IMG/VR virus record: IMGVR_UViG_3300023184_000034
Span: 1 to 64,000 of that record
Length of the DNA stretch: 64,000 nucleotides
Direction: 5' to 3' (one strand)
DNA from: a virus
Part shown: in pieces, positions 1 through 64,000 of the stretch
Layout of the letters: every line of letters starts with the position of its first letter
Position numbering within the stretch: the first letter of the stretch is position 1
Position numbers and translations under genes: made by a program
Notes under the pieces: generated by a model
Told to the model about the DNA's origin: nothing
The model's database searches: none
What the model saw: only the letters and a program-made list of their open reading frames with translations

Positions 1-3000
1 CCACAATGTAATAAGTTGAGTTGCCTGTGAATGCAATGTTTGCGCCTGGAACTGGGATGTTGGTCATGCCGCTGAGGTTGATAAAGAAACCCAGTGCTTG
101 GAAATCTGCAAAACCGTTACCAGTAACTGTCACAGTGGCTTCGTTGTAATTGGTACCTCTGCTGGTCCAAGTGGGCTGGCCCAACACACCAGTGGGTTGT
201 ACACGCACAGTGGTAGTGGCTGCAGTGGTTGAATTAGGATCAGTGATAGTTATGCTTGGAGCACTGCTGTAGCCCGATCCAGGATTGATAATTCTAATGG
301 CTGAAATTTGATTGGTGGCCACAACAGCACGAGCAAATGCGCCAGTGCCTGATCCACTGAATGTGATGCGTGGTTCAATAACATAGCGTGTGCTGCCGTC
401 CAACACTGTTTGCACAACAGTACCACTCACAGCCACGTCCCACATTGCCACAAATATTGTCATTGCGCCAGAACCTGCTGTGAGCACAATAGGTGTTCCG
501 CCTGCGGCAGTGGCCACTGAGAATGTGGTTGCTGTAAAGTTATTGGCCACCACATAAAACACAGTATTATTTGTTATTGATCCGCCAGCAAACGATGTGC
601 CAGTAAACACAACTGGTGTGCCTGCTGGGATATTTGCTGTACTGGTAACATTGAACACAGTGGTTGAACAAGTGCTTGTGACAATTCCTGCAACAGATTC
701 TTTCAACACAATTACCTGTTTTGTACTGGCGTTGTAATAATTGATAAATCCGTATTGGCCAGAGCCCGTACCAGCCTGCAACACAATACGCATGCCCACA
801 TATGCACTGTTGGCTGCTGAATCAGCTGCTGACAATATAATAGTGCTGGCAGTGCCATTCTGAGCCACGTTGGTGGCTGTTAGGTAATTGGCTCCACCTG
901 TTATGATACGCACTTCAGTCACAGCATTGGTAAAATAGTTGGCTGCACTAACTGCTGCGCCACCGCCGCTACCACTGGTAATGTTGAAAGATGCTGAACT
1001 GTAGGCCTGTCCAGCATTTGAATATTCCAACCAAAGAATTTGGCCACCGCCTGTCAACACAAACGTGACCTGTGCCTGCTGAGTTTGTGTGTTGACTGTG
1101 GCCGTGATTGGCACTTCAATTGGGCTAGTGCCTTCTGCCACACAGCCGTAGACACCATAAGAACTGTTGCCGTTGGTGGCACGAATTGCACCGCCGTATT
1201 CGCTCAAGTATCCTGCATAGGCATAATACGAGAACACTGACACAGCTTCGCACTTGGCCAGCTGCGTGGCCCAAACTGCAATTCCATCTGATAAAATATT
1301 AGTAAAGTCGTTCAGTGTTATGGATTTGTTGCCGCCGGCATGCAAGCTGCCGTCAATCTTGCAACCAACACAACCAGTTCCAAACAGTGATACGTTTTGC
1401 ACATATGGGCTCTTTGAATAAATCCACACTGTGTCGTCGTCTGGGCCATTGCCTGGATCTAAGCTGAAATATGCGCCTGCTGTGGGTCGGGCTGTGCCGT
1501 AACTGTTTGCAGTGCCAATTTTGCCAAACAAACCAGTAACACTCATATTTCTAGCACCAGTACCGTTGCGCATGTAGAACATGTCACTGACTGTGTATCC
1601 TGCCACCACTGCACCACTCACTGTGCCGGTGGTTGCTATGTTCAGTGTTAACACATTGCCTGATTTGGCAATGACAAACGCACCATCTGGAATATATGCA
1701 TTGCCAGAAATGCCCATACCAACTACAACATTGGTAGCATTGGACAATGTTAAACTGGTTCCTGAACTTGTGGTTGCTGTCACACTGAATGTTAGTGGCT
1801 GAATAATTGTTGCTCTAAGTTCGTCACCTATCAGTGCTGTGAATGCTGGAACACTGATTGGCAATATTTCAGAGTATGTGCCTGTTTTGATAAAGATGGA
1901 AGTTGTGGGATTTATTGGAGCTGGAATAGCATTGGTTGTGCCAGCGTTTAATCCGCTGGTCACAATTGCAAACAATGTGGTGGCCCTGGTATTCATGCCC
2001 GCTTCAGCGGTGTAGCTGCCGCTGGTGAACTGACTGATTGAAGCAGCAGCACCATTCAATGTCTGGTAGTTGCTGGCTGGAGCAGTCTGGCCCAACACAT
2101 TTGTGGACGTCAATGTGCTTGCATATGTTAATGCTGACACAAAGTAAGGTAACAAATATTGAGTCACGGTTGTTGTGTAAGTTGTTGCTGTGGCATAATA
2201 TGCTCTTGCCACCAGTGTGGTGGACAAGTTTCCGCCACGGCCTATGTCAAATATTACAGCGTTTAAAATTTCTCCAACATCTCTTTTGGCTTTGAATCCG
2301 TTGTATGCAAGCACACCCACCACAGTGCCCGAACCAGCTGCGGTAATTGCTGTGCCGGCAAATGTGTTTGACACAGTAAAACTGGTATTTGTTGTGATAG
2401 TTTTAACGTAGTAAGTACGACCCTGGTTGGCTGTTGCAGTGCCAGTTGCTGCTGACAATGTTGATATCACAGGGCCGCCGTTGGTTGTGCTGACTTGAAA
2501 CAGCGTGGTTGATAATATTTGAGTTGTGTAATAAGTTGTTGAACTGTTCAACCCACCAAACGCACTTGTCACAGTGAAGCTGCTGCCTGCCTTCAAGTTG
2601 CTGGTAGTTGTGGCTTGCAACATGGCCTGCACTGACGCACTGCAAGGCTGATTTCCAATGCCCACTGTGTATGGCGTTCCGTTCACATTCAACGAAATAG
2701 TCAAACTTGTGCCGCTGGCTGCTTGTACATAATAAGTTGCACCTGCATCCACTGTGCCAAAACTTGCACTAAACACAACGGGTTGATTGACACTGACATC
2801 AGTCATATTTGCACTGACTGTGATTGTGGTTCCAGCGGAACTCAACACAGACAATGTTTGTGCAAGATAAGTTTGTGTGATAGTTGCAGCTGCAGTGGTC
2901 AAAGCCGCCGCTGCCAGCGTTAATGTGTTATTAGTGGTGATAGCCATTGTGCCAGAAGCTGGAGTAACGTTGGTCAAAACTGCGCCGCCGCTGCTGGCAC

Positions 3001-5413
3001 TGAATGTAACAAATGTTCCGCTAATTATGTTTGAAACAAAATAGTTAGTGGCCAATGACAAATTACCAAATGTTGTGCCAGTAACTTGGAACGGTACGTT
3101 TTGTGTAAATCCAACTGTGCTGTCAACTACAAATGTTCCCTGCACAGCTGCTGTTCCGCTGCCGCCGCCACCCACAGTATACACTGTGCCGCTGGGGGTC
3201 AAAGTTATAGTGAACTGAGTACCGGACACTGATTGAATATAGTACACAGTGCCTGAACTCACATTGCCAAATCCTGCAGTGAATGTCACTGGTTGATTAA
3301 CAACTACACCAGAGATATTTGAGCTAACTGTTAGCAATGTGCCTGAACTACTGATAACTGATAAGTTTTGACTTGCATATGCCTGAGTGATGTTTGTTAG
3401 GTATCCGCCAAATGTGTTAAACACAATGGGCATGTTGACCGCTAGGCCAGCTGTGCTGGTTGTGGTAAAAGCGCCGCCTGCAGTGGTGCCGGTAACACTG
3501 ACTTTGTTAGTGTAAGCTAGGTAGTTGTTGGCTTCTGCACCTACCCATGCCTTATTTTGATTAATCAAGTACTGCGCATTTGGATTAGCAGGACCCTGTG
3601 CCACACGAGCACAAGCATACGCAACAGTTTTCCAAGGCTTATCCAAAGTAATGCCATAGTCTGTTGCATCTGTGCCGCTGGGTGCAACATAATAAACATT
3701 GGCAACTTGTCCAAAATAGTTCCAAGTTGGAACAGATCCAGTAACACGAAATATTTGGCCGTCTTCGCCAATTGGCAGTCGTGCATTTCCGCCTGCGCTG
3801 TAATAAACAGTGTCGCCCAGCGTGGTAAGCACGTTGGCCGCACTGCCGAGAGCCAATGTGTTCCAATAAGTTCCTGCGGTATCCACATCTGGTCGGTTGT
3901 TGCCAGATGTTGCTGGTCCGGTTGGGCTAGAATAACCCGATGTGTGCGCTGTGACACAGATGTAACTGTTTGGACCATAAACAACTGAATCGCCCAATCT
4001 ATAAGTTGATGTGGCAGTTAATGTGACTTGTCCAGCACCAGCTGCGCCAACTGTTTGACTGTTGTTGACTGTGTATACACCCACGCCACCTGTGGTTCCA
4101 CTGGTTTGTCCTGTGATCACAGTGTTTGCTGATGTTGTGGATCCAGTTACCACTATGCCAGGACGCAAGTATGTTGTGCCCACCACACTCACAGTCATAT
4201 TGGTTGTGACAATGTTAGCTGTGAAGGTGCCGCCTGCGGTCCATAAGCCTTGCCAAGACACGCCGGTGTTCAGCAAGGACCAATATGTTGGATTGCTTGC
4301 TGGGTTGAAACCAGTGCCGTCTAAAATAGAAACATAAACATATGCGCCGTAAGTAACAACTGCACCAACTTTGTAAGCTACTGCCAAATTCCAGTTGCCT
4401 TGAACGCTGAATCCTGTGGTTACCAAACTCCAATAGCTGGGACTAATACTGGGTGTTTGATTCAGGTTGTTGGTGATCAACGATGTATAAACATATCCAC
4501 CGTATGTCACTACGGCGCCAAGTGCGTAACTGGTTGCACTGGAATAGGTATTCATAAATTCCAAACCTGCCACAAACAAACTCCACTTGGTCAAATCAAT
4601 GGTGTTTGTGACTGAAGTGTATGCTGTTGTGCAAATATAAGCATCGGGCCCGTATTTCACAATATCATTTACTTTGTAAGTATACCCATTACTGTAAACG
4701 CCCAACCATGCAAATCCTGGAATGAATGTGGCCCAATTGGCTTGATTCACTTCAAGGGTTGTACTACTGGTATGCCCAGTGACACAAATATAACTTGTGC
4801 CACCGTAATTAACAATATCGCCAATTTTATAATATGTAGTGGATGTCCATGCGCCAATCCATGTCTGGCCGTCTACAAACAATTGCCACTGAGTGGCTGC
4901 TAAGTCGCTGTAAAATCCGCTGTTGGGTGTAGAACTGCTGATGTGACCGTTTACGCAGATGAACTCCTTGGCGCCAAATTTTACAACATCACCCAAGTTA
5001 TAGTAGGTGGTTGTGGTCCAGGTAGTTTTCCAAGAGATACCATCCACCATCAATTGCCATTTGCTGGCAGTTAGGTCAGTGTAAAATCCCTGATTGACTG
5101 GACTGATTGTTGTGGGCGCATGGCCTATCAAACAGATATAATCTTTGCCGCTAACTTGTACAATGTCGTTGATTTTGTAAAACGCTGTTGCATTTGACCA
5201 TGCGCCTTTCCAAGACACACCGTCAGACATCTGTGACCATTTCACAGTTGCATTGTTGAGATCTGTATAGAATACTGCATTGGCAGTATGCCCAACCAAG
5301 CAGACATACGTCTTGCCGCCGTAGGCAACTATGTCATCTTTGACATAGTTAGTGGCTGAGACCCAAGGGCCTTGCCATACAAATCGTAATCTTCCTAGTT
5401 TAAATTCAGCCAT
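1..5413 (-). CDS. Large modular tail-fibre / adhesin protein (3' end outside window)
   Basis: The frame is open from the ATG at 5413 to the window edge, at least 1804 codons, so the protein is incomplete at its C-terminus. AAAGG precedes the start. Residues about 10-520 hold eight repeats of roughly 50-60 residues of the form W-x(5-8)-Y-x-x-G-D-I-V-x-Y-G-x-x-x-Y-x-C, resembling small chitin/cellulose-binding-type modules. Then follows a PSGTD...PWKTVAYA stretch typical of the first turn of a parallel beta-helix, long Thr/Ser/Gly/Val-rich beta segments, and a block with GGAIRATNGNSSYG that I remember from marine T4-like virion proteins. Inferred role: receptor- or polysaccharide-binding fibre or baseplate adhesin. 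First gene of its unit behind a late-type box at 5452-5459. High confidence that it is coding, moderate for the role. Confidence 0.85.
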   Translation of the reverse strand, partial: MAEFKLGRLRFVWQGPWVSATNYVKDDIVAYGGKTYVCLVGHTANAVFYTDLNNATVKWSQMSDGVSWKGAWSNATAFYKINDIVQVSGKDYICLIGHAPTTISPVNQGFYTDLTASKWQLMVDGISWKTTWTTTTYYNLGDVVKFGAKEFICVNGHISSSTPNSGFYSDLAATQWQLFVDGQTWIGAWTSTTYYKIGDIVNYGGTSYICVTGHTSSTTLEVNQANWATFIPGFAWLGVYSNGYTYKVNDIVKYGPDAYICTTAYTSVTNTIDLTKWSLFVAGLEFMNTYSSATSYALGAVVTYGGYVYTSLITNNLNQTPSISPSYWSLVTTGFSVQGNWNLAVAYKVGAVVTYGAYVYVSILDGTGFNPASNPTYWSLLNTGVSWQGLWTAGGTFTANIVTTNMTVSVVGTTYLRPGIVVTGSTTSANTVITGQTSGTTGGVGVYTVNNSQTVGAAGAGQVTLTATSTYRLGDSVVYGPNSYICVTAHTSGYSSPTGPATSGNNRPDVDTAGTYWNTLALGSAANVLTTLGDTVYYSAGGNARLPIGEDGQIFRVTGSVPTWNYFGQVANVYYVAPSGTDATDYGITLDKPWKTVAYACARVAQGPANPNAQYLINQNKAWVGAEANNYLAYTNKVSVTGTTAGGAFTTTSTAGLAVNMPIVFNTFGGYLTNITQAYASQNLSVISSSGTLLTVSSNISGVVVNQPVTFTAGFGNVSSGTVYYIQSVSGTQFTITLTPSGTVYTVGGGGSGTAAVQGTFVVDSTVGFTQNVPFQVTGTTFGNLSLATNYFVSNIISGTFVTFSASSGGAVLTNVTPASGTMAITTNNTLTLAAAALTTAAATITQTYLAQTLSVLSSAGTTITVSANMTDVSVNQPVVFSASFGTVDAGATYYVQAASGTSLTISLNVNGTPYTVGIGNQPCSASVQAMLQATTTSNLKAGSSFTVTSAFGGLNSSTTYYTTQILSTTLFQVSTTNGGPVISTLSAATGTATANQGRTYYVKTITTNTSFTVSNTFAGTAITAAGSGTVVGVLAYNGFKAKRDVGEILNAVIFDIGRGGNLSTTLVARAYYATATTYTTTVTQYLLPYFVSALTYASTLTSTNVLGQTAPASNYQTLNGAAASISQFTSGSYTAEAGMNTRATTLFAIVTSGLNAGTTNAIPAPINPTTSIFIKTGTYSEILPISVPAFTALIGDELRATIIQPLTFSVTATTSSGTSLTLSNATNVVVGMGISGNAYIPDGAFVIAKSGNVLTLNIATTGTVSGAVVAGYTVSDMFYMRNGTGARNMSVTGLFGKIGTANSYGTARPTAGAYFSLDPGNGPDDDTVWIYSKSPYVQNVSLFGTGCVGCKIDGSLHAGGNKSITLNDFTNILSDGIAVWATQLAKCEAVSVFSYYAYAGYLSEYGGAIRATNGNSSYGVYGCVAEGTSPIEVPITATVNTQTQQAQVTFVLTGGGQILWLEYSNAGQAYSSASFNITSGSGGGAAVSAANYFTNAVTEVRIITGGANYLTATNVAQNGTASTIILSAADSAANSAYVGMRIVLQAGTGSGQYGFINYYNASTKQVIVLKESVAGIVTSTCSTTVFNVTSTANIPAGTPVVFTGTSFAGGSITNNTVFYVVANNFTATTFSVATAAGGTPIVLTAGSGAMTIFVAMWDVAVSGTVVQTVLDGSTRYVIEPRITFSGSGTGAFARAVVATNQISAIRIINPGSGYSSAPSITITDPNSTTAATTTVRVQPTGVLGQPTWTSRGTNYNEATVTVTGNGFADFQALGFFINLSGMTNIPVPGANIAFTGNSTYYIV
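3850..5390 (-). repeat. Array of eight W/Y/GD carbohydrate-binding-like modules
   Basis: Protein-level tandem repeats at the N-terminus of the adhesin. Each has a Trp start, Y-x-x-G-D-[IV]-V, Y-G-x-x-x-Y-x-C and a closing W-x-x-[LMF]. The copies have diverged at DNA level. The eighth copy is split by a Gly/Thr/Val-rich insertion of about 75 residues between its opening Trp and its Y-x-x-G-D strand. Similar single modules recur in the 5139-residue protein of the plus-strand module. Confidence 0.75.
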
Positions 5414-5451
5414 GTTATCATACCTTTATCATTGCGTATTATTGGATAAGT

Positions 5452-5459
5452 TATTTATC
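5452..5459 (-). promoter_or_regulatory. T4-type late promoter box GATAAATA
   Basis: The minus strand reads TTGATAAATAAC, 39 bases upstream of the adhesin ATG at 5413. The box overlaps the TGA stop of the preceding gene (5458-5460). It matches the gp55-dependent late consensus TATAAATA at 7 of 8 positions. Confidence 0.55.
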
Positions 5460-5823
5460 AAACGTTATCGGACCCAGTATACGCATAACTTTGTCCTATC
5501 CTTGCTACTAATTCACCGTTGTCATTCATGTAATAATATACACTCTTGTCATCCCATCTCAGTTGTTCATATTTTAAATTAGGGTAAACCAAATTGTGAA
5601 ACACATCTCTACCTTCAAAAAAATCATTGCCCACAGAAAAATCAACATAATCGTCAGCGCCTGGACCTGGAGCATTGATTTGAATACTGTCACTGTTGTC
5701 AACTATCATGTCAGTTCTAACCAAATACAGTGTGCCTTCATCTGTTCTGCGAAGTGCATAGAAATATCTAGGATTATTTCCTAAGATATCCGATGCTGGA
5801 GAATTTGATCCTACATATGCCAT
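5458..5823 (-). CDS. Small virion structural protein (marine T4-like family)
   Basis: 121 residues starting MAYVGSNSPASD, with a compact mixed sequence (RYFYALRR, VYPNLKYEQLRWD, YYYMNDNGELVARI, ending near YAYTGSD) unlike the repetitive neighbours. The pattern F-x-x-G-x-D-x-F/V followed by YEQLRWD resembles a short conserved structural protein I remember near fibre genes of marine T4-like phages; its precise function is not known to me. A GGATAATATC leader supports the start. It lies between two fibre-type genes in a co-directional cluster with an 11-base gap to the upstream gene, so it is probably a fibre- or baseplate-associated component. Confidence 0.7.
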   Translation of the reverse strand: MAYVGSNSPASDILGNNPRYFYALRRTDEGTLYLVRTDMIVDNSDSIQINAPGPGADDYVDFSVGNDFFEGRDVFHNLVYPNLKYEQLRWDDKSVYYYMNDNGELVARIGQSYAYTGSDNV

Positions 5824-5834
5824 GATATTATCCT

Positions 5835-6692
5835 TTAACTGATCTCAACCCAACTCACCACTGCATCCAAACTTTGTGCCACATTGGATGTGACAAACAC
5901 ATTGGTTGCTGGAGTTAAAATTAACTTTTCGCCACCTGTGACCACTCGCAAACTTTGATAGCCTGGAACTGGTATGTTACTGATATAGTATGCACTGGTT
6001 GTGGTCAAGGTGTCTTGTAATTGAATTGTTGCCAACACTGTTTCTGGTGTGGTGTTGGTCAAACTCAATCCAATGATTGTGGTGGTTGCACTGGGGTTAC
6101 TGTAAATCAAATTGTTTTTGACTGTGCCAGACAGCACAGTAACAGAACTGGAAATGGTAAATGTCAAATTATTAGTGCCGTTTGCACCGCCCAGACTTGC
6201 ACCAGATATGGTAACAGTGTCTCCAACAGCATAACCAGTGCCAACACTGGCCACTGTGACAGTGATAAATCCAGAGTAACTGGTTCCTGCGCCAATTTTT
6301 GTAACATTGAATGTTGCACCTGTTCCCGCTCCGCTGGTAGATGCTGAACTAACTGCGGAATAAGTTGCAGCTGCTGACACACTGGTTCCGCTAACACTGG
6401 TGTAAGTGGTTGCGCTGTTCAATGCGCCTTTGATAGCTGTGGTCAGTGCATTTACCACACTCACACTGACAGTGCTGGAGTTTGTAACTGTGTATCCGCC
6501 GTTGTATCCACTCACTGACAATCCGTTCACATAAATGGTTGTTCCTACGGTGTATGGATTAGTTGCTTGAGCGGCAAACCCAAATGTGGTATAGCCAGCA
6601 GACGGGCTATTACTGGTCACTGACGTGATATTTAATGTAGTAGTTGTGCCTGCTATTTGTGTTGCAAGAACGTTTTTAAAAACTGTTGGCAT
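5835..6692 (-). CDS. Beta-rich virion protein with G-x-GY modules
   Basis: 285 residues, dominated by Thr, Ser, Val and Gly (TTTLNITSVTSN, VGTTIYVNG, YNGGYTVTNSS). It contains one or two copies of a short beta module with G-x-G-Y-x-x-G-D-T-V-T-I that recurs in several other proteins of the window. No signal peptide, membrane segment or catalytic motif is visible. Start supported by TAGGAT shortly upstream; the gap to the preceding gene is 3 bases, so they are co-translated. Probably a decoration or fibre-connector protein built from Ig-like or small beta-sandwich domains; function not recognised. Confidence 0.7.
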   Translation of the reverse strand: MPTVFKNVLATQIAGTTTTLNITSVTSNSPSAGYTTFGFAAQATNPYTVGTTIYVNGLSVSGYNGGYTVTNSSTVSVSVVNALTTAIKGALNSATTYTSVSGTSVSAAATYSAVSSASTSGAGTGATFNVTKIGAGTSYSGFITVTVASVGTGYAVGDTVTISGASLGGANGTNNLTFTISSSVTVLSGTVKNNLIYSNPSATTTIIGLSLTNTTPETVLATIQLQDTLTTTSAYYISNIPVPGYQSLRVVTGGEKLILTPATNVFVTSNVAQSLDAVVSWVEIS

Positions 6693-6695
6693 CTT

Positions 6696-8999
6696 TTATC
6701 CTAATGATAACACTATTCCCAGTGCAATATCTGTGGCTTGAATATTTGTTATACCGCCTGCGTTGCCCACCACGCTGGACCAAGCAGCACCATTGAAAAC
6801 TTCCACAGACAATGAATCTGTATTTAAACGAATCATACCAGTTTCAGCATATATGTTGCCGGGTCTATCAGTATTGCCGTTACCAAACGGAATTCCAACT
6901 CCGTATGTGCCGCCAAACTTGTAATAGCCGGCGCCGCTTGCTGCCAACACAGTGACTGCTTGACTGACTCTGTTGGTCACTGTGTTGTTGTTAAATGCCA
7001 AATTACCAATAACTATGGATCCAGTGCCGTTTGGCACTAAATTCATGTCTGTGTTGGCTGTGTAAGTGCTGATGGTGTTGCCAGTGATATCAATATTGGC
7101 TGTTTTGAAATCAGTTGTGTACAAGCCACTGCTGTTGATATATGCAGTATTCACATTGTTGGCATAAAAACTTATGACATTGTTGTTGGCGCCTGGAGAA
7201 CTTTCCGGAGTTATGTAAGTTCTTCCATCCAAACTTTGTACACCACCCAGATTGGTCCAATAACCGTTGGCATATCCTTCGTAACGATTTTTAGTGGTGT
7301 TGTAACGGATCATGCCGTTGGTTGGGCTTGCTGGTTGTTGACCTGTGGTTCCCACTGGCACTATGAAACTTTGTGTGTTATTGATAACAACGTTGCCAGT
7401 ACCTTGTGGTGTTAGTACAATGTTGGCATTGGTGTTGATACTGCCGATAACATTGTTGTTAATACTTAAATTTTGTACATTTACACTGCCAACGCCGTTG
7501 GCTGTCAAGTTCAGATTTCCGTTGGTGTCTGTGGTAGTGACTGTATTACCACTGATTTGCACATTACCAACTGTAAATGCACTGTTTGCGGTTAAATTTC
7601 CACTAACATATAATGTTCCGCTAGTGGTAAAATTGCCAGTTTGATTAAATGTACCAGTTTGAGTCACATTTCCAGTGATACCTACTCCAGCCAATGTGCT
7701 GGTTCCAGTAACTGTGAGTGTGCCGCCCACGGTGGCATTTCCATTCAATGTTGCATTACTGGTAATTTCAACCTGTTGCCCAGCATATGGTGTTAATATC
7801 AAATTGGTGGCAGTTGTGGTGCCAGTAATTGTGCTGTTGGCAATGGTGACATTTGGTAATGTTAAAGTGCCTGTGCTGTTAATTGCACCTGAATTAATTG
7901 TACCAGTGGTGCTGAAATTGCCACTTGATTGTGTAAAATTGCCTGTTTGTGTCAGCGTGCCAGTGATACCTACTCCAGCCAATGTGCTGGTTCCAGTAAC
8001 TGTGAGTGTGCCGCCAATTGAAACGTTATTAGTTACACTTAGGTTACTTGTTGGAATATAGACAGTGCCGGTGCCGTTTGCACTTAATTGCAAATTTGAA
8101 TTTGTTCCTGTTGCTGTGATACTGTTGCTGGTAATTTGCATGCCAGCTGTGTTGATTGTGCTGATGTATGCATTGTTCCAATACAGCGGCCCCAAAGACG
8201 AACCTAAATTATATGTGTTATTTGCACTTGGGATAAGATTGCTATTGATTCTAGCTGTAACAGTGAGTGTATTAGAACTAGTGGCACCAATAGTGGTATT
8301 TCCACTAAGGACAGTTGCATTAGAAACTGACACTGTACCGGTTGCTGTGAAATTAGTGGTACTAACAGTGGTCACTGTAACACTATTTGTGTACACAGTG
8401 GACCAAGTAAGAAGACTTGAACCTAAATTATATGTGTTGTTTATTTTAGGAATTATATCGCTGTTGATTTCTGCTGAAAAACTAACAGTGTCTTGTGTTA
8501 AGTTATCACCCAGTGTGATATTACCATCTGCTGTGATATTGCCAGTGGCATGTAAATTTCCAGTAACTGTGACCAACACACTGCCGCTGCTGTTGCCTAA
8601 ATTAATTTCACCTGTACCGTTTGCGGTAATATTAATAGCACCGTTGCTGTTGGTTGTGCTGATAGTGTTGCCGGTTAATTGCAAGTTTCCAATCAACGCT
8701 CTTGCATTGTAAATTGTGTTGCCTGCGCCACTGGGCAAGAAATTAATTGTGTTACTGGAGCTGGCAATATTATTGCCGCTGATAGTAAAGGTAGCTAAAT
8801 TGGCTTGGGTAGTTGCTGTTAAATTGGTAGTACGGGTTGTGCCATTGACATCTAGATCGTAAGCTGGTGATGATGTTTTAATACCAATGCGGCTATTATT
8901 AACATCTAGATAAAGTAAGTTCGTCTCAAAAGCTAAATTTACCCCGTTACGAAGCAAATTGTCTTTTAAGAGCGGACCCGAAATTCGACCAACAGCCAT
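6696..8999 (-). CDS. Repetitive tail-fibre-like protein, paralogue A
   Basis: 767 residues. The N-terminus (GRISGPLLKDNLLRNGVNL, then LLYLDVNNSRIGIKT) is nearly the same as that of the gene at 9121-12195. The body is made of repeated units: TGNITADGN, GDNLTQDTVSF, N-x-TYNLGSS-x-x-x-WSTVY, and GGTLTVTGTSTLAGVGITG occurring twice. These are regular short beta repeats as in trimeric fibre shafts. The C-terminal part has a GRTYITPE segment and an FGNGNTDRPGNIYAETGMIRLNTDS head-like region with a G-x-IR-x-N motif also seen in the other fibre genes. Inferred role: long or short tail fibre, or baseplate-attached fibre. It has its own late box (9101-9108) and a leader containing two hairpins. Confidence 0.75.
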   Translation of the reverse strand: MAVGRISGPLLKDNLLRNGVNLAFETNLLYLDVNNSRIGIKTSSPAYDLDVNGTTRTTNLTATTQANLATFTISGNNIASSSNTINFLPSGAGNTIYNARALIGNLQLTGNTISTTNSNGAINITANGTGEINLGNSSGSVLVTVTGNLHATGNITADGNITLGDNLTQDTVSFSAEINSDIIPKINNTYNLGSSLLTWSTVYTNSVTVTTVSTTNFTATGTVSVSNATVLSGNTTIGATSSNTLTVTARINSNLIPSANNTYNLGSSLGPLYWNNAYISTINTAGMQITSNSITATGTNSNLQLSANGTGTVYIPTSNLSVTNNVSIGGTLTVTGTSTLAGVGITGTLTQTGNFTQSSGNFSTTGTINSGAINSTGTLTLPNVTIANSTITGTTTATNLILTPYAGQQVEITSNATLNGNATVGGTLTVTGTSTLAGVGITGNVTQTGTFNQTGNFTTSGTLYVSGNLTANSAFTVGNVQISGNTVTTTDTNGNLNLTANGVGSVNVQNLSINNNVIGSINTNANIVLTPQGTGNVVINNTQSFIVPVGTTGQQPASPTNGMIRYNTTKNRYEGYANGYWTNLGGVQSLDGRTYITPESSPGANNNVISFYANNVNTAYINSSGLYTTDFKTANIDITGNTISTYTANTDMNLVPNGTGSIVIGNLAFNNNTVTNRVSQAVTVLAASGAGYYKFGGTYGVGIPFGNGNTDRPGNIYAETGMIRLNTDSLSVEVFNGAAWSSVVGNAGGITNIQATDIALGIVLSLG

Positions 9000-9014
9000 T
9001 TACGCTCCCGTATA

Positions 9015-9092
9015 CCCCGTGTTTCACGGTTAACCACCTTGCATTGCGGGTTTACCACAGTTGAATATCGTAAAAACTTGGTCAGTTTTTAC
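9015..9092 (-). promoter_or_regulatory. Leader hairpins upstream of fibre paralogue A
   Basis: On the minus strand, a 9-bp perfect stem GTAAAAACT/AGTTTTTAC with loop GACCA (9070-9092) lies about 8 bases downstream of the late box. A second stem CCGTG-AAA-CACGG lies nearer the start codon. Because the first follows the promoter it would sit at the 5' end of the transcript (stabiliser or attenuator). It could also end the RNA of the preceding gene. Confidence 0.45.
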
Positions 9093-9100
9093 AGTAAAAG

Positions 9101-9108
9101 TATTTATC
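9101..9108 (-). promoter_or_regulatory. T4-type late promoter box GATAAATA
   Basis: Minus strand CCGATAAATACTT in the 121-base gap between the two fibre paralogues, about 100 bases upstream of the ATG at 8999. It shows 7 of 8 matches to TATAAATA. Confidence 0.6.
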
Positions 9109-9120
9109 GGTTTTTTGGTT

Positions 9121-12100
9121 TTACCCAAGTATAAGGGTATATAGAAACGTGAGGTCGTTCATGTCTGATTCAGAAACTGTGGCATTGCCAGTACCTACCC
9201 AAGATGTCCACACAGAGCCAGTGTATACTTCAGCAAAACCAGATACAGTGTTGTATCTAATTGCACCTTGCAATGCAGTAATTGGATAATCAGAGTTAGT
9301 GCCTAACGGGATTACAACACCGCTTTTGCCGCCAAATTTCCAGTGGCCTTGGTTGGTAGAATCAAAAGAAATGTTGGTGCTGGTGGCGTTGGTCACAGTG
9401 TTGTCTTTGACATTAACAAAACTTTTTAAATTTATTTTGCCAGTGCCGTTGGGTACAAACGCCACATCTGTGTTGGTTTGTGTGTTTTGAACAGTGCTGA
9501 CTGATACACCAACATTACCTGATACCAGATTCACAGTGGTCAGTGTGCTGGAACTTATTGTGGTAGTGACCACATTACCGATAGCAAATCTCAATGTGCT
9601 GTCTGCGGCATTTGGCGTCAATTCAGCAGTGGCATAAGTTTGCTGATCCTGGCTATACAAGTTAAAGAAATTAACATATCCAGTATTACTATAACCTTCA
9701 ATATTATTATACAAGCTGTTATAACGTGTTTCACCGTTGGATGCTAGTACTCTTGTGCTGTTATTGCCTATTGGCAATATTAAACTTTTTGTGGAATTTA
9801 TCTCCACATTCCCCGTGCCGTTAGGAGTAAACAAAATACTTTTTTGTGTGTCCGTGGTTGCACTGGGCCAGATGTTAGTAATATTGTTGTTGTTAAATTT
9901 CAAATATTCAACATTTACAGATCCAGCACCATTGGCTGTATACTGCACAGTTTGGTTACCGACTGTTCCAGCCACTGTGTTGCCATATATGGTAAAATTA
10001 CTTAACATCAACTGTGAAGAAAGTCCAGTGATGGCAATATTATTTGTTCCAACAGCGCCTGTTATCAACGCACCGCTGGCGCCAGATTGTGTCCAATTAC
10101 CCAACTGAGTGATTGCACCAGTTGCAACATTGTTGTTTAGAGAGGTGGTTCCAGTTACTGCCAGTGTTCCACTAATCAAAACATTATTATTAAATTTTGT
10201 TGCACTGGTTATTTCAACAGTCTGTCCGGTGTTGGCTGTTAATTTCAAATTGCTACCACTGGCTGTTCCTGTAATTACACTTCCGTTAATTGTTATAGTT
10301 GGCAATGTTAATGGATTTTCTGCTGTGATATTTCCAGAACTCACTGTTCCCAGTGCTGCATTACCAGTAACATTATAACTGCCTGTCTGCGTAATTGCAC
10401 CAGTTGCAACATTGTTGTTTAGGGCAGTGGTTCCAGTTACTGCCAGTGTTCCGCCAATATTAATATTGTTAGAATTTGGTAAATTTAATTTAGAAAATAC
10501 CACTGATCCAGAACCATTTGCAACCAATCGTAAATCACTATTGGTGGTGTTTGTTTGAATTGTGTTAGTGGTTAATGTTATGTTGCCATTATTAAATGTA
10601 ACACCATACACATTATTCCAATACAATGCTGGTTTTTCAGCAACAGGTGCAAGTGGGGTAGATGTACTGTAGGTAACTCCGCTTATATTGGATAAGATTT
10701 GTGTTCCGCTGGCGTCTGTGAGGTATGCACCACTGTTGGCCACAATTAACAATAACTTTGTATTTGCACTGGTTGTTAACGGTGCGGTGGGAACTGAAAT
10801 ACTAGACACAGTTGGATCGTAGTAGTTTGACCCTATAGTTAATTTTATCTGTGTTAGGTATCCTGTAAAAAAATAAGAAGATCCTGCCACAGCTCCGATG
10901 AGTCCGCTAGGCCCGGTATAGTTTGTGGTATTTGATGCGGATCCTGTGGCTTTGACTCCGTCTAAAAATACTGATGTGTTGTTCGCGCTGTTTCTTGTTA
11001 CCGCAATGTGATGCCATGTGTTTATGGTTATTGGGCTGACTGTGTACTGCGCAGCATCCACATAGGATCTATCAATCTGTATAATAGTTACTGGATTGAT
11101 GCCATTGCCAAACAACCAGATTGACATTCCTCCTGGATTGGCAGCGCCTAGCAGTGTCTGTAGTCCATTACTGGCTGTGTAAAAAAAACATTCAAAGGTA
11201 TACGATTGTGTGCCTATTGTTTGAGGATCATTTAAAGCAAGATAATTACCACTAGAAAAAGTCAAACTACCACCGCTTGGTACACTGGCTTCGTAGTTTT
11301 GACCTAAATTGCCTGCATTGGTTGTACTTGGAATTAAATCACTATTAATTTTTGCTGTTACAGTTAATGTGTTACTATCAGTTGCACCAATGGTCACATT
11401 GCCGTTTAATGCATTTGTTCCAGATCCTGTAAAGTTGGTTGCAGTTAAATTTACTGTGGTAATACTGTTTGAATTGGCAGTGTTGGCATACATTGTGGAC
11501 CATCTTAATGCTGACTGGCCTAAATTCCAAACGTTATTGGTATTTGGAATAATGTTACTGGCTATCTCTGCGCCAAAGGTCACTGTGTCTTGTGATAAAT
11601 TATCACCAAATTGTAAATTGCCGTCCCAGGTAATATTACCAGTAGCATGTAAATCACCGGTTACTGTTGTATTACCAGTTAAATTGATATCACCGGTGGC
11701 CTGGGCAGTAAAATTAATATTGCTGGCGCCAACAACAAGTTCTGGAACATTGGTATATAGAACGCTGGTGCCGTCATTGGCTACAAAAATATGCCCATCC
11801 TGTGTGATCAGTGCAGTACTTACATTTGTAGAAATATACAGACTACTAATAGTGTTGCCGTACAGATATAAATTTGCTGTGCTTAATCCCGGAGTAGTAA
11901 CTGTGGGATTGCTACTTTGATTTGGCTGGATTGTTATGGATCCAGTGGAGTGTTGAATTTGATTTGTACTGATAACAAAATCACCGATTGCACTGACATA
12001 TGGTACAATTAAATTAGTGGTGTTGGTTGTGTTGTTGATGAATAGCTCAACAGTTGGGCTTCCGTACTTGACACCAATACGTTTGTTTTTTACATCAATG

Positions 12101-12195
12101 TAAAGTAATTGTGTTTCAAAGGCAAGATCAACGCCGTTGCGCAGCAAGTTGTCTGCTAGCAATGGGCCACTTATTCTACCTAGTTCTCGCCCCAT
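9121..12195 (-). CDS. Repetitive tail-fibre-like protein, paralogue B, with inserted LamG-like domain
   Basis: 1024 residues. It shares with paralogue A the N-terminus GRISGPLLADNLLRNGVDL and the shaft block (TGDLHATGNITWDGN, GDNLSQDTVTF, NVWNLGQSALRWSTMY). Between NLGQNY (about residue 300) and ALYWNNVYG (about 522) it carries some 220 residues absent from paralogue A. These have features of a concanavalin/LamG-type jelly roll: SYTFECFFYT, W-HHIAVTRN, VFLDGVK. The remaining shaft alternates GGTLAVTGTT, NNVATGAITQ and TNTDVAFVPNGTGKI units. The C-terminal head resembles that of paralogue A (FGGKSGVVIPLGTNSDYP, GAIRYNTVSG). Inferred role: fibre with an added carbohydrate-binding domain. It follows the upstream gene by 17 bases; no separate promoter seen. 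Confidence 0.75.
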   Translation of the reverse strand: MGRELGRISGPLLADNLLRNGVDLAFETQLLYIDVKNKRIGVKYGSPTVELFINNTTNTTNLIVPYVSAIGDFVISTNQIQHSTGSITIQPNQSSNPTVTTPGLSTANLYLYGNTISSLYISTNVSTALITQDGHIFVANDGTSVLYTNVPELVVGASNINFTAQATGDINLTGNTTVTGDLHATGNITWDGNLQFGDNLSQDTVTFGAEIASNIIPNTNNVWNLGQSALRWSTMYANTANSNSITTVNLTATNFTGSGTNALNGNVTIGATDSNTLTVTAKINSDLIPSTTNAGNLGQNYEASVPSGGSLTFSSGNYLALNDPQTIGTQSYTFECFFYTASNGLQTLLGAANPGGMSIWLFGNGINPVTIIQIDRSYVDAAQYTVSPITINTWHHIAVTRNSANNTSVFLDGVKATGSASNTTNYTGPSGLIGAVAGSSYFFTGYLTQIKLTIGSNYYDPTVSSISVPTAPLTTSANTKLLLIVANSGAYLTDASGTQILSNISGVTYSTSTPLAPVAEKPALYWNNVYGVTFNNGNITLTTNTIQTNTTNSDLRLVANGSGSVVFSKLNLPNSNNINIGGTLAVTGTTALNNNVATGAITQTGSYNVTGNAALGTVSSGNITAENPLTLPTITINGSVITGTASGSNLKLTANTGQTVEITSATKFNNNVLISGTLAVTGTTSLNNNVATGAITQLGNWTQSGASGALITGAVGTNNIAITGLSSQLMLSNFTIYGNTVAGTVGNQTVQYTANGAGSVNVEYLKFNNNNITNIWPSATTDTQKSILFTPNGTGNVEINSTKSLILPIGNNSTRVLASNGETRYNSLYNNIEGYSNTGYVNFFNLYSQDQQTYATAELTPNAADSTLRFAIGNVVTTTISSSTLTTVNLVSGNVGVSVSTVQNTQTNTDVAFVPNGTGKINLKSFVNVKDNTVTNATSTNISFDSTNQGHWKFGGKSGVVIPLGTNSDYPITALQGAIRYNTVSGFAEVYTGSVWTSWVGTGNATVSESDMNDLTFLYTLILG
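10630..11295 (-). other. LamG / concanavalin-like domain insertion inside fibre gene
   Basis: Located between shaft sequences that are adjacent in the paralogue (N-L-G-S-S then LYWNNAY). The inserted segment ends EKPALYWNN, so both flanks align with paralogue A. The signature W-H-H-I-A-V-T-R, then S-V-F-L-D-G-V-K, then a Gly-rich turn is what is expected of LamG-type lectin folds. Confidence 0.65.
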
Positions 12196-12212
12196 GCGTT
12201 GCTCCTAGTTAA

Positions 12213-13250
12213 TTATTGGTCAAAACCAAGCAATGCAATGACAGTTTTTCCGTAAGGTACTGGAGTACTGAAATTTAAAAAGTATCCAGAACCAACACCG
12301 CTGGTTTTAATAATAGTATAGGCAGTGTTAACAGCCACAGTGCCGGTTGTGATTACAGCAGGACCAAATGTAACACTTATTAATGCACCTGTATTGAGAT
12401 CCGATACATAGCTAGAAATTGTAGAAGTAGCAAGATTGGTTCCTGAAATTGTGCCGCCCACTAGATTCACACTGGGATACACAGTGGTTGATGCTGCAAC
12501 TTCGCCGCTGGTTTGGTAAGTTGCAGTGGTTGCACTTGCAAAACTCACGCTGCCAGTGGTGCTGGCAGTGACAGTGAATACTCCATTATAGTTACCAACG
12601 CCGCCTGTTGAAAGTATTCCAGTAACTGTGATACTGGCACCAATGGCAAATGGTGTTTGAACTGCAGTGCCAAATGTGAGAACTGCTGTGCTGCCATTTC
12701 CGGTAGCACCAGTAACTGTTAAACTTGTGTTAAAATACAAAGTTGATGCGCTCACAACAGCATTGTAACTCAGAGTGGGTGTGTATGTTTCAGATGGTAT
12801 GGTTGGATTGTTGGCAATTGTGTAGTTGATGCCGCTGACCTGAATAACGTTTTCAACAACAACTATGATATTTTGACCGCCCACTGTGGTGTTGTTGGCT
12901 TGGTTACTGGGATTATAATAAGTTGCGTTTAATGGTCCAAAGTATGTGTTGTTACTGTCGCCGGCACCTAAATTTTGTTGAGTGATCAGTTGTTGTTCGG
13001 TAAAACGCAATGCTCTCCAACGTCCAGCAGAGTACACTTCTACTTGCCCGCCTGTGACAGCATCTGAATTGTAACGAATCATGCCGTTTGATTGAGTACT
13101 GGTGGGTCGTTGAGCATTGGTGCCCACTGGCAACTGTAAACTGCCTTTGTTAACAGGGTTCAACACAACATGCGTGTCTGTATGATCCACAAATACAGAT
13201 GTGTGATTTGCCACTCGACGATTGATGTTTTGTTGTTTTAAGTATCTCAT
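12213..13250 (-). CDS. Virion structural protein, fibre/decoration type
   Basis: 345 residues. The N-terminus (MRYLKQQNINRRVANH, then LNPVNKGSLQLPVGTNAQRP, GMIRYNSD, VEVYSAGRWRAL) contains the G-M-I-R-Y-N module also present at the ends of both large fibre genes. The middle (QNIIVVVENVIQVSGINYTI) and the Ser/Thr/Val-rich remainder look like beta-sandwich repeats. The TAATG overlap with the upstream 119-residue gene indicates translational coupling. I remember similar proteins from marine T4-like phages only as structural proteins; no enzymatic motif seen. Confidence 0.7.
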   Translation of the reverse strand: MRYLKQQNINRRVANHTSVFVDHTDTHVVLNPVNKGSLQLPVGTNAQRPTSTQSNGMIRYNSDAVTGGQVEVYSAGRWRALRFTEQQLITQQNLGAGDSNNTYFGPLNATYYNPSNQANNTTVGGQNIIVVVENVIQVSGINYTIANNPTIPSETYTPTLSYNAVVSASTLYFNTSLTVTGATGNGSTAVLTFGTAVQTPFAIGASITVTGILSTGGVGNYNGVFTVTASTTGSVSFASATTATYQTSGEVAASTTVYPSVNLVGGTISGTNLATSTISSYVSDLNTGALISVTFGPAVITTGTVAVNTAYTIIKTSGVGSGYFLNFSTPVPYGKTVIALLGFDQ

Positions 13251-13609
13251 TATACTGGCAGTGTGCTGATTAAAAATGACACAACGTTTGCTTGGCCAGC
13301 GGCCACCATGGCAACTATTGTGTCGTTGTTGGTTAACACCAACTTTTCTTGATCCAGGCTCACAGTCTCACTTGCTGGAATGTTCAATGCATTGATAATC
13401 ATATTGGCTGCACTGGCTGCACCAATTGTGGTGCCGCTGTTGGTTGAAGGCACAGCATAAAGTGTCAATGTTGCTGATGTGCTGACACTGGTGTTGCATA
13501 TCATGATGCAAGTTATAGCATTGCCAGTTTGTGGACTTGTGACCAAACTGGTGTAAACTATTTTTGTAGTTGGGCTTGCCACATCGATTAGTGTTGCTGC
13601 GATTGCCAT
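13250..13609 (-). CDS. Small virion protein, unrecognised
   Basis: 119 residues, acidic-poor and rich in Ala, Thr, Val and Ser (MAIAATLIDVASPTTK, ITCIMICNTSVST, PASETVSLDQEKLVL, ending FLISTLPV). It has the look of one small beta-sandwich domain, as in phage decoration proteins that pack on fibres or capsids; this is inference. AAGGA-type leader upstream of the ATG. The stop overlaps the next ATG (TAATG) and the gap to the gene upstream is 9 bases, so it belongs to one tight unit with both neighbours. Confidence 0.65.
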   Translation of the reverse strand: MAIAATLIDVASPTTKIVYTSLVTSPQTGNAITCIMICNTSVSTSATLTLYAVPSTNSGTTIGAASAANMIINALNIPASETVSLDQEKLVLTNNDTIVAMVAAGQANVVSFLISTLPV

Positions 13610-13618
13610 GGTTGTTCC

Positions 13619-14665
13619 TTATAATAAAATACTTAGTAATACAGCTCTGTTGCGGCTAACTAATTCATCAGGCGTTTGTGATGCATTTTGATTGGTGAAG
13701 TATATACCTGTTTTTCCAGGACCAATTGTGGATCTAGAATAAATTTGAGTGCCTGCGCTGTTGTAAGTGGGTGCGCTGGCTTGATTATCCAGTTGCATAA
13801 CACCGCTGACTTCAATGGTGTTTGTTGCAGTTGCTGATAAAATTAAATTATTTGTGTTGTTGTTAACAGTGTCGGTGTAGAGGTTCACATTGTTGACTGT
13901 CAAGCCAGACGCACTGATAGTGGCTTTGGTAACTGTGCTGATTTGAAATAGTATGCTGCTGGCATACACTCGAATACTGGCAGTGGCAGAAGCAAACGGC
14001 CCGTCAATTGGAAAATATAACCTGTCCACTGAGGCAACACCTTCTGAGGCAGCTACGTATTTTGTGATAAATCTTCTGTTGGGTATAAAGTTGTTTTCAG
14101 TTGTTCTGGTTGAACCCAACAATGGATACATCAAATTTGCATAAGCTTCTCCCAACTGTCCAGCACCATCGCTGCCAGTATTGGCCACAGCAAGTGCATA
14201 TGGTTGATTCTGCATGTCAAACACAAAATTGGTGCTGCCTGAATTGGAAATAGATGCAAGTTGCAGGCCTTTGAGTGTGCCGTCTGCTGTTTTCAACACA
14301 AAGGTGCCCAACACTGTGCTGGATGTTACTGGGTCATAATGTGATTGATTTTCTTTAAAAACAAACAGTGCATCAGAATAGTTGCCTCGCTTGATTCTAA
14401 TACCAGATTGTCTGGCAAGATCAAATACTCCAGCTGGGTCAACACCGTTGCCAGTTTGCCCGTAATTCAAATCTAGTATGTTGTCTGTGATCCGTGTGTT
14501 GGTACTTTCAACGTAGGTGATAGCACCTTGAACGTCAAGATTACCCAGTATTGTGACATAGCCGTAGCTGCCTGGGATACTGTTAACTGTATCCAGAATA
14601 ATATTGCCGCCTGGCTTTACTCGTATTCTGTAATCACCGTTATCAACATTCAATACTCTTGACAT
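13619..14665 (-). CDS. Fibre-like virion protein
   Basis: 348 residues. Begins MSRVLNVDNGDYRIRVKPGG followed by VTILGNLDVQGAITYVES and ITDNILDLNYGQTG, a left-handed repeat style seen in phage fibre shafts. The centre is more globular (GEAYANLMYPLLGSTRTTEN, RLYFPIDGPF). The end (GPGKTGIYFTNQ, DELVSRNRAVLLSILL) has a hydrophobic C-terminus suited to docking. Probably a fibre or baseplate-peripheral protein; no catalytic residues recognised. AAGGATAT precedes the ATG, just downstream of a GC-rich hairpin that separates it from the upstream gene. Confidence 0.7.
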   Translation of the reverse strand: MSRVLNVDNGDYRIRVKPGGNIILDTVNSIPGSYGYVTILGNLDVQGAITYVESTNTRITDNILDLNYGQTGNGVDPAGVFDLARQSGIRIKRGNYSDALFVFKENQSHYDPVTSSTVLGTFVLKTADGTLKGLQLASISNSGSTNFVFDMQNQPYALAVANTGSDGAGQLGEAYANLMYPLLGSTRTTENNFIPNRRFITKYVAASEGVASVDRLYFPIDGPFASATASIRVYASSILFQISTVTKATISASGLTVNNVNLYTDTVNNNTNNLILSATATNTIEVSGVMQLDNQASAPTYNSAGTQIYSRSTIGPGKTGIYFTNQNASQTPDELVSRNRAVLLSILL

Positions 14666-14682
14666 TCTATATCCTTATAGTT

Positions 14683-14700
14683 GGGGGACCCAAGTCCCCC
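14683..14700 (-). terminator. GC-rich intercistronic hairpin
   Basis: Perfect 7-bp stem GGGGGAC/GTCCCCC with a 4-base loop, 8 bases after the stop of the 341-residue gene. No U tract follows, so it may be a partial terminator or an RNA-processing/stability element rather than a full stop. Confidence 0.5.
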
Positions 14701-14707
14701 GGCCTAA

Positions 14708-15733
14708 TTAAGCGTTTTCTACTAGTAATGAATCACCTGCCACCGCTGCAGACATGTTCCATTTGACTGCTGCGCCGGTAGCAAATGCTGTACCAGTACC
14801 ACGAGTTACAGTGGCTTTACGTGCTGTGATTTTAGTAGCAAAATAAGTTCCGGCAGCATAGTCAGTAAACTTAACACTGCCTTCTCCAGCAGCGGTTGCC
14901 ACCGACGATTTTAGTTTAACAATACCAGTACGTGTACCGTCTGTTACTTTGAAACGGTTTGTTGATACTTGTTTGATAATGTCAACTACAACTGCTGCAC
15001 CGCCTGTTAAACGTGCTGTCATCAAAATTGTATTTTCTTGATTTGTTGCTGAACCAACAGCACCTGTATCAACAGACAAGTTTGAAGTGATACGAGTAGC
15101 AGTACCAGTGCCTGTTGTGTATGTAAATGTAGGCGCACTTGTGTAACCAGAACCTGTCTCAGTAACAGTGAAACCAGTAATGCGGCCAGCGATTGCTGTG
15201 GCGCCAACTACTGTCAATGTAATATCGTTAGTTACAGTAACACCGCCAATTAATGCGCCGTCAATTTTAATTGTGTCGGCAGCGGCATATCCTGCGCCAG
15301 CAGTAGTTACTGTAACAACTGTGTTTGCGTTATAGTTTGTGCCACCTGTGCGTACGATAGTAAACACAGCTCCAGTACCTGTGGTAGTGCCGCCGGCCTT
15401 TTGTGCCAAGCCAGTGTATGTTGCTGTAGTTGCAACTGCTGTGCCGGTGGCTGTGAATGTGTTTGTGTCAGCTGCGCTGGTGTTGGCGGCAACAGTTAAA
15501 AATGCTCCAACTACACTTCTAATAGTGACAGCAGCTCTAACACCATTTGGTAACTGTGGAGTGGATAATGTTACTTGTGTTGTTGAATTGTGTGTGAACC
15601 CTGCTGTATCGTTGGCTCCAGTCCAAGTAATTGTGCTTGTGATGCCTTGGCCACCAATACGATTATCAGATGCGGTGCTGGTGGAACCGATGTTACGGTT
15701 ACCAAAAAATTTCTTATTTAAAGGACGTCCCAT
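14708..15733 (-). CDS. Conserved marine T4-like virion protein (MGRPLNKKFFG family)
   Basis: 341 residues. The N-terminus MGRPLNKKFFGNRN is one I remember from conserved proteins of T4-like cyanophages and relatives, where it precedes variable beta-rich sequence. The body holds G-x-G-Y modules (AGAGYAAADTIKIDGALIGG, TGSGYTSAPTFTYTTG) and an N-terminal beta domain (ITSTITWTGANDTAGF). The C-terminal domain (GTYFATKITARKATVTRGTG, KWNMSA) is more conserved-looking. Function unknown; encoded next to the capsid gene and so possibly a head or neck decoration protein. Strong ribosome site AAGGAG in the leader; late box CATAAATA about 90 bases upstream. Confidence 0.7.
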   Translation of the reverse strand: MGRPLNKKFFGNRNIGSTSTASDNRIGGQGITSTITWTGANDTAGFTHNSTTQVTLSTPQLPNGVRAAVTIRSVVGAFLTVAANTSAADTNTFTATGTAVATTATYTGLAQKAGGTTTGTGAVFTIVRTGGTNYNANTVVTVTTAGAGYAAADTIKIDGALIGGVTVTNDITLTVVGATAIAGRITGFTVTETGSGYTSAPTFTYTTGTGTATRITSNLSVDTGAVGSATNQENTILMTARLTGGAAVVVDIIKQVSTNRFKVTDGTRTGIVKLKSSVATAAGEGSVKFTDYAAGTYFATKITARKATVTRGTGTAFATGAAVKWNMSAAVAGDSLLVENA

Positions 15734-15794
15734 TTTGTTTTCTCCTTAGTGAAAAACGGCGTTCTAGGCCGTACGCGGTTGGATTTCCGCATAA

Positions 15795-15813
15795 AATCCA
15801 CCCTGTGTGGATT
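15795..15813 (-). promoter_or_regulatory. 5' leader hairpin downstream of late box
   Basis: Stem AATCCAC/GTGGATT with a 5-base loop, followed on the minus strand by TTATG. It lies 9 bases downstream of the CATAAATA box, so it would be at the 5' end of the late transcript, or act as terminator for the 202-residue gene. Confidence 0.4.
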
Positions 15814-15821
15814 GTACCATG

Positions 15822-15829
15822 TATTTATG
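15822..15829 (-). promoter_or_regulatory. T4-type late promoter box CATAAATA
   Basis: Minus strand CTACGCATAAATACATGG. The TAA within the box is the stop codon of the upstream gene (15825-15827). Drives the 341-residue gene. Confidence 0.55.
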
Positions 15830-16406
15830 CGTAGGTGATTCTTATGTTGGCTTGCGACAAATATGCAATATCCCTGTGCGGGTATATGACATTACTTTTG
15901 AAACTGATCACAATGCCAAAAGTGGGATTTGCCACATCAGTGGGTGCAAGAGTAGTTCCCCACAAGTTGTCAACACCTCCATATATGTTTAAATCTCCAA
16001 CAGGATCCAACGGCGTTGTAAAATCTCCAGTGTACATATCGCTTTGTACAGGATTCACATTGCTGGCCAAATTATCGCCAATCACAGCACCGTTGAGTGT
16101 TAGTTGAATGATTAAATCTTCAATTCTTGCAGCACGTTGTACATTGATCTGACATTCTATTCCCACAACAGGTCTAACACTGCTGGGTATATTGTATCCA
16201 GTACACCACAGTTGACTTGTGTTGCTTAAAAACTTTTCCATCCAAAATCCACTAATAGTGTACAGTGATTTTTTACTGGTGGCAATTGCATTGTCAGATA
16301 GCACAGAAGCATTAAAGTCCCAATCTATTGAGTTGTAACCAGTCACTTGGTTAGCGATATTGACATTAGATAAAGTGTGCGGACTGTAAAAAGTTGTAGT
16401 GGTCAT
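15825..16406 (-). CDS. Virion protein downstream of the capsid gene
   Basis: About 193 residues from MTTTTFYSPHTLSN. A longer start at 16433 (202 residues) would begin inside the capsid terminator stem, so the inner ATG is preferred, although the sequence before it has no good ribosome site. Globular sequence: YNSIDWDFNASVLSDN, FWMEKFLSNTSQLWCTGYNIPSS, IECQINVQRAARIEDLIIQLTLNG, ending NIRITYA. No domain recognised with certainty; the size, beta propensity and position after gp23 suggest a head decoration, neck or tail-completion protein, which is inference from context. Confidence 0.6.
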   Translation of the reverse strand: MTTTTFYSPHTLSNVNIANQVTGYNSIDWDFNASVLSDNAIATSKKSLYTISGFWMEKFLSNTSQLWCTGYNIPSSVRPVVGIECQINVQRAARIEDLIIQLTLNGAVIGDNLASNVNPVQSDMYTGDFTTPLDPVGDLNIYGGVDNLWGTTLAPTDVANPTFGIVISFKSNVIYPHRDIAYLSQANIRITYA

Positions 16407-16410
16407 CTTA

Positions 16411-16418
16411 TATTTACC
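16411..16418 (-). promoter_or_regulatory. Possible late box GGTAAATA
   Basis: Minus strand GGGTAAATATAAG, directly before the ATG at 16406 and after the capsid terminator. Only 6 of 8 matches to TATAAATA, and very close to the start codon, so weak. Confidence 0.3.
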
Positions 16419-16424
16419 CAAACA

Positions 16425-16448
16425 AAAAGGCATCCGAAGATGCCTTTT
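16425..16448 (-). terminator. Rho-independent terminator of the head operon (UUCG loop)
   Basis: On the minus strand a perfect 10-bp stem AAAAGGCATC/GATGCCTTTT closes on a C(UUCG)G tetraloop and runs into TGTTTG. It starts 26 bases after the gp23 stop. The A-run on the 5' side would make it weakly active in the other direction too. Confidence 0.85.
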
Positions 16449-16473
16449 CTATTTTACAAACTTTGGGTTTGAA

Positions 16474-17646
16474 TTAGCTGAACTTAACGTTACCGTTAGT
16501 AATAGCAACTAGACCCAAGTAGTCAGCAGCATTGCCCAAGCTAGATGCTGTGTTTGACAACTCAACATAACCATAACGTGTCATGAATGACACGACTGGC
16601 TCAAATGTTGATGGATCTAAAACAACACCACTGCTCATCAATGGAATGTATGGGCAATAGAATGCAGGTGCATCGCTCTCGCTTGATCCTTTGTAACCGA
16701 TTAGGATACTTGCAGAATCTTGAGCGTAGCTGTTTACATAAATCTTCATAGCGCCATTCAATGTACCAACAAACTTGGTGTTTGTAGGAGCTTCGAAAGT
16801 GCCTTCTGTTGTACGAGCAAATGCGCTAGTAGTAGCAGACTGAAGAATTGTCAATGCAAATGGGCTAACAACGGCGTAGTTACCAGCACCACGACGTGTA
16901 CGTTGAGCGATCAAGTTGCTTACGCGATTGATCTGAACAGCCAATGCAGCATGCTCGTCACCAACGAATGTAGCTGTACCAGATACAGCAGCTTGGTCAT
17001 AAGTCTGAGTAGCTGTGCCAGCCAAACTTGTCAACGAAGCAATGATTTCCTGGTCAATTTCAGCTGTGATTTCTTGTGCCAACGCAGCCATAACTTCTGC
17101 TTCAACGTCAATACCTTGTTGGGCTTGTGCGTCTTGAGCAGCTTCAAACGTCCAGCGAGCTGACAATTTACGTGTCTTGGCTTCAACTGTTTGTTTCAAG
17201 ATTTGGATGCTCATTCTGTTACCAGCACGACCTTCTAAAGTAGCTGTTGAAGCTGCCTTAGCGGTAGAACTTTCGTTTCCTGAATAAGCTTCAGCAATCT
17301 TGAATGGGCTCAATGCCTCTTCACCAGCTAATACTCCAGCACCTGATGAGCTATCTGCATAGCGAACACGCAATGTGTGGATTTGACCGACTGGACCAGT
17401 CATTGGTTGTACGCCAACTAACTCGTTAGCAATAACGGTTGGCATAACGCGGCGGATCACTGGAAGGATCACGCGATTTAGTGTTGCGACGTTACCGGCA
17501 GAAGTGGCACCAGTTGTTGGACTTTCCATCAAATACTTGCGAGTATTCTCAAGGGTTACACCCATTACTGATTTTTTTGTGCCTTGTAAGCCTTCTAATA
17601 GGGCTTCTTTAGTTTCTGCCCAACGTCCATTAAGTAGTTCTGACAT
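16474..17646 (-). CDS. gp23: Major capsid protein gp23
   Basis: 390 residues, the HK97-fold capsid subunit that forms the head hexamers. Recognised by VIRRVMPTVIANELVGVQPM followed by TGPVGQIHTLRVRY, the hallmark N-domain of gp23-type proteins, by RAGNRMSIQILKQTVEAKTRKL, and by a C-terminal MTRYGYVELSN. It is shorter than T4 gp23 (521 residues). A plausible gp21 protease site is L-M-E/S at residues 39-42, matching the (L/I)-x-E rule, which would remove a 41-residue scaffold-binding peptide. AAGGAG-type site upstream; 12 bases after gp22 and just before the UUCG terminator. Confidence 0.96.
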   Translation of the reverse strand: MSELLNGRWAETKEALLEGLQGTKKSVMGVTLENTRKYLMESPTTGATSAGNVATLNRVILPVIRRVMPTVIANELVGVQPMTGPVGQIHTLRVRYADSSSGAGVLAGEEALSPFKIAEAYSGNESSTAKAASTATLEGRAGNRMSIQILKQTVEAKTRKLSARWTFEAAQDAQAQQGIDVEAEVMAALAQEITAEIDQEIIASLTSLAGTATQTYDQAAVSGTATFVGDEHAALAVQINRVSNLIAQRTRRGAGNYAVVSPFALTILQSATTSAFARTTEGTFEAPTNTKFVGTLNGAMKIYVNSYAQDSASILIGYKGSSESDAPAFYCPYIPLMSSGVVLDPSTFEPVVSFMTRYGYVELSNTASSLGNAADYLGLVAITNGNVKFS

Positions 17647-17658
17647 TTAAATTTCTCC

Positions 17659-18756
17659 TTAAAATTTTAGTCCAGCAAGACGACGGATATCAACGATATT
17701 GTTGTCTGCCTCGCTGCTACGGTTGGTGTTGGAAATTACTTTATTTCCGGTTATTTCTTTAGCCTCTACTAGTGCCTGTTTCTTCTGCGGAGCCTTACCA
17801 TTGATTACCGATGGTAAGTATTTTTCAAAACTTTCGTTTAGACGTTCTGTTTTCACAGTCTCCATCAACTCACCCATGATTGATTTTTGCTCTGTGTTTA
17901 GCGGAGCAAGTAATTCTGTCATGATTGCTTTTCTTGTTTGACTCTCTTTAAGAGTACGGATTTCAGCTTGTTTACTTTCTAAAATTTGTTCAGCTTGAAC
18001 AACAGCCTGCGCTGCTTCTTTCATTGCCAAATCTTTCAAGTCTATGACTTTGAGTAATTTTGCTGTTTCCGATTTTTCATTTAGGTAGCTGGTTTGATAC
18101 TCGGCGCTAAATGCTTCGAATAACTTGCGGCCAAAATCTGCACGGCGAGCTGCTTCGATGTCTTCCTTCAATGCGTGTATCTCTGAATGTAAATTCTGAG
18201 TCACAATTGATTCCACCATCGTTGCTGCACGTTGTACAAATTGTTGTTTTACCTTCTTGATTTCTTGACGACCTTCACGAACTAGACGAACTTTCGTTTC
18301 AGCTAGATCCTGCTTGTCTTTGTAAAACTCTGTAATTTCTTGAGCTAGAGCCTCAACTACGAATTTTTCCAGTGTACCAAATTTACTTGCCATTTGAACT
18401 TGATCTTCATGCAATTCTTTAACTTCTGAAGCCAACTGACGTGTAACAAATTTCTCCATTACAAATGCATTTTGCTTCATAGCTGTGGCATATTTGACTT
18501 TCATTTCTGCCAATTGCTTGCGATCGTCGGCAAACTCAACAATCTCAGCAGCTAGTTGTTCAGAGATCATGCGATCTACAGCTTCAACCATTGTGTTCTT
18601 GTCATGTTCGTATTTTTGTGCAAACTCTTCACGTAATTGTTGAGCGGCTTGTTCACGAGCTTCGTTCACACGACTCTCAAAAGCCATCTCGATTGACTCT
18701 TTGATCTCCTCAGAAATCACATTATTTTCAAATAAACTTTTTAGTGCATCCAACAT
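17659..18756 (-). CDS. gp22: Prohead core scaffolding protein gp22
   Basis: 365 residues, almost entirely alpha-helical and charged, with long heptad-like stretches (REQAAQQLREEFAQKYEHDK, VKELHEDQVQMASKF, EIRTLKESQTRKAIM) and no globular fold. It repeats a motif of about 40 residues containing A-x-E-[IV]-x-E-F/L-x-x-D. The tail IVDIRRLAGLKF is of the type I associate with gp22 of marine T4-like phages. Role: forms the inner scaffold on which gp23 assembles, then is degraded by gp21. Longer than T4 gp22 (269 residues). It lies between gp21 and gp23 in the T4 order, with AAGGAG upstream. Confidence 0.9.
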   Translation of the reverse strand: MLDALKSLFENNVISEEIKESIEMAFESRVNEAREQAAQQLREEFAQKYEHDKNTMVEAVDRMISEQLAAEIVEFADDRKQLAEMKVKYATAMKQNAFVMEKFVTRQLASEVKELHEDQVQMASKFGTLEKFVVEALAQEITEFYKDKQDLAETKVRLVREGRQEIKKVKQQFVQRAATMVESIVTQNLHSEIHALKEDIEAARRADFGRKLFEAFSAEYQTSYLNEKSETAKLLKVIDLKDLAMKEAAQAVVQAEQILESKQAEIRTLKESQTRKAIMTELLAPLNTEQKSIMGELMETVKTERLNESFEKYLPSVINGKAPQKKQALVEAKEITGNKVISNTNRSSEADNNIVDIRRLAGLKF

Positions 18757-18769
18757 GTGATTCTCCTTA

Positions 18770-19402
18770 TTATTGGAGTCGGCTTATTATTGATAATAAG
18801 CTCTCTTTGAGATATTTCTGTGCTTTAGGATCGCCCTTAACCTCTTGCGCTATGCGTAAGGCACTTAATCCGCCTCGATTATTCATCAAGTGTTCATAAA
18901 TTGGTGTAGGGTATGCTCCAGGAGCACTAGGTTGAGCTACCATATCTACTGTGATAATCTCAAAATCTGATACTTCACCGGAACCGTCATCTTTGACGTT
19001 CCCGGATCCGCGACTTGAAACACCTAGCTTGACTCCGCTTTCCAGCATAGTCTTGATAAGTTGTCCCATAGGGGTTGGCAAAACTTTCAGTTTGCCGTAA
19101 CCATTAGGACCATCCATCCACATATTGACCATCATGTGACTGACTCTGTCCAGGTTAATTTTTAGATCATCTGGATGATCCACTTCTCCGAGAACTGAAT
19201 AACCGTTTTGAATCTGATCGTTTAGGGTTTTGACAGCCTTGCCAATCTCATTCACAGGGTAAACACGCTGGTTAGCGTTGCGTATACCGCCCTGGATGCA
19301 AATCCCGGACATGTATAAACTTTTCCCGTCTTTGTCATCAGACTCAACGATCATTTTTGCTTCGTTGAAACTGAGATTCTCTCGGAGGTATAAAGACTTC
19401 AT
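18770..19402 (-). CDS. gp21: Prohead core protease gp21
   Basis: 210 residues, matching T4 gp21 in length (212). Serine protease of the herpesvirus-assemblin-like U9/S78 type that matures the prohead by cutting gp23 and core proteins. Visible catalytic features: His76 in GEVDHP, Ser129/Ser130 in GVSSRGSG, and an acidic residue near D153 in ITVDMVAQPSAPGA. The N-terminus contains NANQRVYPVNEI, also typical. Order and spacing (gp20 side upstream, gp22 13 bases downstream) are as in T4. No strong ribosome site is seen, so translation may be coupled to the upstream gene, which ends 17 bases before. Confidence 0.95.
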   Translation of the reverse strand: MKSLYLRENLSFNEAKMIVESDDKDGKSLYMSGICIQGGIRNANQRVYPVNEIGKAVKTLNDQIQNGYSVLGEVDHPDDLKINLDRVSHMMVNMWMDGPNGYGKLKVLPTPMGQLIKTMLESGVKLGVSSRGSGNVKDDGSGEVSDFEIITVDMVAQPSAPGAYPTPIYEHLMNNRGGLSALRIAQEVKGDPKAQKYLKESLLSIISRLQ

Positions 19403-19419
19403 TTAATGTAGTCTCTGTA

Positions 19420-20289
19420 TTATCTTACTTTAGTGCTGATTAAACTTTTCTTGTTATCAGCTGTTTCGCCTTTGCCTTTGCTTTCAGGTCCGTGTCCAGG
19501 TTCTTTCTTCTTGAACGCTGACTTGCCTGCAGAGGCTCCTGGTTTGTTGATGTTGCCGCCGTCTTGCATTGCAGTAGTGGGCTTCAACAATCCACCCTGT
19601 GTGCCGCCTTTCTCTGTGGAGAATGACTTGGCAATGTTGGCGCTTGATCCGCCCATGTTGTTCTTACCAGCCACAGCTGAACGTGTGTTAACACCGTTGT
19701 CACCGTGCTTTGGCAAAGAAACTTTGTTTACATATTCATTTACATGGTGGTGAACGTGATGCATTTCTTGCACTTCTGGTTCTGGATGCGGATCAGGCTC
19801 GCCTGTTGGCTCAACCACTAGATTTTCCATTTCAGATTCTAGGTCGTCCTCACCGCCCATGTCATCACCGCCCATGTCGTCGTCACCTTCTTGTGACAAC
19901 AGTTGTTCAAATTCTGCTTTTAGGTCTTCTAGTGCATCTTCTAGATCCATAACGCGATCTTCGATGTCACCTTCTGGTTCTTCTTCACTGTCCATGTCAT
20001 CTTCTTCGCTGTCCATGTCATCTTCTTCGCTGTCCATGTCATCTTCTTCGCTGTCCATGTCATCTTCTTCGTCGCCCATGGATTCATCTTCCGAATCATC
20101 CTCGTCATCTTTGTCATCTTTCTTACCGTAAGGGTTGCCTTGGTCACTGCCAAAGTCAGACTCTAATAATTCTTCGTAGATTTCACGTGATTTTCCTACT
20201 ACGATGTTGTGGAAAATTTCTTTAGCTGCTTGTTGATCATCATTGATCAAAGCTTCAAGCATTGCTTCAAATTGAGCGCGGTCAGTCAT
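19420..20289 (-). CDS. Acidic prohead-core-like protein (gp67/gp68 position)
   Basis: 289 residues in three parts. The helical N-terminus (FEAMLEALINDDQQAAKEIF, SREIYEELLESDF) resembles the start of small core proteins in marine T4-like phages. A strongly acidic middle contains four tandem DDMDSEE units and further Asp/Glu/Gly runs. The C-terminus is basic and Gly/Lys-rich (KSAFKKKEPGHG, KGKGETADNKK), with a His cluster HHVHHH between. In T4, gp67 and gp68 lie between gp20 and gp21; by synteny this is the core component in that place. The acidic/basic split suggests packing inside the head. Good AGGAG site; late-like box upstream. Confidence 0.75.
   Translation of the reverse strand: MTDRAQFEAMLEALINDDQQAAKEIFHNIVVGKSREIYEELLESDFGSDQGNPYGKKDDKDDEDDSEDESMGDEEDDMDSEEDDMDSEEDDMDSEEDDMDSEEEPEGDIEDRVMDLEDALEDLKAEFEQLLSQEGDDDMGGDDMGGEDDLESEMENLVVEPTGEPDPHPEPEVQEMHHVHHHVNEYVNKVSLPKHGDNGVNTRSAVAGKNNMGGSSANIAKSFSTEKGGTQGGLLKPTTAMQDGGNINKPGASAGKSAFKKKEPGHGPESKGKGETADNKKSLISTKVR
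19987..20074 (-). repeat. Tandem 21-base repeat coding DDMDSEE
   Basis: Four nearly identical 21-base units, about 88 bases in all, inside the acidic core gene. Repeat-number variation by slippage would keep the reading frame. Confidence 0.85.
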
Positions 20290-20325
20290 GTTGGTTCTCC
20301 TGTGGTTTTTTAATACAAGGCTGTA

Positions 20326-20335
20326 AGATATTTAC
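20326..20335 (-). promoter_or_regulatory. Late-like box TGTAAATATC
   Basis: Minus strand TACGCAAAGGTGTAAATATC, about 37 bases upstream of the acidic core gene and just past a hairpin terminator, so it is placed to restart transcription. One or two mismatches to TATAAATA. Confidence 0.4.
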
Positions 20336-20366
20336 ACCTTTGCGTAAAAAGTGGGTAGATATAGGC

Positions 20367-20385
20367 CAAAAACAGTCAGTTTTTG
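20367..20385 (-). terminator. Hairpin terminator after the 80-residue gene
   Basis: Stem CAAAAAC/GTTTTTG with a 5-base loop, 8 bases after the stop at 20393. The A/U arrangement allows activity on either strand. Very similar in sequence to the hairpin at 9070-9092. Confidence 0.5.
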
Positions 20386-20392
20386 CAATTAA

Positions 20393-20635
20393 TTAAGCGG
20401 CAGGCGCTGCAGGTGGTGCAGCATACATTGCATTTATAAATTCTAGTTCGCTTTCCTGTTCTAAAATATGTGCTTCAGTACTTTTGCGCAATTCATTTAT
20501 TTGTCTAAGTGTTAATCTTGTTTTGCGTGTGTCGCTCCGGTGTAACACATCGCTGTCACGTTTTGGCTCATAACGCAAGTCATTGGCCACGTGACGAGTA
20601 TCTGGATCAATATAAAATAGCTCTCTTAAAATCAT
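20393..20635 (-). CDS. Small conserved head-module protein downstream of gp20 (gp67 position)
   Basis: 80 residues from MILRELFYIDPDTRHVAND. The frame is open further upstream, but that stretch only overlaps the end of gp20 and has Gln/His-rich shadow composition, so the inner ATG is taken. Charged helical sequence (SDVLHRSDTRKTRLTLRQIN, STEAHILEQESELEFI) and an Ala/Pro tail APPAAPAA echoing that of gp20. It stands in the gp67 position of the T4 order and I remember similar small proteins after gp20 in marine T4-like phages; function there unproven. No Shine-Dalgarno sequence precedes the ATG, and a late box ends 4 bases before it, so leaderless or coupled translation is possible. Confidence 0.7.
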   Translation of the reverse strand: MILRELFYIDPDTRHVANDLRYEPKRDSDVLHRSDTRKTRLTLRQINELRKSTEAHILEQESELEFINAMYAAPPAAPAA

Positions 20636-20639
20636 AACG

Positions 20640-20647
20640 TATTTATA
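20640..20647 (-). promoter_or_regulatory. Late box TATAAATA at the gp20 stop codon
   Basis: Perfect 8-base consensus on the minus strand; its TAA is the gp20 stop codon (20643-20645). Lies only 4 bases before the ATG of the 80-residue gene, so a transcript from it would be leaderless or would serve genes further downstream. Confidence 0.45.
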
Positions 20648-22370
20648 CAACTGGTGCAGCTGCGGGCGCTGCTGGTGCGCCGCCTGGTGGTGCAGCTTGA
20701 CCAGGTTCTCCTGGAGCACTGATATCCATGTCATCTGGTGCGCTTAGGTCGCCGGCGGCATCTGCATCTCCTGCAATACCACTTGCACTCAGTCCAGCAC
20801 TACGCAATTCGCCAGCTGCATCTGTGGTGGTTGGATGACCTTTGCCGTTCTCTTCGCCCCACATGCGTTCGTTTTCTGCAACTTCTTCGTCTGTTAAACT
20901 CAGGAAGCGTTTTAATGCAAATCGCTTGGATACAAACGGCACAGCTTGAATAGTGTTAAATGTGTTGATACGCTCTGCATCAATGCTGGCCTGTTTGCTA
21001 CTGGCAAAGTTAAGCGGTGGATTGAACTGTAATTCAAACAAACTTGCGTCAATGTTCATGCCCTTGCTGTGCATGTACATCTTGAATTCTTCGTCAAAAA
21101 CCGCGGTAATCAGTGCTTGCAAACGTTCACAATACTTGTTAAAACGCAGTTCTTGAATGTATGCAGTGCCCACACGTCCGTCATTGAAATTGCTTTGACT
21201 GTCATCTTGACCGGTGGGCAAGTAGCTGCTGGGTATGCGCAACCCACGGAATAATTTGTTGGTAAAGTACTTTAAATCGTCAATTTCACCAATGTTCTTG
21301 CCACCTTCAAGCATGGTAACATCTGAACCTTTACCGTCTGCTGTCTTGGGGAAGAAATAATCTTCATTGATTGAAAGTGGGTTGTATGCTGAATCAATAA
21401 CGTTCTGTCCACCGCCTGTTTGACTTGGAATTCTGCGTTGATGTATCTCATTTTTAACACGTTCCACAAATGCCATGGCCAAGTGACTGGGCATGTTGCC
21501 CACGTCAATGTGAAACACACGTCGCTCAGGAGCACGTTGTATTCGATAAATCAAAATTGCATCTTCTAATAATTCTTTTTGTTTGTAAACTTTGTAAATG
21601 TTTTCCAGCAAACTGTTGCCAAACGGATAGTTGTTGTCCAAGCCTTCGCTTAGACTCAAGTGTATGATGTGTTCAGCGTTGATGGCCTGTTCAGTTTGCT
21701 GTAATCCAAAACGATTACTGCCACTGCCACCGTTGCTGCTGGTTGACCCTGCATATTGTTGCGGGCCGCTGGCGCCGCCTGGACCTGAATGACTGCGGGG
21801 ATTCACACTGGGTGTGATCTGTGTTGCCACTAGATTAACAAAGTTAGGAGCCAAATCTTTGATCACAAACTGTTCAGGTTTCTTGCCTTCACTTTCATTC
21901 ACAATCACCTTGACCACTTTGCTGGCGTCAATGTAACTCCATTTTTGATTTTCTGGGTCACGAATAAAAAATGCATCACCATACTTGAATGTGTTGCGCA
22001 CAATGCGGAAAATACGTGTGTCAAACTTTTGCAGTGTGTTCCATTGTTGCAAGTATTCACTTAGAATTTTAATTTCACTGTTGGTGGCTTTTTGACGCCA
22101 TTTGATTGCAAATGGACTCTTGCCATCTTTCAATTTCTGTGTGCAAAACTCCGCTAAAATATCCAAAGCTGCATTGACTTCTGGATCACTGTCCATAACT
22201 TCATACTGTTGATAACGTTCAATACGATTTGGACTGCCGGAATAAACATCTGGCAAATAGCTGGAATAGTTAGTTCTAGCAGGGCCTGGTCGATTGCCGC
22301 TGTTAAGGCCGCTGATAGCGCTTGATTGCCCGTTTACTTCAACGGGCGAGAAATACTTTTTCCAACTCAT
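20643..22370 (-). CDS. gp20: Portal vertex protein gp20
   Basis: 575 residues (T4: 524). Forms the dodecameric portal at the unique head vertex through which DNA is packaged and ejected. Diagnostic stretches: RYQQYEVMDSDPEVNAALDI, LIYRIQRAPERRVFHIDVGN, YNPLSINEDYFFPKTADGKG, MLEGGKNIGEIDDLKYF and RIPSSYLPTGQDD. Two features differ from T4: a Gly/Ser-rich insertion around residues 200-235 and an Ala/Pro-rich tail of about 40 residues. Start supported by AAGGACA; it follows the tape-measure-like gene by 13 bases, which is not the T4 arrangement (gp18 and gp19 precede gp20 there). Confidence 0.96.
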   Translation of the reverse strand: MSWKKYFSPVEVNGQSSAISGLNSGNRPGPARTNYSSYLPDVYSGSPNRIERYQQYEVMDSDPEVNAALDILAEFCTQKLKDGKSPFAIKWRQKATNSEIKILSEYLQQWNTLQKFDTRIFRIVRNTFKYGDAFFIRDPENQKWSYIDASKVVKVIVNESEGKKPEQFVIKDLAPNFVNLVATQITPSVNPRSHSGPGGASGPQQYAGSTSSNGGSGSNRFGLQQTEQAINAEHIIHLSLSEGLDNNYPFGNSLLENIYKVYKQKELLEDAILIYRIQRAPERRVFHIDVGNMPSHLAMAFVERVKNEIHQRRIPSQTGGGQNVIDSAYNPLSINEDYFFPKTADGKGSDVTMLEGGKNIGEIDDLKYFTNKLFRGLRIPSSYLPTGQDDSQSNFNDGRVGTAYIQELRFNKYCERLQALITAVFDEEFKMYMHSKGMNIDASLFELQFNPPLNFASSKQASIDAERINTFNTIQAVPFVSKRFALKRFLSLTDEEVAENERMWGEENGKGHPTTTDAAGELRSAGLSASGIAGDADAAGDLSAPDDMDISAPGEPGQAAPPGGAPAAPAAAPVV

Positions 22371-22383
22371 TCACATGTCCTTG

Positions 22384-25300
22384 TTAAGAAAACTTGTTTC
22401 CTGATAAATTTTTTGTAGCTTTTACTTGTTGCTGCGAAGCTGTAGCTGTTTGCTGAGTATAAGTTAACATTTGTGCCATACTCTTATTTAAGTGTTCCAA
22501 GCTGGCATGCACTTCTTTTAGAGTAACTTCACCTGTGGCTTTTGGTGCTTCAGCTGGTTTTTTGACTTCTGCAGCTTTGGCTTCGGCAGCTTTGGCTTTT
22601 TTATCTTCTTCTGTTTTCTTAGCCACATCTTCCGGAGGGTTGATTCTAGTTGCGGTGCTGGTTATTTTTTGAACATCAGGCAACTTGATTTCAGCAAACA
22701 TGTCACCAAACATGTCTGCAATACCTTTTTTAGGTTTTGATTGTTCTTTTTCTTTAGCTTCTGAAGAATCAATTTTTCCTTTTAGTTCTTGTAACTTTTT
22801 AGGATCGGCTTCAATGTCTTTGGACATTTTAGCATACTCAGCTTTTAGCTTTTCAGTTTCAGATTGTTCTTTAGGTTTGGCGGCAGCTTGCGCCTGTGAT
22901 GACTCTCCGGGCTTGCCTGATGATTTGTTTTCAGACTTGTACTGTTCTGATGCGTTGGCCATAGAGTCTTTCATAGACTTGCCAGCTGTCGTGCTGCTAG
23001 CATAAGCTGCAAGATTCAGTTTAACTGAATCTTCTCTGGCCGTTGCTTCTGCTTCTGCACCTTGAGTTACGCCAATCAATCTAAATTCAGCTTCTTTTTG
23101 TAAACTTTCTTGCGATGCTAGTCCGTTGTTTTTGGTAATTTCTGCCAGTCTATTTGAAACTTCAGTTTGCATTTCTGCTTGAGTTGCTTGAACTTTTGCT
23201 TGAAATACTCGTTGTTCGTCAGCACGACTCAGCACTTTTTGTTCTTCTTGTGCGGCAGTTATTTTGTCTGAGGACGAATTTTGTATTATTCCAAGAGCTT
23301 TGCGTTCAGCTTCTTCAGCTTCGGTCATCTTACGACCTTCCAATTCAGCTTTTTCTTCTATTGCATCTCGTGCTTTTGATGCTGCTGTGTTGGCCGCACG
23401 GGCAGATGCTTCTTCTTCCTTGAGACTTGCTTGTTTTTTTGCACTATCTTCTGCACTGAGATTTGCAAACTCTCCATACATTTTCTTTTGATTATCAGTC
23501 AAACCAATAGTGGCCATTGAACTGAATATGGACTGTGCAACTACCGATGCTTTTTTAGTTTCTTCTTGTTTCACAACCTCAGCAACTTCTGCCTTTTTAG
23601 AATCAAGAGTTTTGGCTTTGGCATCTTCTACGTGTTTTCCAATCTCAGCAACTTCTGACTTTTTGGCATCAACTGTTTTAGCTAGCCCTTGTTTTTCCAG
23701 TTGGTCCAAGGCTAACAAACTGGTTTCATGATCTTTTAGATTGTTTGTGGCTCTTCGTACACCAGATTGTGCTGTTGCAAGATCACTTTTTTCTTTATCA
23801 GTTAATTCTCTTTGAGTTGCAGTTTGTTCTAATGCAGCAACTTGCGATTGTCTATCAGCAAGTCGTGCTTTGATTGACTCGGTAGTTTTTACAGCCGCTT
23901 CTCTTTCAGCATCTGCTCTAGATTCAACTACATTTGCAGAATCTTTGGTAGTTTTCTCTATTTTTGCAACAGTATCGGCTGAATAATTTTGTAACTTGTC
24001 ATTCATGTCAATGTAATAATTTTCAATCTTTGAACCCTTTGGTATCATAGATTCAATCATATCATCGCTCATGCCTTTTACTGAAGTACCAATTACACTT
24101 TTAGCTAACTCTGCTTCTTTAAATGCATCAGCATTGGTTTTCTTAGCAAGATCTAGTTTAGCTTTACTATCATCTTTGTACATGTTGTCTAAAGATTCAG
24201 TGTCTTGTTTAGCAGTAGCTAATTTGTCTTTGCTGCCATCTTTGTACATGTTAGACAGTGTGCCATTGCTAACTTTAATAATTGCCAATTGCTCATTGGC
24301 TATCTTGGTAGTTTCTTCAATGGCAGATGCTTTTTTAGTAACTTCGATACTGATTCCAGCGTCAATTTGTTTTTGTAACGGCTCCATCATAGCTTTATAC
24401 TTGTCAGCTATTGCTTTGCCTTCGTCGCCAGTTCGCATTTCTTTAGCAACTGCATTTCCACCCATTTTGCTTCCATCGCCTATTTGGGTTTTTAATTTTT
24501 CTCTAAGAGCATTTCGTTCAGCTTGCATCTGCTCTCGAACAGCCGCCAATTCTTTTTCAGCATCTTTACTACTGTCATTTTGTACTCGTTTGGTTTCAGT
24601 AGATCCGCCACCACTAACTGAACTAACAGTGGTGTTGATTGATTTTGAAATGCTAGACAAATCCAGCTTGGGCATTTCCAGTTTGGGCATTTCCAGTTTG
24701 GGCAACTTAGGCACTTCCAGCTTGGGCATTTCCAGTTTGGGCATTTCCAGCTTGGGAATCTTGGGCATTTCCAGCTTGGGCATTTCCAGTTTGGGCATTT
24801 CCAGTTTGGGCATTTCCAGTTTGGGCATTTCCAGTTTGGGCATTTCCAGTTTGGCACTTCCATTGCCTTTGGCCAATGCTTCAGTTGCTTTGCTTAACCC
24901 GTCCAGTTTGACATTCTGCATCAAAGTCTGCAGCTTGCTGTCTGGAATCACATGCTCTTTGCCAGCTTCACCGATTATGGCCAGTTCGGGTTTGGTTACT
25001 GTGCCGCCTTCAGCTTTCTTATCAATTTCGTCACCTAGTTTAGAATTAATTATATTAACAACATCTAATACTTTGTTTCCGCCAGCACCGGCAATTTCGC
25101 CAGCGCCACGGGCAGTGTCGCCCATAAAATATCCAGTATCGTTTTGTTTTGTTTTAATTGCTTCGTCTTTAGTTTTAGCTGTGTTGGCTTGACCTGATTC
25201 AAACCCTATTCTAGTGTCTTTTTTTAGTGCAGCACCTGCACCTACAGTTTCTTTCCCGCCACCTTCTGCAGCTGTTTTGTTTCTTGTTACTTGCGCAGGT

Positions 25301-31865: not shown

Positions 31866-32875
31866 AGGCTATTATAAATTGATAATAATACGTTTTTGTC
31901 AAATTGATCACTGTCGATGTTGATAATTTGACTACTGACAATCTGATCTACACTTTCAAATGCTTGTATATCAATGTTGGTGTTGATTTCTATGTCTTTC
32001 TTTTCTGCAATTAACGTTAATTCACGAATATCATAATCCGCAATGAACTTTTCTTTAATAAAACTTGCTTCTTCAAACGTGATATCTATGTCAAGTGTAA
32101 CACGCAGATGCTGTTTGGGTTTGATAATTGTTTCAGCATCGTCGATCAGTTGACTTAGTTTGACAGTTCTGAATGTGGGTTGGTTGGGCCATGTGTGATA
32201 TTCTGGAGTACCGTCCCACTCTAAAGTCATCATGCCACGATCATCATCCCATGCATCTGCATAGTTGTGTGGGAACGCATTGCCAATATAGATCATGTTG
32301 CGTTGCTGTTGACGCTTGTGAAAGTGTCCACTAAAGCCAAGCTCATAGTTTTTAAAACTATCCAACTGAATCTCACCGTGATCCGGCATCTGAATCATGG
32401 CATTCATAAAGAAGCTGGGCAACTCAAAGTGACCAAATATGTATTTGCCGCCTTTCTTGCCCACACTTCGCCATTCGTCTCCCACAAGCCACGGGCAAAG
32501 TGTAACATCGCCGATGGTAGTGGGTTCATGAACCACAGTGATGCCTGGTATGTATTTGCCAAACTCTACACTATGAATATCTCGCTTGTCTTTGTAATAC
32601 AAATCGTGGTTGCCAGGGAAGAAATAAAATTGATCAAACGCTGCACCTAGCTTTTCCAAGGCCCGCAAGCTGTAGTCCATGGTAGTGATGTTGAGACTAT
32701 TGCGATTGTGATGCCAGTCTCCCATAAAAATTCCAATGTCACAGCCTTCCTCTTTGGCCTTGGCAATGTACCAATCCACAAATTCTTCACAGTCTTGATT
32801 ATGAGTACTACTGTTGCTCTTGAGACCAAAATGGATATCGGTAAAACAAGCTACTTTTTTAAATAAATTACTCAC
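31862..32875 (-). CDS. gp47: Recombination endonuclease subunit gp47 (Mre11/SbcD-like nuclease)
   Basis: 337 residues (T4: 339). Metallophosphoesterase nuclease partner of gp46. The five metal-binding motifs are all visible: D-I-H at 13-15, G-D-W-H-H at 52-56, G-N-H-D at 88-91, G-H-F at 148-150 and G-H-F-H at 183-186. The C-terminal third should bind the base of the gp46 coiled coil. Its start overlaps the end of gp55 by 8 bases and its stop overlaps gp46, making a tightly packed three-gene unit. Confidence 0.97.
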   Translation of the reverse strand: MSNLFKKVACFTDIHFGLKSNSSTHNQDCEEFVDWYIAKAKEEGCDIGIFMGDWHHNRNSLNITTMDYSLRALEKLGAAFDQFYFFPGNHDLYYKDKRDIHSVEFGKYIPGITVVHEPTTIGDVTLCPWLVGDEWRSVGKKGGKYIFGHFELPSFFMNAMIQMPDHGEIQLDSFKNYELGFSGHFHKRQQQRNMIYIGNAFPHNYADAWDDDRGMMTLEWDGTPEYHTWPNQPTFRTVKLSQLIDDAETIIKPKQHLRVTLDIDITFEEASFIKEKFIADYDIRELTLIAEKKDIEINTNIDIQAFESVDQIVSSQIINIDSDQFDKNVLLSIYNSL

Positions 32876-33707
32876 TGGCAGTGTCCTCGTTGTGTCGTTT
32901 CAAAGCAGCTGCATGTTCGCCTGCTCCAGTCCTACTGTAACTGGGATTCATCCCATTCATTTCCAACACATCATCACGAATGTTTTGATTGCGTTTTTCA
33001 GTATTAATAACACGTACAAAACTGTTTGTCACAGCTGCGGTGAAATACGCAAACGGATTATCACTTTTTGATTCGTCAAACTGTAGGCCAATTTGTGTCA
33101 ACTGTAAAATAGCCATGCCCTTCATTTCATCATTGTAAGTGTATCCACGAACATTACCGCGTGTGGCATATCGTTCACACAACTTGATCATCATGCGGGC
33201 AAGTGTGTTACTGATTTGTCCAACATCTTTGTTAAAGTGACCTGTTGCCAAGTCACCTTCCCAGTGACTTTTGCCCACACAAACCAGTGTGTCTGGAGAT
33301 TCCGCATCAAACTTCCAATGCTGAAAAGGTGGAAAGTTTACCTTGTCTCTGTGATCCGCAATACTTTTAGGATTTTTTTTGCGTGTGTCGTTGAGGGGAA
33401 TATGATCAAAACTCATGATTCTAAAAACCACATCAGTTTTGGCAATTTTTTTGTAATCAACTTCACAGTCTGCTATCTTGATCTTTTCACCACCTGACTT
33501 TCTGCGTTCAAACTCTTGCTGACCCATGCGTTTTGCTCTAGCCCGTTTGGCCTCTGCAACGGTGCGTATGTTTATTTTGCTTGTGTCTGAAAGAATAAGA
33601 TCATATTGATGATACTCGGGTTTGGTAAAGCTGCAATATGATGTTTTACTTCGGTGTATTTCCAACAACATGTCTTTGTTGTTCAAATAATTAACTTTCA
33701 CTGTCAT
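32868..33707 (-). CDS. gp55: Late-transcription sigma factor gp55
   Basis: 279 residues (T4 gp55: 185). Directs host RNA polymerase to TATAAATA late promoters, in T4 together with gp33 and the gp45 clamp. Marine-type gp55 features: YLNNKDMLLEIHRSKTSYCS followed by PEYHQYDLILSD, and a C-terminal sigma-region-2-like block (MKGMAILQLTQIGLQFDES, NPFAYFTAAVTNSFVRVINT, EKRNQNIRDDVLE). The N-terminal extension compared with T4 contains a basic stretch (EAKRARAKRMGQQEFERRK). First gene of the gp55-gp47-gp46 operon; AAGGGA site and a near-consensus sigma-70 promoter stand just upstream, so it is expressed early by host polymerase. Confidence 0.93.
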   Translation of the reverse strand: MTVKVNYLNNKDMLLEIHRSKTSYCSFTKPEYHQYDLILSDTSKINIRTVAEAKRARAKRMGQQEFERRKSGGEKIKIADCEVDYKKIAKTDVVFRIMSFDHIPLNDTRKKNPKSIADHRDKVNFPPFQHWKFDAESPDTLVCVGKSHWEGDLATGHFNKDVGQISNTLARMMIKLCERYATRGNVRGYTYNDEMKGMAILQLTQIGLQFDESKSDNPFAYFTAAVTNSFVRVINTEKRNQNIRDDVLEMNGMNPSYSRTGAGEHAAALKRHNEDTASE

Positions 33708-33728
33708 TTTAAGAGTCCCTTATATAAC

Positions 33729-33757
33729 ATTATAAACTACGCACATAACAAAGTCAA
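33729..33757 (-). promoter_or_regulatory. Sigma-70 type early promoter for gp55-gp47-gp46
   Basis: Minus strand TTGACT (33752-33757), 17-base spacer, TATAAT (33729-33734): a near-perfect bacterial sigma-70 promoter with ideal spacing. Expected start near 33722, giving a leader of about 15 bases to the ATG at 33707. Its -35 box abuts the opposing late box for gp48. Confidence 0.85.
33732..33748 (+). repeat. 17-base direct repeat, copy 1 (ATAAACTACGCACATAA)
   Basis: Identical to 39766-39782. In both places it ends exactly 8 bases before a late box on the plus strand. Here it also overlaps the -10 and spacer of the opposing early promoter. Confidence 0.9.
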
Positions 33758-33764
33758 ATAAATA
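33757..33764 (+). promoter_or_regulatory. Late promoter box AATAAATA for gp48
   Basis: 7 of 8 matches to TATAAATA, 23 bases before the gp48 ATG, with AAAAGGA as ribosome site. Probably starts the hub transcript gp48-gp53-hub-gp5-gp25. Confidence 0.6.
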
Positions 33765-33787
33765 ATATACCAAAAGGATAAAATACC

Positions 33788-34780
33788 ATGGGTTTATTAC
33801 AAACAGTAGTATCTGCGCAAAACTTAATTGGCGCGGCCAGCAATGCAGTTACTGGAGTTAGCAAATTGGCCAGTGCATTAAGCACTGGATATAACAGTAA
33901 TCCTGGTGGCGTATTGAGTGCAATTCGATCAGCAAATTTACCAGAAGCCGGCGAAGTCATTGGCGACCTTATCAGTGCGGCTGATGCCGTATTCGGCGGC
34001 GATGTTGATGCCAAAGATTGGCGTGTGCGATTGAGTCTTGCTAATTGGACCAGCTTTAAAGGTAGTCCGGTGTTGCAACCTTTGAAAGATGCAGGCGGTC
34101 TCATATTTCCTTATACTCCAACTATATCAATGTCCAGCGCCGCAACCTATAACAAAATTGAAACAACACACACCAACTACACCTTTCAAGCATTTAAAAA
34201 TACTGAGCCCGGCGCCATAACAATTACTGCTCCGATGAATGTGGAAGATGCAAATCAAGGCTTGTACTGGATTGCAGCGGTACACTATTTACGAAGTTTA
34301 ACTAAAATGTTTGCAGGAACTGATCCTAAGGCTGGTAATCCTCCTCCTATTGTTTTTCTAAACGGCTACGGTAATTATGTTTTTAAAAATGTACCTGTGG
34401 TGGTAACAGGATTTTCAACATCGTTGGATGCCAGTTGTGATTACATAGGTGTTAATGTGGTTGGCAGTATGGCTGGCGAAATTGAGGGTATTGCTGAATC
34501 AGTTGGTGGTATTGCTGGCGCCATCGGCGCAGTCATTCCCAACGCCAGTTCCATCACTGGTGCGGTAAGTAACATAGCAGGAGCATTTGGCTCTATTGCT
34601 GGAATAGCTGGAAGTTTGGGACTAACTGGTAAAACCGGCGGCGACGTAACACATGTGCCAACCAAAAGCTCATTTACTATTAATCTACAACCAATTTACA
34701 GTAGAGAAAGTGCCAAGAACTTTAGTCTTGATAGATTTGTGGGTGGCGGCTACTTGAACAAATCATTTGGATACATTTAA
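33788..34780 (+). CDS. gp48: Baseplate tail-tube cap protein gp48
   Basis: 330 residues (T4: 364). Sits on the hub and starts tube polymerisation. Recognised by DWRVRLSLANW, SPVLQPLKDAGGLIFPYTPT, the block MNVEDANQGLYWIAAVHYLRS, GNPPPIVFLNGYG and THVPTKSSFTINLQPIYSRE, which match gp48 of marine T4-like phages. Between about residues 230 and 285 lies a Gly/Ile/Ala-rich hydrophobic insertion (ESVGGIAGAIGAVIP, SNIAGAFGSIAGIAGSLG), unusual for a tube-cap protein. Good AAGGA site; first gene of the plus-strand baseplate cluster, with gp53 2 bases behind. Confidence 0.88.
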   Translation: MGLLQTVVSAQNLIGAASNAVTGVSKLASALSTGYNSNPGGVLSAIRSANLPEAGEVIGDLISAADAVFGGDVDAKDWRVRLSLANWTSFKGSPVLQPLKDAGGLIFPYTPTISMSSAATYNKIETTHTNYTFQAFKNTEPGAITITAPMNVEDANQGLYWIAAVHYLRSLTKMFAGTDPKAGNPPPIVFLNGYGNYVFKNVPVVVTGFSTSLDASCDYIGVNVVGSMAGEIEGIAESVGGIAGAIGAVIPNASSITGAVSNIAGAFGSIAGIAGSLGLTGKTGGDVTHVPTKSSFTINLQPIYSRESAKNFSLDRFVGGGYLNKSFGYI

Positions 34781-34782
34781 TT

Positions 34783-35085
34783 ATGGCAACTACCTACACC
34801 AACACCAGTCCGTGGCATGCCACCACAGTTAAAAATAACTATCTCGATGTGTTGACTATTAGACCAGTCAGTGCAGCAGTGGATGATTTTTATTACACCA
34901 TAGAACCACAGTATGCATACCGCCCAGACTTGTTGGCATATGACTTGTATGGTACCGCAGAGTTGTGGTGGGTGTTTATTCAACGCAATCTTGACGTGAT
35001 ACAAGATCCAATTCTTGATTTTGTTCCTGGAACAAAAATTTATATTTGTAAAAACAGCGGCCTCAAAACTGCATTGGGATTATAA
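34783..35085 (+). CDS. gp53: Baseplate wedge subunit gp53
   Basis: 100 residues, shorter than T4 gp53 (196). The core YRPDLLAYDLYGTAELWWVF followed by QDPILDFVPGTKIYI is the conserved LysM-like part of gp53-type wedge proteins. In T4, gp53 joins wedges to the hub. It lies between gp48 and the hub gene with gaps of 2 and 1 bases; the upstream stop directly precedes its ATG (TTAATTATGG). Confidence 0.88.
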   Translation: MATTYTNTSPWHATTVKNNYLDVLTIRPVSAAVDDFYYTIEPQYAYRPDLLAYDLYGTAELWWVFIQRNLDVIQDPILDFVPGTKIYICKNSGLKTALGL

Positions 35086-35086
35086 C

Positions 35087-37531
35087 ATGTCATTTCCCAG
35101 CCTTGATAATTTATCAAGAACAATTGATTCAGCAACCACTGGCTTATCAAAAAGTGTGTCGGGTGTCAGCTCAATGGTCACTGGAGCAGCAAGTTCATTA
35201 TCAGCTGGCATCGGCGGAATCACCGGCATCGGCGGAGCAATATCTGGCATCAATGGTGTGTTATCAGGCATCGGCGGAGCAATAACTGGCATCGGCGGAG
35301 CTGTTAACGGATTGCTCAGTGCATTTGGTACTGCATTTACCCCGCTACCAGAACAGGCATTGCCTTTAAAAAATCCATTATTTGAATACGCCAGCTACGA
35401 TTACGTCTTGGGACTTGCTTGCTTAACTAATGATCAATTAAATTCCCCGGACACTGGCTACATGTCAGGCGCAATACCTTATCAAATTATTGCCAAGGAC
35501 GCAAATTCAGATCCAAAGAACCGAGTGAAAATAGCATATGGATCTTTTGATTATTTTTTAGACAAATTAGAAATTGACAGCACAATCGGCTTGCAAAAAG
35601 GAGCCAACACAAACATGCACAAGCTGACTTTTAATGTGACTGAGCCATACAGCATGGGAACTTTCATGATGAGTTTGCAACAAGCGGCTTGGAATGCTGG
35701 CCACGACAATTATTTACAAGCCCCGTACTTACTCACTATAGAGTTTCGAGGCGCAAAAGAAAACGGTGTGATGGCAAATATACCAAACACAGCTAGACGA
35801 ATACCTTTTAAATTCAAAGACGTGTCCATGACTGTGACAGAAGCTGGCGCTGTTTATCAATGTGAAGGATTCCCGTGGAGCAGTGCAGCTCTCAGCGCAC
35901 ATGTATCGGGCATTAAAAACGATGCCAGTGTAAAAGGCACCACTGTGCAAGAAGTATTACAAACTGGAGAGAAAAGTTTGCAAGTGGTCATGAACAAACG
36001 ATTGCAACAACTCAAGACCAACGGCGAAGTTAGTACTCCTGATCAAATTGTAATTTTATTTCCCACTGATGTGAGCTCCAAAGGAGCCGGCGGCAAAAGT
36101 GGAGATACTGAGGAGAAATCCAGTGCCACAACACAAACTGATGTGACGTCTGTTACTGATGTTGCAAAAAAATTAGGTCTAAGTAAAAGTACTATTCCTG
36201 CAAACACCACCTTGGTACAGGATTCTGCCAATGTGAATGCCATAGGCAAAGCCAAGATGGGATTTAGCGAGACCAGAAAAGGTGATGCTCCAGTTGGCAA
36301 AGACCAAAAAGTTGTTGTGAAGGGCAATGTGATACGCGGCAACAACACAATTGATCCGCAAACAAGTGATTTGAGATTTGCACAAGATACTGATATCACA
36401 GCAGCAATTGATACTGTGTTGTTAAACAGTGATTATGCAACTGCACAGTTGGAAGAACAAAATGTAGATGACAAAGGTCAACGCAAGTGGTGGCGCATTG
36501 ATACACAGGTGTACAACATAACCGATAATTCAAATCAGAAAAAGAGCGGAGATATACCTCGTGTGATTGTTTACCGTATAGTACCTTACGGAGTGCTAAC
36601 AGATAAAACTACAGCAGTCAACACTAAGACATCTGGTTTAAAAAATCTTGAAAAAGAAGTCATTAAAGAATACAATTATATCTACACTGGGAAAAATGTA
36701 GATGTGATAACGTTTAATATTGAAGTAAAAACTGGTTTTGCTGGCAGGATGGGAGCCACTAGCCTCAAGCAAACCATAGACAGTCAACGTCAAGCAGCAG
36801 CCAGCGGGGCAGAAAGCACAGACAAAAACAATGTAGATGTACTGGATGACGGCAAGAACCCAGAGAAAAAATTAGGTGTTCAACCTCAAAAAGTGAATTT
36901 CTCAGCCACATCATTTGGTAAAAATCAAGGCGGTGGCGGCATTGGCACAGAATCAACTGTTGCAGCACAACAGTTCCATGATGCAATTACCAGCTCTGCC
37001 AGCATGATGGCATTGGATATGAAAATTATTGGCGACCCATATTGGATTGCACAAAGCGGCATGGGAAATTACACAGCAATGCCATCACAATATCAAAATT
37101 TAAATACTGATGGCACTGTCAATTATCAAAACGGTCAAGTTCATATCACTGTGAATTTTAGAAGCCCAGTTGATATTAATCAAAGTACTGGATTATATGA
37201 CTTTGGAAAATACGCTGGAAATTCAGTACCATTGTTACAATGGAGTGGGTTGTATCAAGTTACTAAATGCATCAGTAATTTTGACGGCGGCAACTTTACA
37301 CAAAAATTAACAGGCCCTCGAGTGGACGGCCAAGAGCAATCTGGAGAAGGCAGTGCTAAGAACGCATCAAACGTGTCCAAAGGTGAAAACACTGTGCCAC
37401 AAGCCACGCCATCATATAGCCCTACGCAAACATTTGACGATGGCTCGTCAATACAAACAATGGATGACGGATCTACTCTGATAACTGATTCTGATGGTAA
37501 TGTCACATCCACACCAGCTCCTGAATCTTAA
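35087..37531 (+). CDS. Baseplate hub protein (gp27 position)
   Basis: 814 residues from MSFPSLDNLSRT. A frame extension to 35015 only overlaps gp53 and is not used. The N-terminus has Gly/Ile-rich repeats of GIGGAI-type (about residues 25-80). A conserved region follows: PLFEYASYDYVLGLACL, FDYFLDKLEIDSTIGL, KLTFNVTEPYSMGTFM, PYLLTIEFRGAKENG and FKDVSMTVTEAGAVYQCEG. I associate this with large hub proteins of marine T4-like phages, comparable in position to gp27, which caps the spike. The C-terminal half contains FRSPVDINQSTGLYDFGKYA and WSGLYQVTKCISNF and a polar Asp/Ser/Thr tail. Role inferred from similarity and from its place between gp53 and the gp5 spike. Confidence 0.8.
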   Translation: MSFPSLDNLSRTIDSATTGLSKSVSGVSSMVTGAASSLSAGIGGITGIGGAISGINGVLSGIGGAITGIGGAVNGLLSAFGTAFTPLPEQALPLKNPLFEYASYDYVLGLACLTNDQLNSPDTGYMSGAIPYQIIAKDANSDPKNRVKIAYGSFDYFLDKLEIDSTIGLQKGANTNMHKLTFNVTEPYSMGTFMMSLQQAAWNAGHDNYLQAPYLLTIEFRGAKENGVMANIPNTARRIPFKFKDVSMTVTEAGAVYQCEGFPWSSAALSAHVSGIKNDASVKGTTVQEVLQTGEKSLQVVMNKRLQQLKTNGEVSTPDQIVILFPTDVSSKGAGGKSGDTEEKSSATTQTDVTSVTDVAKKLGLSKSTIPANTTLVQDSANVNAIGKAKMGFSETRKGDAPVGKDQKVVVKGNVIRGNNTIDPQTSDLRFAQDTDITAAIDTVLLNSDYATAQLEEQNVDDKGQRKWWRIDTQVYNITDNSNQKKSGDIPRVIVYRIVPYGVLTDKTTAVNTKTSGLKNLEKEVIKEYNYIYTGKNVDVITFNIEVKTGFAGRMGATSLKQTIDSQRQAAASGAESTDKNNVDVLDDGKNPEKKLGVQPQKVNFSATSFGKNQGGGGIGTESTVAAQQFHDAITSSASMMALDMKIIGDPYWIAQSGMGNYTAMPSQYQNLNTDGTVNYQNGQVHITVNFRSPVDINQSTGLYDFGKYAGNSVPLLQWSGLYQVTKCISNFDGGNFTQKLTGPRVDGQEQSGEGSAKNASNVSKGENTVPQATPSYSPTQTFDDGSSIQTMDDGSTLITDSDGNVTSTPAPES

Positions 37532-37580
37532 AATAGAAGAGATACACGCAAGTAACATGGGCAATTGCAAAGGATAACAA

Positions 37581-39332
37581 ATGTCAAACACTGATAATGA
37601 ATTTGAAGAATATAGTACGCAACCCACCGACCCCAAGCCAGGCCCTTTCCTGGCCAGAGTTGTCAGCAACTTTGACCCAACTTACATGGGAATACTAGAA
37701 GTTGAAATCTTAAGATCAGTTGGCGGCACCAACAGCGAAACTCAACTTCATCAAGTAAAATACATGACTCCGTTTTACGGTGTTACCAGTGAAAAGTACG
37801 CTGGTAAAAATGATGATTATGCAGACACACAAAAATCGTATGGCATGTGGATGGTACCACCTGACCTCGGTGTAACTGTGGTTGTGATTTTTATTGACGG
37901 GGATCCAAAGCGAGGTTATTGGATGGGTTGTGTACCAGATGAAAATATGAATTTCATGATACCTGGAAATGCTGCAACTGAAAATGTAGTGGAAGATGTT
38001 GAATCAGATAATAATGGTGTGCTTGGCCGAGTTCCCACAGCCGAATACAATAAAAAATTAGAAGGTAATAACGAACCTGGCGATCCGGAAAAGAATTTAA
38101 AACCACAACACCCGTTTACAAAAGTTTTAGAACATCAGGGATTGTTGTTTGATGATGTTCGTGGAATCACAACCAGCAGTTCTAGAAGGGAAAGTCCCAG
38201 CAATGTGTTTGGTATCAGTACACCTGGTCCTTTGGATAAAAAATCCGGCGCAAAGAAATTTAAAACTGGCAAAGCTGAATGGTTGGCTGACACATATGTT
38301 AATAGATTGGGCGGCAGCTCCTTTGTCATGGACGACGGCGATGCCAACTGGCTGCGTAAAAAAACAGCATCAATGGGCCCACCTGATTATGCCAGCATTG
38401 ACGCTGAAGAAACAGACGGCGATGTTGAACTACCAGCTAATGAATTAATTAGATTGCGCACACGCACAGGCCATCAGATACTGATGCATAACACAGAAGA
38501 TCTAATTTATATAGGAAATTCTCGTGGCACAACGTGGATTGAACTAACCAGTGATGGTAAGATAGATATTTTTGCACAAGACAGTATCAGTGTTCGTACA
38601 CAAACTGATTTAAATTTTTATGCTGACCGAGATATCAACATGGAATGTGGCAGAAATTTTAACACAAAAGTCCGCGGTGAAAAACATACTCATGTGATTG
38701 AAGATCATATTTTAGTTGTTGACGGCAATCAAAAAATACAGATTAAAAAAGATGTAAACAAAACTTACGAAAAAAATTACAAACATCGTGTAAAACTACA
38801 AGTAGATAAATGGTATGACACATCGCATTTACACAAAATAGGCGGCGATTTTGACCTCAATATTGGTGGTCATAATTTTCAAACATCAAGGGGGTCAAAC
38901 GAAACTAAAGCTGGCGGTAACATAGTAGAAACTGCGCCGGCAATCCATATGAACGGCCCCGAAGCAACCGAAGCATCCCCAGCAAGCAAAGCAGCATTGC
39001 CCTCTCGTTTAAAATTACATAAGTTATCAGACGAATCGGGAGAGTTTGTAGAGGATGTTATACCTCCAAGTATCATGCGCCGTGTACCAACTGCTGAGCC
39101 TTATCCATATCATGAAAACTTAGACCCGTTAAAAGTGAAGTCAGAAGAAACTGACAGAGACCTAGACAATAGGTATGAAGATGATGACACGGAGGATGCA
39201 GGCCCAGGAGGTGATGGAAATGTTGGCTACGAACTTGACCCAGACGATCTTTCAGAAACAATGCTTGACCCTGCAGATGCGTGGAAAGTTTACAGTCTTA
39301 CACAAGACACCTTCTTAAAAGGAAGCAATTAA
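37581..39332 (+). CDS. gp5: Baseplate hub spike gp5 without visible lysozyme domain
   Basis: 583 residues. N-terminal OB-fold: GPFLARVVSNFDPTYMGILE, and GVTVVVIFIDGDPKRGYWMG. The segment that in T4 gp5 is lysozyme is replaced by a VgrG-like linker with RGITTSSSRRESPSNVFGIS and GGSSFVMDDGD. The triple-stranded beta-helix spike begins near 285 (ELIRLRTRTGHQILMH, IELTSDGKIDIFAQDSISVR, DINMECGRNFN). The C-terminus has RRVPTAEPYPYHENLDP, common in gp5 of marine relatives, and an acidic tail. Role: membrane-piercing spike under the hub. No lysozyme-type Glu...Asp/Thr triad is recognisable. AAAGGA upstream. Confidence 0.9.
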   Translation: MSNTDNEFEEYSTQPTDPKPGPFLARVVSNFDPTYMGILEVEILRSVGGTNSETQLHQVKYMTPFYGVTSEKYAGKNDDYADTQKSYGMWMVPPDLGVTVVVIFIDGDPKRGYWMGCVPDENMNFMIPGNAATENVVEDVESDNNGVLGRVPTAEYNKKLEGNNEPGDPEKNLKPQHPFTKVLEHQGLLFDDVRGITTSSSRRESPSNVFGISTPGPLDKKSGAKKFKTGKAEWLADTYVNRLGGSSFVMDDGDANWLRKKTASMGPPDYASIDAEETDGDVELPANELIRLRTRTGHQILMHNTEDLIYIGNSRGTTWIELTSDGKIDIFAQDSISVRTQTDLNFYADRDINMECGRNFNTKVRGEKHTHVIEDHILVVDGNQKIQIKKDVNKTYEKNYKHRVKLQVDKWYDTSHLHKIGGDFDLNIGGHNFQTSRGSNETKAGGNIVETAPAIHMNGPEATEASPASKAALPSRLKLHKLSDESGEFVEDVIPPSIMRRVPTAEPYPYHENLDPLKVKSEETDRDLDNRYEDDDTEDAGPGGDGNVGYELDPDDLSETMLDPADAWKVYSLTQDTFLKGSN

Positions 39333-39334
39333 TC

Positions 39335-39766
39335 ATGGCTAATTTATACACAAAAACAGTTGTTGCACAAAACAACAACATACCAGATTTTAAAGTACAA
39401 CGCTATCGCGGATTTAGTACAGTTAGTAGAAAAAGTAAGAATTTTGCATTGTATGATTTTGAATTAATCAAACAAGATATATTAAATCATTTTTACACAA
39501 GGCAAGGAGAGCGACTGATGCAACCTGCGTTTGGCACCATTATCTGGGATTTAATATTTGAACCGTTAACAGACGAAATACAGAATCTGATATTACAAAA
39601 TGTCAATCAGATTTTTAATAGCGATCCACGTGTACAAGCTGGCAATATTTTAATAACACCGTATGAAACTGGTTTGGAAATCAAATGCACTTTGCAATAT
39701 GTGTTGTATAACATACAGGAAAGCATGCAATTAAAATTTGACCAAGCCAACGGCCTAACGACTTAA
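39335..39766 (+). CDS. gp25: Baseplate wedge subunit gp25
   Basis: 143 residues from MANLYTKTVVAQNNN; the frame extends 18 codons further upstream into gp5 but AAAAGGAAG lies before the inner ATG. Matches the gpW/gp25 family (T4: 132 residues) with ERLMQPAFGTIIWDLIFEPL followed by TDEIQNLILQNVNQI and a basic N-terminal part. Role: with gp6 and gp53 forms the wedge core that triggers sheath contraction. Directly after the gp5 stop (2 bases); gp6 follows after a short promoter region. Confidence 0.93.
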   Translation: MANLYTKTVVAQNNNIPDFKVQRYRGFSTVSRKSKNFALYDFELIKQDILNHFYTRQGERLMQPAFGTIIWDLIFEPLTDEIQNLILQNVNQIFNSDPRVQAGNILITPYETGLEIKCTLQYVLYNIQESMQLKFDQANGLTT

Positions 39767-39782
39767 TAAACTACGCACATAA
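39766..39782 (+). repeat. 17-base direct repeat, copy 2 (ATAAACTACGCACATAA)
   Basis: Identical to 33732-33748, with the same 8-base distance to the following late box. It begins at the last base of the gp25 stop codon. Confidence 0.9.
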
Positions 39783-39790
39783 TTTTATTC

Positions 39791-39798
39791 GATAAATA
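39791..39798 (+). promoter_or_regulatory. Late promoter box GATAAATA for gp6
   Basis: 7 of 8 matches; 18 bases before the gp6 ATG with AGGA between. Probably drives gp6, the giant wedge protein and following genes. Confidence 0.65.
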
Positions 39799-39816
39799 CT
39801 GATATTAGGACTTACT

Positions 39817-42800
39817 ATGAGCTCAACGGATCGTCAAAATAACTTATTGATTGCTGAAAACTGGCAAAAAATATACCAATCGTTTAAGAACGCCAACTTC
39901 CAGAGCTACGATTTTAACAATCTTCGACGCACGATGATTGACTATATTCGCACTAATTTTCCTGAAGATTTTAACGATTACATTGAGTCTAGCGAATACC
40001 TTGCCCTTATTGACCTTATTGCGTATGTGGGCCAAAGCATAGCTTTCCGAGTTGACTTGAATGCCCGTGAAAACTTTTTAGAGCTTGCAGAACGCCGAGA
40101 CAGCGTGTTACGTTTGGCACGTATGATCAACTACAATGCTAGCAGAACAGTTGCTGCTAGAGGGTTGTTAAAATTCAACTCAGTACAAACAACAGAGAAT
40201 GTGATTGATTCCAATGGTAGAAATTTGTCAGGACAATTTGTCAGCTGGAATGATCCAAGCAACAACAACTGGTATGACCAATTTATTAAAGTAATCAACG
40301 CTGCATTACCATCAACCCAGCAGTTTGGAAATCCCATTGACTCGGCCACTATTGGCAATATTCCAACAGCTCAATACAGATTTAATGCAGTCAACCGAGA
40401 TGTTCCTGCTTACTATTTCAGCAAAACAATTGCCGGCCGCAACATGAATTTTGAAATTACCAGTACAACATTCAAGGGAAAAAGTTACATATACGAAGAG
40501 CCTCCAAGAGTTGGAAATAAGCCAGCATGTGTTTACCAGGATGACGGCTTTGGCGCTGGCAGTCCCAGTACTGGATTCTTTTTTAATTTTACACAGGGTA
40601 CTTTGAACCAAGGATCTTTCACAGTAACACAGCCAACCAGCAATCAAAGTATAGATATCAACTCACAAAACATTAATGATTCTGATGTTTGGTTATACAG
40701 TTTAGATCAAAGCACCGGCTTAGAAAAATTGTTATGGACACAGGTACCAGCAACCACTGGCAATAATATAATTTATAACAGTTTAAATTCTAATATTAAA
40801 GATATTTACAATGTCATCACCAGAGCAGGCGATGCAATCAGTTTAGCATTCAGCGACGGCACATTTGGTAATTTACCATTGGGTGGATTTAGAGTTTATT
40901 ACAGAGTAAGCAACGGTTTATCTTATACTATCTCTCCATCTGATGTTGTCAATGTGGTTGTTAATATTCCTTATAGAAGTTCTAATAATCAATTAGAAAC
41001 ATTGAGTATCAGTTTAAATCTTGCCACCAGTGTGGCCAATGCAACCACAGCTGAGACAAATGCCAGTGTTAAGATCAATGCTCCTCAAAATTATTATACA
41101 CAAAATCGTATGATAACAGGCGAGGATTATAATATCAGTCCACTGTCCACCAACTTGCAAGTTGCAAAAGTAAAATCATTAAATAGAACCAGTAGCGGCA
41201 TTAGCCGTTATTTTGATTTGCTAGATCCTACTGGAAAATACAGTACCACTAATGTATTTGCAGATGACGGTATACTTTATAAAGACGAATACACTGCTGC
41301 TGTAAATTTTTCTTATATAGTTGAGACTGATATCGAAGGAGTGATATACAATACCCTGTATGATATTTTAGATTCTAATAGTTTAAAGAACTTTTATTAT
41401 GCAAATTTTTTAGATTACTTGAATATTAGTCTTAGTATTTCTTGGTATACTGTAACACTGGATAGTAACTCAGTTAGTGGTTACATTGGTAGTATTTTAG
41501 ATAGTACTCCTTACAAAGTTGGATCATTTACTGCTACTAATTTAAAGTACTTGACTGCGGGATCTTTGGTAAAATTTGTGGCACCCACAGGCAAATACTT
41601 TGACACAAATAATAACAATGCACTTGTGACTGGAACAGCCACATTGCCAGGTTCTGCCAGTTATATTTGGGCGCAAGTTATAAGTGTTGTGGACGACGGC
41701 ACTGGAAATAACACTGGCAAAGTCACAATAAATAATTCCACGTCTGGTCCCATTGTAATGAACAAAGTAATTCCCACAGATGCATTGGCTGTACAAATTA
41801 TTCCTAAATTTGCAATAACATTGACACCGTCAATTATTACCACAATGATTGATTTAATTTCTGCCAATGAAAATTTTGGCCTTCGTTACGATGCAACAAT
41901 TCAAACTTGGCAAATTGTATTTTCTAACAATTTAAATTTAACAAACACATTTAATTTGGCAAATCAAGGAAATCAATCTAATTTACAACTAGATTCCAGC
42001 TGGTTAATTTTGTTCACCACAAATACTGAAATTTATACTATCACTTCTAGAAATCTTCGTTACATATTTGAAAGCGATCAACAATCTGCTTTCTATTTTG
42101 ATACCACAGCAAAAATTTATGATTCAGTCACATCAAAGACCATAACGGACAAAATCAATGTACTCAGTATAAATCCAAAACCCGACGACTCTGTTTCATT
42201 CACACAGGACTTGGGTTGGAAAATAGTATCTGAGTACATTGGCCAAGACGGCTACGTGGATTCTAAAAAAGTAGTTGTGGCATTTCTGGATGCGGAGGGA
42301 ACTGATACACCAAATAATCCTCAGATGTTTTTAGACATTGTAAATCCATCAGTTGAACCTCTTAAAAAGTATATTGTGCAACATCGATATCTGATTTCAG
42401 AAGGACAGGAAGATTACAAATATATTAAAAATGATGCAGATAAAGGTCCGGTAAGGATTAAGCCAACACAAAGCAGTATTGGTAACTTGAGAGACTATCC
42501 TGATGGCACTTATTTTTATGTTGTGAACACTGACACTGTATTTCAGTTGAATCTTTCAGGCGCCACACAATTGACTCCAACATTGGATTATAAAGTGTAT
42601 ATTGGAAGAACTGATTTGAAATTTCAATATATACACAGTGCAGACTACAACTCAAGGATAGATCCTGGCACAAGTAATATAATTGACATTTACGTGTTAA
42701 CATCTAACTATGACACTGCATTCAGACAATGGGTATCTGCTGGTGGCACACAACCGTTGCCACCCAGTAGCGATGAATTAAATACATTACTGTCTCCGAA

Positions 42801-43290
42801 TTTAAATCTAATTAAGTCAATTTCTGATGATATCATATATCACCCAGTCAGTTATACCTTGCTTTTTGGCATCCAAGCAACTCCTGCTTTACAAGCAACA
42901 TTTAATGTCATGATTAATCCCAACTCTGCAGTATCAAACGCAGATGTTCAAGCACGAATTTTAGCTGCAATCAACACTTTCTTTACCTTGGACAACTGGG
43001 ATTTTGGCGACACATTTTACTTTACTGAGCTGAGTACATATGTGATGAATCAACTAGCCCCGGACATTATAAATTTTGCCATAGTTCCAAAACAGCCAGG
43101 GTTGTACTTTGGTAATTTATTTGAAATACAATGCCAAGGCGACAAAATATTTTTAAGTTGTGCCACTACCAACGATATTGTTATTGTCACGAGCTTTACT
43201 AGTACCAATTTAAAAACAATAACTTCTTCGTCAAACAGTGTTACCTCTAACCAAGTAGTAACTAGTTCATCATCCGGAGCATCTTACTAA
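39817..43290 (+). CDS. gp6: Baseplate wedge subunit gp6
   Basis: 1157 residues, much longer than T4 gp6 (660). The N-terminus is unmistakable: YDFNNLRRTMIDYIRTNFPE, SSEYLALIDLIAYVGQSIAF, RVDLNARENFLELAERRDSV and INYNASRTVAARG. The central region adds beta-rich domains (residues about 150-330 and 560-760). The C-terminal part has the NTFFTLDNWDFGDTFYFTEL motif of the gp6/gpJ family. Role: gp6 dimers tie wedges into the inner baseplate ring. The stop overlaps the ATG of the giant gene (TAATG), so the two are translationally coupled. Confidence 0.94.
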   Translation: MSSTDRQNNLLIAENWQKIYQSFKNANFQSYDFNNLRRTMIDYIRTNFPEDFNDYIESSEYLALIDLIAYVGQSIAFRVDLNARENFLELAERRDSVLRLARMINYNASRTVAARGLLKFNSVQTTENVIDSNGRNLSGQFVSWNDPSNNNWYDQFIKVINAALPSTQQFGNPIDSATIGNIPTAQYRFNAVNRDVPAYYFSKTIAGRNMNFEITSTTFKGKSYIYEEPPRVGNKPACVYQDDGFGAGSPSTGFFFNFTQGTLNQGSFTVTQPTSNQSIDINSQNINDSDVWLYSLDQSTGLEKLLWTQVPATTGNNIIYNSLNSNIKDIYNVITRAGDAISLAFSDGTFGNLPLGGFRVYYRVSNGLSYTISPSDVVNVVVNIPYRSSNNQLETLSISLNLATSVANATTAETNASVKINAPQNYYTQNRMITGEDYNISPLSTNLQVAKVKSLNRTSSGISRYFDLLDPTGKYSTTNVFADDGILYKDEYTAAVNFSYIVETDIEGVIYNTLYDILDSNSLKNFYYANFLDYLNISLSISWYTVTLDSNSVSGYIGSILDSTPYKVGSFTATNLKYLTAGSLVKFVAPTGKYFDTNNNNALVTGTATLPGSASYIWAQVISVVDDGTGNNTGKVTINNSTSGPIVMNKVIPTDALAVQIIPKFAITLTPSIITTMIDLISANENFGLRYDATIQTWQIVFSNNLNLTNTFNLANQGNQSNLQLDSSWLILFTTNTEIYTITSRNLRYIFESDQQSAFYFDTTAKIYDSVTSKTITDKINVLSINPKPDDSVSFTQDLGWKIVSEYIGQDGYVDSKKVVVAFLDAEGTDTPNNPQMFLDIVNPSVEPLKKYIVQHRYLISEGQEDYKYIKNDADKGPVRIKPTQSSIGNLRDYPDGTYFYVVNTDTVFQLNLSGATQLTPTLDYKVYIGRTDLKFQYIHSADYNSRIDPGTSNIIDIYVLTSNYDTAFRQWVSAGGTQPLPPSSDELNTLLSPNLNLIKSISDDIIYHPVSYTLLFGIQATPALQATFNVMINPNSAVSNADVQARILAAINTFFTLDNWDFGDTFYFTELSTYVMNQLAPDIINFAIVPKQPGLYFGNLFEIQCQGDKIFLSCATTNDIVIVTSFTSTNLKTITSSSNSVTSNQVVTSSSSGASY

Positions 43291-46200
43291 TGGCCACTTC
43301 CAATGTAAACGGCAACAAAGGACTTAGTGCAAACTTACTACCTAAGTTTTATCAAACTCCGTCAAACAAGAAATTTTTACAAAGCACAATAGATCAGTTG
43401 TTTCAACCAGGATCGTTGACAAAAGTCAGTGGTTATGTTGGTAGAGAAAATGCCAAGGCAAGTGTGGGAACAGATTTATATATAGAAGCATCTGACAAAT
43501 TACGACAAGATTATCAATTAGAGCCTGGTGTAACAATTAGAGACACAGTGGGCAATGTTACTTTTTTTAAAGATTACATTGATTATATAAATCAAATCAA
43601 TGTGTTTGGCGGCAACACTGATAATCATACTAGACTTAATAAACAAGAATTTTACAGTTGGAACCCGCACATTGACTGGGACAAGTTTGTTAATTTTCAA
43701 AATTATTACTGGTTGCCATACGGCCCTGATACCATAACAATTTATGGCAAAGAGCGAGTTATTAACAGCACATACACTGTGGAAGTTCAGCGTCAAGGAA
43801 CCAACAACCAATTTGTGTTTACTCCCGACGGACTAACACCTAATCCAGTGTTGAGATTGTATAGAGGAAAAACATACACCTTTAATATCAATAGTCCCAA
43901 CAATCCTTTTAGTTTTAAAACAGCAAGATCTGCAGGCCCAACTGACCGCTATAATTATCAAGGATCGGTTAGTGCCAGTGGTGTCACATCTGGAACAATC
44001 ACATTTACCGTTACTAAACAAACACCTAGTATTTTGTACTACCAAAGTGAAAATGACATTGATCTTGGTGGCGCAATACAAATTTCTGAACTGCTTGAAA
44101 ACACAAGCATTGATGTTGAAGCAGAAATTTTAGGAAAAAAAACAGCCACACTGGACAATGGCATCACATTAAGCAATGGTATGAAATTGTCGTTTGGCGG
44201 CACAGTGTACCCTGAAAGCTATGCCAACGGACAATTCTATGTGGAAGGTGTTGGCACTGCAATTAAATTAATATCAGCGGATATTTTAGAAATTGTCAGC
44301 CCGTACTCTACAAATAATACATTGCCGTTTGATAGCATGCCGTGGGACGTTGAACCGTTTGATGATGCAACTGGATATGCCGGCACAATTGATTATATAA
44401 CTATTAACAGAAGTAGTCGAGATCACAACCCTTGGAGCAGATACAATCGTTGGTTCCATAAAGATGTAATTTCTGCTTCCGCCATATTTAATAATAATAC
44501 TATTAGCTTAGATCAAACAACTCGAGCTATTAGACCAATTATTGAATTCTTTCCAGATATCAAATTACACAACTTGGGAATAACAGCAATACCTGATATT
44601 GACTTAATAGATACATTTACTCAAGATGCGTTTTCGACCATTGAAGGCACTATTGGTTACAATGTTGACAATTTTGATTTATTGCCGGGCATGCTTGTTA
44701 TATTCACTGCAGACCCGGACCCGCTAGTACAAAATAAAATTTACAAAGTTGAATATGTAGACGTTAGAAATTTAAGTAGTGGCAGCAATCAAATACATCT
44801 AGTGGAAATTGCCACACCCACAGTTGGACAAGTTGTGTTAGTACGACAAGGATCAAAGTATAAAAGCAAAATGTTTTGGTTTAACGGCACCACATGGATA
44901 GAAGGACAAACTAAAACAGCCACTAACCAAGCTCCAATGTTTGACATGTTTGACAATGATGGTGTTAGTTTTTCAAATTTGTCCGTGTACACTGGTTCAA
45001 CTTTTGCGGGAACTAAAATATTTTCTTACAAATTAGGAACTACCGGAACAGTTGATCCAAAATTAGGATTTATCTTATCTTATCAAAATGTTAATAACAT
45101 AGGCGATATTGTTTTTAATTTTAATCTAGCAACAGACACATTTGAATATAAAAAAACTTCAATTGTTGAAACACAAAATATCAATATTGGATATTTGTCT
45201 ACACGAGATTACGGCGGCAATTTAACATATTCTAACGGTTGGGAAACTTCTGCTGTAACCAATGTACAAGCTGCTGTGAGAATTTACAAAAATTCAGGTC
45301 GCACCAATAATTTTCCAATTGACATATTTGATGACCCTGGAAATCTATCTGATTTAGTTGTGAAAATTTATGTTAACGGTACACGGTTGGATAGTAAACT
45401 CTGGTCAATTAATAGCACAGCTGCTTATAAAATAGTTAACCTAATAACACCCATCGGCTTAGACGATGTATTGACCATAAGAGCATTTTCTGCTCAGGTT
45501 ATTAATCAAAACGGTTATTACGAAGTTCCTTTGAATTTTCAAAATAATCCGTTAAACGATGTAATGACAAATTTCACCTTGGGTGAAGTGACAGATCACG
45601 TTAACAGTATAATAGATAATCTCCCTACACCTAATACAGATATTCAAAATTTAGGCAATATTACACCATATGGTACAAAATTTGTACAACATAGCGGCCC
45701 ATTGAGTCTTGGCGTTTATCATATTTGTTCAGAATCAAACAATGTGATCAAGGCAGTAGAACAAGCAAGAACAGATTACAACAGCTTCAAACAAAATTTT
45801 ATCAATTCGGCAAGTTCATTAGGAGTTGACGGAGACCCAGTTACATTATTTGAAATGGTGTTGAACAAGTTAAACAACAACAAACCTAGAGTGGCCCCTT
45901 ATTACTTGAGTGACATGGTACCGTACGGTGCAGCTATTTCAACCAGTATCAAAGTAGTTGACTATAGGATTAAAAATTATCCGTTAACCACTGTGTTTTC
46001 TTTAAATAACCTTTCTAACAAGGCCGTGGGAATCTATCTCAACGGAGTACAATTAGTTCACGGCCAAGATTATAACTTCGATGTGTCGGGTTTTGTATCC
46101 ATTGATCCGTCTGTTAATCTTGCCAACGGCAACACAATCAAAACAGTTGAATACGAAAATACTGACGGCAGTTTTGTCCCAGCAACACCAACTAAACTAG

Positions 46201-49200
46201 GCATGTGGCCTGCCTTTGCGCCTAAAAAATATCTAGATACAACATTGGTTAACCCTCAACTGGTTATTCAAGGTCACGACGGCAGCATTGTTTTGGCATA
46301 TAACGATTATAGAGATGATTTAATATTAGAACTTGAAAAACGAATTTTTAACAACATCAAGGTAAAATACAATACTGATATTTTTGATATTTCAAAAATA
46401 ATCCCCAGCTACAATAGAAAATCAGATTACTCAAGAACTGAATTTAATAGTGTACTGGCTCCTAATTTTTATAAATGGACTGGCTTGGTAGGAAAAGATT
46501 TAACCACTCCGCTAAACTACGACAGAACAAATGGTTTTACTTACAACTATGCATTGTCTGGAGCACCTGACAAAACTCCTATACCTGCATATTGGAGGGG
46601 AATTTATAGATATATCTTGGATACTGACAGGCCACACTTGTGTCCTTGGGAAATGCTGGGATTTGCAATAGAACCCAAGTGGTGGACAACTGTGTATGGC
46701 CCTGCTCCATACTCAAGCGACAATCTACCCATGTGGCAAGATATTGCTGACGGCGCAGTCAAAGAACCAAATACACCGCCGGTGTATTTTCCAGAGCGTG
46801 CTAAACCATTTTTAATGTCGCATATACCTGTTGACGAATTTGGTAATTTAATTAGCCCATTACAATCAGGCATTGCATCTGGTCTATCACAACCAAGTAT
46901 CAATAACAATTTTGTATTTGGGGATGGGAGCCCAGTAGAATCTGCATGGACTAGAAGTAGTTATTATCCGTTTAGTGTAGTAATAGCCAGCTTGTTGTTA
47001 ACACCAGCTAATACATTTGGTATGTTGTTGGACAGATCGCGTGTTGTTAGAAACATTGCTGGCCAACTGATATATTCAGATACTGGCTTACGAATAAAAC
47101 CGTCAGACGTATTATTACCTAGCACTTACTCCAGTTCTACTCGAGTACAAACTGCAGGCTTAGTTAACTATATTGTTGATTTGATATTTAATTATATTTT
47201 TAGTAATAATGTTGCTGGTTACAATTCTTATTCAACAGACTTGTCAAAGTTAACACCTCTATTAAGTTATCGAGTAGGAGCATACACTAACAAGCCGCAA
47301 TTTAATTTGTTGTTAGAGTCAAAAACTCCGTCCAGTACTGGTAACGTATTTGTACCACCAGATGATTACTCTGTATTTTTAAATAAATCTACTCCTGTTA
47401 AAAAGATAACTTACAGTGGTGTGGTCATTACAAAAGTATCTACCGGATTTGAAATAAAAGGTTATAGTTTATCGCAGCCTTATTTTAAATATTACCAATT
47501 TCTTGGCACTGGCAGCAGAATCACAGTTGGCGGTATTTCTGAAGATTATTCGGCATGGACTCCTGGTGAAAATTATTTGGTTGGCTCCGTTGTGCAGTAT
47601 AATGGTTCTTATTATCGTTCACTACAAAATTCTGTAACCGATGAAACATTTAATACTTTCAATTTTGCAAAACTGCCTGGCCTTCCTATGAACGGCGGCT
47701 CTTCTGCAAATATTAGAAACAAATGGGATAATAATCAAATTTTAGTAGCGCCGTACGGAACATTATTTCCAGACATCCAATCCGTAGTTGATTTTCTGTT
47801 GGGGTACGGCGAATATTTAAAAGATCAGGGTTTCTTGTTCAATGACTATAACACAAATTATAGCACAGTATCTAACTGGTTGTCCAGTGCTAACGAATTT
47901 TTATTCTGGACTACACAAAATTGGAGTACTGGAGTAGACAAGTGGCAAGACTGGCAAGCAAATGAATCATACACGTATGGATCAATTGTAAAGTATGACG
48001 GCGATTTCTACAGTGCTTTATATAATATTCCATTATCAACTGCGTTTGACGCCAGCAAATGGAATATGTTGCCGGGATTAAGCAACATTGGTAGTAGTGT
48101 TATCAGTTTAAGTCCTTCTGCTAACGGCATTAATTTTACTACGACCTTAGCGGTAGTTGACAGCATTGCTAGTCAATTTAACCCTTACGAAATTTTTAAA
48201 GTGGATGGATCGCCGTTTGATCTAACAAGTTTAGACAGTTATCATCAAGATGGCAAAGTTTCTTATATACCAAAATCTACCGAAGGTATATATGGTGCCA
48301 GTTTTTATCTAGTGCAGCACGAGCATGTTGTAGCAGTTAACAACACAACTATTTTTAATGATGTTATATACAGCCCTACTAGCGGTTATCGCAGAGACCG
48401 ACTGAAAGTCAGTGGGTATATTACCACAGGTTGGACAGCTGGTTTAGATATTCCAGGATTTATATTTGACGCTGCTAAGATAGACGAGTGGCAATCTTGG
48501 AAAGATTACAATGTCGGTGACATTGCCAAGTACGGACAATTTTATTTCCAAGCAGAACCCATGACGGGAAATCTAATTCCAGGATCTGAAAAATTCAATT
48601 ACACGCAGTGGACTAAATTACTCAACAAGCCCACAAATCAAATCTTGCCCAACTGGACAACTATTGCATCTCAGTTTACGGATTTTTACAGCGCCGATAT
48701 TGACAGTTTCAATACTGCACAGCAAACAATGGCCCATCACTTGATTGGATATCAAAAACGCCAATATTTAAATAATATTATTCAAGATCCGGTAAGTGAG
48801 TTCAAATTTTACCAAGGCATGATTCGAGAAAAAGGTACACAAAATGTTTTAAATCAGTTATTTGGTGTATTAAATTCTGAAAATAGAGAAAGTCTTACAT
48901 TCTATGAAGAATGGGCTGTTCGAACTGGTCGATACGGCGCAACAAATGCGTTTGAAGAAATTGAATTTATACTAGATGAAAGCAAGTATTTAAATAATCC
49001 TCAAGCCACGGTGCTGGTAAAAAATTTAGATAGTAAGTTAAATCCATTTGTTGTACAACAAACTATTAATGATGTTTATGTAAAACCAATGGGCTATACA
49101 GCAACACCGTTTCCTGTATTCGAACCAACAAAATCGAATCAATTTTTAAGAAGCGCAGGCTATGTAAATTCTGCAGATGTATATGTTGCAGTAAGTTCAA

Positions 49201-52200
49201 CTAATCAACTGTTGGGTCAACCTGCAACCAGTATCACAGTGGGCATATCTTACATAATTAAATCGGTGAATGCTACTACAGATTTTACTCAGATCGGTGC
49301 AACAGAAAATGCTGTTGGATTATCATTTGTTGCCACAGGCGTTGGTTCCGGAACTGCAACAGTTGTGTTGGATCCTAATAAATTAAATGAAGGTTCGTAT
49401 ATTTGGTGTGCGTTTGATCCTGCAGGATGGAATGTTTATCGATACACCGATATTCAAATAAGTGCAACTGGTGCAACATATGCTAATAATTTATTAACAA
49501 TTACAACTGATATTACTCCTAATATACAAGTTGGATCATTCATTGGGCTTTCACAGATTCCCACACTGAGTGGTTTTTATCAAGTAACAAGTGTGATTTT
49601 GAATAAAATCACAGTATCTGCAACAATAGCTGCCTTCCCCAATTTGTCTGCTCTTCAAATTAAAGAAATAATTATATATGCTTTGATTCCACAGCGCACA
49701 GCCTCCATAGATAACATAGATTCTATTCTACCTACAAACTTACAAAAGAATGATTTGGTATGGACAGACAACAGTGGCAACGGCTCTTGGGCCACATGGA
49801 TATACAATCCTGTATTTCAGCAACAGCTTTTATCTAATACAACACCTAGTCCAAATTCACAATTTGGATATGTTACATCAATAAACCAGCAGGGTAACTT
49901 GCTGGCTGTTGGCGCATTAAGCGGCAATGTTGTAATTTATGATAAGGTAGGATTACAGACTCCTTGGATTCGTCGACAAGAAATTCAGTATCCGTTTAGT
50001 GCTCAAGCTGATTTTAATGCACTTACGTTGGTTGCATCTACCATCGCCATAAGTCCCGACGGAACATGGGTAGCCACCGGGTCTCCTAAAGTCAGTCATG
50101 TGTCTACTAAACTGAAACCAAATTGGAGTTTGTCTAATACATATCAAGTTGGTGATATTGTATCGGTGGGAATAGACAAGGCATACCAAGCAACATTGGA
50201 TGTGCCCACAAATATACCTGTAACTAACACATACTATTGGAAAAATATACCTTACATCCCAGTTGACAATTTGGGAACAAATTCTTCATTAATGCAACAA
50301 GGCATGATATCGTTATACAAAAAAGATGCTAATAATCTTTACAATTTAGTTGACAGTATTATTAGCCCGTCCCCTGCTGACGGCCAGTTGTTTGGCGAAA
50401 CACTGGAATTTGGAAATTCAGTATTGTACATTGGCGCTACTGGCACCGGCTGCACTGTTTTTAAATTATCATACACTTCAACACTTAACGTATCCACAGC
50501 ATACGATAATGTTGGCAGTACAGGAACAACTCTAAAAGTAACATCAGCAATTGGAATTTCAGCAGGTATGTATGTACAAAGCTCTGCATTTTTAAATAAC
50601 CAGACGGTTGATTCTGTATTATCTAGAATAGTGTTTCCAGTATCTGTATCTGGAAATGTTACAAATTCATTGGGAATTTTGATAAAAGTTGAAAATATCA
50701 CAGCCACCATGACTGTCACAGGTACGGGTGTAGTGTCGGGCGCTGAGATATATTCTAAAGGAATCACCAGTGATGGAAATGTGTATATTATTGTGTCAGC
50801 ATCACAAAACTTATTGACAAGTATTACGCAAATTCAGTTAGACAATGATCCAACATTGATATTTACAATATCAACTGTGTCTAGCGCAAATACTTTAATA
50901 TTATCCTCAACTCCTACAAGTACACCGATCGGCACATTAAATTTTGTAACAACAGCGTGGGCTTATAAAGATTTTGTAACCACTCCCAATGGAGTTAATT
51001 ATTTTGGCGCTGGTTTATCATTGAGCGATGATAACAGCACATTGGCCGTTTCTTCCAGCGAGTCGGTCTACCTTTTTGCCACATCTTCCAACACACTGAT
51101 TCGCACATACACAGGGTTCACTAATGCAAACAAACTTGCTGTTAGCATTTCTGGAAGCGGAAAATATCTAGCAGTGGGACAGGGATCAACAGGCACAGTC
51201 AATATATATCAAACAGCTGGTTTAACCCCAACTGTTCCAGTACAGACTTTGATAAATCATTTTAATCAAGAAGATCGTGCATTCTTTGGAAGTAAACTGG
51301 CATTTATGACTGATGATACACTGGTGGTGTATAGTCAATCCGGCTCAACGTCAATTGCCACAACCATTGATGCATATTTAGAACCATTATTATCGTATAC
51401 ATATCTAGACGAAAACGGTGTAACACAGGTATCCACATATGTAAATGATCCCGAGTCAGCAGAAAACATTAATCAAACTACATTTGATAATCAGTCTACA
51501 AGATTTGTAACTCCTTTACCAAATGCAGGTCGTGTTGATATATACGATAGGTATGCTACCAAGTGGGTGTACAGTGAAAGTCTTGATAATATTGATACAC
51601 CAGCCAGTGGATACGGCGTGGGATTTGCGGTGGGTAGTAATTCTGTAGTTGTGGGTTTGCCAAGACTAGACAATGGGTCGTTAATGGACACTGGCAAAGC
51701 ATATGTATACAACAAGTTTCCTAATAATTTTACATGGAAAATTTATCGTTCACAAATTCCAGTTGTTAATATTGGTAAAATTAAAAAAGCATTCTTGTAT
51801 GACAAGGTTACCAGTAAGCTGTTGGTACAGTTAGATGTGATTGATCCTAACCAAGGTAAAATTCCAGGACCTGCCGATGCAGAAATCAAGTACAAATCGT
51901 TCTATGATCCTGCAACTTATTTCTACAGTAGTATGGTTTCACCAGGACCAACAGTGAACATTGACACTGGATCTTTCTGGGCATCTCCGCAAGTCGGCCA
52001 ACTATGGTGGGATTTAAGAACTGCCAAATTTATTGATCCGTACTTTGAAGATATTTCTTATAGAAACAATGTTTGGAATAAATTAGCACAAGGCGCCAGC
52101 ATAGATATTTACGAGTGGATATCTTCTAGTTTATTACCAGCAGCGTGGGACACACTGGCCGACACACCTGCTGGACTTGCAAGTGGTATCAGTGGATTGA

Positions 52201-55200
52201 GTCTACATGGCAACAGTGCGTATTCAATTACAAAATCTTATAATAATATAACTAAGAAATTTATCAATACTTACTATTACTGGGTTAAAAACAAAGCAAT
52301 AGTTCCATCTGTGGAAGGTCGTAAATTATCTGCGCAGTCTGTATCTAGTTTAATTTCTAATCCCCGAGGAAATGCGTATACTTATATTGCATTAATTGGT
52401 AAAGATTCTTTTAGTATTGCGAACATAAGTCAATATTTAAACAACACTGACACAGTATTGGCTATAGAATACTGGACCATTGACAAAGTTGATCAGAATG
52501 TTCACTCACAGTGGAAATTGATAAGCAAAGATACAGCAGTTGAAATACCAGATGCTATACAACAAAAATGGGTCGATAGTCTTTGCGGCGCAGACGAAGC
52601 AGGTCGCCCAGTGCCTGATATTAACCTACCACCAAAGTTGAAATACGGTATTGAAAATAGACCTAGACAAAGTATGTTTATTAATAGAACAGAAGCTTTG
52701 AAACAGTTTGTGGAAGCTGTTAATACTATTTTCTTAAAATATCAGATAACAGAAAACTACAACATACAAGATTTAGAATCGTATGATATACAGCCAACAG
52801 AATTGTCTGGAAAATTTGACCTTGTGTTAGATACTGATGCAGAATTGCCATATGCTAACATTAATTTGTTTCAAGCAGCATCTTTAACTCCAGTTATTGT
52901 TGATGGCAGGGTTACTGGAATTAAAATATTTGAAACCGGTAAAGGTTATATAATTCCTCCTTTCATTGATATTGTGGGATCTGGAAAAGGTGCAGTTGCA
53001 AAAGCAATAATTAATTCAGCCGGAAGCATTGTGTCGGCAACTGTTATTTCTTCCGGTGAAGGATACAATCCTGACATCACAGTTTGTGTTGTTAGAAGTT
53101 ATTCTGTTCTAGTAAGGAATGACAGTTTAGCCAGTGGAAATTGGAGCATTTATTCATACGACACAGTCAACAATCTGTGGTCGCGTTCGCTAACACAATC
53201 GTTTGACGTTAGAAATTACTGGTCAAAAATTGATTGGTATGCTACCGGTTATAATCAGTTCAGCTCACCAGATTTTGTAGTTCACACAACATTTGATTTA
53301 AATCTTATCAATGTGTCAATTGGACAATTGGTTAAAGTTTTAAAAGTTAATTCAGGAAGTTGGGTGTTGATAGAAAAGTTTGCTAATCTCAATACAACAG
53401 ATTGGACACAAAATTACACAATTGTTGGAATTCAAAACGGCACAATTCAATTGAACTCTAGCTTGTATCAGACGCAGTTCAGTGCAGTTGGTTATGATTC
53501 CAGCACGTTTGACCAAGGTGCGTTTGACGTTAAAGCCAGCACTGAGTTGAGAATTATACTTAAAACATTAAAAGATAATATTTTCATAGGAACAAACCTT
53601 AAAGGAACATATTTAGATTTATTCTTACGAAGTGTGCGATATGCACACAGCGAGCAATTGTATATTGACTGGATTTTTAAAACAAGTTTTGTTCGTGCTA
53701 CGCATCATGTGGGAAAATTAGATCAACCGGTGTACTATCCTATTGATAATTTAAGTAACTTTGAAGATTATGTGGCTGAAGTTAAACCGTACAGAACTAA
53801 AATACGAGAATATATCAGTCAGTATACATCGCTGGACCCGAGCTATAGTGCGGTGACTGATTTTGATTTGCCATCTGTTGTTAAAAATTCATTTGCACTT
53901 GCAATAAACACAGCGGTGTCTGGCAACATTATCACTGCAGACCAACCAGAAATTCAATCTTATCCATGGAAGTTTTGGTTAGACAATGCTGGGTACAGTG
54001 TTACTGAACTGATTATTGTCAACGGCGGCAGTGGTTATGTTACAACACCGCAAGTTATCATAACCGGCAACAGCGGATCAGGAGCTACCGCAGAAGCATA
54101 TTTTACAAATGGTATTATAAATCGAATTATATTAAAAACATCTGGTAGTGGATACTTGTCAGCACCCACTGTTAGTATTAATAGCGGGCTGTCTATAACA
54201 GGAACTCCTGCTAAGGTTATTGCAATTATTGGAAAAGGTGTTGTGAGATCAAGTTTAATCGGTATGAAATTTGACAGAACCAATAAGAAACAATACATTA
54301 TAAATTTAGATGTGACTGATTCATTTGTTGGAACTGGCTCTAAAAAACAATTTGTTTTAACTTGGGCACCTGACATTAAAGTAGGAAAATCTAGTGTATA
54401 TATCAATGACATTTTGGTATTAAGAGAAACATATACATTAGCAGTAGAAACAAAGATAGTGAATGGTCAAACACAGTATTACGGAACACTGACCTTTATT
54501 GTTTCAGACATAGTTGTTGCACCCTTGATGAATTCCTCTATTGTAATCAAATACATAAAAGATATTTCATTACTAAATGCCGTGGACCGTATTGAATTTT
54601 ACTATAATCCAACTACTGGCATGTTAGGTAAAGAATTATCTCAACTAATGACTGGTGTGGATTATGGTGGAAACATTGTTGGCAATCTTGGATTTGCTTC
54701 TAAGAACGGCTGGGGCGTGACGCCCTATGCACTGGATAAATGGGACACGTACGACAATTCATATACAGACTATGTTACCCAAGTCACCGCTGTCACCCGT
54801 GCATTGCCATATGACGTTGATTTTACCCCGGTAGTCGGTACAAATATCAATGTGTATCACATAAAAAATTATGTAATTTCAGCACCATCGGATGGCGCAA
54901 CCTTGGTATGGCCTTTTAGTTTGTTCATTAATCAGCCAGCTGTGTCTGTAACTACTACTGTGAATTCAAGTAGTCCATCCAATATTAGTTCTACATTAGT
55001 GGGTTATTCTACCAAAATTCAATCTACACTAACATCTACCAACGGCACTGCAGGCCAATCTTCTATTGTGTTTGACGCTGTACCAAATGTTGTGATTGGG
55101 CAGTATGTGAGTGGAACTGGTGTAGTTGCAGGATCTAAAGTTATACAAGTAGCAGGCACTATTGTAATAATTTCCAATAATCTCAACCTTGATGCTGCCG

Positions 55201-58200
55201 GTGATTATAGTTTTTATTTACTAGGCACTGTGTTAACTGTTTCTAGTTTAACAGGTATTGTGGCAGGCATGGGAGTAGCTGGAGCAGGCTTTGTCACACA
55301 ATCTGTTACCAAAACACAAACTGTTGTGGTAAGCGGAGTTACATCACGTTATGTGTATATCACTGCGTCGCCAAATAGTATTCCAACAGTGGGTTCACTG
55401 TTGACATTTGTTACAAATTCAGCAGGTTCAAAAACATTAACAGTGTCCAGTACCGCAAATTTAAAAATTGGCGATGTGGTTACGTCTGCATCACAAAATG
55501 TATTTGGTTATAACACAACAATTGTCAGTATAGAAAATTCAACAAAAATAACACTGAGTCAGATTATCTATTCGACACTGGCCAACAACACTTCTTTATT
55601 GTTCACAAGGGTACTGAGTCAGCCCGCCGAAGTTGCATCCTATGCCAACGGTACTATTTTGTTAAGTGATCCAGTATTGGTTGGAAGTTACATAAACATT
55701 TATGGAAAATTGGATCCTATACGAATTGACGACCCAGCCTACGGAACTACAGTTACTGGCACATGGACTACTCCTAATGCCTACGTTTCTGGCACTGTGG
55801 TTCTTTTCAATAATAAAAAGTATGTTTGTAAAATTGCACATTCTGCATCAGCTCAATTCACAACAGATTTATCATTGGGTAAATGGAGAGAGTATAATGA
55901 TAATGCAGTAATTGTTACTCCTGTGTTAGGCACAACACCTGCTCCTCTAGTGTTAACTACTGTGAGATCAGACGGCAGCAGATCTTACACAATCAATATT
56001 CCCAACACATACGTTGTGAACAATGACGATGTGTTTATTTTACGTCAAAGCACAAGTGATGGAACAATTGTGCCAACTGATTACGATACTGATATATCTG
56101 GCGGCGATTTGGTGTATTCAACTGCTCGAGGCATACTTGCTGACGATATTGTGTTGGACGGTGATGCGTTTGTATCGGAAACAACAAGCCCAGCACCAGA
56201 AGAAGTTGTGCCTGGACAAATCGTAGATACATTGGCAATCAAAGTATTTGACAGACCGTCTTCTGGCTCTGCAAACATTGCAATAGACAACTATATTACT
56301 GACGGTATCACAACTACTTTTGATTTAAGAACTATGCCTGTTAACTCTGGATCTATTATTTTAAAAATAGGCAATACTGTTAAAACTATAAATTCTGATT
56401 ACACAATTGATTATGCAAACAAGCGACTGGTTCTTCCAACAACGCCAATTGCAAAACAAATTTTAACTATCTTTGTTATTGGATTTTCTGGATCAAACAT
56501 ATTGGATCTTGATTATTTTGTCGGAGACGGTATCACTACTGAATTCGTCACAAAATCTCCATGGCTCGATAGCTTTACAGGATTGGTATATGTTAATGGT
56601 GTAGTTGAAAACCCAGTGTTGTTCAAAACAGACGACACTTACGAAATAAACAATTCTGTTGGAATGCGATTTGACATGCCAGTTGCAACAAATGCTCTCA
56701 TAAATTATATCATAGTTGGTGGAGATACTCGTACATTTTCAGTTACAAACTCTGAAATAATTCCAACAACAGGCAGCACCACTTATACATTACAAAATCT
56801 TGTGGGAAGATCTTTACCCAACGAAACCAACATGATTGTACGTGCCAATCAAACTATTTTAAATGCACCTGTTAACTCTTATTTCACTATCAAGAGCAAT
56901 ATATATTCGTACCCGTTGGATGCAAATCGTGTGACGCCGTACACTATTTCAGCGCAGGACGTTATTGTGGTGGCAAACAACGTATTGTTAGTGCCAGGAA
57001 ACGATTACAGTGTTGATTTGGCAGGTGTCACTGTACAACTTACAAGATCTGCTTACAGCAGATATAGAAATACCAAATTAACAATCAGTATAACAACTAA
57101 TGCTGGATATTTTTACAATCCAACCACTAATCAAATAACATTTACACAGGCATATACCAGCTCTGATGTTGTACAAGTGACCAGTTCGTTTAACCACAAC
57201 ACATTAGACGTTGAACGAACCACACTGATGGTCAAGTCTGCTGCAAATTTAACCCCAGAAACTGTACAGTGTTATCAATATCAGTCCATTATTGGCGGAT
57301 TAATCACGCTGGACAGAGCTGTGTTGAATGAAAGTTATGTGTGGGTAATAAAAAATTCTATATTACTAGTACCTGGCGTTGATTACAAATTGTTAGACGA
57401 CCATTTGTCCATCCAACTAACAAATTCTCTTGGTTTAACTGATAAAATTTCGTTGATGACATTTGGTAGCAATGTCATCACAGCAGGAATCTCTTACATG
57501 CAATTTAAGGACATGCTGAATCGCACAATTTACAAGAGATTAAACTTGTCTAAAAGAACAGAACTACTTACAGATTTGCGTTGGAACAGCACCAGTATTG
57601 TGTTGGTTGACGGCAGCAATTTTCAAGAACCTGACACTGTAAGAAATTCACCAGGTGTAATTGAAATTAGAGGTGAGCGTATAGAGTATTTTGCAAAAAC
57701 AGGAAATGTGCTGTCCAAACTGCGCCGAGGCACCGCAGGCACTGGTATATTTGACTTAAACTATGCCGGAACCTTTGTGCAGGACATTGGTTCAGCTGAA
57801 ACTGTTCCTTACAACGACTCTGTACAAACTGTACAGGTGTTGTCTAATGGTACCAACATTGTAAAATTAAGTTTTGCACCAACCAAAGGTAATCAAAACT
57901 CCGTTGATATGAATTACGAACCAACAGGTGTTCGAACTTGGTTCTCTGATGCTGGATACTTGCTGATTGGAACATTTGACCCAGTGTCCAGTTATAAAAT
58001 TAAAGATGTTGTTGTGTACAACAATTCCTACTATCACTGTAGAAAAACAGTGAGTTTGTTATCCAGTAGAATATTTGGAGTAGATTACACACCAGCCAAT
58101 TCCACATATTGGACCTTGTATCCAACCAGTATTCCAGTTGGATATGGACAGACAGACCAAATTGAGGTATTTGTGGGCGGGTATGATGATATCACAGTGT

Positions 58201-58709
58201 GGACACCAAACACAATTTATAAAGAACTTGACATTGTCAATGTTGGTAATTATACCTATCGAAGAAAATTGGGAGCTGCTCACACCAGTAAAAACACATT
58301 TGCCAATGACAATGCAAATTGGTCGTTCTTTATAGGCAACATCAGGTTGCAAAAACAACCGTACAAGGTCTTTAATATAAATCAAGCACCCTACAGCCCA
58401 GCAGGCGATGTGACATTTGACGCTGATTTTTCTGTCAACGGCACAGCCAACGAACTTAGATTAACTAACAAGTTAGCAGTTGGTACCACTGTAACAGTGG
58501 TCAAACGCACACTTGAATTGTGGGACAGCAGCACAAACATCATGAATGACAATGGTAAAATAGCGTCGTTCATCAAAGCTGCTCCGGGTGTTTGGTACAC
58601 ACAATACCAGCTAAATACGGGAGGCCCAGTTTTAGTGGAATCTTCTTCTTCTTTTGACAGTGCCTCAACAAGATTTGACGGTGCTGACCTAACATTTGAC
58701 CAGGGATAA
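43290..58709 (+). CDS. Giant baseplate wedge protein (gp7 position), 5139 residues
   Basis: One uninterrupted frame of 15.4 kb. The N-terminus (LPKFYQTPSNKKFLQSTIDQ, LEPGVTIRDTVGNVTFFKDY, WNPHIDWDKFVNFQNYYWLP) and the block YMQFKDMLNRTIYKRLNLSK with RGERIEYFAKTG and RRGTAGTG (about residues 4737-4830) match the long wedge proteins after gp6 in marine T4-like phages; in T4 this place is gp7 (1032 residues). Between are at least seven W/Y/GD carbohydrate-type modules, an FG-GAP/beta-propeller-like region (about 2190-2810; FGYVTSINQQGNLLAVGA, AISPDGTWVATGSP, YGVGFAVGSNSVVVG), G-x-GY modules and V-x-G-M-x-V-x-G repeats. Inferred role: wedge initiator and peripheral arm of the baseplate. Confidence 0.88.
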   Translation: MATSNVNGNKGLSANLLPKFYQTPSNKKFLQSTIDQLFQPGSLTKVSGYVGRENAKASVGTDLYIEASDKLRQDYQLEPGVTIRDTVGNVTFFKDYIDYINQINVFGGNTDNHTRLNKQEFYSWNPHIDWDKFVNFQNYYWLPYGPDTITIYGKERVINSTYTVEVQRQGTNNQFVFTPDGLTPNPVLRLYRGKTYTFNINSPNNPFSFKTARSAGPTDRYNYQGSVSASGVTSGTITFTVTKQTPSILYYQSENDIDLGGAIQISELLENTSIDVEAEILGKKTATLDNGITLSNGMKLSFGGTVYPESYANGQFYVEGVGTAIKLISADILEIVSPYSTNNTLPFDSMPWDVEPFDDATGYAGTIDYITINRSSRDHNPWSRYNRWFHKDVISASAIFNNNTISLDQTTRAIRPIIEFFPDIKLHNLGITAIPDIDLIDTFTQDAFSTIEGTIGYNVDNFDLLPGMLVIFTADPDPLVQNKIYKVEYVDVRNLSSGSNQIHLVEIATPTVGQVVLVRQGSKYKSKMFWFNGTTWIEGQTKTATNQAPMFDMFDNDGVSFSNLSVYTGSTFAGTKIFSYKLGTTGTVDPKLGFILSYQNVNNIGDIVFNFNLATDTFEYKKTSIVETQNINIGYLSTRDYGGNLTYSNGWETSAVTNVQAAVRIYKNSGRTNNFPIDIFDDPGNLSDLVVKIYVNGTRLDSKLWSINSTAAYKIVNLITPIGLDDVLTIRAFSAQVINQNGYYEVPLNFQNNPLNDVMTNFTLGEVTDHVNSIIDNLPTPNTDIQNLGNITPYGTKFVQHSGPLSLGVYHICSESNNVIKAVEQARTDYNSFKQNFINSASSLGVDGDPVTLFEMVLNKLNNNKPRVAPYYLSDMVPYGAAISTSIKVVDYRIKNYPLTTVFSLNNLSNKAVGIYLNGVQLVHGQDYNFDVSGFVSIDPSVNLANGNTIKTVEYENTDGSFVPATPTKLGMWPAFAPKKYLDTTLVNPQLVIQGHDGSIVLAYNDYRDDLILELEKRIFNNIKVKYNTDIFDISKIIPSYNRKSDYSRTEFNSVLAPNFYKWTGLVGKDLTTPLNYDRTNGFTYNYALSGAPDKTPIPAYWRGIYRYILDTDRPHLCPWEMLGFAIEPKWWTTVYGPAPYSSDNLPMWQDIADGAVKEPNTPPVYFPERAKPFLMSHIPVDEFGNLISPLQSGIASGLSQPSINNNFVFGDGSPVESAWTRSSYYPFSVVIASLLLTPANTFGMLLDRSRVVRNIAGQLIYSDTGLRIKPSDVLLPSTYSSSTRVQTAGLVNYIVDLIFNYIFSNNVAGYNSYSTDLSKLTPLLSYRVGAYTNKPQFNLLLESKTPSSTGNVFVPPDDYSVFLNKSTPVKKITYSGVVITKVSTGFEIKGYSLSQPYFKYYQFLGTGSRITVGGISEDYSAWTPGENYLVGSVVQYNGSYYRSLQNSVTDETFNTFNFAKLPGLPMNGGSSANIRNKWDNNQILVAPYGTLFPDIQSVVDFLLGYGEYLKDQGFLFNDYNTNYSTVSNWLSSANEFLFWTTQNWSTGVDKWQDWQANESYTYGSIVKYDGDFYSALYNIPLSTAFDASKWNMLPGLSNIGSSVISLSPSANGINFTTTLAVVDSIASQFNPYEIFKVDGSPFDLTSLDSYHQDGKVSYIPKSTEGIYGASFYLVQHEHVVAVNNTTIFNDVIYSPTSGYRRDRLKVSGYITTGWTAGLDIPGFIFDAAKIDEWQSWKDYNVGDIAKYGQFYFQAEPMTGNLIPGSEKFNYTQWTKLLNKPTNQILPNWTTIASQFTDFYSADIDSFNTAQQTMAHHLIGYQKRQYLNNIIQDPVSEFKFYQGMIREKGTQNVLNQLFGVLNSENRESLTFYEEWAVRTGRYGATNAFEEIEFILDESKYLNNPQATVLVKNLDSKLNPFVVQQTINDVYVKPMGYTATPFPVFEPTKSNQFLRSAGYVNSADVYVAVSSTNQLLGQPATSITVGISYIIKSVNATTDFTQIGATENAVGLSFVATGVGSGTATVVLDPNKLNEGSYIWCAFDPAGWNVYRYTDIQISATGATYANNLLTITTDITPNIQVGSFIGLSQIPTLSGFYQVTSVILNKITVSATIAAFPNLSALQIKEIIIYALIPQRTASIDNIDSILPTNLQKNDLVWTDNSGNGSWATWIYNPVFQQQLLSNTTPSPNSQFGYVTSINQQGNLLAVGALSGNVVIYDKVGLQTPWIRRQEIQYPFSAQADFNALTLVASTIAISPDGTWVATGSPKVSHVSTKLKPNWSLSNTYQVGDIVSVGIDKAYQATLDVPTNIPVTNTYYWKNIPYIPVDNLGTNSSLMQQGMISLYKKDANNLYNLVDSIISPSPADGQLFGETLEFGNSVLYIGATGTGCTVFKLSYTSTLNVSTAYDNVGSTGTTLKVTSAIGISAGMYVQSSAFLNNQTVDSVLSRIVFPVSVSGNVTNSLGILIKVENITATMTVTGTGVVSGAEIYSKGITSDGNVYIIVSASQNLLTSITQIQLDNDPTLIFTISTVSSANTLILSSTPTSTPIGTLNFVTTAWAYKDFVTTPNGVNYFGAGLSLSDDNSTLAVSSSESVYLFATSSNTLIRTYTGFTNANKLAVSISGSGKYLAVGQGSTGTVNIYQTAGLTPTVPVQTLINHFNQEDRAFFGSKLAFMTDDTLVVYSQSGSTSIATTIDAYLEPLLSYTYLDENGVTQVSTYVNDPESAENINQTTFDNQSTRFVTPLPNAGRVDIYDRYATKWVYSESLDNIDTPASGYGVGFAVGSNSVVVGLPRLDNGSLMDTGKAYVYNKFPNNFTWKIYRSQIPVVNIGKIKKAFLYDKVTSKLLVQLDVIDPNQGKIPGPADAEIKYKSFYDPATYFYSSMVSPGPTVNIDTGSFWASPQVGQLWWDLRTAKFIDPYFEDISYRNNVWNKLAQGASIDIYEWISSSLLPAAWDTLADTPAGLASGISGLSLHGNSAYSITKSYNNITKKFINTYYYWVKNKAIVPSVEGRKLSAQSVSSLISNPRGNAYTYIALIGKDSFSIANISQYLNNTDTVLAIEYWTIDKVDQNVHSQWKLISKDTAVEIPDAIQQKWVDSLCGADEAGRPVPDINLPPKLKYGIENRPRQSMFINRTEALKQFVEAVNTIFLKYQITENYNIQDLESYDIQPTELSGKFDLVLDTDAELPYANINLFQAASLTPVIVDGRVTGIKIFETGKGYIIPPFIDIVGSGKGAVAKAIINSAGSIVSATVISSGEGYNPDITVCVVRSYSVLVRNDSLASGNWSIYSYDTVNNLWSRSLTQSFDVRNYWSKIDWYATGYNQFSSPDFVVHTTFDLNLINVSIGQLVKVLKVNSGSWVLIEKFANLNTTDWTQNYTIVGIQNGTIQLNSSLYQTQFSAVGYDSSTFDQGAFDVKASTELRIILKTLKDNIFIGTNLKGTYLDLFLRSVRYAHSEQLYIDWIFKTSFVRATHHVGKLDQPVYYPIDNLSNFEDYVAEVKPYRTKIREYISQYTSLDPSYSAVTDFDLPSVVKNSFALAINTAVSGNIITADQPEIQSYPWKFWLDNAGYSVTELIIVNGGSGYVTTPQVIITGNSGSGATAEAYFTNGIINRIILKTSGSGYLSAPTVSINSGLSITGTPAKVIAIIGKGVVRSSLIGMKFDRTNKKQYIINLDVTDSFVGTGSKKQFVLTWAPDIKVGKSSVYINDILVLRETYTLAVETKIVNGQTQYYGTLTFIVSDIVVAPLMNSSIVIKYIKDISLLNAVDRIEFYYNPTTGMLGKELSQLMTGVDYGGNIVGNLGFASKNGWGVTPYALDKWDTYDNSYTDYVTQVTAVTRALPYDVDFTPVVGTNINVYHIKNYVISAPSDGATLVWPFSLFINQPAVSVTTTVNSSSPSNISSTLVGYSTKIQSTLTSTNGTAGQSSIVFDAVPNVVIGQYVSGTGVVAGSKVIQVAGTIVIISNNLNLDAAGDYSFYLLGTVLTVSSLTGIVAGMGVAGAGFVTQSVTKTQTVVVSGVTSRYVYITASPNSIPTVGSLLTFVTNSAGSKTLTVSSTANLKIGDVVTSASQNVFGYNTTIVSIENSTKITLSQIIYSTLANNTSLLFTRVLSQPAEVASYANGTILLSDPVLVGSYINIYGKLDPIRIDDPAYGTTVTGTWTTPNAYVSGTVVLFNNKKYVCKIAHSASAQFTTDLSLGKWREYNDNAVIVTPVLGTTPAPLVLTTVRSDGSRSYTINIPNTYVVNNDDVFILRQSTSDGTIVPTDYDTDISGGDLVYSTARGILADDIVLDGDAFVSETTSPAPEEVVPGQIVDTLAIKVFDRPSSGSANIAIDNYITDGITTTFDLRTMPVNSGSIILKIGNTVKTINSDYTIDYANKRLVLPTTPIAKQILTIFVIGFSGSNILDLDYFVGDGITTEFVTKSPWLDSFTGLVYVNGVVENPVLFKTDDTYEINNSVGMRFDMPVATNALINYIIVGGDTRTFSVTNSEIIPTTGSTTYTLQNLVGRSLPNETNMIVRANQTILNAPVNSYFTIKSNIYSYPLDANRVTPYTISAQDVIVVANNVLLVPGNDYSVDLAGVTVQLTRSAYSRYRNTKLTISITTNAGYFYNPTTNQITFTQAYTSSDVVQVTSSFNHNTLDVERTTLMVKSAANLTPETVQCYQYQSIIGGLITLDRAVLNESYVWVIKNSILLVPGVDYKLLDDHLSIQLTNSLGLTDKISLMTFGSNVITAGISYMQFKDMLNRTIYKRLNLSKRTELLTDLRWNSTSIVLVDGSNFQEPDTVRNSPGVIEIRGERIEYFAKTGNVLSKLRRGTAGTGIFDLNYAGTFVQDIGSAETVPYNDSVQTVQVLSNGTNIVKLSFAPTKGNQNSVDMNYEPTGVRTWFSDAGYLLIGTFDPVSSYKIKDVVVYNNSYYHCRKTVSLLSSRIFGVDYTPANSTYWTLYPTSIPVGYGQTDQIEVFVGGYDDITVWTPNTIYKELDIVNVGNYTYRRKLGAAHTSKNTFANDNANWSFFIGNIRLQKQPYKVFNINQAPYSPAGDVTFDADFSVNGTANELRLTNKLAVGTTVTVVKRTLELWDSSTNIMNDNGKIASFIKAAPGVWYTQYQLNTGGPVLVESSSSFDSASTRFDGADLTFDQG

Positions 58710-58712
58710 AAA

Positions 58713-60239
58713 ATGACAAAACAAATTATTGAAACAGGATCGTTAGCAAATGATGGAACTGGCGATACACTACGTACTGGCGCTCAAAAGATCAATGCAA
58801 ACTTTACAGAATTGTATAATTCTATCTACTCCTTGCCTACCGCTGGAGTAGGTTCCGCAGGCACGTTGGGCGGCGTCAAGGTTGACGGCACATCTGTTGT
58901 GATTAGTAACGGAGTTATCAGTTCTGCAGGTACAACTGCTCCGGCATCGACAACGGACAATGCAATCACAAGGTTTGACGGCACTACAGGAAGATTGCTT
59001 CAGAATTCAGTAGTGACCATTAGTGATTTTGGAGCAATTGTTGCACCAGTTGCAAGCAGTGTTATTCCTTTTCACTATGACAATCAGGCCGCATTTCCAA
59101 GTGCTGTTACATATCATGGAGCTATCGCACACAGTCATGCAGATGGAAAGATGTATTTTGCACACAGCGGTGCCTGGACAGCTTTGGCCAGTGTTAACGA
59201 TATTCCGTCAACAGCTGCAGTCTTAGCTGTTACAAGTATTGATGCTCTAAGTGATGTCAACACATCAAGTGTGATTCCTACCAACGGCCAGGTATTGGCT
59301 TGGCAAGCTAGTACAAGCCAATGGAAACCGACCTCAGTGTCCGGTGCCGCCGGCGGCACTGTGATATCAACCACTGTGGTCAGCGCCAACGGTTTTGCTG
59401 GAACTGTTGCAACAGCCACATCAACTCCTGCCATCACTATCTCAACCAGCATCACAGGAGTATTAAAAGGCAATGGCACTGCAATATCAGCTGCAACCAG
59501 CGGCACTGATTATGCTCCGGGTACCAGCGCATTGGCAACTGGTATTGTTAAAAGCACCACCACTACTGGTGTGTTGACTATTGCAGCAGCAGGAACTGAT
59601 TATCAGGCACCTGTGAGTGCTGTTGGCATATTAAAAAGCAGTGGCGTGAGTGGCAATGTGAGCGCCGCTGTGGCAGGAACTGATTATCAAACTCCAATCG
59701 GAACCATTACTGGCATGGTGAAAGGCAATGGAGCCAATGCTCTCACAGCTGCTGTGGCAGGTACTGATTATCAAACTCCCATAACATTCACCACAACTGG
59801 CTCAAGTGGTGCGGCAACTTTTAACGGCACTGCTTTGAATATACCACAGTACACCGCTCTAGCTGCAAGAAATTCAGCCGCCGCCACAACAGCAGCATTG
59901 GCAAATGACGCCGCTGGAAATATCACTATAACTGGTTGGAAAAGTTATATGCTATTAAGTATTGAAACTTCTGCAGCAGCTTGGGTAACTGTTTATACTT
60001 CTTCTGCTGCAAGAACTGCTGATGTAAGTAGACCTATCACCACAGACCCAACACCTGGATCAGGAGTAATTGCAGAAGTTATTACAACTGGCGCAAGCAC
60101 ACAAATATTTTCCCCAGCAGTATTTGGATTTAGTGATGAATCATCGCCGTCAATTGCTATACAACTTAAAGTAGTTAATAAAAGCGGCAGCGCAACAGCA
60201 ATCATAGTGGCAATGAAGCTTGTTCGACTAGAGGCATAA
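58713..60239 (+). CDS. Baseplate / short fibre protein with A-G-T-D-Y repeats
   Basis: 508 residues. The N-terminus ETGSLANDGTGDTLRTGAQK followed by INANFTELY is the conserved attachment segment of many phage baseplate fibres in marine T4-like and other phages. The centre has repeats A-G-T-D-Y-Q-x-P with GVLKGNG/GMVKGNG between, as in trimeric shafts. The C-terminal domain (GWKSYMLLSIETSAAAWVTV, DPTPGSGVIAEVITTGAS, IAIQLKVVNKSGSATAIIVA) looks like a small beta-sandwich tip. Role: short tail fibre or gp9/gp10-like adaptor; which one is uncertain. 3 bases after the giant gene and 1 base before the protease. Confidence 0.75.
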   Translation: MTKQIIETGSLANDGTGDTLRTGAQKINANFTELYNSIYSLPTAGVGSAGTLGGVKVDGTSVVISNGVISSAGTTAPASTTDNAITRFDGTTGRLLQNSVVTISDFGAIVAPVASSVIPFHYDNQAAFPSAVTYHGAIAHSHADGKMYFAHSGAWTALASVNDIPSTAAVLAVTSIDALSDVNTSSVIPTNGQVLAWQASTSQWKPTSVSGAAGGTVISTTVVSANGFAGTVATATSTPAITISTSITGVLKGNGTAISAATSGTDYAPGTSALATGIVKSTTTTGVLTIAAAGTDYQAPVSAVGILKSSGVSGNVSAAVAGTDYQTPIGTITGMVKGNGANALTAAVAGTDYQTPITFTTTGSSGAATFNGTALNIPQYTALAARNSAAATTAALANDAAGNITITGWKSYMLLSIETSAAAWVTVYTSSAARTADVSRPITTDPTPGSGVIAEVITTGASTQIFSPAVFGFSDESSPSIAIQLKVVNKSGSATAIIVAMKLVRLEA

Positions 60240-60240
60240 C

Positions 60241-64000: not shown

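Follow-up and report, generated by a model that had tools for sequence, protein, structure and literature searches.

How a T4-type phage shuts off an early regulator and sets the level of its late sigma factor gp55 is little known outside T4, and one short intergenic region of an uncultured phage raises this question directly. The window analysed here (64,000 nucleotides of the virus record IMGVR_UViG_3300023184_000034) carries a gp55-type gene on the minus strand and, divergent from it, a virion gene that heads a run of baseplate genes. An earlier note on this DNA proposed that an early promoter of gp55 and a late box of the type read by gp55 abut between the two genes, so that the late polymerase would occlude the promoter of its own sigma gene while starting the baseplate operon. 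The early promoter, the late box and their conserved abutment have stood up to a closer analysis, while an inverted repeat lying in the early spacer had been missed. The features concerned are collected in Table 1.

Table 1. Features of the gp55/gp48 intergenic region and of the transcription units around it, in window coordinates.
Feature	Position	Strand	Basis or remark
gp46-like nuclease subunit, same run as gp55	30084..31865	(-)	phrog_77, E 5.9e-101
gp47-like nuclease subunit, overlapping gp55 end, same run	31862..32875	(-)	phrog_100, E 1.9e-65
gp55-type late sigma factor, 279 aa	32868-33707	(-)	PHROG "sigma factor for late transcription", E 4.6e-72
Early promoter, -10 box TATAAT, predicted start near 33722	33729..33734	(-)	sequence
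Upstream element ATAAACTACGCACATAAC, imperfect 18-bp inverted repeat	33732..33749	(+)	-25..-8 from late octamer
Early promoter, -35 box TTGACT	33752..33757	(-)	sequence; TTGACA in some relatives
Late box AATAAATA, predicted late start near 33770	33757-33764	(+)	sequence, relatives
Ribosome-binding region AAAAGGAT of gp48-like gene	33772..33779	(+)	sequence; conserved alignment columns
gp48-like virion protein, heads late baseplate run	33788..34780	(+)	phrog_12050, E 2.7e-41
Remainder of run: gp53-like, virion protein, gp5-like, gp25-like	34783..39766	(+)	profile matches
Second element copy, ATAAACTACGCACATAAT	39766-39783	(+)	25 bp before gp6-like late box 39791
Late box GATAAATA of gp6-like baseplate gene (39817-43290)	39791..39798	(+)	25 bp past element start

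The assignment of the minus-strand gene to gp55-type sigma factors is borne out not only by the PHROG profile but also by T4 gp55 itself, which is the sole PDB sequence match of the product (7d7c_F, E 3e-6) and its best fold match. The part matching T4 gp55 (185 aa) is the sigma-2 region, at about residues 148-239; the N-terminus forms an extra domain of about 140-145 aa, which is confidently modelled and bears invariant residues across the group, and the first ~145 residues have no PDB match. A clamp loader is encoded by this phage, and neither gp33 nor a sliding clamp has been identified in it; Pfam searches of its 161-kb genome for the clamp (PF02916), MotA and AsiA, run without a positive control, gave no match. 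The divergent neighbour is indeed a virion gene at the head of the baseplate run, but its name gp48 is positional only, its structure model (pLDDT 53) being too poor for a fold search. On the gp55-gp47-gp46 strand, directly after the stop of ORF 29349-29786, lies a Polynucleobacter-1 RNA (RF01718, 106.7 bits; 29204-29348, minus strand), a member of an orphan environmental RNA family found here within a phage.

The minus-strand TTGACT-N17-TATAAT facing gp55 had been described correctly in every base. It is wholly intergenic, lies 22 nt from the gp55 ATG, and combines the hexamers (5/6 at -35, 6/6 at -10), a spacer within 16-18 bp and the position before an early gene that define a sigma70 promoter. 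A lone 11/12 match of this kind is not rare in 64 kb; three are seen in the window, with about 2.2 expected. The early sigma70-type class of this phage family is real. In a 165-kb relative (G006), all 27 matches to TTGACW-N16-18-TATAAT fall on the same strand, against 0 and 1 for the reversed-pattern control; in a 372-kb relative (G007), there are 36 matches versus 5 for the control, and the 161-kb genome of the phage itself has several early-type sites directly before genes. Among 142 distinct relatives scored by script, the TTGAC core is kept in 139 (two true departures read TTGATT), TATAAT in 132, and the spacer of 17 in all. The letter changes observed at -35 (TTGACT/A/G) still leave a -35 box.

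On the opposite strand, the late box begins exactly at the last base of the -35 box, as had been noted, and the two have this base, 33757, in common. In T4 numbering, the late octamer extends from -13 to -6 (PMC1524935), which moves the predicted start upstream from the position near 33775 first suggested. The T4-type octamer TATAAATA is represented by an accepted variant, AATAAATA in the window and AATAAATA or ACTAAATA in the relatives, with ACTAAATA replacing AATAAATA in 59/142. This A/C alternation at the second octamer base agrees with known late-box variants, as A(-13) is recorded for nine T4 late promoters (PMC2988020), and the Aeh1 late box is CTAAATA (PMC1524935). The octamer starts 31 nt before the ATG of the virion gene, the short distance typical of a late promoter; in the 161-kb genome, virion genes, including those of the baseplate and tail, are repeatedly preceded by NATAAATA or NCTAAATA boxes that start about 26-33 nt before an ATG.

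The conservation of the overlap in related genomes, which the earlier note had named as a check, has been confirmed on loci gathered from IMG/VR by gp55 or by the virion gene. The two genes are divergent in 145/145 loci having both. There are 88 distinct intergenic sequences, one of them with a misplaced start codon, and all of the 87 that can be scored show an offset of 0 and a spacer of 17. When more distant loci are included, the script finds the abutment in 140/142 distinct relatives (gp55 64-100% identical), the one true exception (L249) being shifted by 1 bp. Both promoters occur together in a random 80-mer of the same composition with a frequency of 3e-4, and abut in 0/60,000. Because of this conservation, the observation is judged to be real and not due to chance; the abutment is conserved in more than 100 phages of a large uncultured T4-related family. 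At the DNA level, the region has no match among named phages.

It would be too strong, given the count of indels, to take the fixed spacing as proof of selection for occlusion. On the gp55 tree, each leader has changed in length about 71 times over about 22 nt, from which ~3 changes are expected at one neutral junction; the single real change seen is not significantly fewer. Moreover, with two interleaved promoters, a fixed offset follows from the constraints on both of them without any selection for occlusion. Conservation is sharp over 33729-33764 and the flanks are variable, and the unit that is firmly conserved is the entire 36-bp block rather than one junction.

Much of this block is accounted for by the inverted repeat. 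Its consensus, ATAAACTACGCAC[A/T]TAAT, starts 25 bp before the late box. It shares 3 bp with the early -10 and occupies most of the early spacer, which in the alignment of relatives is nearly as conserved as the -35 and -10 boxes. The sequence ATAAACTACGCACATAA is found just once more in the window, at 39766, in front of the late box of the gp6-like gene, and no early promoter is present at this second copy (39766-39783). Across 54 distinct sequences the gp6 copy is conserved, and its upstream edge, at -25, is sharp. A matrix built from the gp6 promoters of other phages, without the window sequence, places the gp55/gp48 site in second position across the 161-kb genome, at 22.5 bits; the best score in 30 random genomes is 19.9 bits. 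An attribution of the conserved spacer to the early promoter class has been rejected, as it is missing from other early promoters of the genome and present at the gp6 late promoter. Since the element precedes the gp6 late promoter in the absence of an early one, the early promoter of gp55 is nested in what would be a bipartite late promoter or an operator. The columns belonging to the early promoter only, ATT (-28..-26) and GTCA (-4..-1), reach a conservation of 98% or more at gp48 and not at gp6, whereas the repeat and the late box are conserved at both, which argues for two superposed promoters and not one. The conservation of an 18-bp element upstream of the octamer in two promoter families also means that these are a variant and not plain T4 late promoters.

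Only some late boxes in the genome, a minority, carry the element. The late boxes at 62953 and 26701 (minus strand) have looser copies 24 bp upstream, the core TRYGYA directly adjoins the baseplate-hub late box in 9/9 cases, and an exact-pattern search of twelve other phage records finds the composite mainly at the gp55/gp48 and gp6 loci. In both promoter families, symmetry peaks at a single centre, -17/-16 from the box, with 5.86 and 5.17 complementary pairs of 9 versus 2.7 (sd about 0.16) after shuffling of letters. Perfect or near-perfect forms (8-9 of 9 pairs) exist in some relatives, and the copy in the window is weakly symmetric, with 4/9 pairs by hand count. The symmetry suits a dimeric DNA-binding protein better than a sigma domain as the candidate reader.

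Taken together, these features suggest the following sequence of events. Early in infection, host polymerase would start at TTGACT-N17-TATAAT and transcribe gp55 together with the gp47/gp46 nuclease. Once accumulated, gp55 would direct the polymerase to open the late box of the opposite strand and to start the baseplate operon from a late promoter composed of the 18-bp inverted repeat (about -38 to -21 from the late start) and the TAAATA box. The early -35 and -10 hexamers are placed partly between these two late elements and partly on them, so that one DNA copy could not be shared by early and late initiation. Template by template, synthesis would pass from gp55 to the baseplate proteins, and a brake would act on gp55 once late transcription is under way. 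We lean slightly towards this reading, a composite control region of ~36 bp with early/late exclusion and feedback on gp55; that both promoters are real is held with greater confidence.

If both promoters are functional, mutual exclusion of the two polymerases on one template is very likely from geometry. The T4 late open complex is melted from -12 to +2 (PMC7892883), gp33 lies near -39/-35, and the clamp lengthens the footprint by 13 bp upstream (PMC2988020). A T4-like late complex on the window sequence would span 33729-33757 and thereby all of the early promoter, and the late box would lie under a sigma70 complex; hence, the two would exclude each other. It is plausible that gp55 limits its own synthesis in this way. 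A net decrease in gp55 would depend on occupancy across many genome copies and on the activity of host sigma70 late in infection: with many copies, occlusion would be only partial, and host early transcription may be shut off late by other causes. As gp55, gp47 and gp46 run on the early promoter, its shut-off would hit more than the sigma gene. The repeat would provide a second route, perhaps a stronger one, to the same end.

Phage phi29 employs the host sigma at both its early and late promoters. Its protein p4 represses A2b/A2c and activates A3 simultaneously (PMC3100819), and by this precedent, a dimeric phage protein bound to the 18-bp repeat could block the early promoter of gp55 and help or time the late one. 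At gp6, such a regulator would act on the late promoter alone, and gp55-polymerase would not be the main repressor at gp55/gp48. A single centre of symmetry in both promoter families and the fixed 25-bp register of repeat to box at two unrelated loci speak for such an operator, as does the fact that upstream sequence is not conserved at T4 late promoters, which calls for a new reader (PMC2988020, PMC7892883). Against it, the binding protein is a candidate only, the window's own repeat is poorly symmetric, and in one relative (L158), the repeat is lost at gp48, yet TTGACA-N17-TATAAT still abuts ACTAAATA. We consider an operator switch a serious competing reading, though less likely than not; it is compatible with exclusion and feedback. 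The phi29 region resembles the present one in that opposite early and late blocks (A2b/A2c-A3, under p4/p6) are controlled within one short stretch, with regulator sites on the early promoters of phi29 (PMC3100819) and a palindromic candidate site on the early promoter here. It belongs to a different phage type, and its regulator is known, whereas the one proposed here is hypothetical.

The element might instead be read as a -35-like site by the long gp55 with its N-terminal domain, or by a gp33-like partner. Its location and the extra length of gp55 (279 aa versus 185 in T4) would suit such a role, but PA5oct- and RaK2-like gp55 proteins possess the N-terminal region too, and the late boxes inspected in these phages had no such element upstream. 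The minority of late boxes that carry it and a symmetry better suited to a dimer also argue against this reading, which we regard as quite improbable. Mere compaction, with two independent promoters squeezed into an 80-bp gap without regulatory consequence, is unlikely, if less so. The small intergenic region favours it, a single indel-free junction is weak evidence of anything more, and PA5oct-like phages manage without abutment; nevertheless, in RaK2-like phages the promoters stay close in longer gaps, and bases in common force exclusion whether selected or not. A broader proposal is that an undescribed phage regulator, or else the additional domain of the long gp55, binds the repeat and defines a bipartite class of T4-type late promoters for tail genes, and that at gp55/gp48 alone it turns gp55 off and the baseplate operon on; this is tentative and rather doubtful. 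Exclusion with feedback on gp55 thus continues to be the reading that we prefer.

The divergent gp55/virion pair is also found in cultured jumbo phages, including PA5oct, MIJ3, RaK2, 121Q, CBB, GAP32, BF, Munch and others; in the cyanophages Syn33 and P-SSM2, gp55 lies beside gp47/gp46 but not opposite a baseplate gene. In RaK2-like phages (gp55 37-41% identical), whose -35 is of another type (TGAAACG; PMC5259590), the gaps are 115-134 bp and the -10, mostly of the extended type, is 26-28 bp from the late box versus 23 in the window. The earlier note would have been contradicted by relatives that keep the genes and separate the promoters. Such relatives exist, as in PA5oct-like phages the -35 and late boxes are 22-71 bp apart, so exact abutment is not required; it is kept in nearly all relatives whose gp55 is at least 64% identical. 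Exact abutment is therefore a clade trait, close pairing older or recurrent, and separation tolerated.

In the passages of the CBB paper considered, a host-type promoter is predicted before gp55 (Porf_244, -35 TGAAACG) and an ATAAATA late motif before structural genes, with no description of a promoter overlap in CBB/GAP32 (PMC5259590). CBB and GAP32 thus share with the window the gene pair, the predicted host-type gp55 promoter and the late motif, and differ in the -35 type and in lacking a repeat of this kind. With the T4 late system, the window has in common the sigma-2 homology of gp55, the NATAAATA/CTAAATA octamer and an AT-rich start region; the conserved upstream element and the extra gp55 domain set it apart. 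In RB49, S-PM2 and Syn9, early and late promoters also occur at one place and have been proposed to substitute for the MotA middle mode (PMC2984593), but there both lie upstream of the same gene, whereas here they are divergent and serve different operons, one of them that of the late sigma itself.

T4-type late boxes, the overlap of early and late promoters (PMC2984593) and operator-bearing early/late switches (PMC3100819) are already known. What is new is the nested layout and the repeat: a late-sigma promoter nested in a two-element late promoter with a conserved upstream repeat is undescribed in the literature searched, which mostly did not extend to subscription papers. Within the same literature, the repeat would be the first case of sequence conservation upstream of the box in late promoters of the gp55 type, and it would offer a handle for a new regulator in a widespread freshwater and marine phage group. 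By tying the gp55 promoter to a gp55-type promoter, the 36-bp module would allow a small and direct test of early-to-late feedback.

Several minor observations concern leaders and late boxes. In RaK2-like phages (L172-L179), the gp55 leader has a small covarying hairpin with the loop A[A/C]GGAT[C/T] and compensatory changes in 3/7 pairs, a possible translational operator, which is absent from the short gp55 leaders of the window's clade. In one relative (L265), the gp55 strand has a perfect late box, TATAAATA, which directly follows the early -10 and closely precedes the start of gp55, and gp55 might be subject to late autoactivation in that phage. Hairpin-like inverted repeats (e.g., gaagaacgtagttcttc) directly precede late boxes in L091, L105, L141, L151, L153 and others, and the genes behind these boxes form one family, whose products start with MK[IV].[ED][IV]I. 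In the window, a single open frame of 5139 aa (43290-58709, plus strand) lies between the gp6-like and tail-fibre-connector-like genes. Finally, a freshwater-2 RNA (RF02980, 75.7 bits; 15731-15812, minus strand) is situated between the late box CATAAATA at 15829 (minus strand) and ORF 14708-15733 and probably forms the leader of a late gene close to that of the major head protein.
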